DNA from: Isoetes taiwanensis
Lineage: Eukaryota > Streptophyta > Lycopodiopsida > Isoetales > Isoetaceae
Assembly (NCBI GenBank): GCA_021234155.1
Contig: JAJEKV010000011.1
Coordinates: 15,640,441 to 15,704,440, forward strand
Reading direction: 5' to 3'
Length of the DNA: 64,000 bases
Part shown: positions 1 through 64,000 of the stretch, piece by piece
Position numbering within the stretch: position 1 is the stretch's first letter
Layout of the letters: the number at the start of each line of letters is the position of its first letter
Position numbers and translations under genes: made by a program
Notes under the pieces: model-generated
What the model was told of the DNA's origin: nothing
Databases searched by the model: none
What the model saw: the letters and a program-made list of their open reading frames with translations, nothing else

Positions 1-1280
1 GTGCGTTGGCTATATGTTACTGTGGCTATCATGCTTTGGCTCTCATATGAATAGTTATATCAAATAACCGTGTCTATGATGACAAATTGAAAGCTAACAT
101 AGCTTATGTGGATGGATATTTGATGTTGCACATTAGATGAAAAACCGAAAGCCACTGTAGCTTTTGTGGATGGGTATTAGACCCTGCATGTTAGATTATG
201 TATTTACATGGCTTATAGCTTATGTGGATGGATAGTTGACCTTGCATGTTAGATTTTGTATCTTAAAAAGAGTGTATTCTAGTTTCATTAAATGTGTTCT
301 ATATTTTGATAGAACAATGTAATCACAACATATTGCAATAGTCTACTATTGTCGACTGTAGTGCTTCTTGATGAAGTTGTGGAAAAACGCATTGTCATGA
401 AAGAGACAATGCTTTTGCATACACAATCTCCTTTTCAGTGATAGATCTCAATGTGAATGCAGTTATATGCATTTTCGAAGCTCAAGATTGAAGCATTTCC
501 AGTCGGTTCCTTAGGCAGATTTCCTTGTGCCACATATCATCATAAATAGCTCTGCATGAAGCTTCCACATATCAACATAAATAGCTCTATATGATTCATT
601 CTGATGTTCCATAATGGCAGAGTATTTGGATGTGGCCTAGTGCCGGAATTGCTATTAGAAAATATAAGAAACAAATATGCCTTATCTAGAATCTGTATGC
701 CATGGCGAGCTCTTCAGCTCTGCAATATAAATCAGTAATATGTTCATACCTTCACATCTTCAAATGAAAGAGGAGCTGGTATTGAGTAGCTTCATTCTAA
801 GTAAGACCATTAAATAATATGTAAGTTTTCTACTGTACAACATCATTGAAGCAAGATCTCGTTTCTATTACAATTAGGGTATGAAGTCCGACCTTGCTGA
901 TGCCCAGGTGCCAGCTCTGTCTCTGTTGCCAGCAGGCGTTTCTACCATAAGAATCTGTTGCAAAGATGCGCAGAATTTTATTTTCTAGGATTTATGAACC
1001 ACAATGCTCATATTTTTTCACTTTATGGAAAAGAGCAACAAACAGATTAACCATCAAAAGAAAGTTGCAGATTCTTACTTGAATACCTGCAGGAAATTAT
1101 TTCATCCATTCTGGCGCATGCAATGCACAAAAAGCAAAAGACATTTATCTGATGCAACCTTGCCCATAAAGCTGGAACTGCCATAACCCAGTCCGACGTC
1201 AAATCCAGAAAACTTAACTTAAGAACATATGCTCAATGTATGATATATAACAGTCAGCAGCAAATTAGGTTTAAAACTCT
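1..1280. other. AT-rich sequence without a recognisable gene
   Basis: No convincing coding region is seen on either strand; the longest open frame (60 codons at 1004-1186, plus) has no family resemblance and overlaps the downstream part of the possible minus-strand gene described at 1283-1438. The first 265 bases hold a degenerate tandem repeat. Confidence 0.5.
99..265. repeat. degenerate short tandem repeat
   Basis: The phrase 'agcttatgtggatggat' followed by a 'tgca..ttaga' stretch recurs about three times at roughly 57-60 base spacing (near 99, 157 and 213). The copies are clearly diverged, so the array is old. Confidence 0.5.
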
Positions 1281-1282
1281 AC

Positions 1283-1438
1283 CATTCTTCGAGTTCTCAA
1301 TTTAGAAGAAACTTTCTGAGCCGATTCATCATTGTGAGCAGCTTTCTGAGATATAGAAAAATAAGAAACTTATAGTTTGAAAGAAAAGAAGCTACCATAT
1401 CGTACCTGTGGAGAGACTGTTTTGGGAATGGTTGCCAT
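1283..1438 (-). CDS. possible first two exons of an unrecognised gene
   Basis: On the minus strand an ATG at 1438 opens an 11-codon exon (beginning MATIPKTVSPQ) that ends at 1406 before GT. A second 21-codon stretch runs from 1345 to 1283, with AG before it and GT after it. Both are whole-codon exons, so they join in phase; the second is basic near its end (LRTRRM). A further in-phase stretch with the motif GFDVGLGYG follows near 1190. The upstream DNA looks like a plant 5' leader and promoter (2152-2998), which supports a real transcript. The exon-1 segment is repeated at 2187-2219 inside the 781-bp duplication. The product is not recognised, and the exon calls rest on splice-site appearance only. 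Confidence 0.33.
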
Positions 1439-2932
1439 AGCCAAATGGCTTCGACCATCTAGATAAGGGATACCCTTAAGAAATCAATGGCAGGATGGCT
1501 GGCCATGTTCTCTTAGTCAAGATTTGCAGATATGCCAAGGCCCCAAAATGACTGGCAGTTCAGATTTTTGGCAGTTCAGATTTTTTGTCTATTCAATATA
1601 GACAATCCGATAGAGAAGGGACGCACCAGCAAAAATCAGAGGACTGACATCTCACCTACCTGACTTGCAACGACTTTAGACACTGGTGATCCGAAGGCTG
1701 GGCCGGTGTTGCTTGTGTTTTCCGCAAGAACTCACCCTCTGTGGCCAATGGAATTCTGGAAACCAGAATAAAATAAAACATGTCTTTCCATAGCCAGCCC
1801 AAGCACCCTATAGAATCCACCTTAGTGCAAACCCTGTGAGGCATAAATCCTGTAAGCAATGGTTCATCGACCAAGCCAAACACTATGAGGCATAAATCTG
1901 CAGCATCCAGGCCTTATAAGCATCAGATCCCTGCTTTATAGTGCCCAGCGTTGCAAGCTCCCATGTTGGCGCTTTGCTTCTTTAGCATCATATTGATTCA
2001 GTTGGTAATAGATCAGATGGACGTAATGCAACGGAAGAAGGTGAAGCCGAAAACAGAGGAAGAGAAAAAATTGCAGCGGAAACAAAAAGAACCCTAGAAA
2101 AAAAAATCTAGGGGTGAAAGATCTCGGCCTTTGGTTCGAAAGATCTGAGCCTATAGTTTGAAAGAAAAGAAGCTACCATATCGTACCTGTGGAGAGACTG
2201 TTTTGGGAATGGTTGCCATAGCCAAATGGCTTCGACCATCTAGATAAGGGATACCCTTAAGAAATCAATGGCAGGATGGCTGGCCATGTTCTCTTAGTCA
2301 AGATTTGCAGATATGCCAAGGCCCCAAAATGACTGGCAGTTCAGATTTTTGGCAGTTCAGATTTTTTGTCTATTCAATATAGACAATCCGATAGAGAAGG
2401 GACGCACCAGCAAAAATCAGAGGACTGACATCTCACCTACCTGACTTGCAACGACTTTAGACACTGGTGATCCGAAGGCTGGGCCGGTGTTGCTTGTGTT
2501 TTCCGCAAGAACTCACCCTCTGTGGCCAATGGAATTCTGGAAACCAGAATAAAATAAAACATGTCTTTCCATAGCCAGCCCAAGCACCCTATAGAATCCA
2601 CCTTAGTGCAAACCCTGTGAGGCATAAATCCTGTAAGCAATGGTTCATCGACCAAGCCAAACACTATGAGGCATAAATCTGCAGCATCCAGGCCTTATAA
2701 GCATCAGATCCCTGCTTTATAGTGCCCAGCGTTGCAAGCTCCCATGTTGGCGCTTTGCTTCTTTAGCATCATATTGATTCAGTTGGTAATAGATCAGATG
2801 GACGTAATGCAACGGAAGAAGGTGAAGCCGAAAACAGAGGAAGAAAAAAAATTGCAGCGGAAACAAAAAGAACCCTAGAAAAAAAAATCTAGGGGTGAAA
2901 GATCTCGGCCTTTGGTTCGAAAGATCTGAGCC
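1371..2932. repeat. 781-bp tandem duplication, two nearly identical copies
   Basis: Copy 1 is 1371-2151 and copy 2 is 2152-2932, with a constant 781-base offset. The one difference I noticed is G at 2064 against A at 2845. Both copies include the short minus-strand exon beginning MATIPKTVSPQ and a leader-like pyrimidine-rich stretch on the minus strand. The near identity implies a recent event. Confidence 0.95.
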
Positions 2933-2998
2933 GTCCAAAGTTTTAGGGTTTTATGCACGACATACACTAAAACTTTATAATAAAGGATGTTTATTTCT
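2933..2998 (-). promoter_or_regulatory. promoter-like segment with TATA and telo-box, minus strand
   Basis: Read on the minus strand, this segment has a TATA-like TTTATTATAAAG, then a plant telo-box (AAACCCTAAAA), then a leader with 'gggtTC' and CT-rich tracts in the adjoining duplication. Telo-boxes near the start site are well known in plant housekeeping promoters. The same ~65 bases occur inverted at 5680-5745. It could instead be the terminal inverted repeat of a 2.8-kb element. Confidence 0.45.
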
Positions 2999-3156
2999 AA
3001 ATTTTTTTTATAATATCATTATAATTCAAATGGCATGTTTATATCCAATACTTTTTCTAAGGCGCTGAATGTGCATTACTCTTCAGACTAGCCCAGGCTC
3101 AAATCTTGGGGGGTTTGTTTTGTTAGGGCCCGAAGGGCCAAAAATTTTTTTAATAT

Positions 3157-3609
3157 AACAACCAACACATAACTAACATTAACGTTATTAACACAAACCA
3201 TTGCATCTAACGCATTTAAATTAAAATCCCCCTGAAACCCCCTTTGGTTTGGGTGCATATTCACACGGGGGGTTACTCCGGGCATCGAGAGCTATCGGAT
3301 GGGCATATTTGCCCTTTATTCCTTGATCTGGACCGTACATGGCGATCCTCGTTTGTGGGGTATAGCTGTACAAATTTTTGTATACTGTATATTGAGGTTT
3401 GCAAAAGACTATAAGGTTTGAGGGAATGTACTTAATGGTGTTAATTTTGTACATGTATTGTAAGTTTTCAGGGGCTCTCGCTGCCCTACATAACCCCCCG
3501 TGTGAATATGCACCCAAACCAAAGGGGGTTTCAGGGGGATTTTAATTTAAATGCGTTAGATGCAATGGTTTGTGTTAATAACGTTAATGTTAGTTATGTG
3601 TTGGTTGTT
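3157..3609. mobile_element. foldback MITE-like element
   Basis: A left arm at 3157-3275 and a right arm at 3491-3609 are inverted copies of ~119 bases with few differences. They flank a ~215-base non-coding middle. Long arms and no coding capacity fit a non-autonomous foldback/MITE element. Beyond the right arm the terminal phrase 'gttatgtgttggtt' is repeated twice more. Confidence 0.85.
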
Positions 3610-4400
3610 AGTTATGTGTTGGTTGTTATGTGTTGGTTGTTAGTTTAAAATAGTTACTAAATCGGATGTAAAGGTTTCAGTTTGGATACTAAATAGATTA
3701 CTAAATCAGATATCCCTCTGGTAAGAAATGTAAGAAATGTCGAAGCTTTCTTTAAGAAAGGCCGAAGTGGGCTCCTAATGTACAGGTTTTTTTGTGAAGC
3801 TTTTTGTAGAAAACATGCTTAAGTATTAATATAAAATGGTTTTTAAATCTGGCATTCATCTTCACAGTTTTTCTAATAGTGTTATGTGTTTAGATTAAAT
3901 TCAGTGAGAAAGATATATTGATCTTTCTTGAATCTCATTTCTGGTTTCGTTATATCAGATTGTTTTGTCATTTCTTTTATGTACTTCCTATTTATCTACT
4001 ACAAGCAAATCACTGCAAGCAAATGACAGCAGACTTAACCATTGCAGAAACCATTGCATACAAATGAATATAATGAACCATTGCACACCATAAACTTGGA
4101 CTTGCAAACCATTGCTTAAACCATTGCAAATAAATGAATGAACTAAACCATTGTCCACTGTTACCATTAAATTAGGGACAACCTAAGAGCTGGCATCAAT
4201 CTGTATAAGAGCCTCCAAAGAAGCAATCTTATGCTTAATTGTAATCTTACACACAATAGATACCTAATTCTAAAAATAAAGAGAGAGCAAAGCAAAGCAG
4301 ATTATTAGATCAACTAGGAGGGACTTATTAACTGTTACTTATTGTGACTTTAGATTAAACCATGAGAAAATGACAACTAATTGACCTGAAAAGGCAAGAA
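3610..4400. other. AT-rich sequence with an 'aaccattgca' cluster
   Basis: No gene is visible. Between about 4035 and 4155 the phrase 'aaccattgca' or close variants recurs about eight times at irregular spacing. The same phrase lies inside the arms of the MITE at 3157-3609, so the cluster may be related debris. Confidence 0.5.
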
Positions 4401-4412
4401 AATGGCATAGAC

Positions 4413-4895
4413 TTGAATATGCTACATTTTAGATATCAACTTTACAAGCTTGTAACCATTGCATCAATTCGCACGGGGATTGAGACAGGTAGATGGGAGC
4501 GGCCGCAATTGCCGCGAGAAGCGAGACTATGTGCCTGTTGCCAGTTACAGGTTATTGAAGATGAAAGCCATACTCTTCTGAGTTGCCCTGCTTTATAGTC
4601 CGGAATCATTTTTTGACCTTAGCATTCCATTCCACGCTTCCACAACTTCTCAGAGCACCATCTGTGCATGACTTGACATTATACATACTTGAGGTTCTAG
4701 ATAAACGTCTGCAATTACTGAGCCCTCAGTAGTCATTATCTCTGTTTGTCTAGTATCATCATTACTGCAAAGGTTTTTCCCTTGAAAACCTTTCGAGGCA
4801 GGGGTTTTTTAATCCTAGTAGTAATGATTGTACTAGCCCATTGTATGGGTCCCATGACCTATTGGTCTCCGTGGACGTTAAAAAAACTATTCTAT
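4413..4895 (+). mobile_element. 5'-truncated LINE (non-LTR retrotransposon) 3' remnant
   Basis: An open frame at 4413-4598 ends with the sequence pattern R-x-G-x-E-T-G-R-W...C-x2-C...EDESH-x4-C. That is the zinc-knuckle-like tail seen at the C-terminus of many LINE reverse transcriptases. About 270 bases of 3' UTR follow, ending in GTGGACGTTAAAA and a pentanucleotide tail of ATTCT repeats to about 4895. The RT and endonuclease parts are absent, so it is a dead 5'-truncated copy. Its 3' end is shared with other elements in the window (22.1, 25.2, 30.8 and 53.7 kb). Confidence 0.65.
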
Positions 4896-5679
4896 TCTAT
4901 TCTATTATATTCTTACTGGTGACTTTAGATTAAACCTCAAGAAAATAGTACTCATTGACCTCAAAAGGCAAGAGAATGGTGTAAACATGAATACACTACA
5001 TTAAAAAAAAAAAACAAAACAACTGTAGCATGTGGAGATAGATCTGAATAGTGTGACATAGGTCTGATTCACGTGGAAAATAAACTCTACATTATAGATA
5101 CTGTATTAATCATTATGTCAAAACAGTGGACTGCTGCAACTAAATCGGAGAACTTTAGAACATGCTTGTATGCAACTAAAGTATGTTGAACCATATCTAT
5201 TTCAGTCTGAATCAAAGCATAAAAAAGCAATTATGAGAAGAAATGTAAGCAGTGCATTTAACCTGCCTGCTGCTCAACTTGCAAATTATCTCTATAGTCG
5301 ATCTTCAACGACCCCTTCAAGCTATCTGTAACAATCAGCATCATAATGATTAACTAGACCACTTTAAGTTTACATGTATCAATAACAATTACTTACTGGC
5401 ACTATCTCGGTAGAGTGTTATATATACTTTTTACCAACACGTATCCGTTGCAACCTCCATCTTCTCATTGTCTCTACTTCACCAGAGCGATACCAAGCAA
5501 GGGTTAAATTTGAACATTGCAGTACCATTCTAGAGCCCTCCTGCCATGCAGAGAATGGCACTTCATTTTATAGCCATGCAAAAGAAGGGCAACACAAAAA
5601 AGTGCCATTCAAACCGAAATACAGAAAATAATGTATCCTTTCAACAGAATGGCTATCATTTTTAACAATTTCTAATTTT
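4896..5679. other. AT-rich sequence, no gene seen
   Basis: No open frame with family resemblance, no repeat of note. Only scattered stops and A/T runs are visible. Confidence 0.5.
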
Positions 5680-5745
5680 ATATGCATTATCCTTTATTAT
5701 AAAGTTTTAGTGTATGTCGTGCATAAAACCCTAAAACTTTCGACG
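5680..5745 (+). promoter_or_regulatory. promoter-like segment with TATA and telo-box, plus strand
   Basis: This is an inverted copy of 2933-2998: TTTATTATAAAG, then ~40 bases, then AAACCCTAAAACTTT and a GGCCCAGAT stretch (a GGCCCA-type plant promoter motif). A leader-like region with 'ttctttcgttgcc' follows. The pair may be a divergent duplicated promoter or the two ends of one element. Confidence 0.45.
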
Positions 5746-5940
5746 GCCCAGATTTGATGAGCCACGCCCTAGATCCAATGGTCTACATCGTTTGATATAG
5801 ATTTGAGGGCTAAGATTTAGTGCAAGATTAGGTTTATTCTTTCGTTGCCTTTCTTCTGGCGGCTGGCCGATGCTTGCAGGTCTCTCCCTTAGCGATGGCT
5901 TGAAGACCAGCATATGATGATGCAGATGTGGGATCGTCCT

Positions 5941-6072
5941 CATGGCGGCATCTTCTGTATATGCAGGATATATTATCTCTGGTGAACCAACCGATTTTGG
6001 AAAATGCAAACAGAATGAATACATTGAAAACTGGAACAAAAACACTGTGATCGCTGGTACTCTTACGATTTA
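5941..6072 (+). CDS. short open frame downstream of the 5.7-kb promoter-like segment
   Basis: ATG at 5941 (context cctcATGGCGGC, favourable for plants) opens 43 codons (MAASSVYAGYIISGEP...) ending at TAA 6072. It lies about 200 bases below a TATA/telo-box segment, so it may be the first exon or a short peptide of a transcript starting there. It has no recognised domain. An accidental frame cannot be excluded. Confidence 0.25.
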
Positions 6073-7156
6073 AGAAACGTGGAAAGCTTTGTTGAGGATT
6101 CGACAACGGTGTCAACAAGAAGTCTTAGACAAAAGCTTTGGGATATGGCCTGCCAGATTTGCTAGATCAAATGGCTCATTCAAAGTTCGTTTATTATAGG
6201 AATTTATAAGATTTTGGTTTCGCAACTCAGAGTCTTGCTACTTCACGGAATATTATTTGCTGCTTGACAGATTGGGGTTTACAAATGAACTCCTAAATTC
6301 ACAGGGATGCAACTCTAAGATTGAGGTAAGGTTCTGGTACACTTGACTTTTGCTTCAACTATATACAGTGCAGAACACACAAAAATCCTAGAGAACTGCC
6401 TTGCTTGCTTTACTCGCTTTGCTATTCTTGCCTTACTTAGGACGAACATAATATTGACCATATGTTCAAGCATTGAGCTCAGGTATAGGTTTCTGATCAT
6501 TGCACACTGCAATCCATCTGGCATTAGCTCTGTTACACCACATTATGCATCCACAGCCTACATTTTTGCTATATTTTTCTATCTCCTATCCAAGGTTAAA
6601 ACCATGATAATCTACAATAAAAATCATCTCATGAAAACTTTTTAACATGATAGGAGTGCCAGCTTTCAGAACACATCAGCCCATCCATTCTTTTTGCAGT
6701 CTGGTGCAGATGGGTGAAACATCCCAGGCAATACAGTTTCAGTCCAGTTAGATATGCCTTTTAGTGGTTTAACAAGATTTGGAACATCCTTTCTTTCTAA
6801 ATTTGAGTGCTCTCAGATCACATCCTATAAGGAACCAGTTTAAAATACTACTACTACTTTGATCTATCTACTTGGAGTCAGCTAACCAAATCAATTGAAG
6901 TGGTGAGAAAAAATAGGGACTGGAGGACTAACATGAAATATAATGGGCATTGTATTACGTTGTATTACGAATAGCCATTTATCCCTTACTAAGAAATCCA
7001 ATATTTCTTGCAGTTCCTCAATGAATGAGCAAGCACTAGGACATTCTGAGAAAGGCTTGTGATCAGAAGCAAAGCTTCTTTTTAGGTGTAGTGTGCACTC
7101 ATATGGTTAATTGAAATTAAGCCATGTTTATCCACTGTAAGAGAGCAGTGTAAGAG

Positions 7157-7231
7157 AGCAGCAACAGAGACGCATTATTTTCGGCAACAGAGATGCATTA
7201 TTTTCGGCAACAGAGACACATTATTTTCTGC
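7157..7231. repeat. three-copy 26-base tandem repeat
   Basis: The phrase 'gcaacagagacgcattattttc' type unit occurs three times in a row with one or two changes each. Confidence 0.8.
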
Positions 7232-8052
7232 ATATTCCTCCTACGTAGTTGGTTTTTTGTCCATTCACATAACCTCCAATGGCCATGCAAAAGACCATTC
7301 CATCCATGTCAAGGATCATATGATATTGCTGAGCTAATATTTGAACATGGTAGGATAGCATGCAAAGTTTGAAATAGTGTAGAGATTAAAAACTTCGCGT
7401 TCTAATATATAGACCCTTTTAAAGTTCTATATTGTTGTTCACTATTAAAGGAACTTTATGTTTAAAGATCATAGCTTATGTGCATTCTAATTTTTGAGTT
7501 CCTTTACGAAGCCTGAACAACCATAATATGTTCCACCGCAAATTGTGCAGAGTGAATTCCATAGAGGCTTCAAAAACTACACCAACAATCTATGTTTTAC
7601 CAATCAAGAATTTAGTGTGCGGTCCTCCCTCCTAACTCCCTCCTAACGACTCCTACAAACAACTCCTAATTGACAATACCAATTGGTAACGTGGCTAAAA
7701 GAAAAACCCTTTAATTTTTATTTGGCCCGCCAATGGTTATTATATAAATTATCGTTAAGTATAAGTAATAACAATATAAGACCCCTTGGAAGAATTTTCA
7801 AGCTTCACTAAATAGAAATGTGAGATAACTCCCTTTTAACTTTTCATAATCACATATAGCATGAAGAAGTAAAAAATTGGAAAAGAATGGACACATAATA
7901 TATTCCTTTTGCGCAGTATGAGAGCCTCTACAAAAAAAGCTACTCCAAGTGGAATACGAAACATGAGCACAAATGAAGCATTGAAAGCATTATTTACAAG
8001 TTTGTGTATAGTTACCACGTTTGTACTATGTCCTCAGCATTCTATTTTCCTT

Positions 8053-8222
8053 AGAGCTTGAAGATGAATCCTATATTACAATGGGACTTCAATATCCTTT
8101 TTGGTTTTCATGGTATAGCATGGACTAAGTATGTCTCTTTATTTTCATCAGAGCTTGAAGATGAATCCTATATTACGATGGGACTTTAATATCCTTTTTT
8201 ATTTTCATGGGATAGCATAGAC
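8053..8222. repeat. two-copy tandem repeat of ~100 bases
   Basis: A segment beginning 'agagcttgaagatgaatcc' and running through 'gatagcatggacta' occurs at 8053 and again at 8152 with a few substitutions. Confidence 0.8.
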
Positions 8223-8710
8223 TATGTGTTTTAATTATCCCTTCTTAAAAATGGCATGTCCTATAGAGTATGCTTTTTTTTTAATTTATGCCTACTTTCT
8301 AAACTCTTTAAAGCAAAGAACTTCTAGATTGTGTCCAAACATTGTGTATATCCAAAACTTCAAAATGCCCTATTGTATTGCCGTTTTTTTGGAAACTAAT
8401 CCCTTCCTATCTTCTTTTCCACAAGTATTAAACATTAGAACTGTAGTGATTTAAAATGTTTTGGATATTACTAGGCTCAAATCCCCATAGTGATCATGCA
8501 TTGCTACTTTATTATTTACAGGTTTTCAAGTTTTGCCTAACAATGTTAGGTTACAATGCAACCTTATCATTTATAGGTCTCCAACAATACAAATTCCAGC
8601 CTATGCCCAGCAACGCTGGGCACCGTAACTAGTTATATATATAATATTTTGTTCTAATATTTTATATGCCAACATTTTGCCATGCAAATATCATACTATG
8701 TATGTATAAT

Positions 8711-9662
8711 GCCACGGTTCTATTGCATCGCAATAGAACCGACATTCCTTGGATGGGGACGTCCCTTTCTTTTCGTACCCCTATTTATTCTGCCTTTCTT
8801 CATTTGTCTGCCATCGGCGTTCTCTTGAGCTAGTTCTCTTTTTCTTCTCTATCCTACCAGTCTCCCTCACCCTCCCTCCTTGGTGGATTGTTTGCACTTG
8901 ATGGTGGCTGTCGTTTCGTTTGTTTGAACTAGATTTCTCCTTCTTCTCTATCCTATCAGTTTCCCTCACCCTCCCTCCCTTGATGGTTATTTGCATTTGA
9001 TCATGTTCGTTATTTCTTTTTCTTTTCTATGTCTTTTACATTTGCATTCTTTATTTCCTCAGCGTGGCTTTGTAGCCTCTGAGGCATACTTATTAGCTTA
9101 CTCTTTCTCGGCATGGCACTATAGCTTCTGAGGCATAACTCTTTTTCATTTTCTCTCGGCGTGGCAACGTAGCCTCCGAGGCAGCACTAATCGGTTGTTT
9201 TTCCCGCGAGGGCCATTTTCCGCGGACGATTCCCGATTGGTCGACTGTTGTTTCTTTCTCGGCGTGGCCCTGGAGCCTCCGAGTCTTCTTGTCTATGGCA
9301 TCTAGCTCATTGACGGGTTATTTTTTCTTTTAGCCTTGACTCTGCAGGATTTTTTAAGGTCTTGTGGTTGCCAGAGTGCGTGGGGTCGTGCTTCAACTAT
9401 TTGCTTGGGTTTTCCTCAAAACTTGAGAAGGCATGGTTCTTCTTCCCGATGAGAAGCAGTCACCAGGTCTTCTCACCATTGCATCGACCAAGTGGCGGAT
9501 AAAACCATCTTTTATATTGTATTCTTTAGTATCATCGCGCTCTCAATGATTGTCTAGTTTTGGAGCATTTAAAGTTCATATTTCCAAATTTATCTACCCC
9601 TAGTCAGGGATCCATTTGTACTCAATATTTTTACAAAGCTCAATGAGAACACCACTTCACTT
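8711..9662. repeat. left terminal repeat A1 of the DIRS-like unit
   Basis: Aligns with 18734-19891 from the hairpin 'ccacggttctattgc' to 'gagaacaccacttcactt'. It contains a TATA-like 'ctatttatt' near 8779, the conserved phrase 'atcggcgttctcttgagct', and four copies of a 26-base hairpin-like motif of the type CTCGGCGTGG-n-GCCTCCGAG at 9059, 9107, 9154 and 9258. A2 is about 200 bases longer because of indels. Confidence 0.85.
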
Positions 9663-9991
9663 CCTTGACAAAAAGAAAAAAGAGGAACGTCAACATGGAC
9701 CGGAATCACAAACATGAAACATTTACTTCCAACAAACCCAAGAAACTCAACCGAACCAGAGTCAGCGAACCCAACATCATCCGAGAAGAACACAAAGAGA
9801 GGGTGGGGAAGGGCGGGAAGGTAGGTAGAAGGCGCTAAAGACAAACAAGGCAAAGCTCAAGAGAATGCCGATAGGCAGCCAAGGGGGAAAACTGGTCTAT
9901 AAATAGGAGGGCGTGATGCTGGGGCGTCCCCATCCAAGGAATGACGGTTCTATTGCTATCGCAATAGAACCGTAGCATTCCTAGGATGGGT
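9663..9991 (-). repeat. inverted B-A junction and A-repeat fragment
   Basis: On the minus strand 9991-9924 reads as the full palindromic junction (gacccatcctaggaatg, hairpin, cattccttggatggggac). It is followed by a TATA-like 'ctcctatttata' and the 'tcggcattctcttgagct' phrase typical of the A repeat. It sits directly after the recombinase gene on the same strand, as expected of a 3' B1A2 block for that coding unit. Confidence 0.8.
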
Positions 9992-10019
9992 CTTGATCTA
10001 CACATAAGTGGCCGATAGA

Positions 10020-11042
10020 AGAGGAACCTACCTCAAAGACCAAGATGGCGGGATACAGTGAGGCGCTCCTGAATGTCGGGTAGAATGTAGCCGAAAGGGA
10101 AGCAAAGCCAGAGCCAACGCCCGCGGGAGAGCTTTTACAATGTCGGGGACAGACGAAGCAAAGAATCGGTGGTAGCACCGCCTTCTACCACCGCATGGGT
10201 GCCAAAATCTCGAGGCTCCAGACCGATAAGACGTAGGGACTCAAACCACCACGAACGGGCAGCAGCATATGACAAAGGCCGTGTGGAGCACAAGGATGAG
10301 CGAAAAAAGAGGGCCTCCCTCAGGTGGGTCGGAGGTGCGAAAACAAATGCATTGCATAACAAACGCCGCAAAGAATATGACAGGCGTAAGGGGAAAATGT
10401 GCGGCTATGAGGACCTCCCCGCCGCCGGGCGGACTGTCGCACTTAGACCTACGGATGTGCAACTGGACATAGTCGGGAAAAAAGGACAAGTCGCGCCAAT
10501 TCAAGTGCAGTGCTTCAGAAATTCGGAGAAAACCAGCAAAGCAGATAGTGACCAGGCAAGCTTTCATGAGGCTGCGCCAATCGGCTTGTGAGGGGGCTTA
10601 GTAGGGAGATGATCCGCTTAACGGAGACGCAAATGAGGTAAACGCCGCGAAGAAGAGTGGGTACGAGGGGCTTTTGGGACCAACGCAGAAGAGGGGTCGA
10701 ACAAGGCGATGGGAAGTTGACCAAGCTATGAAAAAGGCAATTATGCGACGCGAATTCTATAGAAGTAGGACTACGATGGGTCGATATTAGAGAGGAGAAG
10801 AACGCAGCAACATGCAAAGAGGAGGCAGGTAAAGAAGTAAGCTGCTGAGAGTGACACCAACGACGAAATTGAAGCCAAGCGGAAGAATAACTGAGCAAAG
10901 TCGAGGGTGCGCGAGACTGGAGAACGGAAGCCACAGCCGAGGCGAAGAAGGGCAACGAGGGGCCGTCATAAAAGGGTAAAATATCTGGAACAAGGGAATA
11001 CGCAAGTGTTAACATCAACCAACCAAAGAAAAATAACACCAT
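10020..11042 (-). pseudogene. tyrosine recombinase of DIRS-like element (broken)
   Basis: The frame at 11042-10515 holds a core-binding-like domain (APSTLLSYSSAWLQFRRWC, then helices up to about residue 110). The catalytic part continues in another frame at 10567-10241 with GFLRISEALHLNW, carrying the first catalytic Arg, and RRSKCD, where the conserved strand Lys is expected. A third frame at 10371-10135 contains FGTHAVVEGGAT in place of the usual H-x-x-R box, so the second Arg appears lost. No certain nucleophilic Tyr is seen. At least two frameshifts split the gene. The enzyme would integrate the circular element copy. It lies downstream of RT/RNase H on the same strand, the usual DIRS order. 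Confidence 0.75.
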
Positions 11043-11186
11043 GGACTACCCAAGCTATACCCAAACTGACCAACAACTCAGAAACTGATCCCGATGCTAT
11101 CAAGCAAAAGAGAAACAACCTTATGATAATGAACAAACTTTCCAAAAACACGCGAGACTAAAAGAAGGATGTGAGAAGAAACAATA

Positions 11187-12979
11187 TTAAGTATCCGAAA
11201 AATCACAACGCAAGGCGAATAGTGCCGCATGACGACGGACACCTGCAATGCGGGAAGAAGGTGATGGTAGTAAGGCATGGGAGAATTCATGAAAGAAAAC
11301 TGCGTCTCGAACAAAAGATTGCCAAGTGGAAGAGTCAACAGCAAGCAGTGGCCACCAAGGGGCAGAGGGCCAAGAGAAAACAAGTAGTGTGAGGCGGGCC
11401 CGGCAAATACGAGCATGATGTAAAACCTCAGGAACCAAGGAAGGTGGAGGAAAGCAGTAGTTGTTAAACAGACGCCAGTCATAAGAAAAAGCGTTAGGCG
11501 CGATCCGATGAGGATAACAATCCTTGGTGTTGAAAACTGGCAGGAGGGCGTTAGAAGGGCTAGCAAAACGATCAACATGATGTGGCCCCCACCGCTCATC
11601 TAAGAGGCAAAAGACTGAGGGGGAAAGAGAAAATTTATCAAAGGCCCGAATTTTGGAAAGATAGTCAGCCCACTCATTCTCCAAGCATGGAACCCAAACT
11701 GGCTCCAACTGAATATGATGCTGATAGCAGAAAATTAGTACTTCCAGCAGCAAAAAATGAAGCACGGGGGATCGCGAACCTCCATTCTGTAATAAAAAGA
11801 ACACATTCTGATTGTCCCCACGAGCTATCACACAGGAGCCAGACAACAACGAAACACACTGCTGCAAGATCTGAAAAAGAGCAAAGAGTTCACGCCACGT
11901 AGAAGATTGGAGGCGGGCTTCTAGCGAGAAATCTCCAGAAAAAGAGAGAAGCTCAGAACCCGGACGTGAAAGCCAACCACCCCATCCCTCATCACTGGCA
12001 TCAAAACCCAAGGTAGAACTGACCACAGCAGGCGGCCACAATGGGGCTCTGTCAAACTGACAAATAAGGGTCTGCCAAAGCAGGACCTCCTGTTTTGCAA
12101 GGGGAGATAGAAGAAGGGGAGTATCCCAAAGGTCGGCCTGGCGTAGATCAAAATGGAGGCCACAAGACAAGGCAGCACAAAGATGACCCAGGACCAAGCG
12201 CAGGGATTGGATAAAGCCAAGAAAACGGGCAATCAGGCGAGGAGTGACAACTTGGGAAGACAACAAACTAGAACACAGAGACAAGACCCGTTCCTTCTTA
12301 GCCCGGGATATACGAAAGAAGCCCTCATAAGCGTCCACTATGAAACCTAAGAATATTGTGCAATGTGAGAGACGAAACCGACACTTCTTCCAAGCTAAGA
12401 GAAAACCTGGCCGTTGCAAATCAGAAATGACGCGGATCGTAGAACCTCAGGACATGTTTGGCACAAGAATAGAATATCATCGACATAGGGTAAGCAACGG
12501 ACGCCCTGACCTCGCCAAAACCGAACTAACTGTCTGACTAATTTGGTAAAAACAAAAGGGGCTGACGCTAGGCCAAAGGGGAGGACATTAAAGACATAGA
12601 ACTGGCCATCAAGCTCAAAACCCAAGAAAGTGCGATGAGAAGGCCAGATTGTGATATGATGATAACCGGATTTCAGGTCAACAGCAAAGAGAAAGTCGTT
12701 GGGTAGACACAGATGTGACAACAGCTCGAGGGACTCATACCGAAAAGAGGGGATGGTCAAGAACGAGTTTAGATAGCGCAGATCCAAGATGAGACGGAAT
12801 TTATTTAGGCCTTTAGGGACAACCCCCAAGGGGAAACAGAAGAAGGGACGGGAGGTGACTGGGGATGCGGCACCCGTACGCAGGAGATCGGCCACAGCAG
12901 AGCAAGCAAAGTCACGATGGGCAGACAACGACGAGTGGTCCAAGGAATGTCGGCCACTTGTTTGTATCTTAGGACCCAT
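11187..12979 (-). pseudogene. reverse transcriptase-RNase H of DIRS-like element (frameshifted)
   Basis: The frame at 12979-12395 shows RT motifs in order: LLRTGAASPV, VVPKGLNKFRLILDLRYLN, FLFAVDLKSGYHHI (first catalytic Asp), LPFGLASAPFVFTKLV and CLPYVDDILF (YVDD box). A frameshift near 12400-12419 moves the gene into the 12419-11187 frame. That frame carries the RT thumb (FLGFIVDAY), RNase H (TLGFDASDEGWGGWL, then STWRELFAL and CVIARGDNQN) and the DRFASPSNALLP...FSYDW...WWPLL region typical of DIRS/Ngaro proteins. Reading starts inside the terminal repeat (ATG at 12979), so any gag and RT leader are missing. These features place it in the tyrosine-recombinase retrotransposon class rather than Ty3 or Ty1. 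Confidence 0.88.
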
Positions 12980-13141
12980 CCTAGGAATGCCACGGTTCTA
13001 TTGCGATAGCAATAGAATCGACATTCCTTGGATGGGGACGCCCTTCCTCGCCTCTCCTATTTATACTACTTCATTTTCTTTTTCACCCATCTGCGTTCTC
13101 TTGAGCTCCTTTTCATTCTTTCTCTTTTGCCTCTACAAGTT
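12951..13141. repeat. internal B1A2 junction copy 1
   Basis: Nearly identical to 18696-18886 (offset 5745). It contains the palindrome gacccatcctaggaatg / ccacggttctattgc / gatagcaatagaatcg / cattccttggatggggac, with TATA-like 'ctcctatttata' 20 bases after it. This is the fused form of the element's two outer ends. Confidence 0.9.
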
Positions 13142-16100
13142 TCCTATTCTCACCAATCACCAGTTCCACATCTAGATTAGTGCATCGAATCGAATAGGTT
13201 AATCGGGTTGCAGGGTACGTTGGTGGCTCTGGATCTGTGGTCCTTTGGTCCTTTGCTATACACTGGTTTTCCAGTTTCGGGCTCTGCAACGGGTTGTGGT
13301 TGTTTTTCAAGATTCGTCTTCAGCGGTGAGTTTCTTTTTTCTGTTTTTTCGGTTTGTTTTGGGTGCATCTGGTTGCTTTATAGTTTCTGCATCGGGTTCT
13401 TTTCCTTCCTTGGCTGACCTGTTTTCAGTTTTTGTTTGGATCTGCTGCGTTTTGCTTCCTGCGGTTTTCCTTTCCTTGCTAGCAAATCGTTCCATTTTTT
13501 CTTAAATCGATCTGCTGTCTGAGTTCCGATTTCTGCTCTATCTTTTCGATTTTTCGGTTTCACGGAGTTTTTCTGGCTTGCATCGTGTCTCCATAGCTGG
13601 TTTTCTGTCTTTGGTGTTGGCCGACTCTTGGCCGACTCTGTTGCTTGTGGCTTTCCCATTCTAATTCGACCCTTGTTTCTCTTGTTTGCCCTATCCCTGT
13701 CTTGTTATCCCTATCGTTTCTCTTGGCTCTCTTGGCAAACTCCTTGTCCTATCCCTATCGTTTCTTCCACGACCTTAATCGCCGCCTCTGTCATAATATC
13801 TTCAGGGATAGCGGGAGTTCGATTTCCCTTATTTTTCTTTAGGCTGCGATACCAGGTCCCTGTTGTCCACTTATGGTTTATTGTTTTCGAATTGTTTTCT
13901 TGGTTCTTATTACATGTTGTCCTGTTTTACCATGTTCTTGCTTGGCTTATCCATAAGGTCTGCATTTGTTCTCGTAGTAGTTTTTGAACATTTACAATTG
14001 GGCTTTTAGAACATCTTCATATGTTGGGGCATATAGAGCACTATAGCACAACTTAGTTTTTCATATGGAAGTACTTTGCATTCGTTTATGAGGTTTGCGG
14101 CATCGATAGAGGATTAGGATAAGGAATTCTGGTTTCATCTTGTTTGAGAGCAAATGGTATGGTGCCGGCCATTTCCTTTGTTCATGGGACGCTGACGCTA
14201 GGTATCCAGTTTCAAGTTAATTAAATTGTTTTACTTTGGCCTAACGAGTTGGTCTTAGTGTGGTGGCTAGATTGCTCGTGTTTCACTCTCTCTGATTGCA
14301 AGGTTTGGTTCCCTCCAAGTTTCTCGACTTAATGTTTTCTTTCTGCTTTGGTTTTCTCCACTGATATTGCGCATTGTATACTTGTGCTCCTTGGAAGATG
14401 TGCATGCTAAATTTCCTCGAGCTTTATCCATTTATAGATGCGCACACATGCAAAGCTTGTTTTTCTTTTTCGATATTTTGCATGTCAGTGCTTTGGGATC
14501 TCCAAAGCATCCATGTAAGATGATAATTTGGTGATTTGATTCTTTCGTATGTGTAGTGACATCATTGATGCCCCTTCTCTAGGTAAGTATAGTCTCGTGC
14601 CAACTTTTGCTTCATGAATAGTTTCTTTCTTACCAATGAAATTGATGGTGTTTTAGAACAACATGTTATTATATGTTGGGTTTTGTACCATAGATCCACA
14701 TTTATTGCAACTTCATATAGACGAAATTTGCCGATTTCGCTTTATGGTAGATATTGTTTTCTTTTTAGTGCAGTGTTTTTTCAGGAGCTATGTGGCCATA
14801 CAATGTCATATACCAAGAGGATCTTCCATCATCTCTTTGTTAGAGATATTGTTGAGTTCTCTTGGTTGTACTCCGAAGAGCTTCACTTTCCACAGATCGA
14901 GGTATTTTATATTTATTTGGAGATCGCGGTGCAAGGTACCAGTCCTTTGCAGGGCGTTTTGCATGGTTAGATGTGCATCCACTCTCAAGCTTTTGCAGTA
15001 TCATCGCTTGGTTTTGCGACCTCGATGAAGCGTTATTAACCGATGCATCTTAGGCATTGCTAGTACTTCTTAATTGGTGACTTTGTTTTTTTTTTGAGTC
15101 GTGGTGGTGCTATAGTCTTTTTCGTAGGTTCTGATGAGACTAGTCTGTCTCTATAACCATTATGCTGCTCTTATAGTCATTTTGAAAAATTTATATCATT
15201 TGTTCATAGTTGGCGCATTTGTTCTGGTGGCATGTATGTAGGACAGGCACATTACTTCGATATTTGAGTTGATCTAGCGATACAGTCATCTTAGGCTCCT
15301 TTGTTCCTTTTCTCTATTCTTGGTTCCTTCTACAATGTTCTATTCTGTTCCATTCCCTAATCTTTTGCTCCGTTTGTCACTTGTCTATTTGCTTTTCTAG
15401 TTTCACTCTCTTTTTAGTTCTATTGTGCCCGTTCCTTTGTTCTTTCAATGTACTCCATTTGTTTTTTCCAGTAGTTCCTCTTCTATACTACTTCTATCTA
15501 TCCTCTATACCACTTAGTCCTTTAATTATTCCGCTTAATTTGGTTTTTAGTCTCTGCCCTTTCCTTGGCCCCGTTGCTTCTTTTTTAATCCCATTGCTCT
15601 CTTGAGCCTTCATTTTGCATTCCATATATAACTTGCATTAGTGTCTCGTAATTTGCGTAACTCTAAGTACATTGTTCTTGTTGATTATATATTGGTCTCT
15701 AGACTCACAGTTTTTCGTTGATGTAGTCTTTGCTAACTTTCTCGGTCCAACGTTTAGTCTCATGTGCATCTTCATTGTTGTCATATTTCATCTCTCTTTC
15801 TCTTTATATATTCCCTTTGTCCATATTGTCTATTTGCCCATTCTATTGGATCCATTTGCTCTTTTTCATCTCGACCATCTCATTACTCTCATTTTGACCC
15901 ATTAGCATCTATTTGTTGATCCCTTTTTTTTTATTTATTCTGATTCCCATATTTCCTCTCTCTCCAGTCTCGTTCAACCATTCGTTCTCTAGGTTCCACG
16001 TGGTTTTAAAAGGTGAACCAACTTTTGAGCTCTCAGATTCCCCATGCTACATGCTTTTTGCAGGTTTCTATTTCATTTTTTATTCCTAAGCTCTTGTTTT

Positions 16101-18695
16101 TCCGTGTTCTTCCATTGCTTGGTATGATGTAATCTAGTTGGTCCTAGAGCATGATTATTCCTCACAATATAACCTGGCATGCTATGCATGATTATACGTT
16201 TATTTATTTGCTATGTTATGGTGCCTTATTTCGTTGCGATTTCATTTTCGTTTGCCATTCCCTTTGATTATTTATGCTTCATTTCTCATTTTTGCCATGG
16301 CCAAGATAGGTGCTCATAACGTCCATTCTTTTTATTGTGCTGCCAATCTCTATTGGCAATTTAGTTGGTTATTTCTGCGCTTCTTGCTCCTTTGATTCGA
16401 TTGGTTCTATGGTTCATTTTAGTCATTTGACCTATTTGTGGCTTTTGCTCAACTACTCTAGGTTGGTCCTTGCTTATTCCTATTTTGTTTCATTTGTTTG
16501 TTTGTGGTCTGTTCTATTTAGTTTATAGTTAGAATTTTTGTTTCGTTTGTCCATTGTCTTTTTTGTTTTTCTTGTCCCTTCTCCAGTCTCATTCAACCAT
16601 TCGTTCTCTAGGTTCCACGTGGTTTTAAAAGGTGAGAACTAACCTTTGGGCTCTCAGATTATTCCCCGTGATACATGCTCTTTGCAGGTTTCTCATTCTC
16701 ATTCTATTGCTTGGTACGATGTAATCTAGTTGGTCCTAGAGCATGATTATTCCTCACAATATAACTTGATAGGCTATGCATGATTATACGTTTATTTATT
16801 GGCTATGTTAATGTGCCTTGTTTCGTTGACATTTCTTTTCCATCTGCAATTTCCATTGAATATTTATGCTTCATTTCTCATTTTGCCATGGCCGAGATAT
16901 GTGCTCATAACGTCCCTTATTGTGCTGCCAATCTCTATTGGCAATTTAGTTGGTTATTTCTGTGCTTCTTGCTCCTTTAATTCGATTGGTTCTATGGTTC
17001 ATTTTAGTCATTTGACCTGTTTATGGCGTTTGCTCAACTACTCTAAGTTGGTCCTTGCTTATTCCTATTTTGTTCCATTTGTTTGTTTGTGGTCTGTCTT
17101 ATTTAGTTAATAGTTAAAATTTGTTTCGTTTGTCCATTGTCTTTTTTGTTTTTCTTGTTCCTTCTCTGTCATTTTGCCTTAATGTCTTGTTGTTCCTTAA
17201 TGTCTTCTCTGTCATTTTGCCTTAATATCTTGTCATGGTTTCATTTCACTGATCTAGTTGCTTTTCTTCTGCTCGACTGCTGTTTTAGTATTTTCCCTTT
17301 ACTTCCTTTGCTAACATAAATCCATTGTTCATTTTTGAGATATTGATATGTTGGGCTTTAGTTTCATAGTATTTTGCTGTGGTAGGATTTATTGAATTTG
17401 TCGGTTCATCAGTTCTTTGGTTTAGTATCACATCGTCTTCAGTCCCTCCCTTCCCCCCTCCCTCTTTCTGTCTGATATCCACAGTTTGGTATTTCCTTGT
17501 TGTGCCCATTCTATTTAATCCAATTGTTCGACTGCCATCTTATTAGCCTCTTTGGATCCATTGGCTCCTGTTGTTTCTTTTTCTCTTTTCATTTAATTAG
17601 TTTTTCATAAATGCTCTCTCCCAGTCTCATTCAGCCATCTGTTCTGTTTTCGTTGTTTATTCTTGTTTACCACTTTTTACCCCTTCCTTTTCACTTCATT
17701 TTCTTCCTTGCCTCTTCATTCTTGTCATTCCATATAGTCTTCCGCTCTGCATATTAAATTCATTTGCTCTTGTGAGTCCATTTTTCTCTGTTTTTTCCAC
17801 ATATCTTTAGTTCCTTTCCTTTATCATCTGTTGTTCTCTTATGGGTCGTTCTTTGTGTTTGTCCTTTGGGTAGTTCTCGTTTAATTTTTGTTAGTATTTT
17901 TTCCGAGTTCGTTCTAGTTGTACTTTGCACCATATGTTTGTAGTGTTGGTTTCTCAGTTAATTCTTTGTTTGGTTCGTTTTTGCTCATATTCTCTCGGTT
18001 CCTTTGCTCCATATTTTCTTAGTTTCATTTTTTCTCCTTGGTCTATGTATAAATTCTTCCATCACCTTAATTACTTTTGCTTCATCTTAGTTCTTCTAGT
18101 CCTTTTTTGTCATGTCTCTCTCCTCACCTCTTCTTCGCCTGGGTTCATTTGCTTCTTTGGTATCTGTGCATGCCGAGGTTGAAATTCAAATTTGTTCTTT
18201 CTGGTGGCTTGCTTGCGTTACTAATTCTAGGGGCATTTGCCCTGTCTCTTTCTTTTGGTCATCTCACCTCATAATTTTTCTTAGTTCGTTTTTCATATTC
18301 CTCCGTGTTCCTTATTTTCTCTTTTTCCTTCGTTAAGCTCTTCAATTGCCTTAGGCTCGTTTCTCTGTGTATCCAGTTCTTCAGTTCCTTGTTTATCCTT
18401 TTTTTTCGTCATTTGACCCCTTGATTATCTTTGTCTTGTCTTGTCTCCTTCGTTTCTCCTCTTGATTCGCCTTGGTATTCTTTGCTCTGTTGGTGTCCAT
18501 ATATCCTTTTTTATCTGATTTTATCCTTCTTTTTCTGTCGGCCTTGCTTAGCCATTTCTTCCTTGTTTATCTCTTTCACTTGTTCGATTAGGGTCATCGT
18601 GTTTTACCAATTTCTCCAGTTTTTGTTTTGGCTTCATCCTTTTCTCCAGTCAGCCTAGTTTGCTTCATGCTTCTTGATGTAGATTCCTCTTCTAT
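13142..18695. other. 5.5-kb pyrimidine-rich spacer inside the DIRS-like unit
   Basis: The plus strand is dominated by T and C for over 5 kb with no long coding frame. Frames on the plus strand read as hydrophobic low-complexity (F, L, S) strings, which is what T-rich DNA gives by chance. One diverged tandem duplication (15963-17150) is present. It lies between two direct B1A2 junctions, downstream of the TATA-like site at 13053, so it may be a transcribed non-coding region or decayed gag-like DNA. Confidence 0.7.
15963..17150. repeat. diverged ~615-bp tandem duplication
   Basis: The stretch 'attcgttctctaggttccac' through 'ttttgcaggtttct' and onward occurs at about 15973 and again at about 16594. 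Both copies keep 'ctgccaatctctattggcaa' and 'ttcattttagtcatttgacc' in the same order. Confidence 0.88.
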
Positions 18696-19892
18696 CGGCC
18701 ACTTGTTTGTATCTTAGGACCCATCCTAGGAATGCCACGGTTCTATTGCGATAGCAATAGAATCGACATTCCTTGGATGGGGACGCCCTTCCTCGCCTCT
18801 CCTATTTATACTACTTCATTTTCTTTTTCACCCATCGGCGTTCTCTTGAGCTCCTTTTCATTCTTTCTCTTTTGCCTCTACAAGTTTCCCGCCCCCCTCT
18901 CCCTCTGGACTTGTTTGTTGTATCTGTGGTTTTCAGAGGGTCTAGTGTTTTGGTTGCGATTCATCTTATATTATGGCCCCATGGCCTGCCATTTTTTGTG
19001 TATAGTCTTCTTGGTGTGGCTCTGTAGCTTCTGAAGCAGTATTTATTCAGTTTCTTTTGGCGTGTTGCTCCATCTGTGTTGTAGCTCTGTGGCCGTCATC
19101 TTTGTTTGTATAGTTTCTTTTTCTCGGCGTGGCGCTGTAGCCATCGAGACAGTATTTGTTATTCATTTTCTCCTCGGCGTGGCGTTGTAGCCTCCGAGGC
19201 AGCACTGATCGTATGTTTAGCAATAGAATACGCTATTTATACCGCCTCCTTCCTCATTTCCAGCCATCGGCGTTCCCTTGAGCTCCTTTCTATTCTGCTC
19301 ATTTTTTGCTCCACAAGTCAATATTTATTATTCATGTTTTCTCTCGGCGTGGCGCTGTTGCCTCTGAGATCATATTTATTGTTTTTTCTCGGCGTGGCGC
19401 TGTAGCCTCCGAGGCAGCACTAATCGGTTGTTTTTTCCCGCGATGGTTATTCCGCGGACGGTTCCCGATTGGTCGGCTGTTGTTTCTTTCTCGACGTGGC
19501 CCTGGAGCCTCCGAGTCTTCTTGCCTATGGCATCTAACTCATTGACGGGTTATTTTTCTTTCAGCCTTGATTCTGCAGGATTGTTTAAGGCTTTGTGGTT
19601 GCCATAGTGCGTGGGGTCGTGCTTCAACTCTTTGCTTGGGTTTCCTCAAAAACCTAAGAAGGCATGGTTCTTCTTCCCGATGAGGAGCAGTACCGGGTCT
19701 TCTCACCTTTGCATCGACCAAGTGGCGGATTAAACCATTTTTTATGTTGTATTCTTCAGTTTCATCATGCTCTCTATGATTGTCTAGTTTCAGAGCATTT
19801 AAAGTTCATATTTCCGAATTTATCTAGCCCTAGTGAGGGATCCATTTGTACTCAATGTTTTACAAAGCTCAATGAGAACACCACTTCACTTG
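18696..19892. repeat. B1A2 block, right-hand terminal repeat of the DIRS-like unit
   Basis: Starts with 'cggccacttgtttgtatctt', continues through the palindromic junction at 18717-18785, then the A repeat. The A part carries TATA-like 'ctcctatttata' (18800) and six hairpin-like CTCGGCGTGG...CCGAG motifs at about 19009, 19121, 19172, 19342, 19387 and 19489. It matches A1 (8711-9662) except for indels. Confidence 0.85.
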
Positions 19893-19941
19893 TGGTCCAA
19901 GGACCGTCATATGTGCTATCATAGGACCCATCCTAGGAATG
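19893..19941. repeat. right terminus B2 of the DIRS-like unit
   Basis: 'ataggacccatcctaggaat' plus g matches the B half of the internal junctions and then stops abruptly at 19941, where unrelated DNA begins. The preceding 'gtggtccaagga' also matches the DNA before junction copy 1 (12938). Confidence 0.8.
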
Positions 19942-19966
19942 TGTGTTTAATGTATTATCTAACTAA

Positions 19967-21799
19967 CTACCTTTTAAATAAATTTTTGGTTGGTTGGTTT
20001 GGAATTAGTGGTGGTGCACGATTTGAGAAAAAGTTGGCAACCACCATACCATTGTTGAATGCAAAATTAAAAATTTTCCTTCTCAAAGTTTTGACCCTTT
20101 CTTGATCGACAGTGACGGATGGTGCTTCAACTAGTCCGCCCTTTTCCTTGATCCTTAATCTTCCCTCCCATACAGATCCCAGTCTTTTCTTCTTTAGTGT
20201 CTCTCTCAATATTGAAGCTAATGACATCTCTTGAGTAGATGTCAATCGTTTCTCAAGCTTAATAGCAATTCTTCTATAAAACCATTGTGCCATTTGTTGC
20301 AAAGAACTAGACATAGTTTTCCCACCACCATGTGATGTAAATCTAAAGTAGGCATGCTTAGCTTGTTTGTGGGACTTCTCCATGCCTTGAGTGTTCCAGA
20401 TGCCCAAGCTTCCGTATTCTTTTGAAAACCATGGCCCATGTGCATATAAGATATGCATATAATGTGTGAGTTCTCCCTCACCCCATGCTGCTATAAATGC
20501 TCTTGTAAACTCTGTTATAGCAGTCCTAAAATCAGCCTTGTCTTGATCAGTAAACGTTTTCGCAGTCATAAGTTTGAACACAGGAATTAGGGCTTTCCAT
20601 GCTATTGTTTTCTTTTCAAATGCTCTTCCATTTTCCGTGCAATCATCTTCTGCTTGTAGAAGATCTTTATAGCATTCCCATTTGCCCTTTGCACCAGATT
20701 TTAAACTCGGAAGGAATCTTCTTGCTTTAATACCTCTTATCGAGGGTTTAGATGGCATGCTTTTTCTTTTTGGATTTTCCACAACTTTGTAATTTCTGCC
20801 ATGGAGACCCATATCAGACAATACTACTTCAATTCTTGCCAAAGTAATATCTCTATTAGGTTTTGGTTTCTTGCGCCATGCAAACAATATGCTGAGATAG
20901 ACCATCTTATCAATGATCCTTAAGAAGGCGTGCAAAGTACATATATGTACACGGTGCAAATTGATTGCCACAATGGGATCCAATAATGTACGAGAAGGCG
21001 GAAAACATTGATCACAATCAAGTGTACTTCTTTTTTGAATATGCTGGGAACCAACAGCTGAATCTTTTCTATGTGCTACATAATCACAATATAGACAAGA
21101 TTGAGTTGTCTTCGCTGCACCGTGCTTCATGTTGTACATACATTTAATGGTCTTCAAATCCGCAGCTAGATGCCATTCAATCTCATAATTTCCATAGTCT
21201 ACTACATTTAGCTTCTCACCATTATTGTGCCTCGCAATCAGATCAGGAATAGGTGTTTGTTCAAATCTTAAGGTACTATGACTTTCCTTGGTCACTTGGA
21301 AAATACCGATCCACCAAATATGATCTTCTGATTGCACAGAGAAATTTTCCTTGTCTTGACAATCATTAAGAGCTCTATTCATTAAATTAATAGAGACTCT
21401 TTCATACTTCTCCCCTTTGACCATTTCCATCTCATCTAATTTCAAAACAACAATAAGTTTGCTGTCACATTCTTCAACTGTCATGTCATAGAATTTCACC
21501 ATCAACCGTAGAACACTAACATCAACCCAAAGATTATTATATTGGTCTAAAGTAAAAGCATTACAGGTCTGCGATGGTTTCTTGCCTTTTGTACCACCTC
21601 CAGCTTGTTCCAAGTCATCTAGCTTGATAGATGCATCAACGTGAGTCATCTCTCCCAAGTACTTGCTTACTTGAAAGTTTCTATAAGAACGACAAGACCA
21701 TACCTTTGATAATTTAGGCAACAAAACATTTTTCACACCCATCTTTGACATGCACGACTTCAATGCCTTGAATAACTGAACATAAGCTCTTTTGCTCAC
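19967..21799 (-). CDS. candidate DDE-type transposase, unrecognised family
   Basis: A single frame of about 610 codons, unusually intact for this window. I do not recognise the exact family. Visible features: VVLKLDEMEM (about residue 116; candidate first acidic residue) and EWHLAADLKTIKCMYNMKHG (about 207; candidate second Asp) directly before a Cys/His cluster. That cluster is C-x2-C in CLYCDY, a C-x2-C in DCDQC and H-x2-H-x-C-x2-H near VHICTLH. Later comes WNTQGMEKSHKQAKHAYFR (about 490; candidate Glu) followed by a Gly-rich TSHGGG turn. An acidic triad interrupted by a zinc cluster suits an RNase H-fold transposase. The frame begins without an ATG (GTG at 21799) and has a stop just upstream in frame, so an exon join or frameshift lies there. 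The DIRS-like unit ends 26 bases past its stop. Confidence 0.5.
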   Translation of the reverse strand: MSKRAYVQLFKALKSCMSKMGVKNVLLPKLSKVWSCRSYRNFQVSKYLGEMTHVDASIKLDDLEQAGGGTKGKKPSQTCNAFTLDQYNNLWVDVSVLRLMVKFYDMTVEECDSKLIVVLKLDEMEMVKGEKYERVSINLMNRALNDCQDKENFSVQSEDHIWWIGIFQVTKESHSTLRFEQTPIPDLIARHNNGEKLNVVDYGNYEIEWHLAADLKTIKCMYNMKHGAAKTTQSCLYCDYVAHRKDSAVGSQHIQKRSTLDCDQCFPPSRTLLDPIVAINLHRVHICTLHAFLRIIDKMVYLSILFAWRKKPKPNRDITLARIEVVLSDMGLHGRNYKVVENPKRKSMPSKPSIRGIKARRFLPSLKSGAKGKWECYKDLLQAEDDCTENGRAFEKKTIAWKALIPVFKLMTAKTFTDQDKADFRTAITEFTRAFIAAWGEGELTHYMHILYAHGPWFSKEYGSLGIWNTQGMEKSHKQAKHAYFRFTSHGGGKTMSSSLQQMAQWFYRRIAIKLEKRLTSTQEMSLASILRETLKKKRLGSVWEGRLRIKEKGGLVEAPSVTVDQERVKTLRRKIFNFAFNNGMVVANFFSNRAPPLIPNQPTKNLFKR

Positions 21800-21871
21800 T
21801 CCGGCATATCATCACAAAGGGACTGAAAGTCATCAACTCTTGCTTCTTTACTTATTTCATCAATAACATGT

Positions 21872-22107
21872 TCGGATAGTGCTTGGTCCTGTGGTAAGAC
21901 GTTAAACTGCCATACCCAAGGTCACGGGTTCAACGCCTCGTTGTGAAAGTGGCCATGCAATGTAAAGTTGGTGGGGGAAGGACCCATTTCAGCAATGTAA
22001 AGTGGTGGGGGGAGGACCCATCTGGGTGTGTTGTAAAGTGTCACATGTCCGATAGGACGCTGCCTTGTGGCGTGACGTTAAAATTTCTTCTTCTTCTTCT
22101 TCTCATT
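21872..22107 (+). mobile_element. SINE-like element with tRNA-type B box
   Basis: It contains 'gggttcaacgcc' at 21927-21938, a close match to a Pol III B box, with an A-box-like 'tggtcctgtggtaag' about 45 bases upstream. It ends in 'gtggcgtgacgttaaaa' and a (TTC)n tail. It lies in the presumed intron between the two exons of the neighbouring transposase candidate. The 3' tail is shared with the LINE remnant at 4413-4895 in shorter form. Confidence 0.65.
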
Positions 22108-22401
22108 AACTTAGTCCCTGCATAAGCACGAATATAATTTAGAGTGAAGAGGTATAGATCTTCATCATGCTTGCTATTACTAGAGCTGCATATTAACTAT
22201 AATTTGACACAAGAGGCAAACCAATGCAAAGTTATTATAACACATTTAACTATGGGCTGAGATGGATTGGACATTCGACAAATAGATAAAACAAATCTAA
22301 AAACAGAGACAAGCCAATAAAAGAATCAAAATATATGCTGCTATGGAACAACAACAAACCAAAAGAATACAAAGCAGTAAGATGAAATGGATTTCAATAC
22401 C

Positions 22402-23046
22402 TGGAAGATCAAGCACCTTCAAAATATCTTCTTTTGTGGCAATTTTCTTGATCAACTCAGCCAAATGACCATCCTTTCGTTCATTTTTGTAGCCAAATGA
22501 TGGATCTATCAATGTCTTGATGGCAGCCACTCTCCTCTTTGATCCACCACCTCTAGGAGCCAATGTGCGGATTGGCTTTATGTTTCTTTTCCTCTCTCTC
22601 AAACCAAGTGGAGTGACTTTTAAGCGCTTAATCTTTAGTTTAAGTTTCTCATTTTCCTCCATCGTCCGTTTATATCTCACCTTTTCTTCTTCCAAACAAC
22701 CTTCCAGTTTTGCTTTTGTACTCTCGCTTGCAAACACTTGCTTTTGCAAGCTGTTACAAGAATAATATAATGAGATATTATGATTGGCAATGTTATGCAT
22801 GTCATAACTAAGTTTACTGATGCTAGCTTGAAGCTGAAAGTTACATGTTTGGAGTTTCTGCATAGCAGCTCTAATACCGTCATCGGAAGATCCACTTGCT
22901 AAGTTTTGGCAATATCCAAGTAAGCCTTGATGCCCCATGCCTATAAATTTGAACAAGGCTGTGGGAGAATCAAATACAGGTTGAATTTGATTTAAAGGAT
23001 CTCTTGGATATAAATCTCCATGTGTCCATAAATCGCAATATTGCAT
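22402..23046 (-). CDS. coiled-coil exon, likely N-terminal part of the transposase-candidate gene
   Basis: The frame opens at ATG 23046 and is open to a splice-donor-like CTTCCAG|GTATTG at 22402. Beyond this the frame reads into a hydrophobic, intron-like tail. Residues ~80-165 look like a coiled coil (LEGCLEEEKVRYKRTMEENE), followed by a basic stretch (LKLKIKRLK, RKRNIK, GGGSKRR) that could bind DNA or act as a nuclear signal. It lies ~500 bases upstream of the 610-codon frame on the same strand, with a SINE-like insertion in the gap. Separate small gene is the alternative. Confidence 0.5.
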
Positions 23047-23856
23047 GCTCCTGCTGATCTTAAAGAATCTTCATCATTAAGAGGCATGAAATTTTGTGGT
23101 ACCTCCACCCGAAATTGGCAAACCTTCCTCCTTGAATTTATGTTTTCTACAAATAAACAATAGGCATTCTTAGATATGAATAGGATTTAATTTATGGAGT
23201 TGCAAATTGACATACCTTTATCATCCATCCTTGAGCTCGTTAGAAATTTGTAGCTTTGTAGCTCCAAAAGAATGTAAGAAGGACCTGCCGAAAATACTTT
23301 AGTAGAGAAAAAAATGCTTGCAGAGCTCTCTGGCAATGATCCAGATTTGCAAAATTTCTAGAAGAAGCTGTCTCCAATAAAAGAGACATCCAAGAATTGA
23401 GCAATTCCGGACTAAAAATTTGAGGGAAAAAATGACCAACATTTGAAGGACTAGTTGGGTAATGGCGCGGGGAGGAGGAAGAACTTCGGTTTTGAATTCC
23501 GTTGGTTTTTTTTTTATGGCTACACCAACAACAAACCAATAAAAATTAACGAATCCACGTGCTTTGAAAAAGACAAAAAAGGGCACGGAATAAGACAAAT
23601 ATGTAACGACCTATCCAACAAGAAACTAGAGTTCGGGCTGCCCAAATCCCTCCCCTTGGTTTACGTGGAAGTTTTTGTTAGAAGGGCCTTTTCTAACCCT
23701 ATAAAATCCCTAATGATCTGGCCTGAATCCATCTATACCTGGGTCATCAAGCTCCTTGCATGAAAGGATCAACCCTGCTTTTTTGAAGGCCGCGTCTTTG
23801 TTCTCTCTTGAATGCAGGACCACGTCATACTTTGAGTCTGCCCTGCTCACAGTAAC
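23047..23856. other. no gene seen
   Basis: Short frames on both strands shadow each other and resemble nothing known. The minus strand may hold the 5' end of the coiled-coil gene (an exon-like GGTACC...CATGCCTCTTAATGA stretch near 23070), but this is not firm. Confidence 0.4.
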
Positions 23857-24048
23857 TTACCATTCAGACCCCTCACCAAAAACTGTCTCTGGCAAGTCCT
23901 GACTTAGCTCGCATGTTATGACTCTGCTGTCATCAATTAGCTTTATGCCAAGAGTTCGATCTATCTCCTCAGTTTCTTCTTGTACTACCTTGGGGTTCTT
24001 CTTGGGTTTCTTTGATGGTGCAGAAGTTGATGTAACTAGTGCTCTCTT
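23857..24048 (-). CDS. lysine-rich exon of an unrecognised gene
   Basis: On the minus strand an acceptor-like 'tattttacag' at about 24049 precedes an open stretch that contains KKPKKNPK, a likely nuclear-localisation signal. It continues with an acidic tail and ends at a stop at 23857. It resembles an N-terminal or C-terminal exon of one of the mobile-element genes around it. The remaining exons are uncertain; a leader-like region lies at 24835-25057 on the same strand. Confidence 0.4.
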   Translation of the reverse strand, partial: KRALVTSTSAPSKKPKKNPKVVQEETEEIDRTLGIKLIDDSRVITCELSQDLPETVFGEGSEW

Positions 24049-24125
24049 GGAAGCTGTAAAATAAATAATCAAGTTAGACATTGCTGAAGTATTTCTGTGT
24101 TAAGTAAGCAACTTGACCAACATCT

Positions 24126-24370
24126 CGTGCGTGGCGCGACAAGTCTATAAATTCTGAGAGCAATTTTTTAGGATTCGGGCGTAGCGCGAGTCGAAGGATC
24201 CAGGATGGTAAAATAAATGGAATGCGACTTTTCGCGTGTAGCGCAAGAATTCACATTCTATCTATCTTACCGTCCTCGCGTAGGGTTGACCTCGACTATG
24301 ACCTCGATAATCCTACTCTTACGCTTACTAAGAGCGATAGAATCTGAACTTCTCGCGCTAAGCGCGAGAA
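24126..24370. repeat. cluster of CGCG-type hyphenated palindromes
   Basis: Four sites: degenerate forms near 24130 (gcgtggcgcgac), 24177 (gggcgtagcgcgag), 24228 (tcgcgtgtagcgcaag), and a perfect one, CTCGCGCTAAGCGCGAG at 24352-24368 with outer bases also pairing. The cluster lies in the presumed intron upstream of the lysine-rich exon. Confidence 0.75.
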
Positions 24371-25159
24371 ATTCATAGACCGACGGCACTCCACAGAAGG
24401 CTTAATCATAGAAACACATTAAAGAGAGTATGCTTCATAAAAAAAGAAAATCATAGCACAAAGAAGCGTAACCCGCTTCCCTGTCTCTGATGATTACAAC
24501 TGAAGATTAAGATACTAGGAATTATAATCACAGAGCATTGAAGATTCACTTAAGACTAAGCAGAAAACCCTGAACACATAATCAAACAAAGACTAAGCTG
24601 CAAACAAAGACAAGCCAAGAAGCAGAGATGCAGGGTAACAGTAATCTAATCAAATCTAGATTGCAGAGTGACAGAGTTAATCAAAGAGTCTCAGAGTTTC
24701 TAAATCTATTAATAAAGTTAAGCACACAAGCAGAAAGTTTCTAAAACCTAATAAAAATAGAGTCACAGAGTTTCTCATCTATTAAGAACTCGAACATACT
24801 AATCTTTAGTTGCCATATCGAAGTGCTTGAAGCTCTAGAAGCTAGAATTGAACTTTGTTGCAACTCGAGAAGCTCGGGTGAATCTCGAGAAGCTCGAGAA
24901 GCTCAAATCGAGTCGGAATTGTTGTAAGCAGGCCGGAAATGAAGTAGAATAGCTTGGAATGCAGGTAGCACTAGAGAAATTTGGATCACTTGAGAGATCA
25001 CTCAAGAAGAGTGCGTCGGTTTCGGAAGGCGGTCGAAGCAAAACTTCTGAAAGAAATTAGGAATGAAAAAATCAGATTCAAATTAGATTGAAATTAGAAA
25101 ATGCGATTATTACACGGGTCATACAAATAATTAATGAATAGACGCCCGCCATTGAAACC
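24371..25159. other. presumed intron/leader DNA of the minus-strand gene
   Basis: A/T-rich with 'cacagagtt' repeats. On the minus strand 25057-24835 is pyrimidine-rich and contains 'gagcttctcgag' repeated four times (24850-24905 on the plus strand), looking like a leader. No certain coding frame. Confidence 0.35.
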
Positions 25160-25205
25160 GTATGGTGGCGTGACGTTAAAACTACTATCTATCTATCTAT
25201 CTTAT
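25160..25205 (+). mobile_element. 3' tail of a SINE/LINE, nothing else left
   Basis: 'gtggcgtgacgttaaaa' followed by (CTAT)n matches the end of the SINE-like element at 21872-22107 but with a different microsatellite tail. The DNA before it is unrelated, so this is an extreme 5' truncation. Confidence 0.65.
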
Positions 25206-25458
25206 CATTGTTTAGAAAAACAAGAAAATTAATCCCGCCCATAATTTAAAATTTAAAAACTTTTAGCCCGCCCGCGAATATCCCTTTCCCCAACTACTTT
25301 TCAATCATTGGCCTGTACTAACCGTTTATTTTAAAAATGCTTGCCACTTAATTCGTGTTCTTGGCCTCACATTGGATCATAGAATTTGTGTTTCTCTAAT
25401 GCCCCTAGAGAAACACAAGAACTGTGTTTCCATTACAGTGTTTTAATTCGAATTTGGG

Positions 25459-26434
25459 ATGTCGCCAAGAAGGAAGCTTGCTGAAGCGTTGGATCAGGCT
25501 GCCGAATCTCAGGTAGTTCTTCTATCAAGTGATGGATTGAGGCGCCATGACTTATGCCACTTGATTAACAAAGCTTTGCAGGTCGAGAAAATGAACAATC
25601 AAGCAGGAAAAGCGAAATTTTCCATTGGAGAAGCATGCTTCTTGTTAGCAAAAACAGTAAAGATGTCATTGGCAAGGGCATTGTTGATAACATGGCACTA
25701 ACTACAGCATGCCATGGAGTGCCCTTGGGACCCGATTATATTAGAATTAGATTGACAGACTGCTTTGCTGCCACTCATCCATTACAAAGACCACATGCAG
25801 GAGCAGAAACACTTGGTGAATCAATAGGGAGTTTGGGAGTTTCTTGGCTTGGCCAACAACACTACTCAGAGAGGTATGTACTGAAAATTTTACCGTAGCA
25901 CTGTTGCTCTTTACTGTAGCTATTGTAGCATATTTCACGTGTCACCTTTTCATGTGCTATTCACATGCATACTCACATGTCTACACAATAATGCTGCTAC
26001 TGTATTGCTCGTGCTGTATATGTGTTCCTCTCAACGGCAGCGCATTAGTCATGTCCCACAATCTGATCACATCCTGTTCTAATTGCAATTGTCGATCTAC
26101 CTTGCCACCGGCTCCAGAATATGTGGATTCCATCGTTTGCTCCATGAACTATTCTGAAATTTATAGATGCCAACAGAGGGGCTTGGAACTCAATCCTTGG
26201 TTGCAAGGAGTTGCAATGACCTCTGCTAGAGGTTATCCTGATACATATAAGGTTGTCATCCACCTTGTATGGGTTCCAGAGCATGGTGTTTATGAAGTTA
26301 AGAGAGTGATCGTGCCACCTGCTCATGATGAGCCTGGTTGGTGAAAGAATTGTCCTCTTCTTTTGTAACCGCCATGGTCTTTTCCTTGTTGAAAAAAAAA
26401 GTCGCCTACATCCAGGCAAGAACTTGATTTGAAG
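25459..26434 (+). pseudogene. two-exon unrecognised gene with frameshifts
   Basis: ATG at 25459 opens a frame (MSPRRKLAEAL...) that continues, after a one-base frame change near 25640, as a well-ordered stretch to a donor (CAGAGAG|GTATGT at 25873). The 167-base intron 25874-26040 ends in CGGCAG, and the join is in phase with the next frame, which contains CSNCNC and KVVIHLVWVPEHGVYEV before ending near 26344. A second frame change near 26335 would extend it to about 26434. In-phase splicing of two frames supports a genuine former gene. The function is not recognised; its position between palindrome clusters ties it to the mobile genes around it. Confidence 0.45.
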
Positions 26435-26526
26435 TGATTCTGTAGTAGTTTTTTGGGTTAATTAACTAAATGTAATATGTATAGTAAATCTAACTATGAA
26501 ATGTTTCTTATAGAACATATTAATCT

Positions 26527-26574
26527 CTCGTGCTCAGCGCGAGAAGAAAAGACTCGCACCCAGCGCGAGAAGAA
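26527..26574. repeat. pair of CGCG-type palindromes
   Basis: 'ctcgtgctcagcgcgagaag' and then 'ctcgcacccagcgcgagaag' lie side by side, matching the CTCGCGC-nnn-GCGCGAG form of 24352-24368. Confidence 0.75.
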
Positions 26575-26679
26575 CAAAACACTAGACAATTAACATTCGT
26601 CCTTAAAAAAAAAAACAATTGTGAAAGTAAAAAAGTTTTTTATTCCAAAAAATATATATATAATGAAGCTTTATAAAAG

Positions 26680-27186
26680 CTATCCTGGTAGGACTGGTAG
26701 CAGTGGTGCATGTTCAATAATTACTGTCATCTGTACAATGTAATCTAATTTATCTGGATTCATGTTTATGATCATCAACAGGCAGTTCATTTTGGCCTCC
26801 ATCATTCCTGAATGGTGGGTCCTCAGACTCTCTAACAAGTCTTTTTGTCCAGGTTTTAGGATTGAGAAATGGCTCAAAACAAATTTAATGCCAATAGATG
26901 CAGCTGCATGGAGGACTACATCTGCAATCTGCGCATTAAACTCGGCTTCTGTTAAGCCTGCCACTTGCTGCACCGTACTTCCACATCCATCTCTCTCCTT
27001 AGAGACAGGGAGGAGATGGTCGAACTTCTTCACCAACCTGTTGAAATCCCGGAACAATGTTGCTTCCGGGATATCTCTATGGAGTGCCCTGTCCCAGGCT
27101 TTGGTGAGTCTCAAGGCCAAGCCTCGCTCGTGCACATGACCACGGTTGGTAGCATCGACATGCACCAAACCGGTTTCATAACCCAT
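26680..27186 (-). CDS. unrecognised 168-aa protein
   Basis: A complete frame from ATG 27186 to a stop at 26680. The protein starts MGYETGLVHVDATN, has charged helix-like stretches (LFRDFNRLVKKFDHLL; LTEAEFNAQIADVVLHAAA) and ends in PLLPVLPG. No catalytic motif, signal peptide or membrane segment is visible. It lies between two palindrome clusters and is convergent with the gene at 25459-26434. It may be an accessory protein of the same mobile unit. The opposite-strand frame at 26762-27139 is a shadow. Confidence 0.4.
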   Translation of the reverse strand: MGYETGLVHVDATNRGHVHERGLALRLTKAWDRALHRDIPEATLFRDFNRLVKKFDHLLPVSKERDGCGSTVQQVAGLTEAEFNAQIADVVLHAAASIGIKFVLSHFSILKPGQKDLLESLRTHHSGMMEAKMNCLLMIINMNPDKLDYIVQMTVIIEHAPLLPVLPG

Positions 27187-27314
27187 TGAGAAAAAAAACT
27201 GCAGAGATTGGAATGGCGAAATGATATTTGTACTTATTCAACAAATACGAAATTGGAAATGTGCTACGAAATGGGATATCTGGTGACGTGTCTAAATGGG
27301 ATACTTTTGTATGA

Positions 27315-27423
27315 GTCGCGCCTAGCGCGACATATCTGTACTTGGTAAATTAATATAACTTTCTTACGTATTTTACAAAATTATGGTCCATATGTGTCGC
27401 GCGCACTGTCGCGCGTAACGCGG
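27315..27423. repeat. CGCG-type palindromes upstream of the DUF7869-like gene
   Basis: 'gtcgcgcctagcgcgac' at 27315-27331 is a near-perfect hyphenated palindrome. A second group at 27395-27423 reads 'gtcgcgcgcactgtcgcgcg' and 'taacgcg'. They lie directly before the exon starting at 27504, so they are intronic or in the upstream region. Confidence 0.75.
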
Positions 27424-27503
27424 TATAGTCATTGTATAAATATTTCATTTATTGTTATTGCATACAATACTATGTTTTCCTCAACTTTTCTTCTAATTTT
27501 CAG

Positions 27504-30470
27504 ATTTCTCATGAAGCTACTGCCGAGGAACCCTGTGACCAAGAACCTCGAGCAGAGAAGAATGATGCTGATTACATGGATGTGGAAGAGATTAATACAA
27601 ATAAGAATGAACAACCACCTGAAGCAAATGCAGAAAATATTAAAAACCCAGCTGGAGTTAATGAGGAAAGAAGAATAGTAGTTTCCAGATTAACATGGAA
27701 GGATGCGAAAGTGATTTTGCATCATCAGTGCAATAGAGGAATTGTTGGTGAAGGTGTGCTTATACTATGGGATCCTATGCACTGCTATAATGGACATGCT
27801 ATTGGTGATGACTTTGTAGGAGCCTCCATTTTCTCAATACAGCTTCATAACTTCAGTGTTGAGCTGAAGGACAAATACCTCTATGCTTGCAATAATATCA
27901 ACAGTGGTTTAGAGTTTCCAGACTCGTTGCTCTAGCCAGTGGACTCCATTGAGATAATAGGAAAAGAGATGCGTCAAAGAATTGATCGTGTTGGAGAAAA
28001 TAATGTAGTGGTGGATGAAAATGACATTCCTTTTATACCTCCTGTGGATGTATCCATACCAGAAAGAAGGGCCTACAACTTCTTGAAGAGGAAGAAGAGG
28101 AAGGAAAAGGTGCGGACTGTGAAAGATACTAACAACTGCAGTGAAAAGACCATGCAAGCCGTCAGAGGGGGGACTGTGGCTGCCCCAACAACTGCTTTGG
28201 TAGATTCACGGTGAAAGAACTTATGGAAGCCCGATCAATCTACAAGGGAAAACTTATGACGCTAGAAAAACTTATATTTACAATATCATAGAACATGCAT
28301 TTGGGCCGTCACCTGATGTCAGGAACAGGGGATTTCCTATTGGTGGGAAATGGATATGCAGCAGTGCAGTGACAACCATACTAGGTATTTCAGCCTCTAC
28401 ATGGTGGCGATTAAGGCGGAACCAAAAGAGGGGGCCTCAAATAGGTTGGCATCGTAATCGGGGAAAGGCGAGGACAACCCCCAGGGTGCTTGCAGCTCAG
28501 AGTTTATTCGAGAAGTTTGTTAACTATTATGCTGAGAGTATGCCTCACAAAAGTGCGGTTGATGAAGAGGGATACACGAAAGTAGTTCGAATGTTGCCTG
28601 CACATTTCACAGAAAAAGTGATTTTACAAATGATCAACAATCTTCTAGAGGAAATGGGTGTGGACAAGATGTCACAATCAGCCTTTAGCAAGCTCCGGAG
28701 TAAGCATTTTCAGATGTCAAAAGAATGCAATATAACAACTTCTCAAAGTGCAATATATGCCTGGATTTGTTAGATAAGCTCGAGAAGTCGAAGTTTGAGG
28801 TGGAAAGATCAGCGGTTCGGAAGGAAATGAGAATTCACACGATGGAGCAAATGTCATGTTGATCAACATACTGGATGTGGAGATGCTTGTCCACAATGGA
28901 ACCAGAGAATTTTCTATGCGTCATTCATGACAAGATGGATCAGCAAAACCCATGTTTGCCCCAGTTTAGGGCTATACCAAAGTCTGTTGCAAGGTCTTTC
29001 CCATTGCAAATATCACTAGCTGGATTCATAACTCATAGCCAGGGAGCAGTGCATCACGGCATTTTACATTAGAATTGTTTGGTGATGGTCCAAACTTTCA
29101 TGTTGGTAGCATTGCAAAAGCATTGTGCGATTTGGAACATGGTTTTAATGGAGATGTTCATTCTTGTAAGCCATTGCAACATCTCTTCAAGGCATTGCAT
29201 GACACTGGTCCCATGAAACTAGAGGATTTGACCATAGGAAGGATGAATGAGCCAACACCTTCAATTCATGTGAACCCAATATCGGGGCGCCGACTACCCA
29301 AGAAGCTACTCTTGCAACTTGACAATTGTGCTGACCAAAATAAAAATAGATACTTATTTGCAAACTTGTCGTATCTTATATGAGTTGGAGTGTTTGAAAT
29401 ATTTATGTTGGTTACTTAATGCCTGGCTACACTCACGAAGACATTGATGCAATGTTTGGGCATTATAGGATCAAATTGCAGAAAAGTGATGTCACCACCT
29501 ATCCGAGGCTTTTGGAGCTATTTAAGCAGTGTTCTTCACCTCTTCCTATTGATTCATTGATATAAGAAGTCCCCGAGTGGAAAGAGTTCATAGAGGGTTA
29601 TGCTCGTGAAGACCTTATTGGACATAGTGCTCCATTGCAATTTAGGTTTTGGGTGAAGAATGGAAAGCCAATAATGCAATACAAGATGAGGGCTGGAGAT
29701 TCTGTGTGGAAATCGGAAGATAAGAATATATTGATTTGGAAAGAGGATGTCGCAGATGAACTAATGGTGCCGACGGGAGAGCTAAAGCTATGAAACCATT
29801 AGGAGAAGTGAAGGACTGTGAACAGACTATGGAAGGGATAATGGATTATATAACGTACTGGGAAAAATCCTTAGCAGATAAACACATAGCACCAGAGAGA
29901 AGAGCGTGCAATGAAGCACTTGTAAATGATTGGAATGAAGTTCATATACTTTTAGGGAGTTTGGACACAAGTAATAGCGTCCTTCGAGAGGGTTGGCTAC
30001 CTCAAAGTCGATGGAGGCTCGACCATGGTCAATTCCAACCTGATCAGCAGCCGATCCACTTGATGACATAGGAATCTGAAGAGGAGGTGGAAGAGGATGA
30101 AGAGCACTACGTTGGACCTAGAAAAGAGCATCCCAAGTATTATGGACTTGCTCCATATGATCCTAAGATGATTTGAAAGATGGGCAATATTTGATCGTTA
30201 GGCCATCAGATGAAGATACTTATCCTATTTGGTTAGAGTATACCATCTCGAGTGTTTGTAGGGAAAGCTAATAACCCTAACAGAAACAAGGTGCGTGTGG
30301 AGTGGTGGCATCCAGTAAGTGGAGTCATTACTGAAAAAGAGCGCTACAAAGATTGTTTTAATAAGTAATGGAAGTATGATGCAAGTGATACGGCCCAATG
30401 GGTGGAAATAAAATCCGTGTTGATGTCATTGAACCCCAGAAAGGGCAAGGTGGATCCGAGAAAGGGGTGC
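27504..30470 (+). pseudogene. DUF7869-like transposase candidate, copy 1 (decayed)
   Basis: An exon starts after 'tctaattttcag' (27503). Conserved blocks shared with copy 2 at 44872-47737 follow in order: RLTWKDAKVILHHQCNRGIV, an NLS-like LKRKKRKEK near 28090, FTVKELMEAR, then EPENFLCVIHDKMDQQ, LFGDGPNFHVGSI, KLLLQLDNCADQNKNR and GYTHEDIDAMFG. The series D (HDKMDQ), D (QLDNC) and HEDID is the arrangement in proteins annotated DUF7869, whose RNase H-like fold suggests a mobile-element nuclease. Lesions include TAG at 27933 in an otherwise continuous frame, frame changes near 28145, 28770 and 29065, a stop after NLSYLI, and a TAA-type stop near 29563. It is dead. The tail beyond 30170 still aligns with the end of copy 2. 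Confidence 0.7.
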
Positions 30471-30540
30471 ATGAAGATTCCAATTTGATGATTCTATTGT
30501 AACCTTCGATAGAAACCTTATCAAATCAAAATCACTGTCT

Positions 30541-32500
30541 TTATAGAATGATGAAGAAATTCCAGGCAGTCTATAAATGTCTATAAAATCTACTTAAAAA
30601 AAAAGAAACTTTCCATAATCAAATGGAACTCATGAATCTTAACAATGTTGGCTCAGAAAAATCGGTTATCTACAATTTTTAAAATAAATACATTCAACTT
30701 TGCATGGGTCCTACATAGTATAAACAATTGTATATAAATGTAGTTTTTATATTTATCTTAGATATGATTTGAAACATGAGACTCACGCAAGAGAAAGATA
30801 GAATTAATAAAATAGAATAGAATAGGATTTTATCGTCCACAGAGACCAACACTTGATTATGTCTTTAAAAATAATATTTGCAGCTTAAATAAATGATTCT
30901 ATTTTGGTGTATCCTTTTGTGTTGCTTCACCCAAGGTTTATATTATGAAGTCATGTGTATGAGGTAATGTCACAAGGGACTTTCCAAAATATATTTAAAA
31001 ACTTCATAGGCCAGGTTTAAAAAGATAGCCAAATAACTAAGGTATGCCCTTCTTTCTTTCCATTCTTTGCAGTTTTCTAGTATAGGTTCATGGAATTTTA
31101 TTTTGGGGTTCTTATGATTGGCATGAGCCCAGGTTAAGGTGTAGAATGCACGAAATTGCCTCCGCTCGGCCCATTACATAGGAAAATATTTGGTTACATG
31201 CTATTTTGAGGAGCTCGTGCATTAACGGGTTCAATAGACCCTTACCCCATGTAATGGCATGTGATTGAACATTATCCCCAACATATTTATTCAAATAAAA
31301 GGTTCATATGCCATGTTATGAGTAACTGCATTGTGCCATCTTTTTTTCTTTCTGATTCTTTGTGGTTTAGTACACGGTGATGGCATTTGCTTTGGGGTCC
31401 TTATGATGGGCATGAAGCCAGGCAAGGTGTAGAATGGCCACATCATGGAAATGGATACAGTTCCTATTGCAATCGACATGTGGCAAATGCGTCATCATGC
31501 GCCATCGAATCCCAGTTGGGTCGTACAAGAATGTCGACAAAATTTCAGGCAGTCTGTAAATGTTTATAAAATGCAGTTAAATAAAAAATAAACTCTCCAG
31601 AATTGCATGGAATCTTCACTCATATTGTCACAAAACTTAACAATGTTCGCTCATAAAATCGACTGCCTACAATGTTTAAAATATATATACATTTAACTTC
31701 TTATAGGCCCTACATAGTATAAACACTTGATATATAAATGTAGTTTATCTCATATGATTTGAAACATGAGACTTACGCAATAGAAAGATAGAGTTATAAT
31801 GGAATACTTGATTTTGTCTTTAAAAATAATATTTGCCACTTAACTAAATGATTCTGTTTTAGTGTATTCTTTTGGGTTGCTTCACCCAAGGTTTATATGA
31901 AGAAGGTTATGTGTATGAGGTATAAGAATGTCACAAGGGGCTTTCCAAATTATATTCAAATAAAAGCTTCATAGGCCATGTTTAAGAGGATTGCCGAGTA
32001 ACTAGGGCGCACCTTTCTTTCTTTCCATGCTTTGCAGTTTTCTAGCATAGAGTCATGGAATGTTATTTTTGGAGTTCTTATGATTGGCATGAACCCAGGT
32101 CAAGGTGTAAAATGCATGAAATCGCCTCTCATCGGTACATTATGTAAGAAAATATTTGGTTACATGATATTCTGAGGACCTCTTCTATTCTATTCTATTA
32201 ACAGGCTCATCAGACGCTTACCCCACGTAATTGCATGTGATTGAACATTATCCCCAATATATTTATTCAAATAAAGGTTCATATTCTAAGTAACTAGAGG
32301 GCCTTCTTTTCTTCTTTCTGATTCTTTGTAGTTTGGTACAGGGTGATGGCATTTCACTTTGGAGTCCTTATGATGGACATGAAGTTAGGCAAGGCGTATA
32401 ATGGCCACATTACGAAAATAGATACAATTCCTACTGCAATCAACATGTCAGCAGACACATCATGGTGCGCCATCGAATGCCAGTTGGATTGTACAAGATG
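30541..32500. repeat. ~1-kb repeat in two tandem copies
   Basis: Copies run about 30541-31530 and 31530-32500. Shared landmarks: 'ttaacaatgttggctca', 'gttgcttcacccaaggttta', 'tgtgattgaacattatcccc', 'tcaaataaaaggttcatat' and the 'tggcatttgctttggggtcc' type end. An inverted third copy lies at 52230-53010. No coding frame; a non-autonomous element or satellite is likely. Confidence 0.85.
30803..30857 (-). mobile_element. 3' tail of a LINE/SINE inserted in repeat copy 1
   Basis: On the minus strand: 'ggtctctgtggacgataaaa' followed by (TTCTA)n, as in the LINE remnant at 4861-4895. The other copies of the host repeat (31.8 and 52.9 kb) lack this stretch, so it is a true ~50-base insertion consisting of the element's extreme 3' end. 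Confidence 0.7.
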
Positions 32501-32559
32501 AAAATTCTGGGATCAAAGGAATGCAACCACCCAATTTCCTAGAGAATATATGGCACATG

Positions 32560-32950
32560 GACATATCCACCACTATGGGTGTATACATGGTAGAATGTGA
32601 CATTTGGTGTATGTTGTGTGGTGTATGGTGTATGGCGTGTGCTATGTGTTGTGATGCTGTATGTTATGTGGTGCATCATGCATGGTGTATAGTATGTGCT
32701 TTATGAAATATGGCATGGCATGAGTCTAGTATGGTCTGTTTGGTGGATATAATGTGCGCATGGTATGGTGTGGTGGATGGTATATACACAACAATAAGGT
32801 GCTCAATATGGTGAATATGATGTGTGTGGGGCATAGTGTGCTACATGGTGGGGTGTGGTGCATGGTATGTAGACCGCACTCAGGTGCTCAGTCTTGGATA
32901 TATATGATGTGTGTGGTGTAGTGTATGGGTGTACATGTCATAACAGTTTA
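32560..32950. repeat. degenerate TG-rich tandem DNA
   Basis: Irregular repeats of 'tggtgtatggtg', 'gtatgttatgtgg' and 'ggtgtggtgcatgg' fill the segment. No gene. Confidence 0.7.
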
Positions 32951-33208
32951 GTGTCATTTCATGCATATGCTATAAGAGGTTCAAGGACCAACATTAATAA
33001 ATCAAGCATTTGAGAAGTTAAAATTCAAGCATTTGAGAAGCTAAAACCTTGATTTGTTGTGAAATTGAAGGACTTCAATAGTTGTTGTTGCATTCAACAT
33101 GTATGTAAATGCTAGTGGATGGACTCAATGGGATGAGGACCAAACATCCAAATGATTACACTTGCACCACTGATGTGTGTATGTCACATGAATTTGATCA
33201 ATGCAGGT

Positions 33209-33442
33209 ACATATAAAGTTGCAAGTACAGGAAGCATGTGGAGATCTATATTGTGTCCCAAGAGTGAATTAGATGAGTTTCACAAGAAGGCGTGTATCCT
33301 TGAAAATTGTGAGTTGTGTGGAATCAGGAAATTCCAATCCTGTCCCATAGAAGAAAGTGGCAGTAACAGGAAAGTGAAATGGGAGTACATTGATTACGAG
33401 AAAGACAATGTATCGACTGGTAAGAGATTGACTCATCAGTAA
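33209..33442 (+). CDS. exon fragment with a Cys cluster, mobile-element type
   Basis: After an acceptor-like 'gatcaatgcag' the frame runs to TAA at 33440. It includes CILENCELCGIRKFQSC (C-x5-C-x2-C-x7-C, a possible zinc knuckle), then KVKWEYIDYEKD. Such a Cys-rich segment followed by a V-x-W-x-Y block is seen in uncharacterised transposon-like proteins. The remaining parts of its gene are not found nearby. The link to a specific family is inference. Confidence 0.4.
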   Translation, partial: TYKVASTGSMWRSILCPKSELDEFHKKACILENCELCGIRKFQSCPIEESGSNRKVKWEYIDYEKDNVSTGKRLTHQ

Positions 33443-33599
33443 TACGAAAAACTTCCTAATAAAGCTTTTATGCCTCGTTCAACTTTGGCTGCCGCAAGGT
33501 AGTGGGATATAGCTATCTATACATGCTTTTATGCCTTGATAACATGCTTTTATAACATGTATAGGTATTTTTTATCCTATATGCTTTTATATGCTTTTA

Positions 33600-35640
33600 T
33601 AACCATGTATAACCCCAGTAACCAACTCCCAAATATAAACATACACTGGCCGGGTTTGAACCCCCGACCAAGTGCACATTTATTTTAGCATTACTAGGCC
33701 TATACCAACTCACCACACATCCGTTGGGCAAAACTTTAGCCATACATGCACACTTTGTAGGCAGGATGCCTTAGGAAGTCACGGAAATTTTTGTATTTTT
33801 TTTATTTTTGGTCCAACTAGACTAGTCTTGTCACTAGAATATCTTGTACAGACTAGCTAGAAATATCCTACTGCCGGTCAAGGCAACCAAAGTGGAGGAC
33901 ACGTATAGGCACAAGTTCTACCACGTCGGGGATCATGGCCGTATAACCCCAGTAACCAACTCCAAAATATAAACATACACTGGCCGGGTTTGAACCCCCG
34001 ACCAAGTGCACATTTATTTTGGCATTACTAGGCCTATACCAACTCATCACACATCCATTGGGCAAAACTTTAGCCATACATGCACACTTTGTAGGCAGGA
34101 TATCTCCCGCCTTAGGAAGTCACGGAAATTTTTTTATTTTTTTTATTTTTGGTCCAGCTAGACTAGTCTTATCACTAGAATATCATCTTGTACAGACTAG
34201 GTAGAAATATCCTACTGCCGGTCAAGGCAACCAAAATGGAGAACACGTATAGACACAAGTTCTACCACGTCGGGGATCATGGCCGTATAACCCCAGTAAC
34301 CAACTCCCAAATATAAACATACACTGGCCGGATTTGAACCCCCGACCAAGTACACATTTATTTTGGCATTACTAGGCCTATACCAACTCACCACACATCC
34401 GTTGGACAAAACTTTAGCCATACATGCATACTTTGTAGGCAGGATATCTCCCGCCTTAGGAAGTCACAGAAAGTTTTGTATTTTTTTATTTTTGGTTCAG
34501 CTAGACTAGTCTTGTCACTAGAATATCATCTTGTACAGACTAGCTAGAAATATCCTACTGCCGGTCAAGGCAACAAAAGTGGAGGACACGTATAGGCACA
34601 AGTTCTACCACGTCGGGGATCATGGCCGTATAACCCCCGACCAAATATAAACATACACTGGCCGGGTTTGAACCCCCGACCAAGTGCACATTTATTTTGG
34701 CATTACTAGGCCTATACCAACTCACCACACATCCGTTGGGCAAAACTTTAGCCATACATGCACACTTTGTAGGTAAGATATCTCCCGCCTTAGGAAGTCA
34801 CGGAAATTTTTGTATTTTTGCTTAAGGTCCATGCTAGACTAATCTTGTACAGACTAGCTAGCTATATCCCACTGCCTTGCGGCAGCCAAAGTGGAAGACA
34901 CGTATAGGCTTTTAAGTTCTACCACGTCGGGGATCATCATCGTATAACCCCAGTAACCAACTCCCAAAGATAAACATACATTGGTAAGGTTTGAACCCAT
35001 GACCAAATGAAATTTATTTTGGCATTACTAGGCCTATACCAACTCACCACACATCCGTTGGGCAAAACATTTGCCTTACATGCACACTTTGTAGGCAGGA
35101 TATCTCCCGCCTTAGGAAGTCACGAGTATTTTTTATTTTTGTTTAAGGTCATGCTAGACTAATCTTGTACAGACTACTAGCTATATCCCACTGCCTTGCA
35201 GCAGCCAAAATGGAGGACACGTATAGGCTTTTAAGTTCTACCACGTCGGGGATCCAACTCCCAAAGATAAACATACATTGGTAAGGTTTGAACCCATGAT
35301 CAAATAAACATTTATTTTGGCATTACTAGGCCTATACCAACTCACCACACATCTGTTGGGCAAAACTTTTGCCTTACATGCACACTTTGTAGGCAGGATA
35401 TCTCCCGCCTTAGGAAGTCACGAGTATTTTTTATTTTTGTTTAAGGTCCATGCTAGACTAATCTTGTACAGACTAGCTAGCTATATCCCACTGCCTTGCG
35501 GCAGCCAAAGTGGAGGACATATATAGGCTTTTAAGTTCTACCATGTCGGGGATCATCATCGTATAATCCCAGTAACCAACTCCTAAAGATAAACATACAT
35601 TGGTAAGGTTTGAACCCATGACCAAAAGCTTCCATGCACA
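33600..35640 (-). repeat. tandem array of seven tRNA-like (SINE-derived) units
   Basis: Units of about 300-343 bases repeat seven times. The B-box equivalent 'gggtttgaaccc' (minus strand gggttcaaaccc) recurs at about 33652, 33986, 34329, 34667, 34989, 35287 and 35607. Minus-strand 'ggtgagttggtataggcc' upstream of it resembles an A box, so each unit carries a tRNA-like head. Units 1-4 keep the 'gactagtcttgtcactagaa' tail; units 5-7 form a second subtype with 'tgccttgcggcagcc'. A head-to-tail array of SINE units is satellite-like. Confidence 0.82.
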
Positions 35641-35765
35641 AGTTCAAAAGTGAGAGGATATATTAGATTGTTGGAGCGGGGGCTAATGAGAATGACCTAC
35701 AAAACTGTTATTACAATGCAATTCTCAAACCATCATCCAATTAAATTAGGATTATGTCAACTCCA
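35641..35765. repeat. copy of a ~110-base repeat also at 48206-48315
   Basis: 'agttcaaaagtgagaggata' ... 'gattgttggagc' ... 'ctacaaaactgttattacaa' aligns with the later copy in the same orientation. The 'attgttggag' centre resembles the border of a copia-type LTR, but no second border is visible. Confidence 0.6.
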
Positions 35766-36044
35766 AAATCACGCCAACCTGCTGTTGTCTTCTAGGGGGT
35801 TTTTGTTTTTTTTAATCTTTTTTTTTGGACTTAAAAAATAACATAAGGTTGCGATTCACGTGTGACGTTTCATATGCGAATTGAAATATGCAAAAATGAA
35901 GAGCAAGTTGCTAACATAGATGAGACCAAAATTGAAGAGCATTTAGATGATAATATTAGGTTTGATAATAACAGATTGCATTATTTGCTAGGCAATTCCA
36001 GACTCGAAATTATCGATACATGGCACAAATATCATACAAAAATA

Positions 36045-36699
36045 TCATATATTCCAATAAAACATTAAGGGATCAATCCATGTTTTTCCGTATTTAACAA
36101 GGTGTGGTTCCATGTCAGCTGTTCTATCCAGTTCTGGATATGAATCTAACACTTCACCCATCGTCATCCCCATAGCTAAATTATGCATAATAGACACAAA
36201 CTTCACCAGAAAATCATCTGTCGCAAAGTTTTTTGGATCGTAAGATGGTGGATTTAGGGCCTGCGTTTGATTGTAGAAGCATTTGAGAGCATCATCATCC
36301 ACTATGATTATATCATCCTTATTCTCGATACCAAGTTCGTCCATCATGTTACTCAAGTGTTTGATGAAGATAGGCTTGCCTGTTGGATCCTTGGGATTAG
36401 TGAACTTCACACATTTGTTCTGATCCCAAAAGGTCAACCAATGTCTACGCATTTCCCCCAGTGCCTCCAAAGTATCCTTGATGTTCCTTAGTTCTATGGA
36501 TGACCAAATACCAACTCGAAATAACCTGAATACCTCATCTAGCATCTCCTTCAAGTGCGGCCGCGGATAGATCCACTTGGTGTTTGATTCTACTGGTGTC
36601 TGATGAAACTGATCTCTAGCCACTTTATTTTTCGGAAAAGTCTTGCAAAAGACTCCGTTTAGGTCGAACACCACAACCTTCTTAGAAACGCAATGCAAG
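36045..36699 (-). CDS. FCP1/NIF-type HAD phosphatase-like domain, last exon
   Basis: The exon follows an acceptor 'gatgtttcag' and ends at a stop at 36045. Residues near the start read KKVVVFDLNGVFCKT, the HAD motif I site with D-x-N instead of D-x-D, so the general acid/base Asp is replaced. FRVGIWSSIELRNI supplies motif II, FWDQNKC and PIFIKHLS follow (Lys of motif III), and IIIVDDDALKC gives the motif IV acidic pair. This order matches the NIF/FCP1 family, some plant members of which also have D-x-N. The exon joins the preceding one in phase across a 211-base intron (36700-36910), so it appears to be the C-terminal domain of the ParB/methylase gene. A separate captured host gene is the alternative. 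Confidence 0.65.
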
Positions 36700-36756
36700 C
36701 TGAAACATCAAACATGTATCTGGTCAGCAAGATACGATAACACAAACAATACAAAC

Positions 36757-36900
36757 GCGCCAAGCGTGCTTTGAGTTAGTCTTAACCAAATCGCGCTCGG
36801 CGTGATTTAGTTTGACAACGAAAAATAATCAAAGCACGCCTGGCGCGATTTAATCCAAAGGTAATACAAATTAAATCACGCGTGGCGCGATTTCGTGGGC
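36757..36900. repeat. intronic palindromes of the CACGC/GCGTG type
   Basis: Within intron 36700-36910: 'cgcgccaagcgtgc', 'atcgcgctcggcgtgatt', 'gcacgcctggcgcgatt' and 'tcacgcgtggcgcgatt'. All have the form YCRCGC-nnn-GCGYGR with mixed half sites. Confidence 0.75.
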
Positions 36901-36910
36901 AAGGCCATAC

Positions 36911-38868
36911 CTATCATCTTCGGGTTTATTTTGCCGTCGTCGGGCGTCATTCTCCCCTTCGCCACCCTTAATCTTCGTGCTCTTCTGACTGTTAGAATTG
37001 TTATTTTCTATTAGTTCCGCTGCGTCCTTCACAACTGACATTATTTTACTATTGATTTGGCAAACCTGTGAATCACTAGAGTCGCCTTGGTTGCCTTCAG
37101 TTTTGGTTGCCCTGTCAATTAGTTCATTGTTAACCTGTGAATCTACTCTATTGTTGCTTGCATCACCCTGAAGGGAGGCAAGGATATTCCCTAAGTTCGC
37201 CGCGATCACATTACTTTGAGCAGCCCTGCTTTCCTTATCAGGCTGCAGATTCGAAAGTGGACGATGGTTCCCTCACCAGAACCATCGTCCACTTTCGAAT
37301 TGGACAAGTCTACGAGACTTTTGATTGCTGATGATTTCAGGTTGCCATAAGGGCCTTTAGGAGATTTGGCAAGCACATGCATGAGGAATGGTTCAAGAAA
37401 GTCTTTGGCTTGCTGATCACTCACAAAGCAGTGACATCTTCTAACACCCGTAAGAGCCTCTCGGGCAATATAACCTCCAACATGAAGCTCCAAGCAGGTT
37501 GTATCAATTGGAGCAAATGCCTCGACGAGGTAAGCAGCCATAGACGAGGGAAATCCATTTTTATTTAAGGGGCCCTTCTCCTTAGTTTGTATCTCGTACT
37601 TGATTTCCCCACTTAGGAGGGGGTCCCGATCCTCATCCTCTTCTGACTCATCCTGTTCTGATTGATCCTGATCCGTATGATAGAATATAGTTCTTAAGTC
37701 TAGATCATCTAGAAGAAAACATTCCCATGCACTGCTATTGTCACCCTTGGCCTTAGCAATATCATATTCCTCGTCTGACAGCATGGCTATCATAATAAAG
37801 ATCACATGTGCCATCTTCCGTTCTGTTCGCAGCTCATTATCCTTAACATCATATATTAGGCATCCCTCCCTAATAACTTTGAGGCACTCCAGATCATGAG
37901 CAGCGGATAGTGCATGCAGATGTGATCACCTGAAGGACAAACGATGACAATAGTGAAGAATCTCTCAGTTGTCAATCCTATACAGCTGGTAAAGAAGCTG
38001 TTGTAGTCCTTCTGGTTCATGCCCATATCTCCTCTCCCACCCCTGCTGTCCAACACAAAGAGTGATATATTTTTAAGGCAAGAAGTTGATTCTGGCAAGA
38101 GACCTTTGTACCCAAAACTGAATACTGGACAGTGTCTTCTTCTCTAGTAATCTTCTTCACAAGGGCCACTTTTCTTCTCAACTCGGCCAGTACCTTAGGG
38201 GGTAGAGTCTCCTTATATTTTGTATTTTTAGCCTTCCAATTCTTTAGGAAGTCCTTTGACCAGAATACAAACTTCTTGATGTCATCATTACTGACCTTGT
38301 ATTTATCCAGCAATCCAATTTCAGATAATGCCACATCCCCCGATAGCCTTTGTAACTCAGCTCCTACAACTGACTTCATTGTACGTACATCCTTCACATG
38401 GCTGCAGGACATCCTATCCTTAGTGAAAGCACTCTTCTTGTATAAGACTTCCTTCTTTAAGCACTGGTCTAAAACCCAAATGGTCTCAGCGTCGTCTAGC
38501 CCCTGAGTCTTTCTCATCTCTGTCACATTCAAGTCAAAGATGCTTACATCAACAGGAGGCACCCTACTCATAGTATCAGGCAGCTTCCCTTGTGCATAAG
38601 CATCCCAGAATTCATTCCACTTTTGCCATACTTCCTCCTTACAAAACACAATCTTATACGAGTCTGTTGGGCCTGACCTGCTAGATGAGCTTTCAGAAGG
38701 AGCTTTGATTTTCTTGCAGTTTTCTTCTTCTCCTGTATAATTGTCTGCGACAGAGTCCGCTCCAGCAGCTTGAAAGCCTCAGACTTTGACCCGCCCTGTC
38801 TGGTGGGTAATGGGCAGCCATATTCCACCCACTGTTGACGGGCGTGGCGCAGTTGCTCCACGTATGGA
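36911..38868 (-). pseudogene. DNA-methylase-like region of the ParB/methylase/HAD gene (broken)
   Basis: The exon begins after 'ttttggtag' (38869-38870) with VEQLRHARQQWVEYG and ends at a donor at 36911. It changes frame near 38700, 38110 and 37925 and again at a 50-base palindrome (37250-37299). LFVLDSRGGRGDMG at about 38040 may be a degenerate motif IV (the usual D/S-P-P-Y/W is not intact). AAYLVEAFAPIDTTCLELHVG and GVRRCHCFVSD at about 37480 match the motif X/I region of N6/N4 adenine/cytosine methylases, where an AdoMet loop precedes 'GR..-hE.D'. An acidic tract (DESEEDEDRD) sits between them and a Ser/Asn-rich linker follows. The domain order IV then I is that of permuted (beta-type) methylases. 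Catalysis is unlikely now. Confidence 0.5.
37250..37299. repeat. perfect 21-bp palindrome with 8-base loop in coding sequence
   Basis: Arms 37250-37270 and 37279-37299 are exact inverted copies (start ttcgaaagtggacgatgg). They lie where the methylase-like frame breaks. Removing the 44 bases between the two TTCGAA sites would put the frames on either side in register. Confidence 0.9.
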
Positions 38869-38904
38869 CTACCAAAAGTACATGCATTGAATCAGTATCA
38901 GAGA

Positions 38905-39295
38905 CAAGAAACACGCCGGGCGCAATTTTAATAGAAAAGATCAACCTCAAAGCACGCCTGACGTGAAATGAATTAAATACCAATGCAATTCACGCCAGGC
39001 GTGCTTTCGAATCGGTTGAATTCACGCCAGGCGTGCTTTCAAATGAAACCAAATCACGCCAGGCGTGCTTTCAAATCAAATCAATTCACGCCAGGCGATA
39101 AAGCACGCCTGGCGTGAATTGATTTGATTTGAACGCCTGACGTGAATTGATAAATCAAATCAATTCACGCCAGGCGTGCTTTATCGCCTGGCGTGAATTG
39201 ATTTGATTTGAAAGCACGCCTGGCGTGATTTGGTTTCATTTGAAAGCAGGGCTGGCGTGAATTGGTTTCATTTGAAAGCACGCCTGGCGTGAAGA
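38905..39295. repeat. array of 13 CACGCC-n-GGCGTG palindromes forming a larger inverted repeat
   Basis: Inside intron 38869-39328. Cores lie near 38911, 38953, 38991, 39022, 39055, 39087, 39104, 39134, 39165, 39185, 39215, 39248 and 39278; the best copies read TCACGCCAGGCGTG. Spacers such as 'ctttcaaatgaaaccaaa' alternate with 'ctttcaaatcaaatcaat'. The left half (from about 39010) is repeated in reverse order and complement by the right half (to about 39293), with the centre near 39130-39150. The result is a nested palindrome next to the ParB-like exon. Confidence 0.92.
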
Positions 39296-39328
39296 TTAAA
39301 ATGCTAACATCCTAATGCAGTCAATTAC

Positions 39329-40469
39329 CTTTTGTATAGAAATGTCTTCCCCATTTCATTCAAAGTTGCACTAATCTCAGCCAAATCTGCAGGTGAAGTA
39401 TTGGCATCCAAGAGACGACACCTCCTATACGCATAGTGATTGTAGAACACGCTTTGGCCCATTTGTTCTGCCTGCCTAATGAGGGCCTTTTGTGCCTCAA
39501 CAGAATGTTGCCCGTCGATGATGACGAATTTAATGTTATCATTTAACATTAACTCCTCGAAGTTCGTCCACACAGCAGGCTTGTTCGAGATCATATCCCA
39601 AGGTAACACATCCGCTGGCATAGGCATTTGACCTGGCTTACTAATCATGCTCTGAACAATCTCCATGGCATGTGCAGGATCATATCTTCTGCTAACATAA
39701 ATGGAGCTTGGTAAACGGATGAGGGACTTCACATGGATCGCAAAAGTTTCCTTAAGACCCAATGGATAATGGTCAGCGTACTTATTCCGCTTGTTCATGG
39801 CCTCTAACTGCGCCACTCTGTCCTGTTCATTCTAAAAAACAGAAGCCTCCATGCCTTCGACAACTGCAGGAAGAACATCCTTCCCTAGATTTAGGACCCT
39901 CCTAGAAGCTTTCAAGTCAGCTAATTCCCTAGCTTGCTGCAAATAGTGACTTGGTGTCGGTTTAGTGAACATGCCTCTACGCACAGCTGTAACCCCTTGG
40001 CAAATAGATATTGGCGTAACCGCTACATTGGTGGGCCAGCCATACTTAAAACATGTCTCAACGTTCACATCTGTCTTCATGAACGTATCCTTGTATGCGG
40101 TAGCTCTACAATGAGTAAGTCTGAGCAGATCTTTCTTCTGCCTATGTGTAATCTCTAAGAGCAATTTGCAGTTGGTGTCATCCTCTTCCTCACAAGAGAT
40201 TAGGATCCCTTGTTTGGTCATCTTTTCTGCTTTTTTTCCTCGAGAAAAGAGTCAAGTCGAGCTTGCCATTTGTCTTGGCAAGGTCAACGTACCACTCGGC
40301 ACCCTCGTCCATTTCCTCTTCAGGGTAGGCAGGGTCAGTGGTTACTCTATAAGAATCGGCCCTTCGTCATCTAAGGTGAGATCATATGGTACTGCATCTG
40401 GGTCGTCTACCCTAGGTTTCTTGCCAGGAATAGAACCCGAATTATTAGGGGTTTTCTTCCTCTTGGGCA
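39329..40469 (-). pseudogene. ParB-like (DGQH) domain exon of the broken gene
   Basis: The exon starts after 'cttcttttgcag' with PKRKKTPN, an SV40-like nuclear signal, and ends at CAAAAG|GTAATT (39329). A frame change lies near 40340, and TAG at 39832-39834 interrupts one otherwise continuous frame from 40221 to 39325. Upstream of the stop is a charged domain; downstream, IYVSRRYDPAHAMEIV and then KFVIIDGQHSVEAQKALI match the ParB/Srx fold, whose DGQHR-type signature marks a nucleotide-binding site. In phages and bacteria ParB-like domains are often fused to adenine methylases, as seems true here. Splicing to the next exon across intron 38869-39328 is in phase. The gene is dead but its architecture is readable. 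Confidence 0.62.
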
Positions 40470-40509
40470 CTGCAAAAGAAGAACATTTTTTAGAGTACTT
40501 TTCAGAACA

Positions 40510-40566
40510 AGAGATCACGCTTGGCGTGCATTTAAACCTAAATTAGTACAATTCACGCTTGGCGTG
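40510..40566. repeat. two palindromes in intron 1 of the ParB-like gene
   Basis: 'tcacgcttggcgtg' near 40515 and 'tcacgcttggcgtg' near 40553, a T-T centred variant of the array at 38905-39295. Confidence 0.8.
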
Positions 40567-40897
40567 TTGGTAGCTCCTATTACGAACCATGCTATGCATG
40601 AATTTGAAACTAAATTAGTTTGCATCCACATTTTAATCTACATACCCTTTATGAATCCATATTTCACACTATTTAACCTCATTGAACATTGCTATCTCCA
40701 ACTGTCTAACACTGCTATATTCTATAAAACAGAGCAAAATTATGTTCTACAAAACGGACAATAAGAGCATTAACTGATGGTAATACTTAAAATTCATGCA
40801 AAGCATAATAACTCAAACTCATGCAAAGCATATTAACAGAAGGCAAGGAAATAACTCAAATTCATGCAAGCATAATATTATGTGGCAAATTAAATAC

Positions 40898-41018
40898 CTT
40901 GAATAGGAGGGGTCTGATCAACGTCCTCTGAAACTTGAGATGTGCCGGGTTTTGAGATTCCTCTTCCACCGCTTCCTCGTCCCCGTCTGCCTCGACCTCG
41001 ATTCGTTTTAGACGACAT
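40898..41018 (-). CDS. first exon of the ParB/methylase/HAD gene, RG-rich
   Basis: ATG at 41018 opens MSSKTNRGRGRRGRG and an RGxG-rich stretch, then a short acidic/Pro segment, ending at ATTCAAG|GTATTT (40898). Joining to 'gcag|TGCCC' at 40469 keeps the frame and continues into PKRKK. RG-rich plus NLS start suggests nucleic-acid contact in the nucleus. The 428-base intron holds the two palindromes at 40510-40566. Confidence 0.6.
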
Positions 41019-41836
41019 CTCCGGAGTCGCCTAGTAACAGAGTCGGACGGTCGCTCGGATACACGCTCGAGCTGCTCGAGAAATAGCTGGCAAGAAACAG
41101 CTTTTTCTACCTGTACAAGAGAAATTTGAATTTCAAGAAAACACAATATGCAGTTTCGAAATATTCTTGACATATAAAAATAATAATGATGAAGATTCAC
41201 TTTCAAATAAAAAAAAAGAACCCGTCCGTCGACTTCTTTCATTGAGTTTTTAAAAAGCAATCTACAGTGTTCTTGCATTGATTACATTTATCCCGTCTAA
41301 ATGTAATTAACCTAAGCTTTCTTCTAACTCGAATTTTTCCCGACCGCCTGAGTTTCCATAGCGCCTGTGATTTCGAGAACTCGAGTCAGCTTCTCAAGAA
41401 TGGCTACAGAATTCTGGTACTCATCTCATTCCTATAGCTTGAACATTTATTTTCAATAGTAGGTGTCTGAATAGCAATTGTCTGCAGTGTCGAAGATGAA
41501 TGTTTCATGTTAACTACAAATCAGAAAAGGAAAGTAGGATTATGCAAGATCGACTCCATCGATCCGACTACAAACTGTCATGGAATTCCGCTCGGGGATA
41601 AGTATGTCCGAAATTCACATGATTAATCTTTGCGCTATGGATGAAGCTTTACCTTGCAGACACCCCAGTGGGGATACGGTTGGAGAAAGTGTTGGAACAT
41701 TTGTTGCATGGCTAAGAAACCGCTTAAAAAAAGGTATGTAACATGCGTATTCATTGGAAAAAGTTTACAATTGTATATAATTTGGATAATCTGGATAAAC
41801 CAGACAAAATCCCAGACTACTGTTTCAAGCCCAGTC
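41019..41836. other. upstream region of the ParB-like gene, no other gene seen
   Basis: It should hold the promoter for the minus-strand gene. An A-rich stretch at 41205-41230 and 'ctcgagctgctcgag' near 41066 are visible. No clear TATA assigned. Confidence 0.35.
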
Positions 41837-42276
41837 TACTGAGTAGCTGGGCTATCGATACTCCCATTTCCATTCCAAGGCATAGTGAATGGATCAGGTA
41901 AAACCCCAGCAAAAACCCAAGGCTCTAGCTCTACCTCCCCCGCCTGCTCCACCTCCTGCTCCTCCTCCTGCTCTATCTCCTGCTCCATTGGTTGAGCCAT
42001 CTCCATTGCATCATTATGTCACTTTGTGGTAGTGGTTAGGTGTTGGGGCATCCCGGCATAGAGGCTAGCCACTAAGAAACGCAGCTTCTCATTTTGAATC
42101 TCGAGCTGACGGTTGCGAGATTCACTCTCGATCAATGCATGTACTGCATGATCGAAGTGATCACATAAGAGGGCCAGCCTCCGTGAGATTGCAAGGGCCT
42201 CAGAGCCCAGATTTATAATTGCCCTGTGCTCTGCTGCCATCATCATTACTTGATCCAAGTACTGCGGGGGTTGCAA
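41837..42276 (-). CDS. short coiled-coil protein with one in-frame TGA and an E/Q-rich tail
   Basis: From ATG 42276 the frame reads MQPPQYLDQVMMMAAEHRA and a helical, probably coiled-coil region (ESRNRQLEIQNEKLRFLVA) to a TGA at about 42019. The same frame stays open past the stop into a Glu/Gln-rich segment starting at ATG 42000 (MAQPMEQEIEQEEEQEVEQ), which ends at TAG 41837. Either a nonsense mutation split one gene or two short frames lie in tandem. Similar coiled-coil genes accompany the mobile genes at 22.4-23.0 and 57.8 kb. The plus-strand Pro/Ala-rich frame is a shadow. Confidence 0.42.
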
Positions 42277-42609
42277 GGCCGGTGCTCCACCCAGGCCGGT
42301 GCTTTCGGTTGCGGTTCAACCGGACCGAGATTGGAGCCGAAACCGAGCTGGGGGGCCGTGTGATTGCTGCCCCAAATGTAATTCCAATGCATCTTCGTCA
42401 CCAACCGGGTGATTAATGTAACTTGGCATCTATCAATAGGAAGTGAGCCGTATCGGTATTCCACGTCCCGGGGCGTGTTATATTTATTTATTTATAAACT
42501 TAGAAACTAAGAGACACGCGTTTTTAACTTAAAAGTTGAAACTAGGGATAAAATTGTTTGCACACTCAGCGTGTAAACTGCTATATAGGAAAAAAAAATA
42601 TACAGCTTT

Positions 42610-42772
42610 CGGCGTGCATTCATGAGAGGGAGAAAAAGAAATCGTGCAGATAGATAAGTAAATAGATAAAGGCCAGGCAATTATAAGCGTATAAATAATT
42701 GCCTGGCCTTTATCTATTTACTTATCTATCTGTACAGTTTCTTTTTTCTCCCTCTCTGCTGAATGCACGCCG
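42610..42772. repeat. large palindrome with CGGCGTGC ends
   Basis: Arms of ~75 bases face each other around 'ataagcgtataaat' near 42690. The inner 35 bases (gataaggcc type, 'tagataaaggccaggcaatta') match perfectly. The outer ends are 'cggcgtgcattca' and its complement. Weaker pairing continues to hyphenated palindromes at 42560 (cactcagcgtgt) and 42815 (acacgctcagcgtgtt). Confidence 0.9.
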
Positions 42773-43087
42773 AGCATGTATTCATATTCAAGGCTAAGGT
42801 TAGCATGGAACACGCTCAGCGTGTTTCAAATATTATCTTTGAGATTTTTCTAATGCTTTCTACTGCACTTATTCATAATAGAAACTTGCATGCAATAGCA
42901 TGATTAATTCAGGAAGAGAAACTCAAGAATTTACTCGAAACAAAAAGAAGCAGATGAAGTTTATAAAAAACTATTCTGGTTTTCATAAACATCATCTGCT
43001 TCCTTTGCCTCGAGCAAATGCAAAAGCTTATCTTCTTGGATTAAACCTGCCATTGAGATGCAGCTTAAAACTAAATGAAAACTAACC

Positions 43088-43352
43088 TTGAGTTCTGAGG
43101 CTGGAAGGATTCGAAGAACGGAGGACTTTGCTTTTGGTTTTAATTCCGAGGCTTTTGGATTCGCAGACCTTAATCCTCTGCTTTTGGTTTTAATTCTGAG
43201 CCTCCGATGTCCTCTGCTACAGATGCTACAGAACAAAAGGCGGAGTCTTTTAGTAAGTTAGGAATTGCCGAAACCAAACATCTAACATTGCTGAAAAGAA
43301 ATCTGCTCACCAAGATTTTAGGAGGGCGGATGCAAACACAGCTGAAGCACAA
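43088..43352 (-). CDS. small gene fragment with ELKPKA repeats
   Basis: Read on the minus strand below a TATA-containing promoter. A frame containing GGSELKPKAED is followed, in other frames, by repeats of the same phrase (SELKPKA, ELKPKAKSS), reflecting a DNA repeat 'cttttggttttaattc' at 43130 and 43180. A donor-like CTTG|GTGAGC lies near 43312. The exons cannot be fixed and the product is not recognised. Confidence 0.25.
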
Positions 43353-43394
43353 CCGGCAAATCGTATGAAGAAAGAAAGAAATTGTAGGAACTTT

Positions 43395-43560
43395 GAGAGC
43401 GTGAAATGGATTTATATAGGCATAATTAGAAATAAATTAGCGTGAATAATTGATTGCTTGAATTAACACGCCTGGCGTACGGTCTTCCCGCCAGACATGA
43501 CATGTATATGGTATATATGGAGAATATTGCATTTTATGCAATAAATTCTCACGGCATTTT
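43395..43560 (-). promoter_or_regulatory. minus-strand promoter copy 1 with ACGCC-n-GGCGT operator-like site
   Basis: Read on the minus strand: a 'cgtgagaatttattgc' start, 'acgccaggcgtgtt' palindrome (43468-43481), 'attattcacgctaattt', then TATATAAATCC. It is homologous to 44446-44585 over its full length, including the palindrome ~50 bases above the TATA box. Confidence 0.7.
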
Positions 43561-44000
43561 ATTCCATTTATTGCATTCGAAAACAAAGAATTTCGAAATT
43601 TTATATAGGCTAAATTAAAAATGATTTTAAAGGCAAAATTATCAAGGCTAAAAAATGACTTGTTGAGTTGGGGAATTGTTTTTGGTCATATAGGAAAATT
43701 TCCTATACTGCTGTGATGAATCAGAGATTTCTCATGTGGTTGATTTATAGTGTTCCCGAGACTTTGTTGAGACAAATGCAGAGACAAAATTTTAGAGAAA
43801 ACACTTTGGAGACAAAATGCTTGGAGAAAACAGTTTGATTTCATTCAAAATATTTTTATGTACAGAAAAACTATTTGAAGAAAAAGTTTGTGAAGAAAAC
43901 TATTTGATTTCATTCAAAATTGATATGTACAGATGCCAAGAATGGCTTGTAAGTACATGCCCGAAGGCTTTTCAAAATATCACAGAAAAAAATGCCCGTA

Positions 44001-44407
44001 GGCGTGTCCAAAAAAAAAAAAAAAAAGAGGGCCACCCGGGATCTACATCACTGTTCTTCCATGTCTGCCATTAGAAAAAGAAAAGAGGCAGTCATGCAAA
44101 CCTGCTTCATCCTGCAACCATTGTACAAATTGGTCGAATTCTCGACCTTCTTCGGAATCTTCTTCTGCCTCCTCCTCCTCCTCCTCCTCCAGAGAATTCA
44201 TTCTCTAATCCAGGGTCATGAATTCCTGAGAATTCATCTCCTCCTCTTCCTCCAACTCCTCCTCTTCCTCATCCTCTAAATCGGAATCAGAGGAGAATTG
44301 GGACAAAAAATCAATAGGGGAAACAGAGGGGCTTCTTCAACCCGACGTCTCTTTGAGGAGACCTCGGGTTCTTCATGAAGGTTTGACGCTGAGGCCGAAC
44401 GCTTCAT
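44001..44407 (-). CDS. acidic protein with N-terminal nuclear signal
   Basis: ATG at 44407 opens MKRSASASNLHEEP and SSKRRRVEEAP (likely NLS). After one frame change near 44310 the frame continues as FSSDSDLEDEEEEELEEEEE, has a TAG near 44205, and continues with another Glu run and EFDQFVQWLQDEAG. The gene sits 40 bases below promoter copy 2. Acidic and NLS-bearing, it could be a transcription-type regulator or accessory factor; function is not recognised. The frame breaks suggest decay, though an unrecognised intron is possible. Confidence 0.4.
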
Positions 44408-44445
44408 GGCGGGCAGAGAAAAAAAAATTGGAAGGAATGGAGCTT

Positions 44446-44585
44446 GAGAGCGTGAACCGGATTTATATAGGGTTAATTAGAAATTAGCGTGAATAATTAA
44501 TTGCCTCAAATAACACGCCAGGCGTACGAAATTCCCGCCAACTATATCATCTAGGGTATATTATTATGGATAATAAATTCTCACG
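44446..44585 (-). promoter_or_regulatory. minus-strand promoter copy 2 with ACGCC-n-GGCGT operator-like site
   Basis: Same order as 43395-43560: 'cgtgagaatttatt', 'acgcctggcgtgtt' (44512-44525), 'attattcacgctaattt', then CTATATAAATCC about 60 bases above the ATG at 44407. Conservation of the palindrome in both copies hints at a binding site. Confidence 0.7.
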
Positions 44586-44871
44586 TCTAGGCCATGTCTT
44601 TTCGTAATCATATATCCAAATTTTCGATAATTAAAATTTGGATATATTTATATAAATGTCATTTCCATGTTGTTGCCACGAAAATTCTTGTTTTAAATGA
44701 TTTCGTTTACACCCATTGTTATTATTATATTAAACCTATTTCCAAGGAATTTCTTGCTTTTAAAAAAATTTGATTTACCTCTACATATTCCATAAATGTA
44801 CGTACTTTTCTTATCTTATGGTGTAATAATTTTTTCCTACTCATTGACTAAAAAGGGTGCAATTTGCCTAG

Positions 44872-47737
44872 GTCAATGGTGCCTCTCCAACTCAAGATGG
44901 TGTGCAACATATTGAAAAGAGAAATATCAATGAAAAACCAACTCCTAGCAAGAATGTTGAAGAAAAACAATTAGTCCTCTATAGTAGGGTGCAATGGAGG
45001 AACAAGAAGGTGAGAATCATGCACAAGTGCAACAAGGAAATAGTAGGCCAAGGAGTCATTGTGCTAGCAGATCCTGGTCAAACTGTTAATGATGAAAGGC
45101 TAGGGGAAGACAATATTGGTATTGCAATTTCGATGTTGGAAGACAACTGGAAAGGTAAAGGTTTGGGTGACAAGGAATGTTTTGGTTGTGTCAAGCAATT
45201 GGAGGTTCCTTGCATCATGGCATGGCCTATAAGTAGTGTTCAATTTGTGGAGGATTATATTTTTCTAGAGCCTGAGGTTGTTGGGGACAATGATTGTCTT
45301 GATATTGATCCATTGGCAGTTGGAACTCTAAACCTAGGCAAAAGGAGAGAAGTATCAGTTGCCAGACATTATCCTAGCAAAAGAGCCAAGTTGATTAGTG
45401 ACACCAAACGTGAGACAATGGCAAAGATTAGGGGCTCAGAGTGTTGTTGGAGTGGTTGTATGCAATTCTTTACAATAGAACAATTGGTGGAAGCAAGAGC
45501 CACTTTTCAAGAGTATACTGTTGATGAGAGGAGGACCTACATGTACACAATCTTCGAGCATGCACTTCAGGATGAAAGAAACCCAAATAGAAAAAGATAC
45601 CCTTTACTAGGCAAATGGATATGTCCAAAAGCATGGCAGAATATCCATGCAATTCCAAGTTCTTCATGGCATAATTGGCAAAAAAAATAGGCAGAGGGGA
45701 ACATGATTGCTTTACATGGAAATAATGGTTTGTTGAGACCAACAACTAGGATCTTGGCTGCCAGGGAGATATTTAAAAAATATATTGATTTCAATGCAGA
45801 GCAGAAGGGATGAAAAGGGAAGAGCAGTTGTTGAGAAAAGGTTACCATCACATTGTACTCAAAAGAGTATTTTGGAAGAAGTGAATTTCCTACTTCGAGA
45901 ATTGGGAATTCTTCCAATATCCCAACCTAGCTTTAGTAGGCTATGGAAGAAGCATTTCAATCATGTCACCATAGCAACTTCAAACAACTTTGCAAAGTGC
46001 AATTTATGTGCTAAGTTGAAGGAGACTCTTGATAAGACTGTGCAACCTAGTCAAAGGGCTAGGATAAGGGAGCATATGAAGGACCATATGACTGACCAAC
46101 TATCATGTAGATCATGTTATTGGATGTAGAGGACTTTATCTGCATTGGAACCTAATAACTATTTATGTATTATACATGACAAGATGGACCAGCAAAAGAC
46201 TTGTCTTCCACAATTCAAGTACATATCAAAGTCATGTGGAAGATCATACCCTTTACAGATCTCAATGACTGGGGCAATCTTGCATGGGCAGACTCAAACC
46301 TACTATGGCCATTTTAGTTTGGAGTTGTGGAGTGATGGTCCAGATTTTCATATTGGGAGTATCATGAGGTGTTTGAGAAACTATGAAAATGGATACAATG
46401 GTCACCTCCAGGACCCTACAGCTAGCCAGGCACTACATAGAGCATTGTTAGATGGAAACCCTAACAATATTGAAAAGTTCAGCAAGGCAAGGTTTAGGAA
46501 GCATGGGTCTAATGAACATGTTGGAGCTTCAACTTCATGTGCTAGAGCTCAAGATCTACCCAAAAGGTTCCTCTTGCAACTTGATAATTGTGCTGGCCAA
46601 AATAAGAACAGGTCTATCCTACTTAACAGCTGTGGGGATATTTGAAAGAGTTAATTTAGGGTTTCTTATGCCCGGGCATACCCATGAGGATGTGGATGCA
46701 TTATTTGGCAAATATAGTTGTATCTTGAAGCGTGAGACAGTCACCAACTTTCCTAGGCTAATGGAAATCTTGCATGAATGCACTACTCCAAACCCTATAG
46801 CTTCTCTCATAGAAGAAGTGCCCGATTGGAAGAGCTTTGTGGATGGTTATACATTGGATCTTGAAGGTCATTCCAGGCCTCTGCAGTTCACTTTTTGGGT
46901 GAGAGATGGGATTCCAATCTTCCAATGGAAGATGAGACCTTCAGAGGAGGAGCGGAGAGGAGGGGAGGAAATATGGCGTAGAGATGAGAATGGCAAGCCT
47001 ATGATACCTCCAGGTCAACCAAAAGCTCTAAAACCTACTGAAGAAGTGAAGCAATTGGGATTGACTAAGGAAGGAATCGAGGACTATATAAAGCATTGGC
47101 AAACCAATCCAGATGACACCAACCGTGCCTTGGTGGCTTACTGGAAGAAGGTGATTAACCTCCTGTTGGGGGAGATAGACACATCCTCAGATGAATTGAA
47201 AGAAGGGTGGTTGCCTAAAACTAGGTGGAAGACCTTAGCAGGTGCTGAGGATGTTGATGACATTGTTAGTAGCATTCGTAAGCAATATGCTCCTCCTCCT
47301 TCTGACAAACACTATGTTGGTCCTAAGAACAATAGGCCAAAGTTTCTAGGCATGGATGCTTATGAACCTTCCACTGACTTGGAATGCCACCAATTTGTGG
47401 TAGTAAAGCCAGCAGATTTAGATACATATCCAGTGTGGTTGGGGTTCACTATTTCTGATATTTGCAAAGAAGAAGGTAATATTACAACCATGTGCGGGTA
47501 GAATGGTGGTGTCCAATGCATCAGTTGACCAACGTATCGGATAAAGAAAGGTACTCAGATTGTTGGACAAAGAGATGGAGAAGAAATCCGAGTGATCCTG
47601 ATCTTTGGCTAGACTATGAAAGTGTTTTGTACTCATGGACTCCAAACACTATTCCAGCTAGAAATGCGAGAATTACAATACCTCAGGATGTCAAGAAGAA
47701 GGCTATGATATCATTGGGGTTGCTTGAAGAGAGTTGA
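44872..47737 (+). pseudogene. DUF7869-like transposase candidate, copy 2 (few lesions)
   Basis: The exon begins after 'gcaatttgcctag' and is readable to TGA at 47735. Blocks in order: RVQWRNKKVRIMHKCNKEIV, KRREVSVARHYPSKRAKL (NLS-like), CCWSGCMQFFTIEQLVEAR (C-C-x3-C), SHCTQKSILEEVNFLLREL, AKCNLCAKL, EPNNYLCIIHDKMDQQKTC (first Asp), LELWSDGPDFHIGSI, RFLLQLDNCAGQNKNR (second Asp) and FLMPGHTHEDVDALFG (third acidic). Only about four lesions are visible: a frame change at an A-run near 45685, TAG at 46127 where copy 1 has TGG, and frame changes near 46610 and 47490. It is thus younger than copy 1 (27504-30470). A DDE-type nuclease role is inferred from the acidic triad. Confidence 0.72.
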
Positions 47738-50369
47738 ATAACTATGTAAATTTTTTTCATCACGTTTATATGATATGGTGCTATATTGTGAAATATTGAC
47801 TATTTTGTAATAATATGAGATTACATTTTCATACTTTTGAGGTGGTTTGTGTGAATTTGAATATGCTATAAAAAACATACAATATGAAATTTGTCCCAAA
47901 ATTAAGACATAATCCCAATTTAATTGAATGATGGTTCTCATGCTATTGTTAGCGTACACCCAATGATGGCATAGTTCAAAAGCTCCTATGAAATTGTTGC
48001 TACAATGCAATTCTCCTGTAGATTGTAGATGTCCACCTCAATGATCGCATAGTCCAAAAGCTCACATACAATAATTGGCAAATTGTGAAGTACTATGATA
48101 ATGGAGGTGATAATGTTGAATGGAAGACATATCAATATCAGCCTTTTGTCATGTAGCAGGAGAGCATGAAGAAACTCTATTGCATTAAAATGTTTAAGCC
48201 ATTGGATTAAGCTTTCAAGTACAAGGTTCAAAGGTGAGAGGATGTGTCAAATTGTTGGAGGAAAAGCTAAGGAGGTTGTCCTACGAAACTGTTACAATAG
48301 CTAGATAATATTTTTACGATGCAATTCTCTTGTTGATGGTTGATGCACATTTCAATGTACATCAACTACTGTTGTTACAATGCATTTGTTGTGTTATTCT
48401 TGATGTACACCTCAATAATCGTACATATACTTCAGAAGCTCACGTACAACTTATTCTTGTTGGTTGATGGAATAGGTAATTTCTGCCAATAGATTGTTTC
48501 GCGGCGAAAGCCCTGTCGAGCGGCAGCAGCTGCGAGCTTGGGCGTGCGTCGTGAAACTTTCTATCGGCAAAAATTTCTTAACGAAAAAATCGAAGGCATG
48601 CTATTTCTGGCGTGCCAAAAGTATTTTCCAGCATGTTTCCAGTCACAAAAATCAGCACGTCATCGACGATTACTTCTAATTAGGCGAAAACGTGGAAATA
48701 GGAGGTGGGCAATTTTCCGTACAACTGAGTGTACATCAAATGTGGTTACAATGCACTTGTTGTGATGTACACCTCAGTGCTTTTGTATAGTTGGAAAGCT
48801 CACGTACAATAATTGGCAACTGGTAAGAAGTACTATACTACTATTGATGGTGGTAAGAGGGAGGTTATCAGCCAATGAAAGAAGTCCCAATATCAGCCCT
48901 GATGTTGTGTATGTTTTCTGCTAAGTATAAGTAGCAGAGAAACTCCGTTAAATCTCCATCAAAAGAAGCATTGAAGGCAGCCTGCAAAACACGAGGACTT
49001 TGATAACAAAGTGGCCACGCCCCACTGACGTCATCTCTGTGTCTGCAAAGAAAAAGAACGCTGCAGGAATCTCCGTCATCTCTGCGCCATTTGACGTTAG
49101 ACCTTCCAACAAAAAAAAAAAGGGTTTGGTAGACGGACCTCAGCTGCTACTAACTGACATCAGCACTCATGTCCTTTGGATCCAGCAGCCCATTAAATTA
49201 TTTGCTTACAACATTAAATTATTTGCTTACAATTGCTTTTCTGCCACACTACCTTGCACGTCTCATGCTTGATGCTGTGTTTTTTATGCCTTATCCATGC
49301 CCTGATTAACCACCCTTTTTTACCAGATTACTTACCCATTTCCCACATGAAACTTATTCTAGATGCATATGATATCTGAATAATTTTCAAACACTTACAA
49401 GAGTACATCTTGAAATAGTGTAAAACATAAGGGTATCTAATATTATGGTCCACATAGTAAAATTGAAAACAGTATCTTATGCCAACTTAGTTGTTTCTGT
49501 TTCACTCAGACCTGATCTATCTATCTTGGGACAAGTTGCTTCCTTTATGTAGTGCTATAATTTGAGAGAGTTCTGACCCAACACAGATCTGGCTTCGCAT
49601 GGAGATGCCGCGCCGACGGTCTATTCAAGAATTCTGACTGTATCAGTCTAGAAATTGAAGGAAATTCTAGATCTGATCCTTTATAGCCTAGTTATGGCCT
49701 CATCCACAGTGTAAAAATGGATCTGTCCATTTGTAACCGTGCAAGTGCTTGAACTAGACTAGAGTGTTGCTGCAGATAGATGCAGTTTATTTATATATAT
49801 ATAGTCCTTTTATTTTGTTTGCTGTTATATTTTTAACTGTGCACTGTCACCAGGACGATCTAGACAAAAACAATTGCTTATTTTGAGGAAATAGTGAGCA
49901 TAAAGTTTCGTTCTTATGTTAACTATAATTTTGCGCTGAAACAGTATAAGTAGATCTATCCAAATTATACATAAGTCAACATGATTTTGCCACAGTAACA
50001 TAGATCCTCCTCCAGGATATAGACTTTATAAATAAAAAAGCAGAAGTAGAACAGTTTAATCATAATTGCAAACACTGTGTGGAAATTTTGTAAACAGTAG
50101 AAAGATTCTCCACAACAGGCCACTTCCAATTTACTTAAACAGCAAGGAAACTTGAACCAGGCGTATAACTCTGATATAATTTATGTAACAGTAAGTCTGA
50201 CAATATTTTTGCAGAAAAAATTGCACAAAGTGTGCTCTACACTTTCTCTGATCTTACAAACCATGAAGAATTTTGGGTGGCGTTATTGTACAACAAATTG
50301 GCAGCTTACTGCAAGCAAATCTGGTAAAAAATGAAATTGTAATATAGTACAGACAGAGAAGACGAATTG
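47738..50369. other. AT-rich intergenic DNA with small repeats, no firm gene
   Basis: 48206-48315 repeats 35641-35765. A GC-richer patch at 48494-48765 has two overlapping short frames with no resemblance to known proteins. 49197-49232 is a short tandem repeat (attaaattatttgcttaca). Nothing else stands out. Confidence 0.5.
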
Positions 50370-50714
50370 TTAGTCTGTAAACTGAGAAACGAAGTCGTGG
50401 GGAACAACGAAGAACTTGGGCGCCTTCCTTTTTTGCCGTTTCATTTTTTTTCTAGGAGCTGGCGGAGGAGAAAGAGGTGTCGGAATTCGATATTCTTCGC
50501 CTTTCGGAGTGCCGGGCTCTTCAATTTGATTTGCCTGCAAAGTTTTGAGATCTAAACAGCAATTGAGAGCCTGGAAAGGGGCAGATCCGACAGAGAATAG
50601 CAAATCCTTCGCGGAATCTTTTCCACCCTTTTCATCCTCTTGGGTTAAATCCCCGGTATGCTCTGTTTCTGTTTTGGGCTCGCAATTATTTCCCATGACA
50701 AGCACAAACACCAT
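50370..50714 (-). CDS. SIAMESE-related (SMR) cyclin-dependent kinase inhibitor
   Basis: A single uninterrupted frame of 114 codons. The C-terminal third reads EYRIPTPLSPPPAPRKK, a basic run (KRQKRK), then PKFFVVPHDFVSQF. This is the plant SMR signature: E-x-R/K-I-P-x-(2-5)-CPPAPRK, a basic spacer and the FF-x-(4,5)-D/E-V-x-x-F tail that contacts cyclin D. The usual Cys before PPAP is Ser here. The N-terminal part is Glu/Asp/Thr-rich and unstructured, as in the family. SMR proteins bind CDK-cyclin complexes in the nucleus, restrain mitosis and promote endoreduplication or stress arrest. Length and lack of introns are typical. Start could also be the second Met at 50696 (MGNNCEPKTETE). It is the one host gene in the window that looks intact. 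Confidence 0.82.
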   Translation of the reverse strand: MVFVLVMGNNCEPKTETEHTGDLTQEDEKGGKDSAKDLLFSVGSAPFQALNCCLDLKTLQANQIEEPGTPKGEEYRIPTPLSPPPAPRKKMKRQKRKAPKFFVVPHDFVSQFTD

Positions 50715-51000
50715 CAGATCTGCTATTTTACTTGCAATTGCGCTAAATTCGACTAAGACCCATGTAGATAGACTGAAGTCTTCAGCAGATTTCGCTGGGA
50801 AAAGTCTCGGAAACGAGATTTCTTCACGAAATTGTAGATCTGCGTATGAAAATGAGGAAGAAGAGGAGAGATTGTTGAAACGCTGCAGCAGAAAGAAGAG
50901 GAGACCCGAGGCGTTGAATCGGATCCGAAGTTTGAAAAGCGAGCCGGCAACTTACAAACAGCCGGAATAATTTTCCGGCGAGGGCCCTTCTTTTCCTTTT
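50715..51000 (-). promoter_or_regulatory. likely leader/promoter of the SMR gene
   Basis: On the minus strand the DNA upstream of the ATG is rich in CT runs (ctttctgctgcag, ctcttcttcctcattttc), typical of plant 5' leaders. It has no TATA box I can assign. Confidence 0.35.
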
Positions 51001-51155
51001 TTCTACCTACCTTGTTACCTAACACCTGAGTTAAATGTGGACACTTTACAATTGTATACACACCCCATAGCGGTGGATATGTCCATGTGCCATATATTCT
51101 CTTGGAAATCGGGTGCTTGGATTCCTTTGGTTCTAGTATTTTCATCTTGTACAAT

Positions 51156-52110
51156 CGAAATGTTAGGGTAGGCCACATTTCTTGTTATTATCATCTGTTT
51201 TACATCCTATAATTTTCTCTGAGTTTCCTGTGACACCTGGCAGGGTGCTAGTGCCAGCTGTCCTAGCTAGTGCCATCTGGCTCAAAAATTTCCTCTATGC
51301 AAACCGAAAAGGCAAAGAACGCCCCAAAATATGAAGCTTTGTGCAAATATAAAATGCAAATAAGCCATAAAGTATGGAGCTCTGTGCAAAGGAAAATGCC
51401 TCCAACGGAGACTCCAACGGACTGGTCGAACTCAAACTACAGGGCACAAACAATTGGTCAAATCTCAAACACCGCAGGAGAAAGCCTGTATGCCAAAGAA
51501 AATCCAGAGCCGCAGGAGAAAGCCTGTATGCCAAAGAAAATCCAGAGCAATGCAATCGAAACCAAAATAAGCCAAAGAAAATCCGGAGCAGTGCAATCGA
51601 AACCAAACTAAACTCAGGCCGACTTGGGCCGGCCCAAAGAAACCTAAAACACTAATCTGCAAGAAAGCACAGAAAGCACAGAAAGAAAGAAAGAAAAAAA
51701 GGCTTGCAAAAAAGCACAGAAGCAAGAAAGAAAGTTCGGGATAGGCTTGCAAGAAAGCACAGAAGCAAGAAAGAAAGGTCGGGATAGCCTTGCATGTTAC
51801 TCCAACCGACAGAACTGTAAAAAAAGCACACGGATCAGTAATATTCAAGTAGAAACATGGAAAAATAACAAGAAGTCGTGATTTTACCTGAAGATGATGC
51901 TGGCGCCACTGAAATGATGCTGGCGCCACTCCAAAATCGAGGCGCTACCGCCAAAATCAGCACCAGACGCTCCGCAAAACACAAAAAGATGCTCCACTAA
52001 GCAAAAAAGTCGACGAGGAAGCTAAGCGCCTAAGGGAGCGCCATAGCCGACCTCGCCATAGCCAAAAATTCGGCCACACGTGCGAAATGTGGCCTACCCC
52101 TAACATTTCG
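51156..52110. mobile_element. ~955-bp TIR element, non-autonomous
   Basis: Left end 'cgaaatgttagggtaggcc' plus 'acatttc' and right end 'gaaatgtggcctacccctaa' plus 'catttcg' are inverted copies with one extra base. The interior has a 51-base direct repeat of 'caaagaaaatccagagc' phrases at 51470-51610 and purine-rich DNA without a credible transposase. No clear target-site duplication. Confidence 0.7.
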
Positions 52111-52112
52111 TG

Positions 52113-52221
52113 GGGGAATGTTCGGCCAGAGGCCATTACGCGGGGTGCGGCCACTGGCTCGCCCTCCGGGCTCGCCAGGTGGCCTTACCCCGCGTAATGG
52201 CCTCTGGCCGAACATTACCCC
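52113..52221. repeat. GC-rich hairpin/foldback sequence
   Basis: Arms 'gaatgttcggccagaggcca' plus 'ttacgcgggg' and the reverse complement at 52187-52221 are perfect or nearly so over ~34 bases. The loop 'ctcgccctccgggctcgcc' is itself partly self-complementary. It abuts the right end of the TIR element. Confidence 0.85.
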
Positions 52222-52229
52222 TAACCAAC

Positions 52230-53010
52230 TGGCATTCGATGGCGCAGCGCACAGTGACGTGTCTACTGACATGTTGGTTGCACTAGGAACTGTAAAATTC
52301 GATGGCGCACAATGACGTGTCTGCTGACATGTTGGTTGCACTAGGAACTGTATCTATTTCCATAATCATGTGGTCATTCTACACCTTGCCTAGCTTCATG
52401 CCCATCATAAGGACCCCAAAGTGAAATGCCATCACCCTCTACCAAACCACAAAGAATCAGAAAGCAAAAAAGGAAGGCCCTTTAGTTATATGAACCTTTT
52501 ATTTGAATAAATATGTCGAGGATAATGTTCAATCACATACCATTACATGGGGTAAGGGTCTGATGAGCCCGTTAATGCACAAGCTCCACACAATAGCATG
52601 CTCCTCACATAATATGCTCGGTGCCGAGCATAGACAATTTTGTGCATTCTACAACTTGACTTGGTTTCATGCCAATCATAAGAACCCCAAAAATAAAATT
52701 TCATGACCGCAAAGAATGGAAAGAAAGAAGAGCACCCTAGTTACTTGCTATCTTCTCAAATATGGCCTATTAAGCTTTTATTTGAATATACTTTTGAAAG
52801 TCCCTTGTGACATTCTTATACCTCATACGCATAGCTTCTTCATGTAAACCTTGGGTGAAGCAACCCAAAAGGATACACCAGAATAAAATCATTTAGTTAA
52901 GTTGCAAATATTATTTTTAAAGACATAGTCAAGTGTTCTATTATAATTCTATCTTTCTCTTGCGTGAGCCTCATGTTTCAAATCATATCTAAGATAAACT
53001 ACATTTATAT
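52230..53010 (-). repeat. inverted third copy of the 30.5-32.5 kb repeat
   Basis: Reads in reverse complement the same landmarks: the 'ggtgatggcatttcactttg' end, 'gaacattatcc' with 'tcaaataaaagg', 'gttgcttcacccaaggttta' and 'gaaacatgagg'. It joins a short repeated 'gacatgttggttgcactagg' at 52265 and 52328. Confidence 0.85.
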
Positions 53011-53569
53011 ATAGGTACTGATCAGAATAGGCATAGATAACATAAGATTCTCAAAATGATCGTGTGGATGTTAAATATATGTACACGATTAGTTCAGTTT
53101 AAGACATGTTCTTCACCACAATAGGTTGTAGAAAGCTTTTGAAAATTGAGGAATATAAACCTTTCTATTGTCTCGTACGCCCATTATTAAGATAATAAAC
53201 TAAAAAACATGTGAAGTATTGTGGATGTGGACGTTATGTTCATATGCTTCGATGGTGAGCATTATGGAGTATGATATGCTTCATATGGCCACAGTTTAAG
53301 TGAAGTTTATTCTCCATCGCTTACTTACTAAGTGAGTAGAAAAATGTAATTGAAGAACAGTTTGATAGCAGCACACTTTAGAAGAAGAGAGCAAGAGCAA
53401 TTTTAACATCGGATTGAAGACCAACTGGTTTATGGTATATAAACACCAAAGCAACATGAGGATTTCAACATTGGCTACAATATGGAATGCACGTACGACA
53501 CATAAGTGTGTTGTGTACAGAGGGGATTGAGCCACCATTTTTGACCAGCCACCTATAGACCCCAACTTT

Positions 53570-53715
53570 GGCTATAAGATGATGTTTTGTTTTTTTATTG
53601 GTCTTATGGCCAGGTTATCATGGAGCATCATCATTTTGTTTGTCGAGCTTAGTGCTCGTTTTAACTACACCATAGCCACTAATGGTCTTAGTGGACGTTA
53701 AAATTCTTATCTATC
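53570..53715 (+). mobile_element. LINE 3' end remnant
   Basis: 'ggtcttagtggacgttaaaa' followed by (TCTA)n matches the end of the LINE remnant at 4860-4895. About 120 bases of UTR-like DNA precede it. Confidence 0.6.
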
Positions 53716-55689
53716 TATGTATATGTCATTGAATCCTTCCCCAACCACCTTATATACTTACAGAGGTTGGAGCAAAGTTCCTGCAATTGGGACTGTGATA
53801 TGCGAGAGCCGAACGAGATGATTGCTTTGCAATGTAATTGGCTTTATGCCGATGCTCATGAGCAAATGTGCCATTGGATGTGGAAATTGAAGAACATAGG
53901 GTGAAGCAACAAAAGCTATAGCTCTTAAGTTCAAGAAATGATGGCTAATGTGGACAATGCATCTATCGCCCACGTCAAGCTGCCTGAAACATGAAGTAAG
54001 ACTTGCCATGTTACTTAGCAAAGGCAAGTCAAAGCAGTTTCTAGTTCAGCTAGACCGCACAGACAGCAGGCCCCCTCGAATCGAGCAACATCAGGACCTC
54101 AGGAATGCCCAACAACAACTGCTGCGACATTCGCCCATTGCACGGAGGATATTGTGAAGGTGCTCAAGTAACAATAACAACAGGGGCATAGGGGTCACAA
54201 TGTGGTGGTTCAAGACATCCTCGAGGAGGCAATGCATGATCTCAAAAAGAAGATCCAAACAGTGGTCCTCTCCAAAATGAGATTCCATGCTCCTGTGCAC
54301 ATTCTCGGGACTTCCTTCTTGGCATTCAGCGCCACAACCAGCTATATATTATAAAATTCACAGTGGCAGATGCAGATAAGATGTGCTATATACTCGGTCA
54401 AGGAGGAAAGTTGAAAGGCACCTCATTGTATGTGGAGTACGACCTCACCCTATTACAGCAGGATGCGTCGACAAGAGCTTGCTCGCATGAGGGTGGCACA
54501 ACTGTGCTAGTTCAAGGTAAGGTACAGATCTTCAGTCCTTCTAACCATACTGTAGAAGACATTGTGCAAAAAAGAATAGTTGGACCATCTACTGTTGCAA
54601 TAAATACCCGCGCTACAACTGCTAGAGTCAAGTGCTACTATTGCTACTGCTGCAACCCCCGAAAGTGCTACTACTACTCCTACAATCACTTGAGATTCTG
54701 ATACCGTTTGCTGCTCCTACAACCCCTCGAGGTGCTGCTATCACTACTGCAACACCTCGGGGTACTACTACTACAATTGCACATGTCACCACCTCTAAAT
54801 AGGGATTGTGCCTGAATATGTTCCTCTGGAATTGTAGGATCTTTTTGTGGCAAAAGGGGGATAATTTGAATTCCATTGCCGCAAATATGGGGAATATGTT
54901 GTTCGAAGAATAGTAGATCTACTAGCACACTGGCCCCAATTTTTGGTCCACTATTGAAAACATTAGTTTCCCTTTGACCACATGTACTTTATTCAGAGAT
55001 CACAAAAAAGCCCACATGTAGATTTGTGGAGGCGTGGATTTATTGATTGATGATGTTGTTGTTTAAGTGAACAAGGAACGTCCACTGATATTATTTTTTA
55101 TTTTGAAGATATGGTTTTTATTTTTCTGAAGGTGTGGTCTTTTAAGGATGTATATTTTTTGTTAAAAGCACTGTGGTTTTTGTTTTTTGAGGTGGTGTTG
55201 TTTTTAAGGAGGTGTAGTTTATAAGTAAGTGTAGTTTTTAAGGAGGTATTTTTTTTTTAAGGATGTATGGTTCTCTAAAGGGGTGTGATATTTTAAGGTT
55301 CTTTATAGCCAATTTTGTAAGCACCATTATACAATCATTGCACTACTCTCATCCATATGACTCACCATAAAGTATTCATGCCGTCATTACATGCCATGTA
55401 TAAAAATGCAGTATCTCATCTACTGTCCCTCTATCCCTCATGCTTATGAAAACTAGAATGCAAAGGCATATGACCAAAAATTGAGTTGAATTGAATTCAA
55501 CTTTAACATCCATGGGGACCAACAAGCATGGAAAAAATTAGTGGCTAAACTTAGCTAAATGGCGAAATTTTGGCCTTGTTTGAAAAAAAATTGGATAAAC
55601 TATGGCCCTTTTTGGGCTAAAAAAAATAAAATTTTAGCCAAGTCTATTTCACGCCCCCACCTCCATTTCGTCCGACTTCAGCTAATTAC
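53716..55689. other. no credible gene; short simple repeats
   Basis: Open frames at 53758-54701 are short and unrecognised. At 54630-54790 a 'tgctactactactcc/gcaac' triplet-rich patch occurs. 55080-55290 is made of 'ttttaaggaggtgt' repeats rich in G and T. Confidence 0.45.
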
Positions 55690-55980
55690 AAGAAAGTGTA
55701 ACTGCCAAAATTTGAAAAGTTTAGCCAAAACTTGGAAGCTTTTACGTCAAATTTTAGTGTACTTTAGCCAAATTATCCTATAGCCTTTATATTTATTATG
55801 GTCAGTTAATATTTAGGTCTTGAATTAGTGCAAAATAGTCAAAAGATAGAAGATTTCTTTTTTTTTTAAATAAAAGTTTAGCCAAACGTAAGAAAGTACA
55901 GGTGGCAAAAATTAGAAAGTTTAGCTAAACATTAGAAGCTTTCACCTCAACTTTTGGCATACTTTAGCCAAGTCTATTTC
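55690..55980. repeat. diverged ~200-base-spaced duplication
   Basis: 'aagaaagtgtaactgccaaaa' type segment through 'cttttagc..' at 55690-55775 recurs at 55890-55975 with many changes. Both ends share 'tactttagcca'. Confidence 0.7.
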
Positions 55981-56050
55981 ACCACTTTGAATATAAAAAT
56001 TCCTTAATTTTTTCCCTGCCAACAAGTCTAAAGTCTATCAGACCCAATGA

Positions 56051-56812
<762 letters not shown>

Positions 56813-57560
56813 CTCCCCCCACCAAATGACACTCAGTGGAGAGATAAGCAGGAACAGTCTCAGGAGGCGAAAAACCAGGAACCTGTTGGAAATCATCTTG
56901 ATGGCTATGAGGGTGTGGCCCGGAGTGATACTTCGTGATAAGTTCTTGCCATTCCTTGACGGCCTCCGGAGTGTTGAGATCAATTGAAGGGGTCGCCTCA
57001 AGGAAAAAGCCAGACTGCCTTGTCCTCAAGGGCACGGTGAGCCTCCGCAGGTACATACTAGCATTCCATGAGAAGACATGTCTGAAGGCCAAAAGTACTT
57101 GCACTAGCATTGGGATTGCAATAATAAATTGGTCGCTTGAGTGCAAGAGAACACAGGAGAAGACACTTCAATGCTGCACAGAATCCGGCTTGACGATGAA
57201 CTGAGGGATCCGGAAAGGTAGCAGCACACTCCAAAAACTGGGTGAGACCCCAGACGGCTTGAGCAGGCATCTGCAATCCTCATTCATTGGGGATATAGAT
57301 CTGCATGACCAACTAGAACAGGGGTCCAAAATGGGAAACGCCAATTAGATGTGAGATATTGACGGTGTGGAGGCCCTTCCAGAGATGCACACAGATGATT
57401 TTCAGGAGGAGGTTGCATCGTGGGCTTCTGGGCCTGCTCACGGAATTCCTTAAGGAGCTCAGGATCTAAGGTTTGACACCATTATTCCCAGTTAGAACAG
57501 GTGAGCAGTGTGTGCATAGGAGGAGAGACCCTGGGTAAAAGCATGAAAGGGTGTCTATAA
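56813..57560 (-). mobile_element. internal 3' part of the LTR element, non-coding
   Basis: It runs from the polypurine tract upstream on the minus strand. No protease, RT, integrase or RNase H motif is visible in any frame, so the part present is either 3' untranslated DNA or decayed. The inner boundary is arbitrary. Confidence 0.4.
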
Positions 57561-57787
57561 ATGTAGCCCTTTTTGTACATATACATATGTACCGAATGCA
57601 CATTTTTGGAATAACGGTCATCATGACCCGCTAGTAACTGCCATGATTAATGGCTATCCACTACTCTGAAACCGCAATTATCGGATTTTGAAATTCTTTC
57701 CCAAATTCTTTCTTGGTTTGCCTCTCGTTCACTATCCCGCCCTTGCCTTCTCTGCTTGAATTCCGATCACGAATTCTTCATCTAGCT

Positions 57788-58864
57788 ATGGCCCCAAAAC
57801 GCCCCCAGATGAGTGCTTGGTCATCACCACAGCCCAAGCAAGAAGCCAGTGCTTCTGGCAGTGGAATTTTACCTCCAAGGAGTTTACGTTTGGGTTCTGA
57901 TGTGATCCAAGCCAAAGACCTCCGTGATAAACATGCAGAGGCCCACATACCCAACCTAGAGATGGTTATGAACGAGGTATGGGGTGAAGCTCCAAAAAAC
58001 AGACGAGGATTCAAGGAAGGAAGAATCCAGAACGCATGGAAAGATGATTTTTTTAAATATTATGAATTGGTTTATGGCAAGAAACAGGTTACAAACCATT
58101 ATATTTCTACCTATTTTGCCAGAGCATTTGCTCTTCACTTGAAGGGACGGCTTGTTGATTGGATGGACGTGGCTAGGACCGCCAAAGATCTTGCCAAAAC
58201 CCTCATTTCAGACGTTATAGAGGACCCTACAACAGGTAAATCCTCAACTATCAAACAGGACATCGTATTGCAGCAGAATATTAGAGCCCTGGGTTATTCT
58301 AGATCAGATGTTGACACAATAAAGCAGTTACTTAAGCATGGGTTGGAGGAGAAAACTAACCTATTGAATGAAGTAGAAGCACTGGAAGAAAAACGGTGGG
58401 ATGCATTGAAGGTCATCAGCCGGATTGAGGGTAGAAAGGATATGCTATCCGAAGATCTGCAGCAGATCTGCTAGAAAATAGATGAGACAAAACAGGAATT
58501 TGACAAATTGTCCCAGGATCCTGCTGGAAATCAAGTTATCTTCGGAGTGTTGAAGTACAAGTTGGAAGACTTGGTTATGAGTAGACATGATAAAGAGCAG
58601 CACTCTTCTAAGCTAGAAATTGGTTTGCAGGAAGCAACTAAAGAAATTGAAAGGCATGAAATCTCAATTGAACAAGCAAAGGAAAAACTTAATTGCATTG
58701 AATTGGTTCAGCAAAGGCATTCACAGATTTTGGATTTCATGGGGAGAGCACCCTACCCTGTAGGAGCTACTTCTATAAAGTACAATTTAATTATTTTTGG
58801 ACAATACCTGAATTTGTGGACTTTTTTTAAAAATCTCGCTTCAATGACAGTTTTCATACACTAA
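57788..58864 (+). pseudogene. coiled-coil protein of unknown function, one in-frame TAG
   Basis: ATG at 57788 opens MAPKRPQMSAWSSPQPKQEA, a basic Pro/Ser-rich start. A globular region follows with LEMVMNEVWGEAPKNRRGF and FFKYYELVYGKKQVTNHYIS. A coiled coil covers about residues 170-225 (LLKHGLEEKTNLLNEVEALE). TAG at 58472 interrupts the frame, which stays open for ~130 codons more with a second coiled coil (EATKEIERHEISIEQAKEK). The stop could be a nonsense mutation or read-through. A leader with CT-rich DNA lies at 57690-57780. An N-terminal folded domain plus coiled coil resembles the other accessory-type proteins at 22.4 and 42.0 kb in layout only. Confidence 0.5.
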
Positions 58865-59400
58865 TAACCATCCCCAGCAAGTGCGACATATGCTCCAACG
58901 GTAAGCACTGAAATCTTGATAGTGTTGGGTATCTTCTTCTGGTCGGAAGGAGCACTTCGTCAAATCGTTGAATGGATTGAATCTTGGTATATGTCTATCC
59001 TTCCATGGACCAATGTTCCTCGTGATGATGGCTTGATGCTTTGTTGTACATGACAGTGCATTCTCAAACTCGGAAACTAGAGGCACTTTGTGCCCGGTCA
59101 ACCTCTCATCATCATCAGAAATGCGCACATGCTTATTACAAGATATAAAAGATATGAAATCACATACCTATTTCTGTTTCGTACGAATGAATCGTCCAGT
59201 TGCAAAATAAATATCACAATAAGACCACCATATATGGCTCACCAAATGGACATTCATATTCTTATAGCGAGCCTGCCGGTATGCCAACAATAGATAGTGC
59301 CAACTTCGATGAAGGTGCGCCTGCGATGCAGTCTAGAACCAGAGGTCTTGGATGGCACATATAGCTTTGGCATTGTAGTAGTCCATATATAATGAAATAG
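58841..59400 (-). CDS. possible exon remnants of an unrecognised gene
   Basis: Two minus-strand stretches, 59365-59254 (MPKLYVPSKTSGSRLHRRR...) and 59128-58841 (LVSEFENALSCTTKHQAI, then NIGPWKDRH), have protein-like composition. No clean splice pair joins them. I see no family motif. Confidence 0.22.
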
Positions 59401-59560
59401 TCCAAGAATGAAAGTTGAGATTGCTAGGCAGATGGAACCGAATACGTCATATCCGAATACGTCATATCTGCAAAAGAAGAAAAGATATATCATTACAATA
59501 GCGCCCGCCTCGCTTTCAAGCACAAAACACATGCAAATTATACCAAAAATAGATGAAAAT

Positions 59561-59832
<272 letters not shown>

Positions 59833-59839
59833 GCCCCGC

Positions 59840-59992
59840 CTGCCCAATTTAAGGGCAAAAAAAAATGCCTCTCAAATTGCCCCAAGTAGCAGGGGTGTTC
59901 AATTTGGTCGGCCTAAATTGGGCGGGCGCCCAATTTAAGGGCTTTTTTTTTTTTTTTTGGGACCCTTAAATTGGGCGCCCGCCCAATTTGGG
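59840..59992. repeat. inverted repeat with ATTGGGCGGGCGCCCAAT core
   Basis: 'aaattgggcgggcgcccaat' at about 59923 and its inverse at about 59966 are separated by 'ttaagggc', a T17 run and 'gacccttaa'. Both cores are themselves near-palindromes. The same core is the heart of the minisatellite at 61215-61800. Confidence 0.88.
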
Positions 59993-61214
59993 TAGACCCA
60001 ATTGAGCACCCACTATGTTTGGGCTCACCAAATTGGCCGCTGGCCCTGCACGATATTGGACCCCTCCAAACTCGCTGCACAAATTTGAGCTACCAAAATG
60101 GTTGCCTGCAACATGCTGAGCCATATTGTTCACTTACAACCATCACATCTTAGCCAAGCTAGTAGCATAATAGTTTACTGATGACAACATCGTTAGCACA
60201 TCTTTAACTCAAACCATTCCAGCCTTGGGATTTCAAAAATGAAAGCTCCTACCTCATTTTGGAGCTTGAGGTGTGTCTCAACGCCTCATCACCAGTGTAG
60301 CAATGCATGTCACAACACTCCTTAATGAACATTCTTGCAATGGTTTTCAAATGTATTATTATCGTCAACGTCCAAATAGACTTACTTGTATAATATCGGC
60401 GAGATCCAGAGTGATCAGATGCTCCTCTGCGCCCTAGAACCTTGAGAGATCTTGAGAAACTTTCGATTGCGGAAAAAGAAGAACTTGAAACATGGGACAA
60501 ATTTTGAATTTTAAAAATTGGCGGATGTGAGAAAGGGGGGAACTTGAAAGTGGGACAAATTTTGAATTTTAAAATCTGACGGACGTATCAGCGGACGTGA
60601 AATATTAAAGTCACGTCGCGTCAGACCGTAGTTAATTTTAAATTTTAAATTTGGGTGGGGCACTTTTGTGGACCCTGCCACGTGCGCCCACGCCTCCGGT
60701 CTTTGAAGGTCTATTTTTAGTTGAAAATGATGTACCCATAAAGCGCCGCCACTTGACATTCACCTGTGTATCCTCATGGCATGCCCTTTTTAAAAAGGTC
60801 ATTTGTCTGTGTTCTTGTCTGTTCGCGCCGAAGATCAAGCCGATTCTTCGATCAGACTGTAGCATCTTGCATAGAAGTCAAGGCGCCATCTCTGAGGATC
60901 CCAACGCCCCTATTTTTATGGAAAATCGGCCCTTAAAAGGAGGAAAAGGTAGGCCTCTGATTAATTTGCTGTTTTGTTTACCTTTATATTATTTTCTATC
61001 TTCTTAGAACGCCATCTTTTCTTAGATGCAAGCTCTTGCATGTGCTGGCTAGAAGCTTCAAGCGCTTGGTCTTCTTTTCTGGTGATAACCTTTCTTCTTT
61101 TCTTTTTATCTCTTCATTGCTCTCCTACAGAGCTTGCTTATCATTAGCTTGCACTGCGGGATTTATAGACCCCCCTTGCATGTCAGAGATCCTACCCCCT
61201 CCTCTTACATGCCA
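59993..61214. other. intergenic DNA, no firm gene
   Basis: A short duplicated phrase 'ttgaattttaaaa' with 'gggacaaattt' occurs at 60497 and 60555. The frames on both strands between 60511 and 61007 shadow each other. Nothing recognisable. Confidence 0.45.
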
Positions 61215-61800
61215 GAAAGCCTGCCCAGACATCACCTGGGGGTGCAAATTGGGCGGGCTCCCAATTTGGCACCCCACCTTGTCTGCATACAGACCTGCCT
61301 AGACATCACCTGGGGGTGAAAATTGGGCGGGCGCCCAATTTGGCACCCCACCTTGCCTGCATACTGCCCTGCCTAGACATCACCTAGGGGTGAAAATTGG
61401 GCGGGCGCCCAATTTGGCACCCCACCTTGCCTGCATACTGCCCTGCCCAGCCATCACCTGGAGGTGCAAATTTGGCGGGCGCCCAATTTGGCACCCCACC
61501 TGGCATGCATACTGCCCTGCCCAGACATCATCTAGACATCACTTGGGGGTGCAAATTGGGCGGGCGCCCAATTTGGCACCCCACCTTGCCTCATCATACC
61601 GCCCGACCATCACACGGGGGTGCAAATTTGGCCTAAATTTGGCACCCCACCTTGCATATCTTGCCACCTCAAACATCACCTAGGGTGCGACCATGGGGTG
61701 CCCAATTTGGCACCCCACCTTGCCTGCATACTGCCGGGGATACAAAATTATATGCTTTTGATGCGTTTCCTTGGGCACAATTCTGGCGGGCGCCCGATTT
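61215..61800. repeat. minisatellite, unit ~74 bp, about seven copies
   Basis: The unit is 'agacatcacctgggggtg', 'aaattgggcgggcgcccaat', 'ttggcaccccaccttgcctg', 'catactgccc'. The phrase 'caatttggcacccca' recurs near 61262, 61335, 61409, 61483, 61569, 61637 and 61707. Frames running through it are repeats, not a gene. Confidence 0.93.
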
Positions 61801-62007
61801 GCTAAATCATCCTCCTGTGGGCATACTCAATCATCCTCCTATTTGAATCATCCTCCTGTTTGAAAATAGAGTAACGCAGGCTTTTGAAGATCGTAGCATA
61901 GGTCTACAAAAATAGAAGCGTGGAATCTGTGGGCAACTGCAAACTGAATCATACTCCTGTTTGAAAGTAGAGTAACGCAGGCTTTTGATCGTAGCATAGG
62001 TCTGCAA
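61801..62007. repeat. short duplicated phrases
   Basis: 'gtagagtaacgcaggctttt' plus 'gatcgtagcataggtctgca' type text occurs at 61868 and 61970, and 'aatcatcctcctgtt' three times from 61805. Confidence 0.7.
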
Positions 62008-62556
62008 ACATTAGGGATTTTTTGAGATCATAAAAGGGCCTTCTAAGAACTGCTGACTAAGCTATATGAACTACCAATAAAAAAAAGGAACTGATAATCC
62101 AGTCAGCAAAACAGTTATAACTAACTCACTGGATCACATTTTCTAGCATAAGTGTTGATAGAAAAGTCCAAATGAGCTCTTGTTTGGTGTAATAGATAGA
62201 TCTCATTATCTTTCCAACCTTGGGTGGTTTGCATATCTTTTAGCCCAGTGAGGATAGTAAAAAATGGTAAAAACTATATTTTTTGGAGTTTTGACAATTA
62301 TAAGTGGTTAAAATATGTGCAAAGCACCTAAGATTGGAAAGATCTCAACGAGATCTATCCATTGCACTAAACGAGAGCTCATTTGGACTTTTCTATCAAT
62401 AGTTATGCTAGAAAATGTGATCCAGTGAGTTAGTTATAACAGTTTTGCTGACTGGACCCGTCAGGCTCTGATTTCTGATTGGTAGTTCATTTATCTTCAT
62501 TTGGCTTAGTTGGCATGTTTTGAAGGCCCTTTTTTAATCTCAAAAAAACCCTAATG
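62008..62556. mobile_element. foldback element with ~215-bp arms
   Basis: Left arm 62008-62222 and right arm 62331-62556 are inverted copies with scattered changes, ends 'cattagggattttttgagat' and 'atctcaaaaaaaccctaatg'. The ~108-base loop is non-coding. No TSD is certain. The element type (MITE or a hairpin-forming non-autonomous unit) is open. Confidence 0.85.
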
Positions 62557-62597
62557 AATTGAAGCAAAATCGAAGGCAAAGCTTTCAACAGCAGATT

Positions 62598-62744
62598 ATG
62601 GCAGAAGGTTCTTCAACGACGACAGGGCGGCTATGGCGTCTTCTTGCTTTCACCTTCTTGATCTTCTGCAGGTCGGCACAAGCACATAGTAGAGGCAATC
62701 AACAGAAACTTTCTAGTGCAGGATCTGGTAGGCATAAAAATTGA
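62598..62744 (+). CDS. possible first exon with signal peptide
   Basis: ATG at 62598 opens MAEGSSTTTGRLWRLLAFTF and a hydrophobic stretch ending near AQA, a good signal-peptide cleavage site. The frame ends at TGA 62744, but a donor-like GGATCTG|GTAGGC lies at 62727. An exon-like piece (YADACRLPNEG) after 'ctttgttgcag' at 62870-62902 is followed by GTAAAA. A secreted or membrane protein starting here is plausible; the family is not recognised. Confidence 0.35.
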   Translation: MAEGSSTTTGRLWRLLAFTFLIFCRSAQAHSRGNQQKLSSAGSGRHKN

Positions 62745-62902
62745 GACAGATTCAGGAGAACAAGGGTTCAGAAAAAAATCAGTTATAGGGCCACTCTGGC
62801 TTCTTGCATCAATAGATCAAGACCTGCGATTCGGCCTGCATCCTTGATTCGAACTACTTCCTTTGTTGCAGTATGCTGATGCCTGTCGTCTGCCGAATGA
62901 AG

Positions 62903-64000
62903 GTAAAAAATTGCAAAACATTGATCAACAAGCATTTTACCTTGGCAAAGTGCTAGCTTTGAAGGAAAAGCTAGGCAAATATGGAAATAGCACAAAAGTA
63001 GTGCAAGAGATGTGCTACAGAATACCTATGAGAAAACGTGGGAAGAAGGGACATGGCAACCGGGTTGTCATGAGAGAACCCCATAGAAGGAAAAAATCCC
63101 TATGGTGGAGTTATGAAGAAAAACGTGACACAATAAAGGCCTCAATTAAAGGGGTCAAGTCACGAAGATTGAAGGAGAAAAGATGTCAAGAACAAGGGAG
63201 AAAAAACCCTTGAGAAAACCATGGAAACGCAATCACCCATGAAAGAAAAAACGAGAAAAGAAGTTTTAAGGGTGACACGGGCGGCTATAAGCAATGAAGG
63301 TTGAAGAAGATACTGGAGAATAAAAACTATTGAAAAGCAAGAAGACCCTAAGGAGAAAAGAATGGCAAAAAAAAAAAAAGAAAAGGAATCATGGCGAGGC
63401 AACAAAGGAACCATGGGGAAAAATTGACCATGGAAACCATGGAAAATATGGCGAGCAAGAGCATGAGAATACAAGAAAGGTGCAAAACATTGGAAGAAAA
63501 GACTGGAAGTTTCAAACAAAAGATATAAAATGGTTAAAGACCATTGAAAAATAAGATATTGTAGCATAAAATTGTTGAACGAACAAAAAATTCTTGGACG
63601 AAGTTTCTTGAAGTGGATGAACGGCAACAAAGGGGCGCGACCTAAGGCCGATCTGGCGGAGTCGATTAAGGCAGGAAAAGATGTATTCTTCAAATAGCTT
63701 GCAGGGAAAAACAAGATTTGGAGCAAGCCGGGCCACAGAACCTTGGCATCAGCAAAAAAATCACAGACTTTTAGCAGAATCAGTCGGAATCATCTGGAAC
63801 CGACCGTGGCAGAATCTGGAGGGATAAATCCAGGGGTTTGATCTAAAAAGAAGACGGGTTTGAATTTCTTGGCGACATAAATTCCAGAGTCTTCATACTA
63901 TTTGGCTAAGAGTTTGCTGAAGCGGCCTATTCTTGCTTGGAAAAACCGATGTGGGGCATAGCATCACCAAGAACTCCAGGCTCCAAAGGATCAGGTCGGA
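62903..64000. other. purine-rich DNA to the window end
   Basis: The plus strand is A/G-rich with phrases such as 'accatgg', 'gaaaaccatggaaa' repeated from 63060 to 63440. Long minus-strand frames (63160-63726) are hydrophobic low-complexity strings produced by the T-rich complement. It may be intron of the gene starting at 62598 or part of another element. No motif found. Confidence 0.5.

What the first reader, a model, noticed from the sequence alone, without database searches (positions are those of the whole stretch)
38905..39295. ParB-like gene with a parS-like palindrome array in its own intron
Thirteen hyphenated palindromes (best form TCACGCCAGGCGTG) are packed in the 460-base intron right after the ParB-like exon. 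Together they form one larger inverted repeat centred near 39130-39150. Intron 1 and the last intron of the same gene carry more of the same type. ParB proteins recognise palindromic parS sites, so a eukaryotic nuclear gene that pairs a ParB fold and a methylase-like domain with clustered palindromes could be a self-recognising element, for partition, silencing or targeted methylation. What is seen: the sites and the DGQH motif. The functional link is inference.
Basis: partly seen in the sequence, partly recalled or inferred. Interest (0 to 1): 0.9.

Follow-up and report, generated by a model that had tools for sequence, protein, structure and literature searches.

The report
Plant transposon with family-specific palindrome arrays
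The palindromes are real, but they lie in a 12-kilobase jumping gene present in many copies in a plant genome (probably a quillwort); families of this element carry their own versions of the site inside their introns and beside one end, which suggests the element makes a protein that recognises its own DNA.

Summary
In detail: 13 near-identical dyads in a 460-bp intron, 2 and 4 in two other introns, none in the exons. The setting differs. The "gene" is half of a DNA transposon, window 35728-47936: 31-bp terminal inverted repeats (TIRs), perfect 4-bp target-site duplications in 4 of 4 copies read at both ends, and two divergent genes (DGQH/ParB-like plus NIF phosphatase; DUF7869). The genome (1.66 Gb, by size Isoetes taiwanensis) holds 2,989 exact TIR matches (reversed control 0). 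All 50 listed places (of 2,137 exact palindromes; no random-locus control) lie within 3 kb of element sequence. Sites persist in the same intron in families 48-60% identical in the DGQH part, where spacers differ. They co-diverge: family A TCACGCCWGGCGTGA, family D TCGCGCCWGGCGCGA, and a half-site 11 bp inside one TIR switches with them. That is the pattern expected of binding sites for an element-encoded dimeric protein. The ParB/Srx fold has only sub-threshold support; no methylase domain was found in gene 1. Best reading: operator- or end-type recognition arrays of a self-recognising transposon. The binder is unknown; the ParB-like product leads. Partition or methylation is not shown.

The parts
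35728..47936 (.). complete 12,209-bp DNA transposon copy (family A), flanked by the 4-bp direct duplication CTCA
   Evidence: TIRs and flanks; alignments of 5 of 6 other copies stop exactly at 35728 and the sixth (L021) 4 bases further, with its TIR at the same place; both-end comparison
35728..35758 (+). terminal inverted repeat, NIF side
   Evidence: inverted match to 47906-47936; 2,989 exact matches of the TIR pattern genome-wide against 0 for the reversed pattern
35767..35775 (+). terminal half-site AATCACGCC (CACGCC at positions 43-48 of the element, 11 bp inside the TIR)
   Evidence: genome-wide family-specific variants
47906..47936 (-). terminal inverted repeat, DUF7869 side (no half-site in the outer 150 bp)
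36045..36698 (-). last exon of gene 1: NIF/FCP1-type phosphatase domain
   Evidence: Pfam PF03031, 52 bits against cut-off 21.8
36700..36910 (-). last intron with 4 dyads (36756, 36792, 36835, 36877)
36911..38868 (-). middle part of gene 1 (ORFs 36871-37209, 37206-37814, 37856-38098, 38017-38649 among others); frames interrupted in this copy
38869..39328 (-). intron 2 with 13 dyads arranged as one 305-bp inverted repeat
39325..39816 (-). DGQH (ParB/DndB-like) part of exon 2
   Evidence: Pfam DndB 18.4 bits, below the 29.1 cut-off; PHROG ParB-like weak; weak structural rows
39832..39834 (-). in-frame TAG in exon 2 of this copy
   Evidence: 17 of the 150 scored matches have open frames of 386-408 aa without a stop in the match (counted by eye)
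40470..40897 (-). intron 1 with 2 dyads (40516, 40554)
42561..44526 (.). region between the divergent genes with 5 dyads (42561, 42766, 42811, 43467, 44514) and further inverted repeats (42609-42773, 42893-43055)
44902..47501 (+). gene 2 (frames interrupted here): DUF7869 protein, presumed transposase
   Evidence: Pfam PF25273 77.4 bits and 40.1 bits
24126..27422 (.). 7 dyads (up to 2 mismatches), best form TCGCGCTAAGCGCGA, in a second, very divergent element (family C) whose DUF7869-like matches span 27600-30265

Best explanation
The array is a set of recognition sites belonging to a two-gene DNA transposon. SHOWN: a 12.2-kb element with 31-bp TIRs and 4-bp target-site duplications; a 15-bp dyad TCRCGCCNGGCGYGA repeated in introns, between the genes and as a half-site beside one TIR; family-specific variants of that site. 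INFERRED: an element-encoded protein binds each dyad as a symmetric dimer. The arrays then serve as operators that autoregulate the two divergent genes and/or as internal sites that help gather or recognise the element's NIF-side end during transposition. The best candidate binder is the DGQH/ParB-like product of the gene whose introns carry the arrays, because the half-site sits at only one end whereas a transposase must act at both. Sites sit in introns because they cannot sit in codons. Partition, methylation and silencing are not shown.
For: Palindromes travel with the element: 50 of 50 listed places within 3 kb of element homology, site arrays masked. Motif kept while spacers change: A vs L010 intron 2; L010 7 sites vs 0.07 expected, L019 6 vs 0.02, L007 4 vs 0.05. 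Same intron holds arrays in A-like copies (L037 10, L038 10, L039 7, L040 11 sites) and in 58-59%-identical family D (L034 4, L035 6, L036 4), where both half-sites changed A/T to G/C together. Terminal half-site follows the family: of 100 listed NIF-side ends, 40 of 42 AAC-type have TCACGCC and 39 of 41 TAT-type have TCGCGCC (counted by eye); 1,238 matches in all vs 0 in the control. AAC-type ends belong to the 7 family A copies read at that end; TAT-type ends to family D (L042, L043 TCGCGCC; L041 TCGAGCC). RNA-level pairing is not favoured: G.U 16 vs A.C 14 at the variable pair.
Against: No binding was measured and the binder is not identified. Neither encoded protein has a recognised DNA-binding domain above threshold. 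Arrays can be homogenised by tandem duplication, and shared ancestry alone explains their presence in near-identical copies. Three of the 100 listed ends break the A/D rule outright (AAC with TCGCGCC twice, TAT with TCACGCC once), one TAT end differs at another base (C74), and one TGT end of 11 has TCACGCC. The six DUF7869-side ends read lack the half-site, so a role in end pairing would be one-sided. Spacings show no convincing helical phasing (R 0.34 over all 115 spacings, dominated by 32; 0.12 over 25 distinct ones). Family D rests on three introns and three NIF-side ends. No control with random loci was run for the 3-kb association.
Confidence: 0.55

Rival explanations
1. The DUF7869 protein (presumed transposase), not the ParB-like protein, binds the dyads; the half-site by the TIR is part of its end recognition and the internal arrays regulate it, as transposase-binding sites do in P elements.
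For: Half-site lies 11 bp inside a 31-bp TIR, like the P-element 10-bp transposase site near its 31-bp TIR (PMC7776569 passages). Sites also occur beside the DUF7869-like gene of family C.
Against: The DUF7869-side ends read in families A (4) and B (2) have no CACGCC or CGCGCC in either orientation within 150 bp. No DNA-binding domain was recognised in gene 2 beyond a weak HTH hit, E 0.0065.
Confidence: 0.25
2. A host factor or the silencing machinery uses the arrays (dense symmetric CG and CWG sites), making them heterochromatin seeds or insulators.
For: The commonest dyads carry CG and CWG sites. Copies disagree with the window most at CAG/CTG (0.42/0.38 vs 0.137 overall; CCG 0.31 and CG contexts also raised; 17 loci), which may reflect methylated cytosines misread by nanopore.
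Against: A single host factor does not predict family-specific site variants coupled to the terminal half-site. The disagreement was measured over the whole element, not at the arrays.
Confidence: 0.09
3. Inert intronic minisatellite: a palindrome-prone unit spread by tandem duplication without function.
For: 32-bp periodicity (33 of 115 neighbour spacings are 32); arrays differ in copy number between copies.
Against: Spacers diverge while the dyad is kept between families. Both half-sites and the terminal half-site change together. Sites also occur singly outside arrays: intergenic, and 333 bp from the NIF end in L042.
Confidence: 0.07
4. The dyads act as RNA hairpins in the introns (splicing control or dsRNA source).
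For: The intron 2 array forms a 142-bp-arm inverted repeat.
Against: No strand preference for G.U over A.C at the variable pair (16 vs 14; that count includes intergenic sites). Sites also lie in intergenic DNA and beside the TIR.
Confidence: 0.04

Closest known systems
P element (Drosophila)
   Same: 31-bp TIRs with a specific protein-binding site a short distance inside and further internal inverted repeats (PMC7776569 passages)
   Different: P elements are 2.9 kb with 8-bp duplications; here 12.2 kb, 4-bp duplications, two divergent genes, and large arrays inside introns
Sola superfamily of DNA transposons
   Same: 4-bp target-site duplications and a DDD-type transposase, reported in plants among others (recalled from Bao et al. 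2009; that paper is not held)
   Different: No sequence comparison with Sola transposases could be made; ParB-like and NIF genes in Sola are not known to me
CACTA/En-Spm transposons with TnpA sites
   Same: Two proteins, one an accessory binder of repeated short motifs (recalled)
   Different: Spm motifs are subterminal at both ends (recalled); here they are internal, plus one end only, and TIRs begin AACCATCAT, not CACTA
Bacterial ParB-parS and DndB/DGQHR proteins
   Same: DGQH loop, order of strands and helices, weak HMM and structural rows; palindromic sites clustered near the gene
   Different: All family scores below threshold; no partner ATPase seen in the ORFs scanned; parS sites are not intronic arrays (recalled); host is a plant transposon

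Membership tests
cut-and-paste DNA transposon (class II) | terminal inverted repeats at both ends | tested here: met
cut-and-paste DNA transposon (class II) | fixed-length target-site duplication | tested here: met
   CTCA, CAAC, TTAT, GATG in 4 of 4 copies read at both ends
cut-and-paste DNA transposon (class II) | RNase H-fold DDE/DDD transposase | not tested
Sola superfamily | 4-bp TSD | tested here: met
   definition recalled
Sola superfamily | transposase sequence similarity to Sola TPases | not testable with these tools
   no Sola sequences at hand
ParB/Srx-fold (ParB, DndB) protein | profile match above the curated cut-off | tested here: not met
   DndB 18.4 bits below cut-off 29.1; weaker in L036, L038, L039, none in L010, L023, L034, L040; phrog_1033 in 3 of 10 members, best E 0.0039
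ParB/Srx-fold (ParB, DndB) protein | ParB/Srx fold | tested here: inconclusive
parS partition system | cognate ParA-type ATPase and partition activity | not tested
   no ParA was sought separately; none of the element ORFs scanned matched one
   no methyltransferase family for the gene-1 ORFs scanned; frames are interrupted, so a broken domain could be missed
NIF/FCP1 phosphatase | profile match above cut-off | tested here: met
   52 and 57.2 bits vs 21.8

The most novel reading that the evidence does not exclude
A eukaryotic DNA transposon has captured a bacterial-type ParB/DGQH protein together with its own parS-like sites. The protein loads at dyads in its own introns and spreads or bridges to the transposon end, forming a partition-complex-like assembly that marks element DNA as self. 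Site and protein co-evolve family by family, so each family recognises only its own copies among thousands.
Probability: 0.15. Interest if true: 0.88.

Novelty: new variant of a known kind. Interest (0 to 1): 0.6.

Why it matters
A very abundant 12-kb plant transposon with one binding-site dialect per family, readable both in its introns and at its end, is a natural experiment in protein-DNA co-evolution and in how related transposons avoid cross-mobilising each other. If the ParB-like product is the binder, it would extend a bacterial DNA-marking protein family to eukaryotic transposition.

Tried and rejected
Rejected: a lone nuclear gene with an intronic parS array (it is a transposon). Rejected: the inverted repeat 30752-32579 / 51064-52998 as this element's TIR (the true ends are 35728 and 47936). 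Disfavoured: RNA hairpins as the main function, and helical phasing of the spacings. A first DGQH model was too poor (pLDDT 44.5); a second with ten sequences reached 58.6. Foldseek against PDB and BFVD gave nothing at E<=0.001. No relatives were found in viral contigs for the DGQH alignment or gene 2, none in phages, and only chance-level hits in plasmids (3 records, E 2-3). PDB sequence searches with the DGQH part, the DUF7869 ORF and the NIF ORF gave nothing at E below 0.1 (0.001 for NIF). No TIR was found for family C. Of three stretches fetched for family D ends, L042 held the TIR, L043 held the half-site but not a recognisable TIR, and L044 matched nothing. Papers: DUF7869, no paper; DGQHR with transposon, 3 irrelevant papers; Isoetes genome papers (listing; PMC8566536 passages); ParB with eukaryotic, transposon etc., 16 papers of which 10 were listed, none of those relevant; 4-bp TSD listing; Sola1/Sola2 listing with PMC4455052 passages; Sola superfamily listing; Isoetes with transposase and TIR, no paper; subterminal/palindromic sites, listing with PMC7776569 passages.

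Full report
OBSERVATION. The 13 dyads exist at the stated place in a 460-bp GT..AG intron, 38869-39328, minus strand. They form one inverted repeat with 142-nt arms, 94% complementary. With CRCGCYNRGCGYG at up to 1 mismatch the window has 24 matches against a mean of 0.24 in 100 shuffles. At up to 2 mismatches it has 33: 19 in three introns of this gene, 0 in the remainder of 36045-41019, 5 between the two genes of the element, 7 in a second related element and 2 elsewhere.

WHAT IT IS. The first genome hit of the palindrome proved to be a degraded copy of the same gene. One search listed 50 places of 2,137 exact matches (the same pattern read backwards gave 1). All 50 fall in 23 loci that I fetched, and each of the 23 carries element sequence, though L014 only a fragment and L008 one short protein match. 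With the arrays masked, 25 of 50 places lie within 100 bp, 45 within 1 kb and 50 within 3 kb of it. The listed places are the first in contig order, mostly on small contigs, so this is not a random sample, and no random-locus control was run. Among copies reaching the NIF side, 5 of 6 alignments stop exactly at window 35728 and the sixth runs 4 bases further. The end is a 31-bp terminal inverted repeat, repeated inverted at 47936. In the 4 copies where both flanks were read the target duplication is perfect and 4 bp: CTCA, CAAC, TTAT, GATG; lengths are 12,209, 12,394, 12,423 and 11,625 bp. The TIR pattern has 2,989 exact matches genome-wide against 0 for the reversed pattern, and in the listed part many lie in opposite pairs about 12 kb apart. 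So this is a high-copy DNA transposon, of the order of 1,000 or more full-size elements (inference from the count of ends).

HOST. G000 has 1,658,258,908 bases in 1,110 contigs. Isoetes taiwanensis is reported at 1658.30 Mb in 204 scaffolds plus 909 contigs, nanopore-based (PMC8566536, passages). The identification is inference.

GENES. Gene 1 (minus strand, 41.0 to 36.0 kb) has an exon with a DGQH motif, a conserved middle part and a last exon with an NIF-type phosphatase domain, 52 bits. Gene 2 (plus, 44.9 to 47.5 kb) has DUF7869, 77 bits, the presumed transposase (inference from motifs and context). This copy has an in-frame TAG in exon 2. In one search (4,593 first-look candidates, the best 150 scored and listed) 17 matches have open frames of 386-408 aa without a stop in the match (counted by eye).

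WHY THE SITES LOOK FUNCTIONAL. (a) Position: the intron after the DGQH exon holds dyads in A-like copies (L037 10, L038 10, L039 7, L040 11 at up to 2 mismatches) and in family D, 58-59% identical (L034 4, L035 6, L036 4), and in L010 and L019, 59% and 48% identical in the DGQH part. Between window and L010 the local alignments of intron 2 are built around the dyad while the spacers differ. (b) Symmetric co-divergence: family A sites read CACGCC.GGCGTG (A at the variable position in 85% of half-sites over 150 sites in 14 loci), family D sites CGCGCC.GGCGCG (26 of 28 half-sites in L034-L036, counted by eye). (c) Coupling to the end: the NIF-side end carries CACGCC at positions 43-48, 11 bp inside the TIR, in family A (7 of 7 NIF-side ends read: window, L006, L009, L015, L021, L022, L024) and in L010 and L030 of family B. 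Family D ends, assigned to L034 and L035 by distance and orientation, read TCGCGCC in L042 and L043; a third, L041, reads TCGAGCC in error-rich sequence. Genome-wide, pattern TTATGTCNNNTCCAAAATCRMGCC has 1,238 matches against 0 in the control. Of the 100 listed, spacer AAC: 40 TCACGCC and 2 TCGCGCC; TAT: 39 TCGCGCC, 1 TCACGCC, 1 TCGAGCC; TGT: 10 TCGCGCC and 1 TCACGCC; TGG: 4 TCGCGCC; AAT: 2 TCACGCC (counted by eye). The six DUF7869-side ends read (window, L025, L026, L027, L007, L011) have no such half-site in 150 bp. (d) RNA pairing is not selected: G.U 16, A.C 14 at the variable pair, read in gene-1 sense over 20 loci including intergenic sites. (e) A still more distant element in the same window (family C; stretches 29-60% identical to gene-2 ORFs) carries dyads of the form TCGCGCTAAGCGCGA upstream of its DUF7869-like gene.

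MECHANISM. Shown: element, sites, co-variation. Inferred: a dimeric element-encoded protein reads the dyad. Because the terminal half-site is one-sided while a transposase needs both ends, I favour the gene-1 product over gene 2, but only modestly. The array in introns and between divergent genes suits autoregulation; the half-site by the TIR suggests a link to the transposition complex. P elements offer the nearest documented layout that I saw: 31-bp TIR, transposase site just inside, internal inverted repeats (PMC7776569, passages).

NOVELTY. A DNA transposon with accessory proteins and binding sites is a known kind. Family-specific intronic arrays coupled to a one-sided terminal half-site, with a ParB-like/NIF protein, I did not find described (open-licence papers only, listings). 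Superfamily placement is open; the 4-bp duplication recalls Sola (recalled, not tested).

CAVEATS. Many copies lie on small contigs with sequence disagreement concentrated at CAG/CTG (0.42/0.38 against 0.137; CCG 0.31), so their apparent decay is partly technical (inference). Mismatch limits vary between calls and are stated with the counts.

Noticed in passing
L005-L024 against window 35728-47936: Disagreement between copies is concentrated at the middle base of CAG/CTG (0.42/0.38 vs 0.137 mean), which looks like nanopore errors at CHG-methylated cytosines and would mean the copies are silenced.
   Followed up: partly
window 23040-30470: A second, much more divergent DUF7869 element (family C) with, read by eye, a truncated start of the same gene-1 exon near 23860-24058 and its own variant of the dyad; its ends were not found.
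   Followed up: partly
window 19967-21799 (-): 610-aa open frame with a very weak RAG1-like match (E 0.066), lying next to family C.
   Followed up: no
window 8700-19900: Repeats and ORFs (11187-12979, minus) that look like a DIRS-type retroelement; ORF 11187-12419 has sub-threshold RNase H and Dam methylase matches, so the only methylase-like hit seen in this window lies here, not in the finding's gene.
   Followed up: no
window 30545-32579 and 51033-53012: A repeat of up to about 2 kb present in opposite orientations on both sides of the transposon, partly duplicated in tandem on the left; not its TIR.
   Followed up: partly
window 36045-36698 (-): A plant transposon carrying an NIF/FCP1-type phosphatase domain, 60% identical in L010 of family B; role unknown.
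   Followed up: no
L007 4870-5095: In family B the intergenic dyads sit inside a larger inverted repeat of about 200 bp (read by eye).
   Followed up: no
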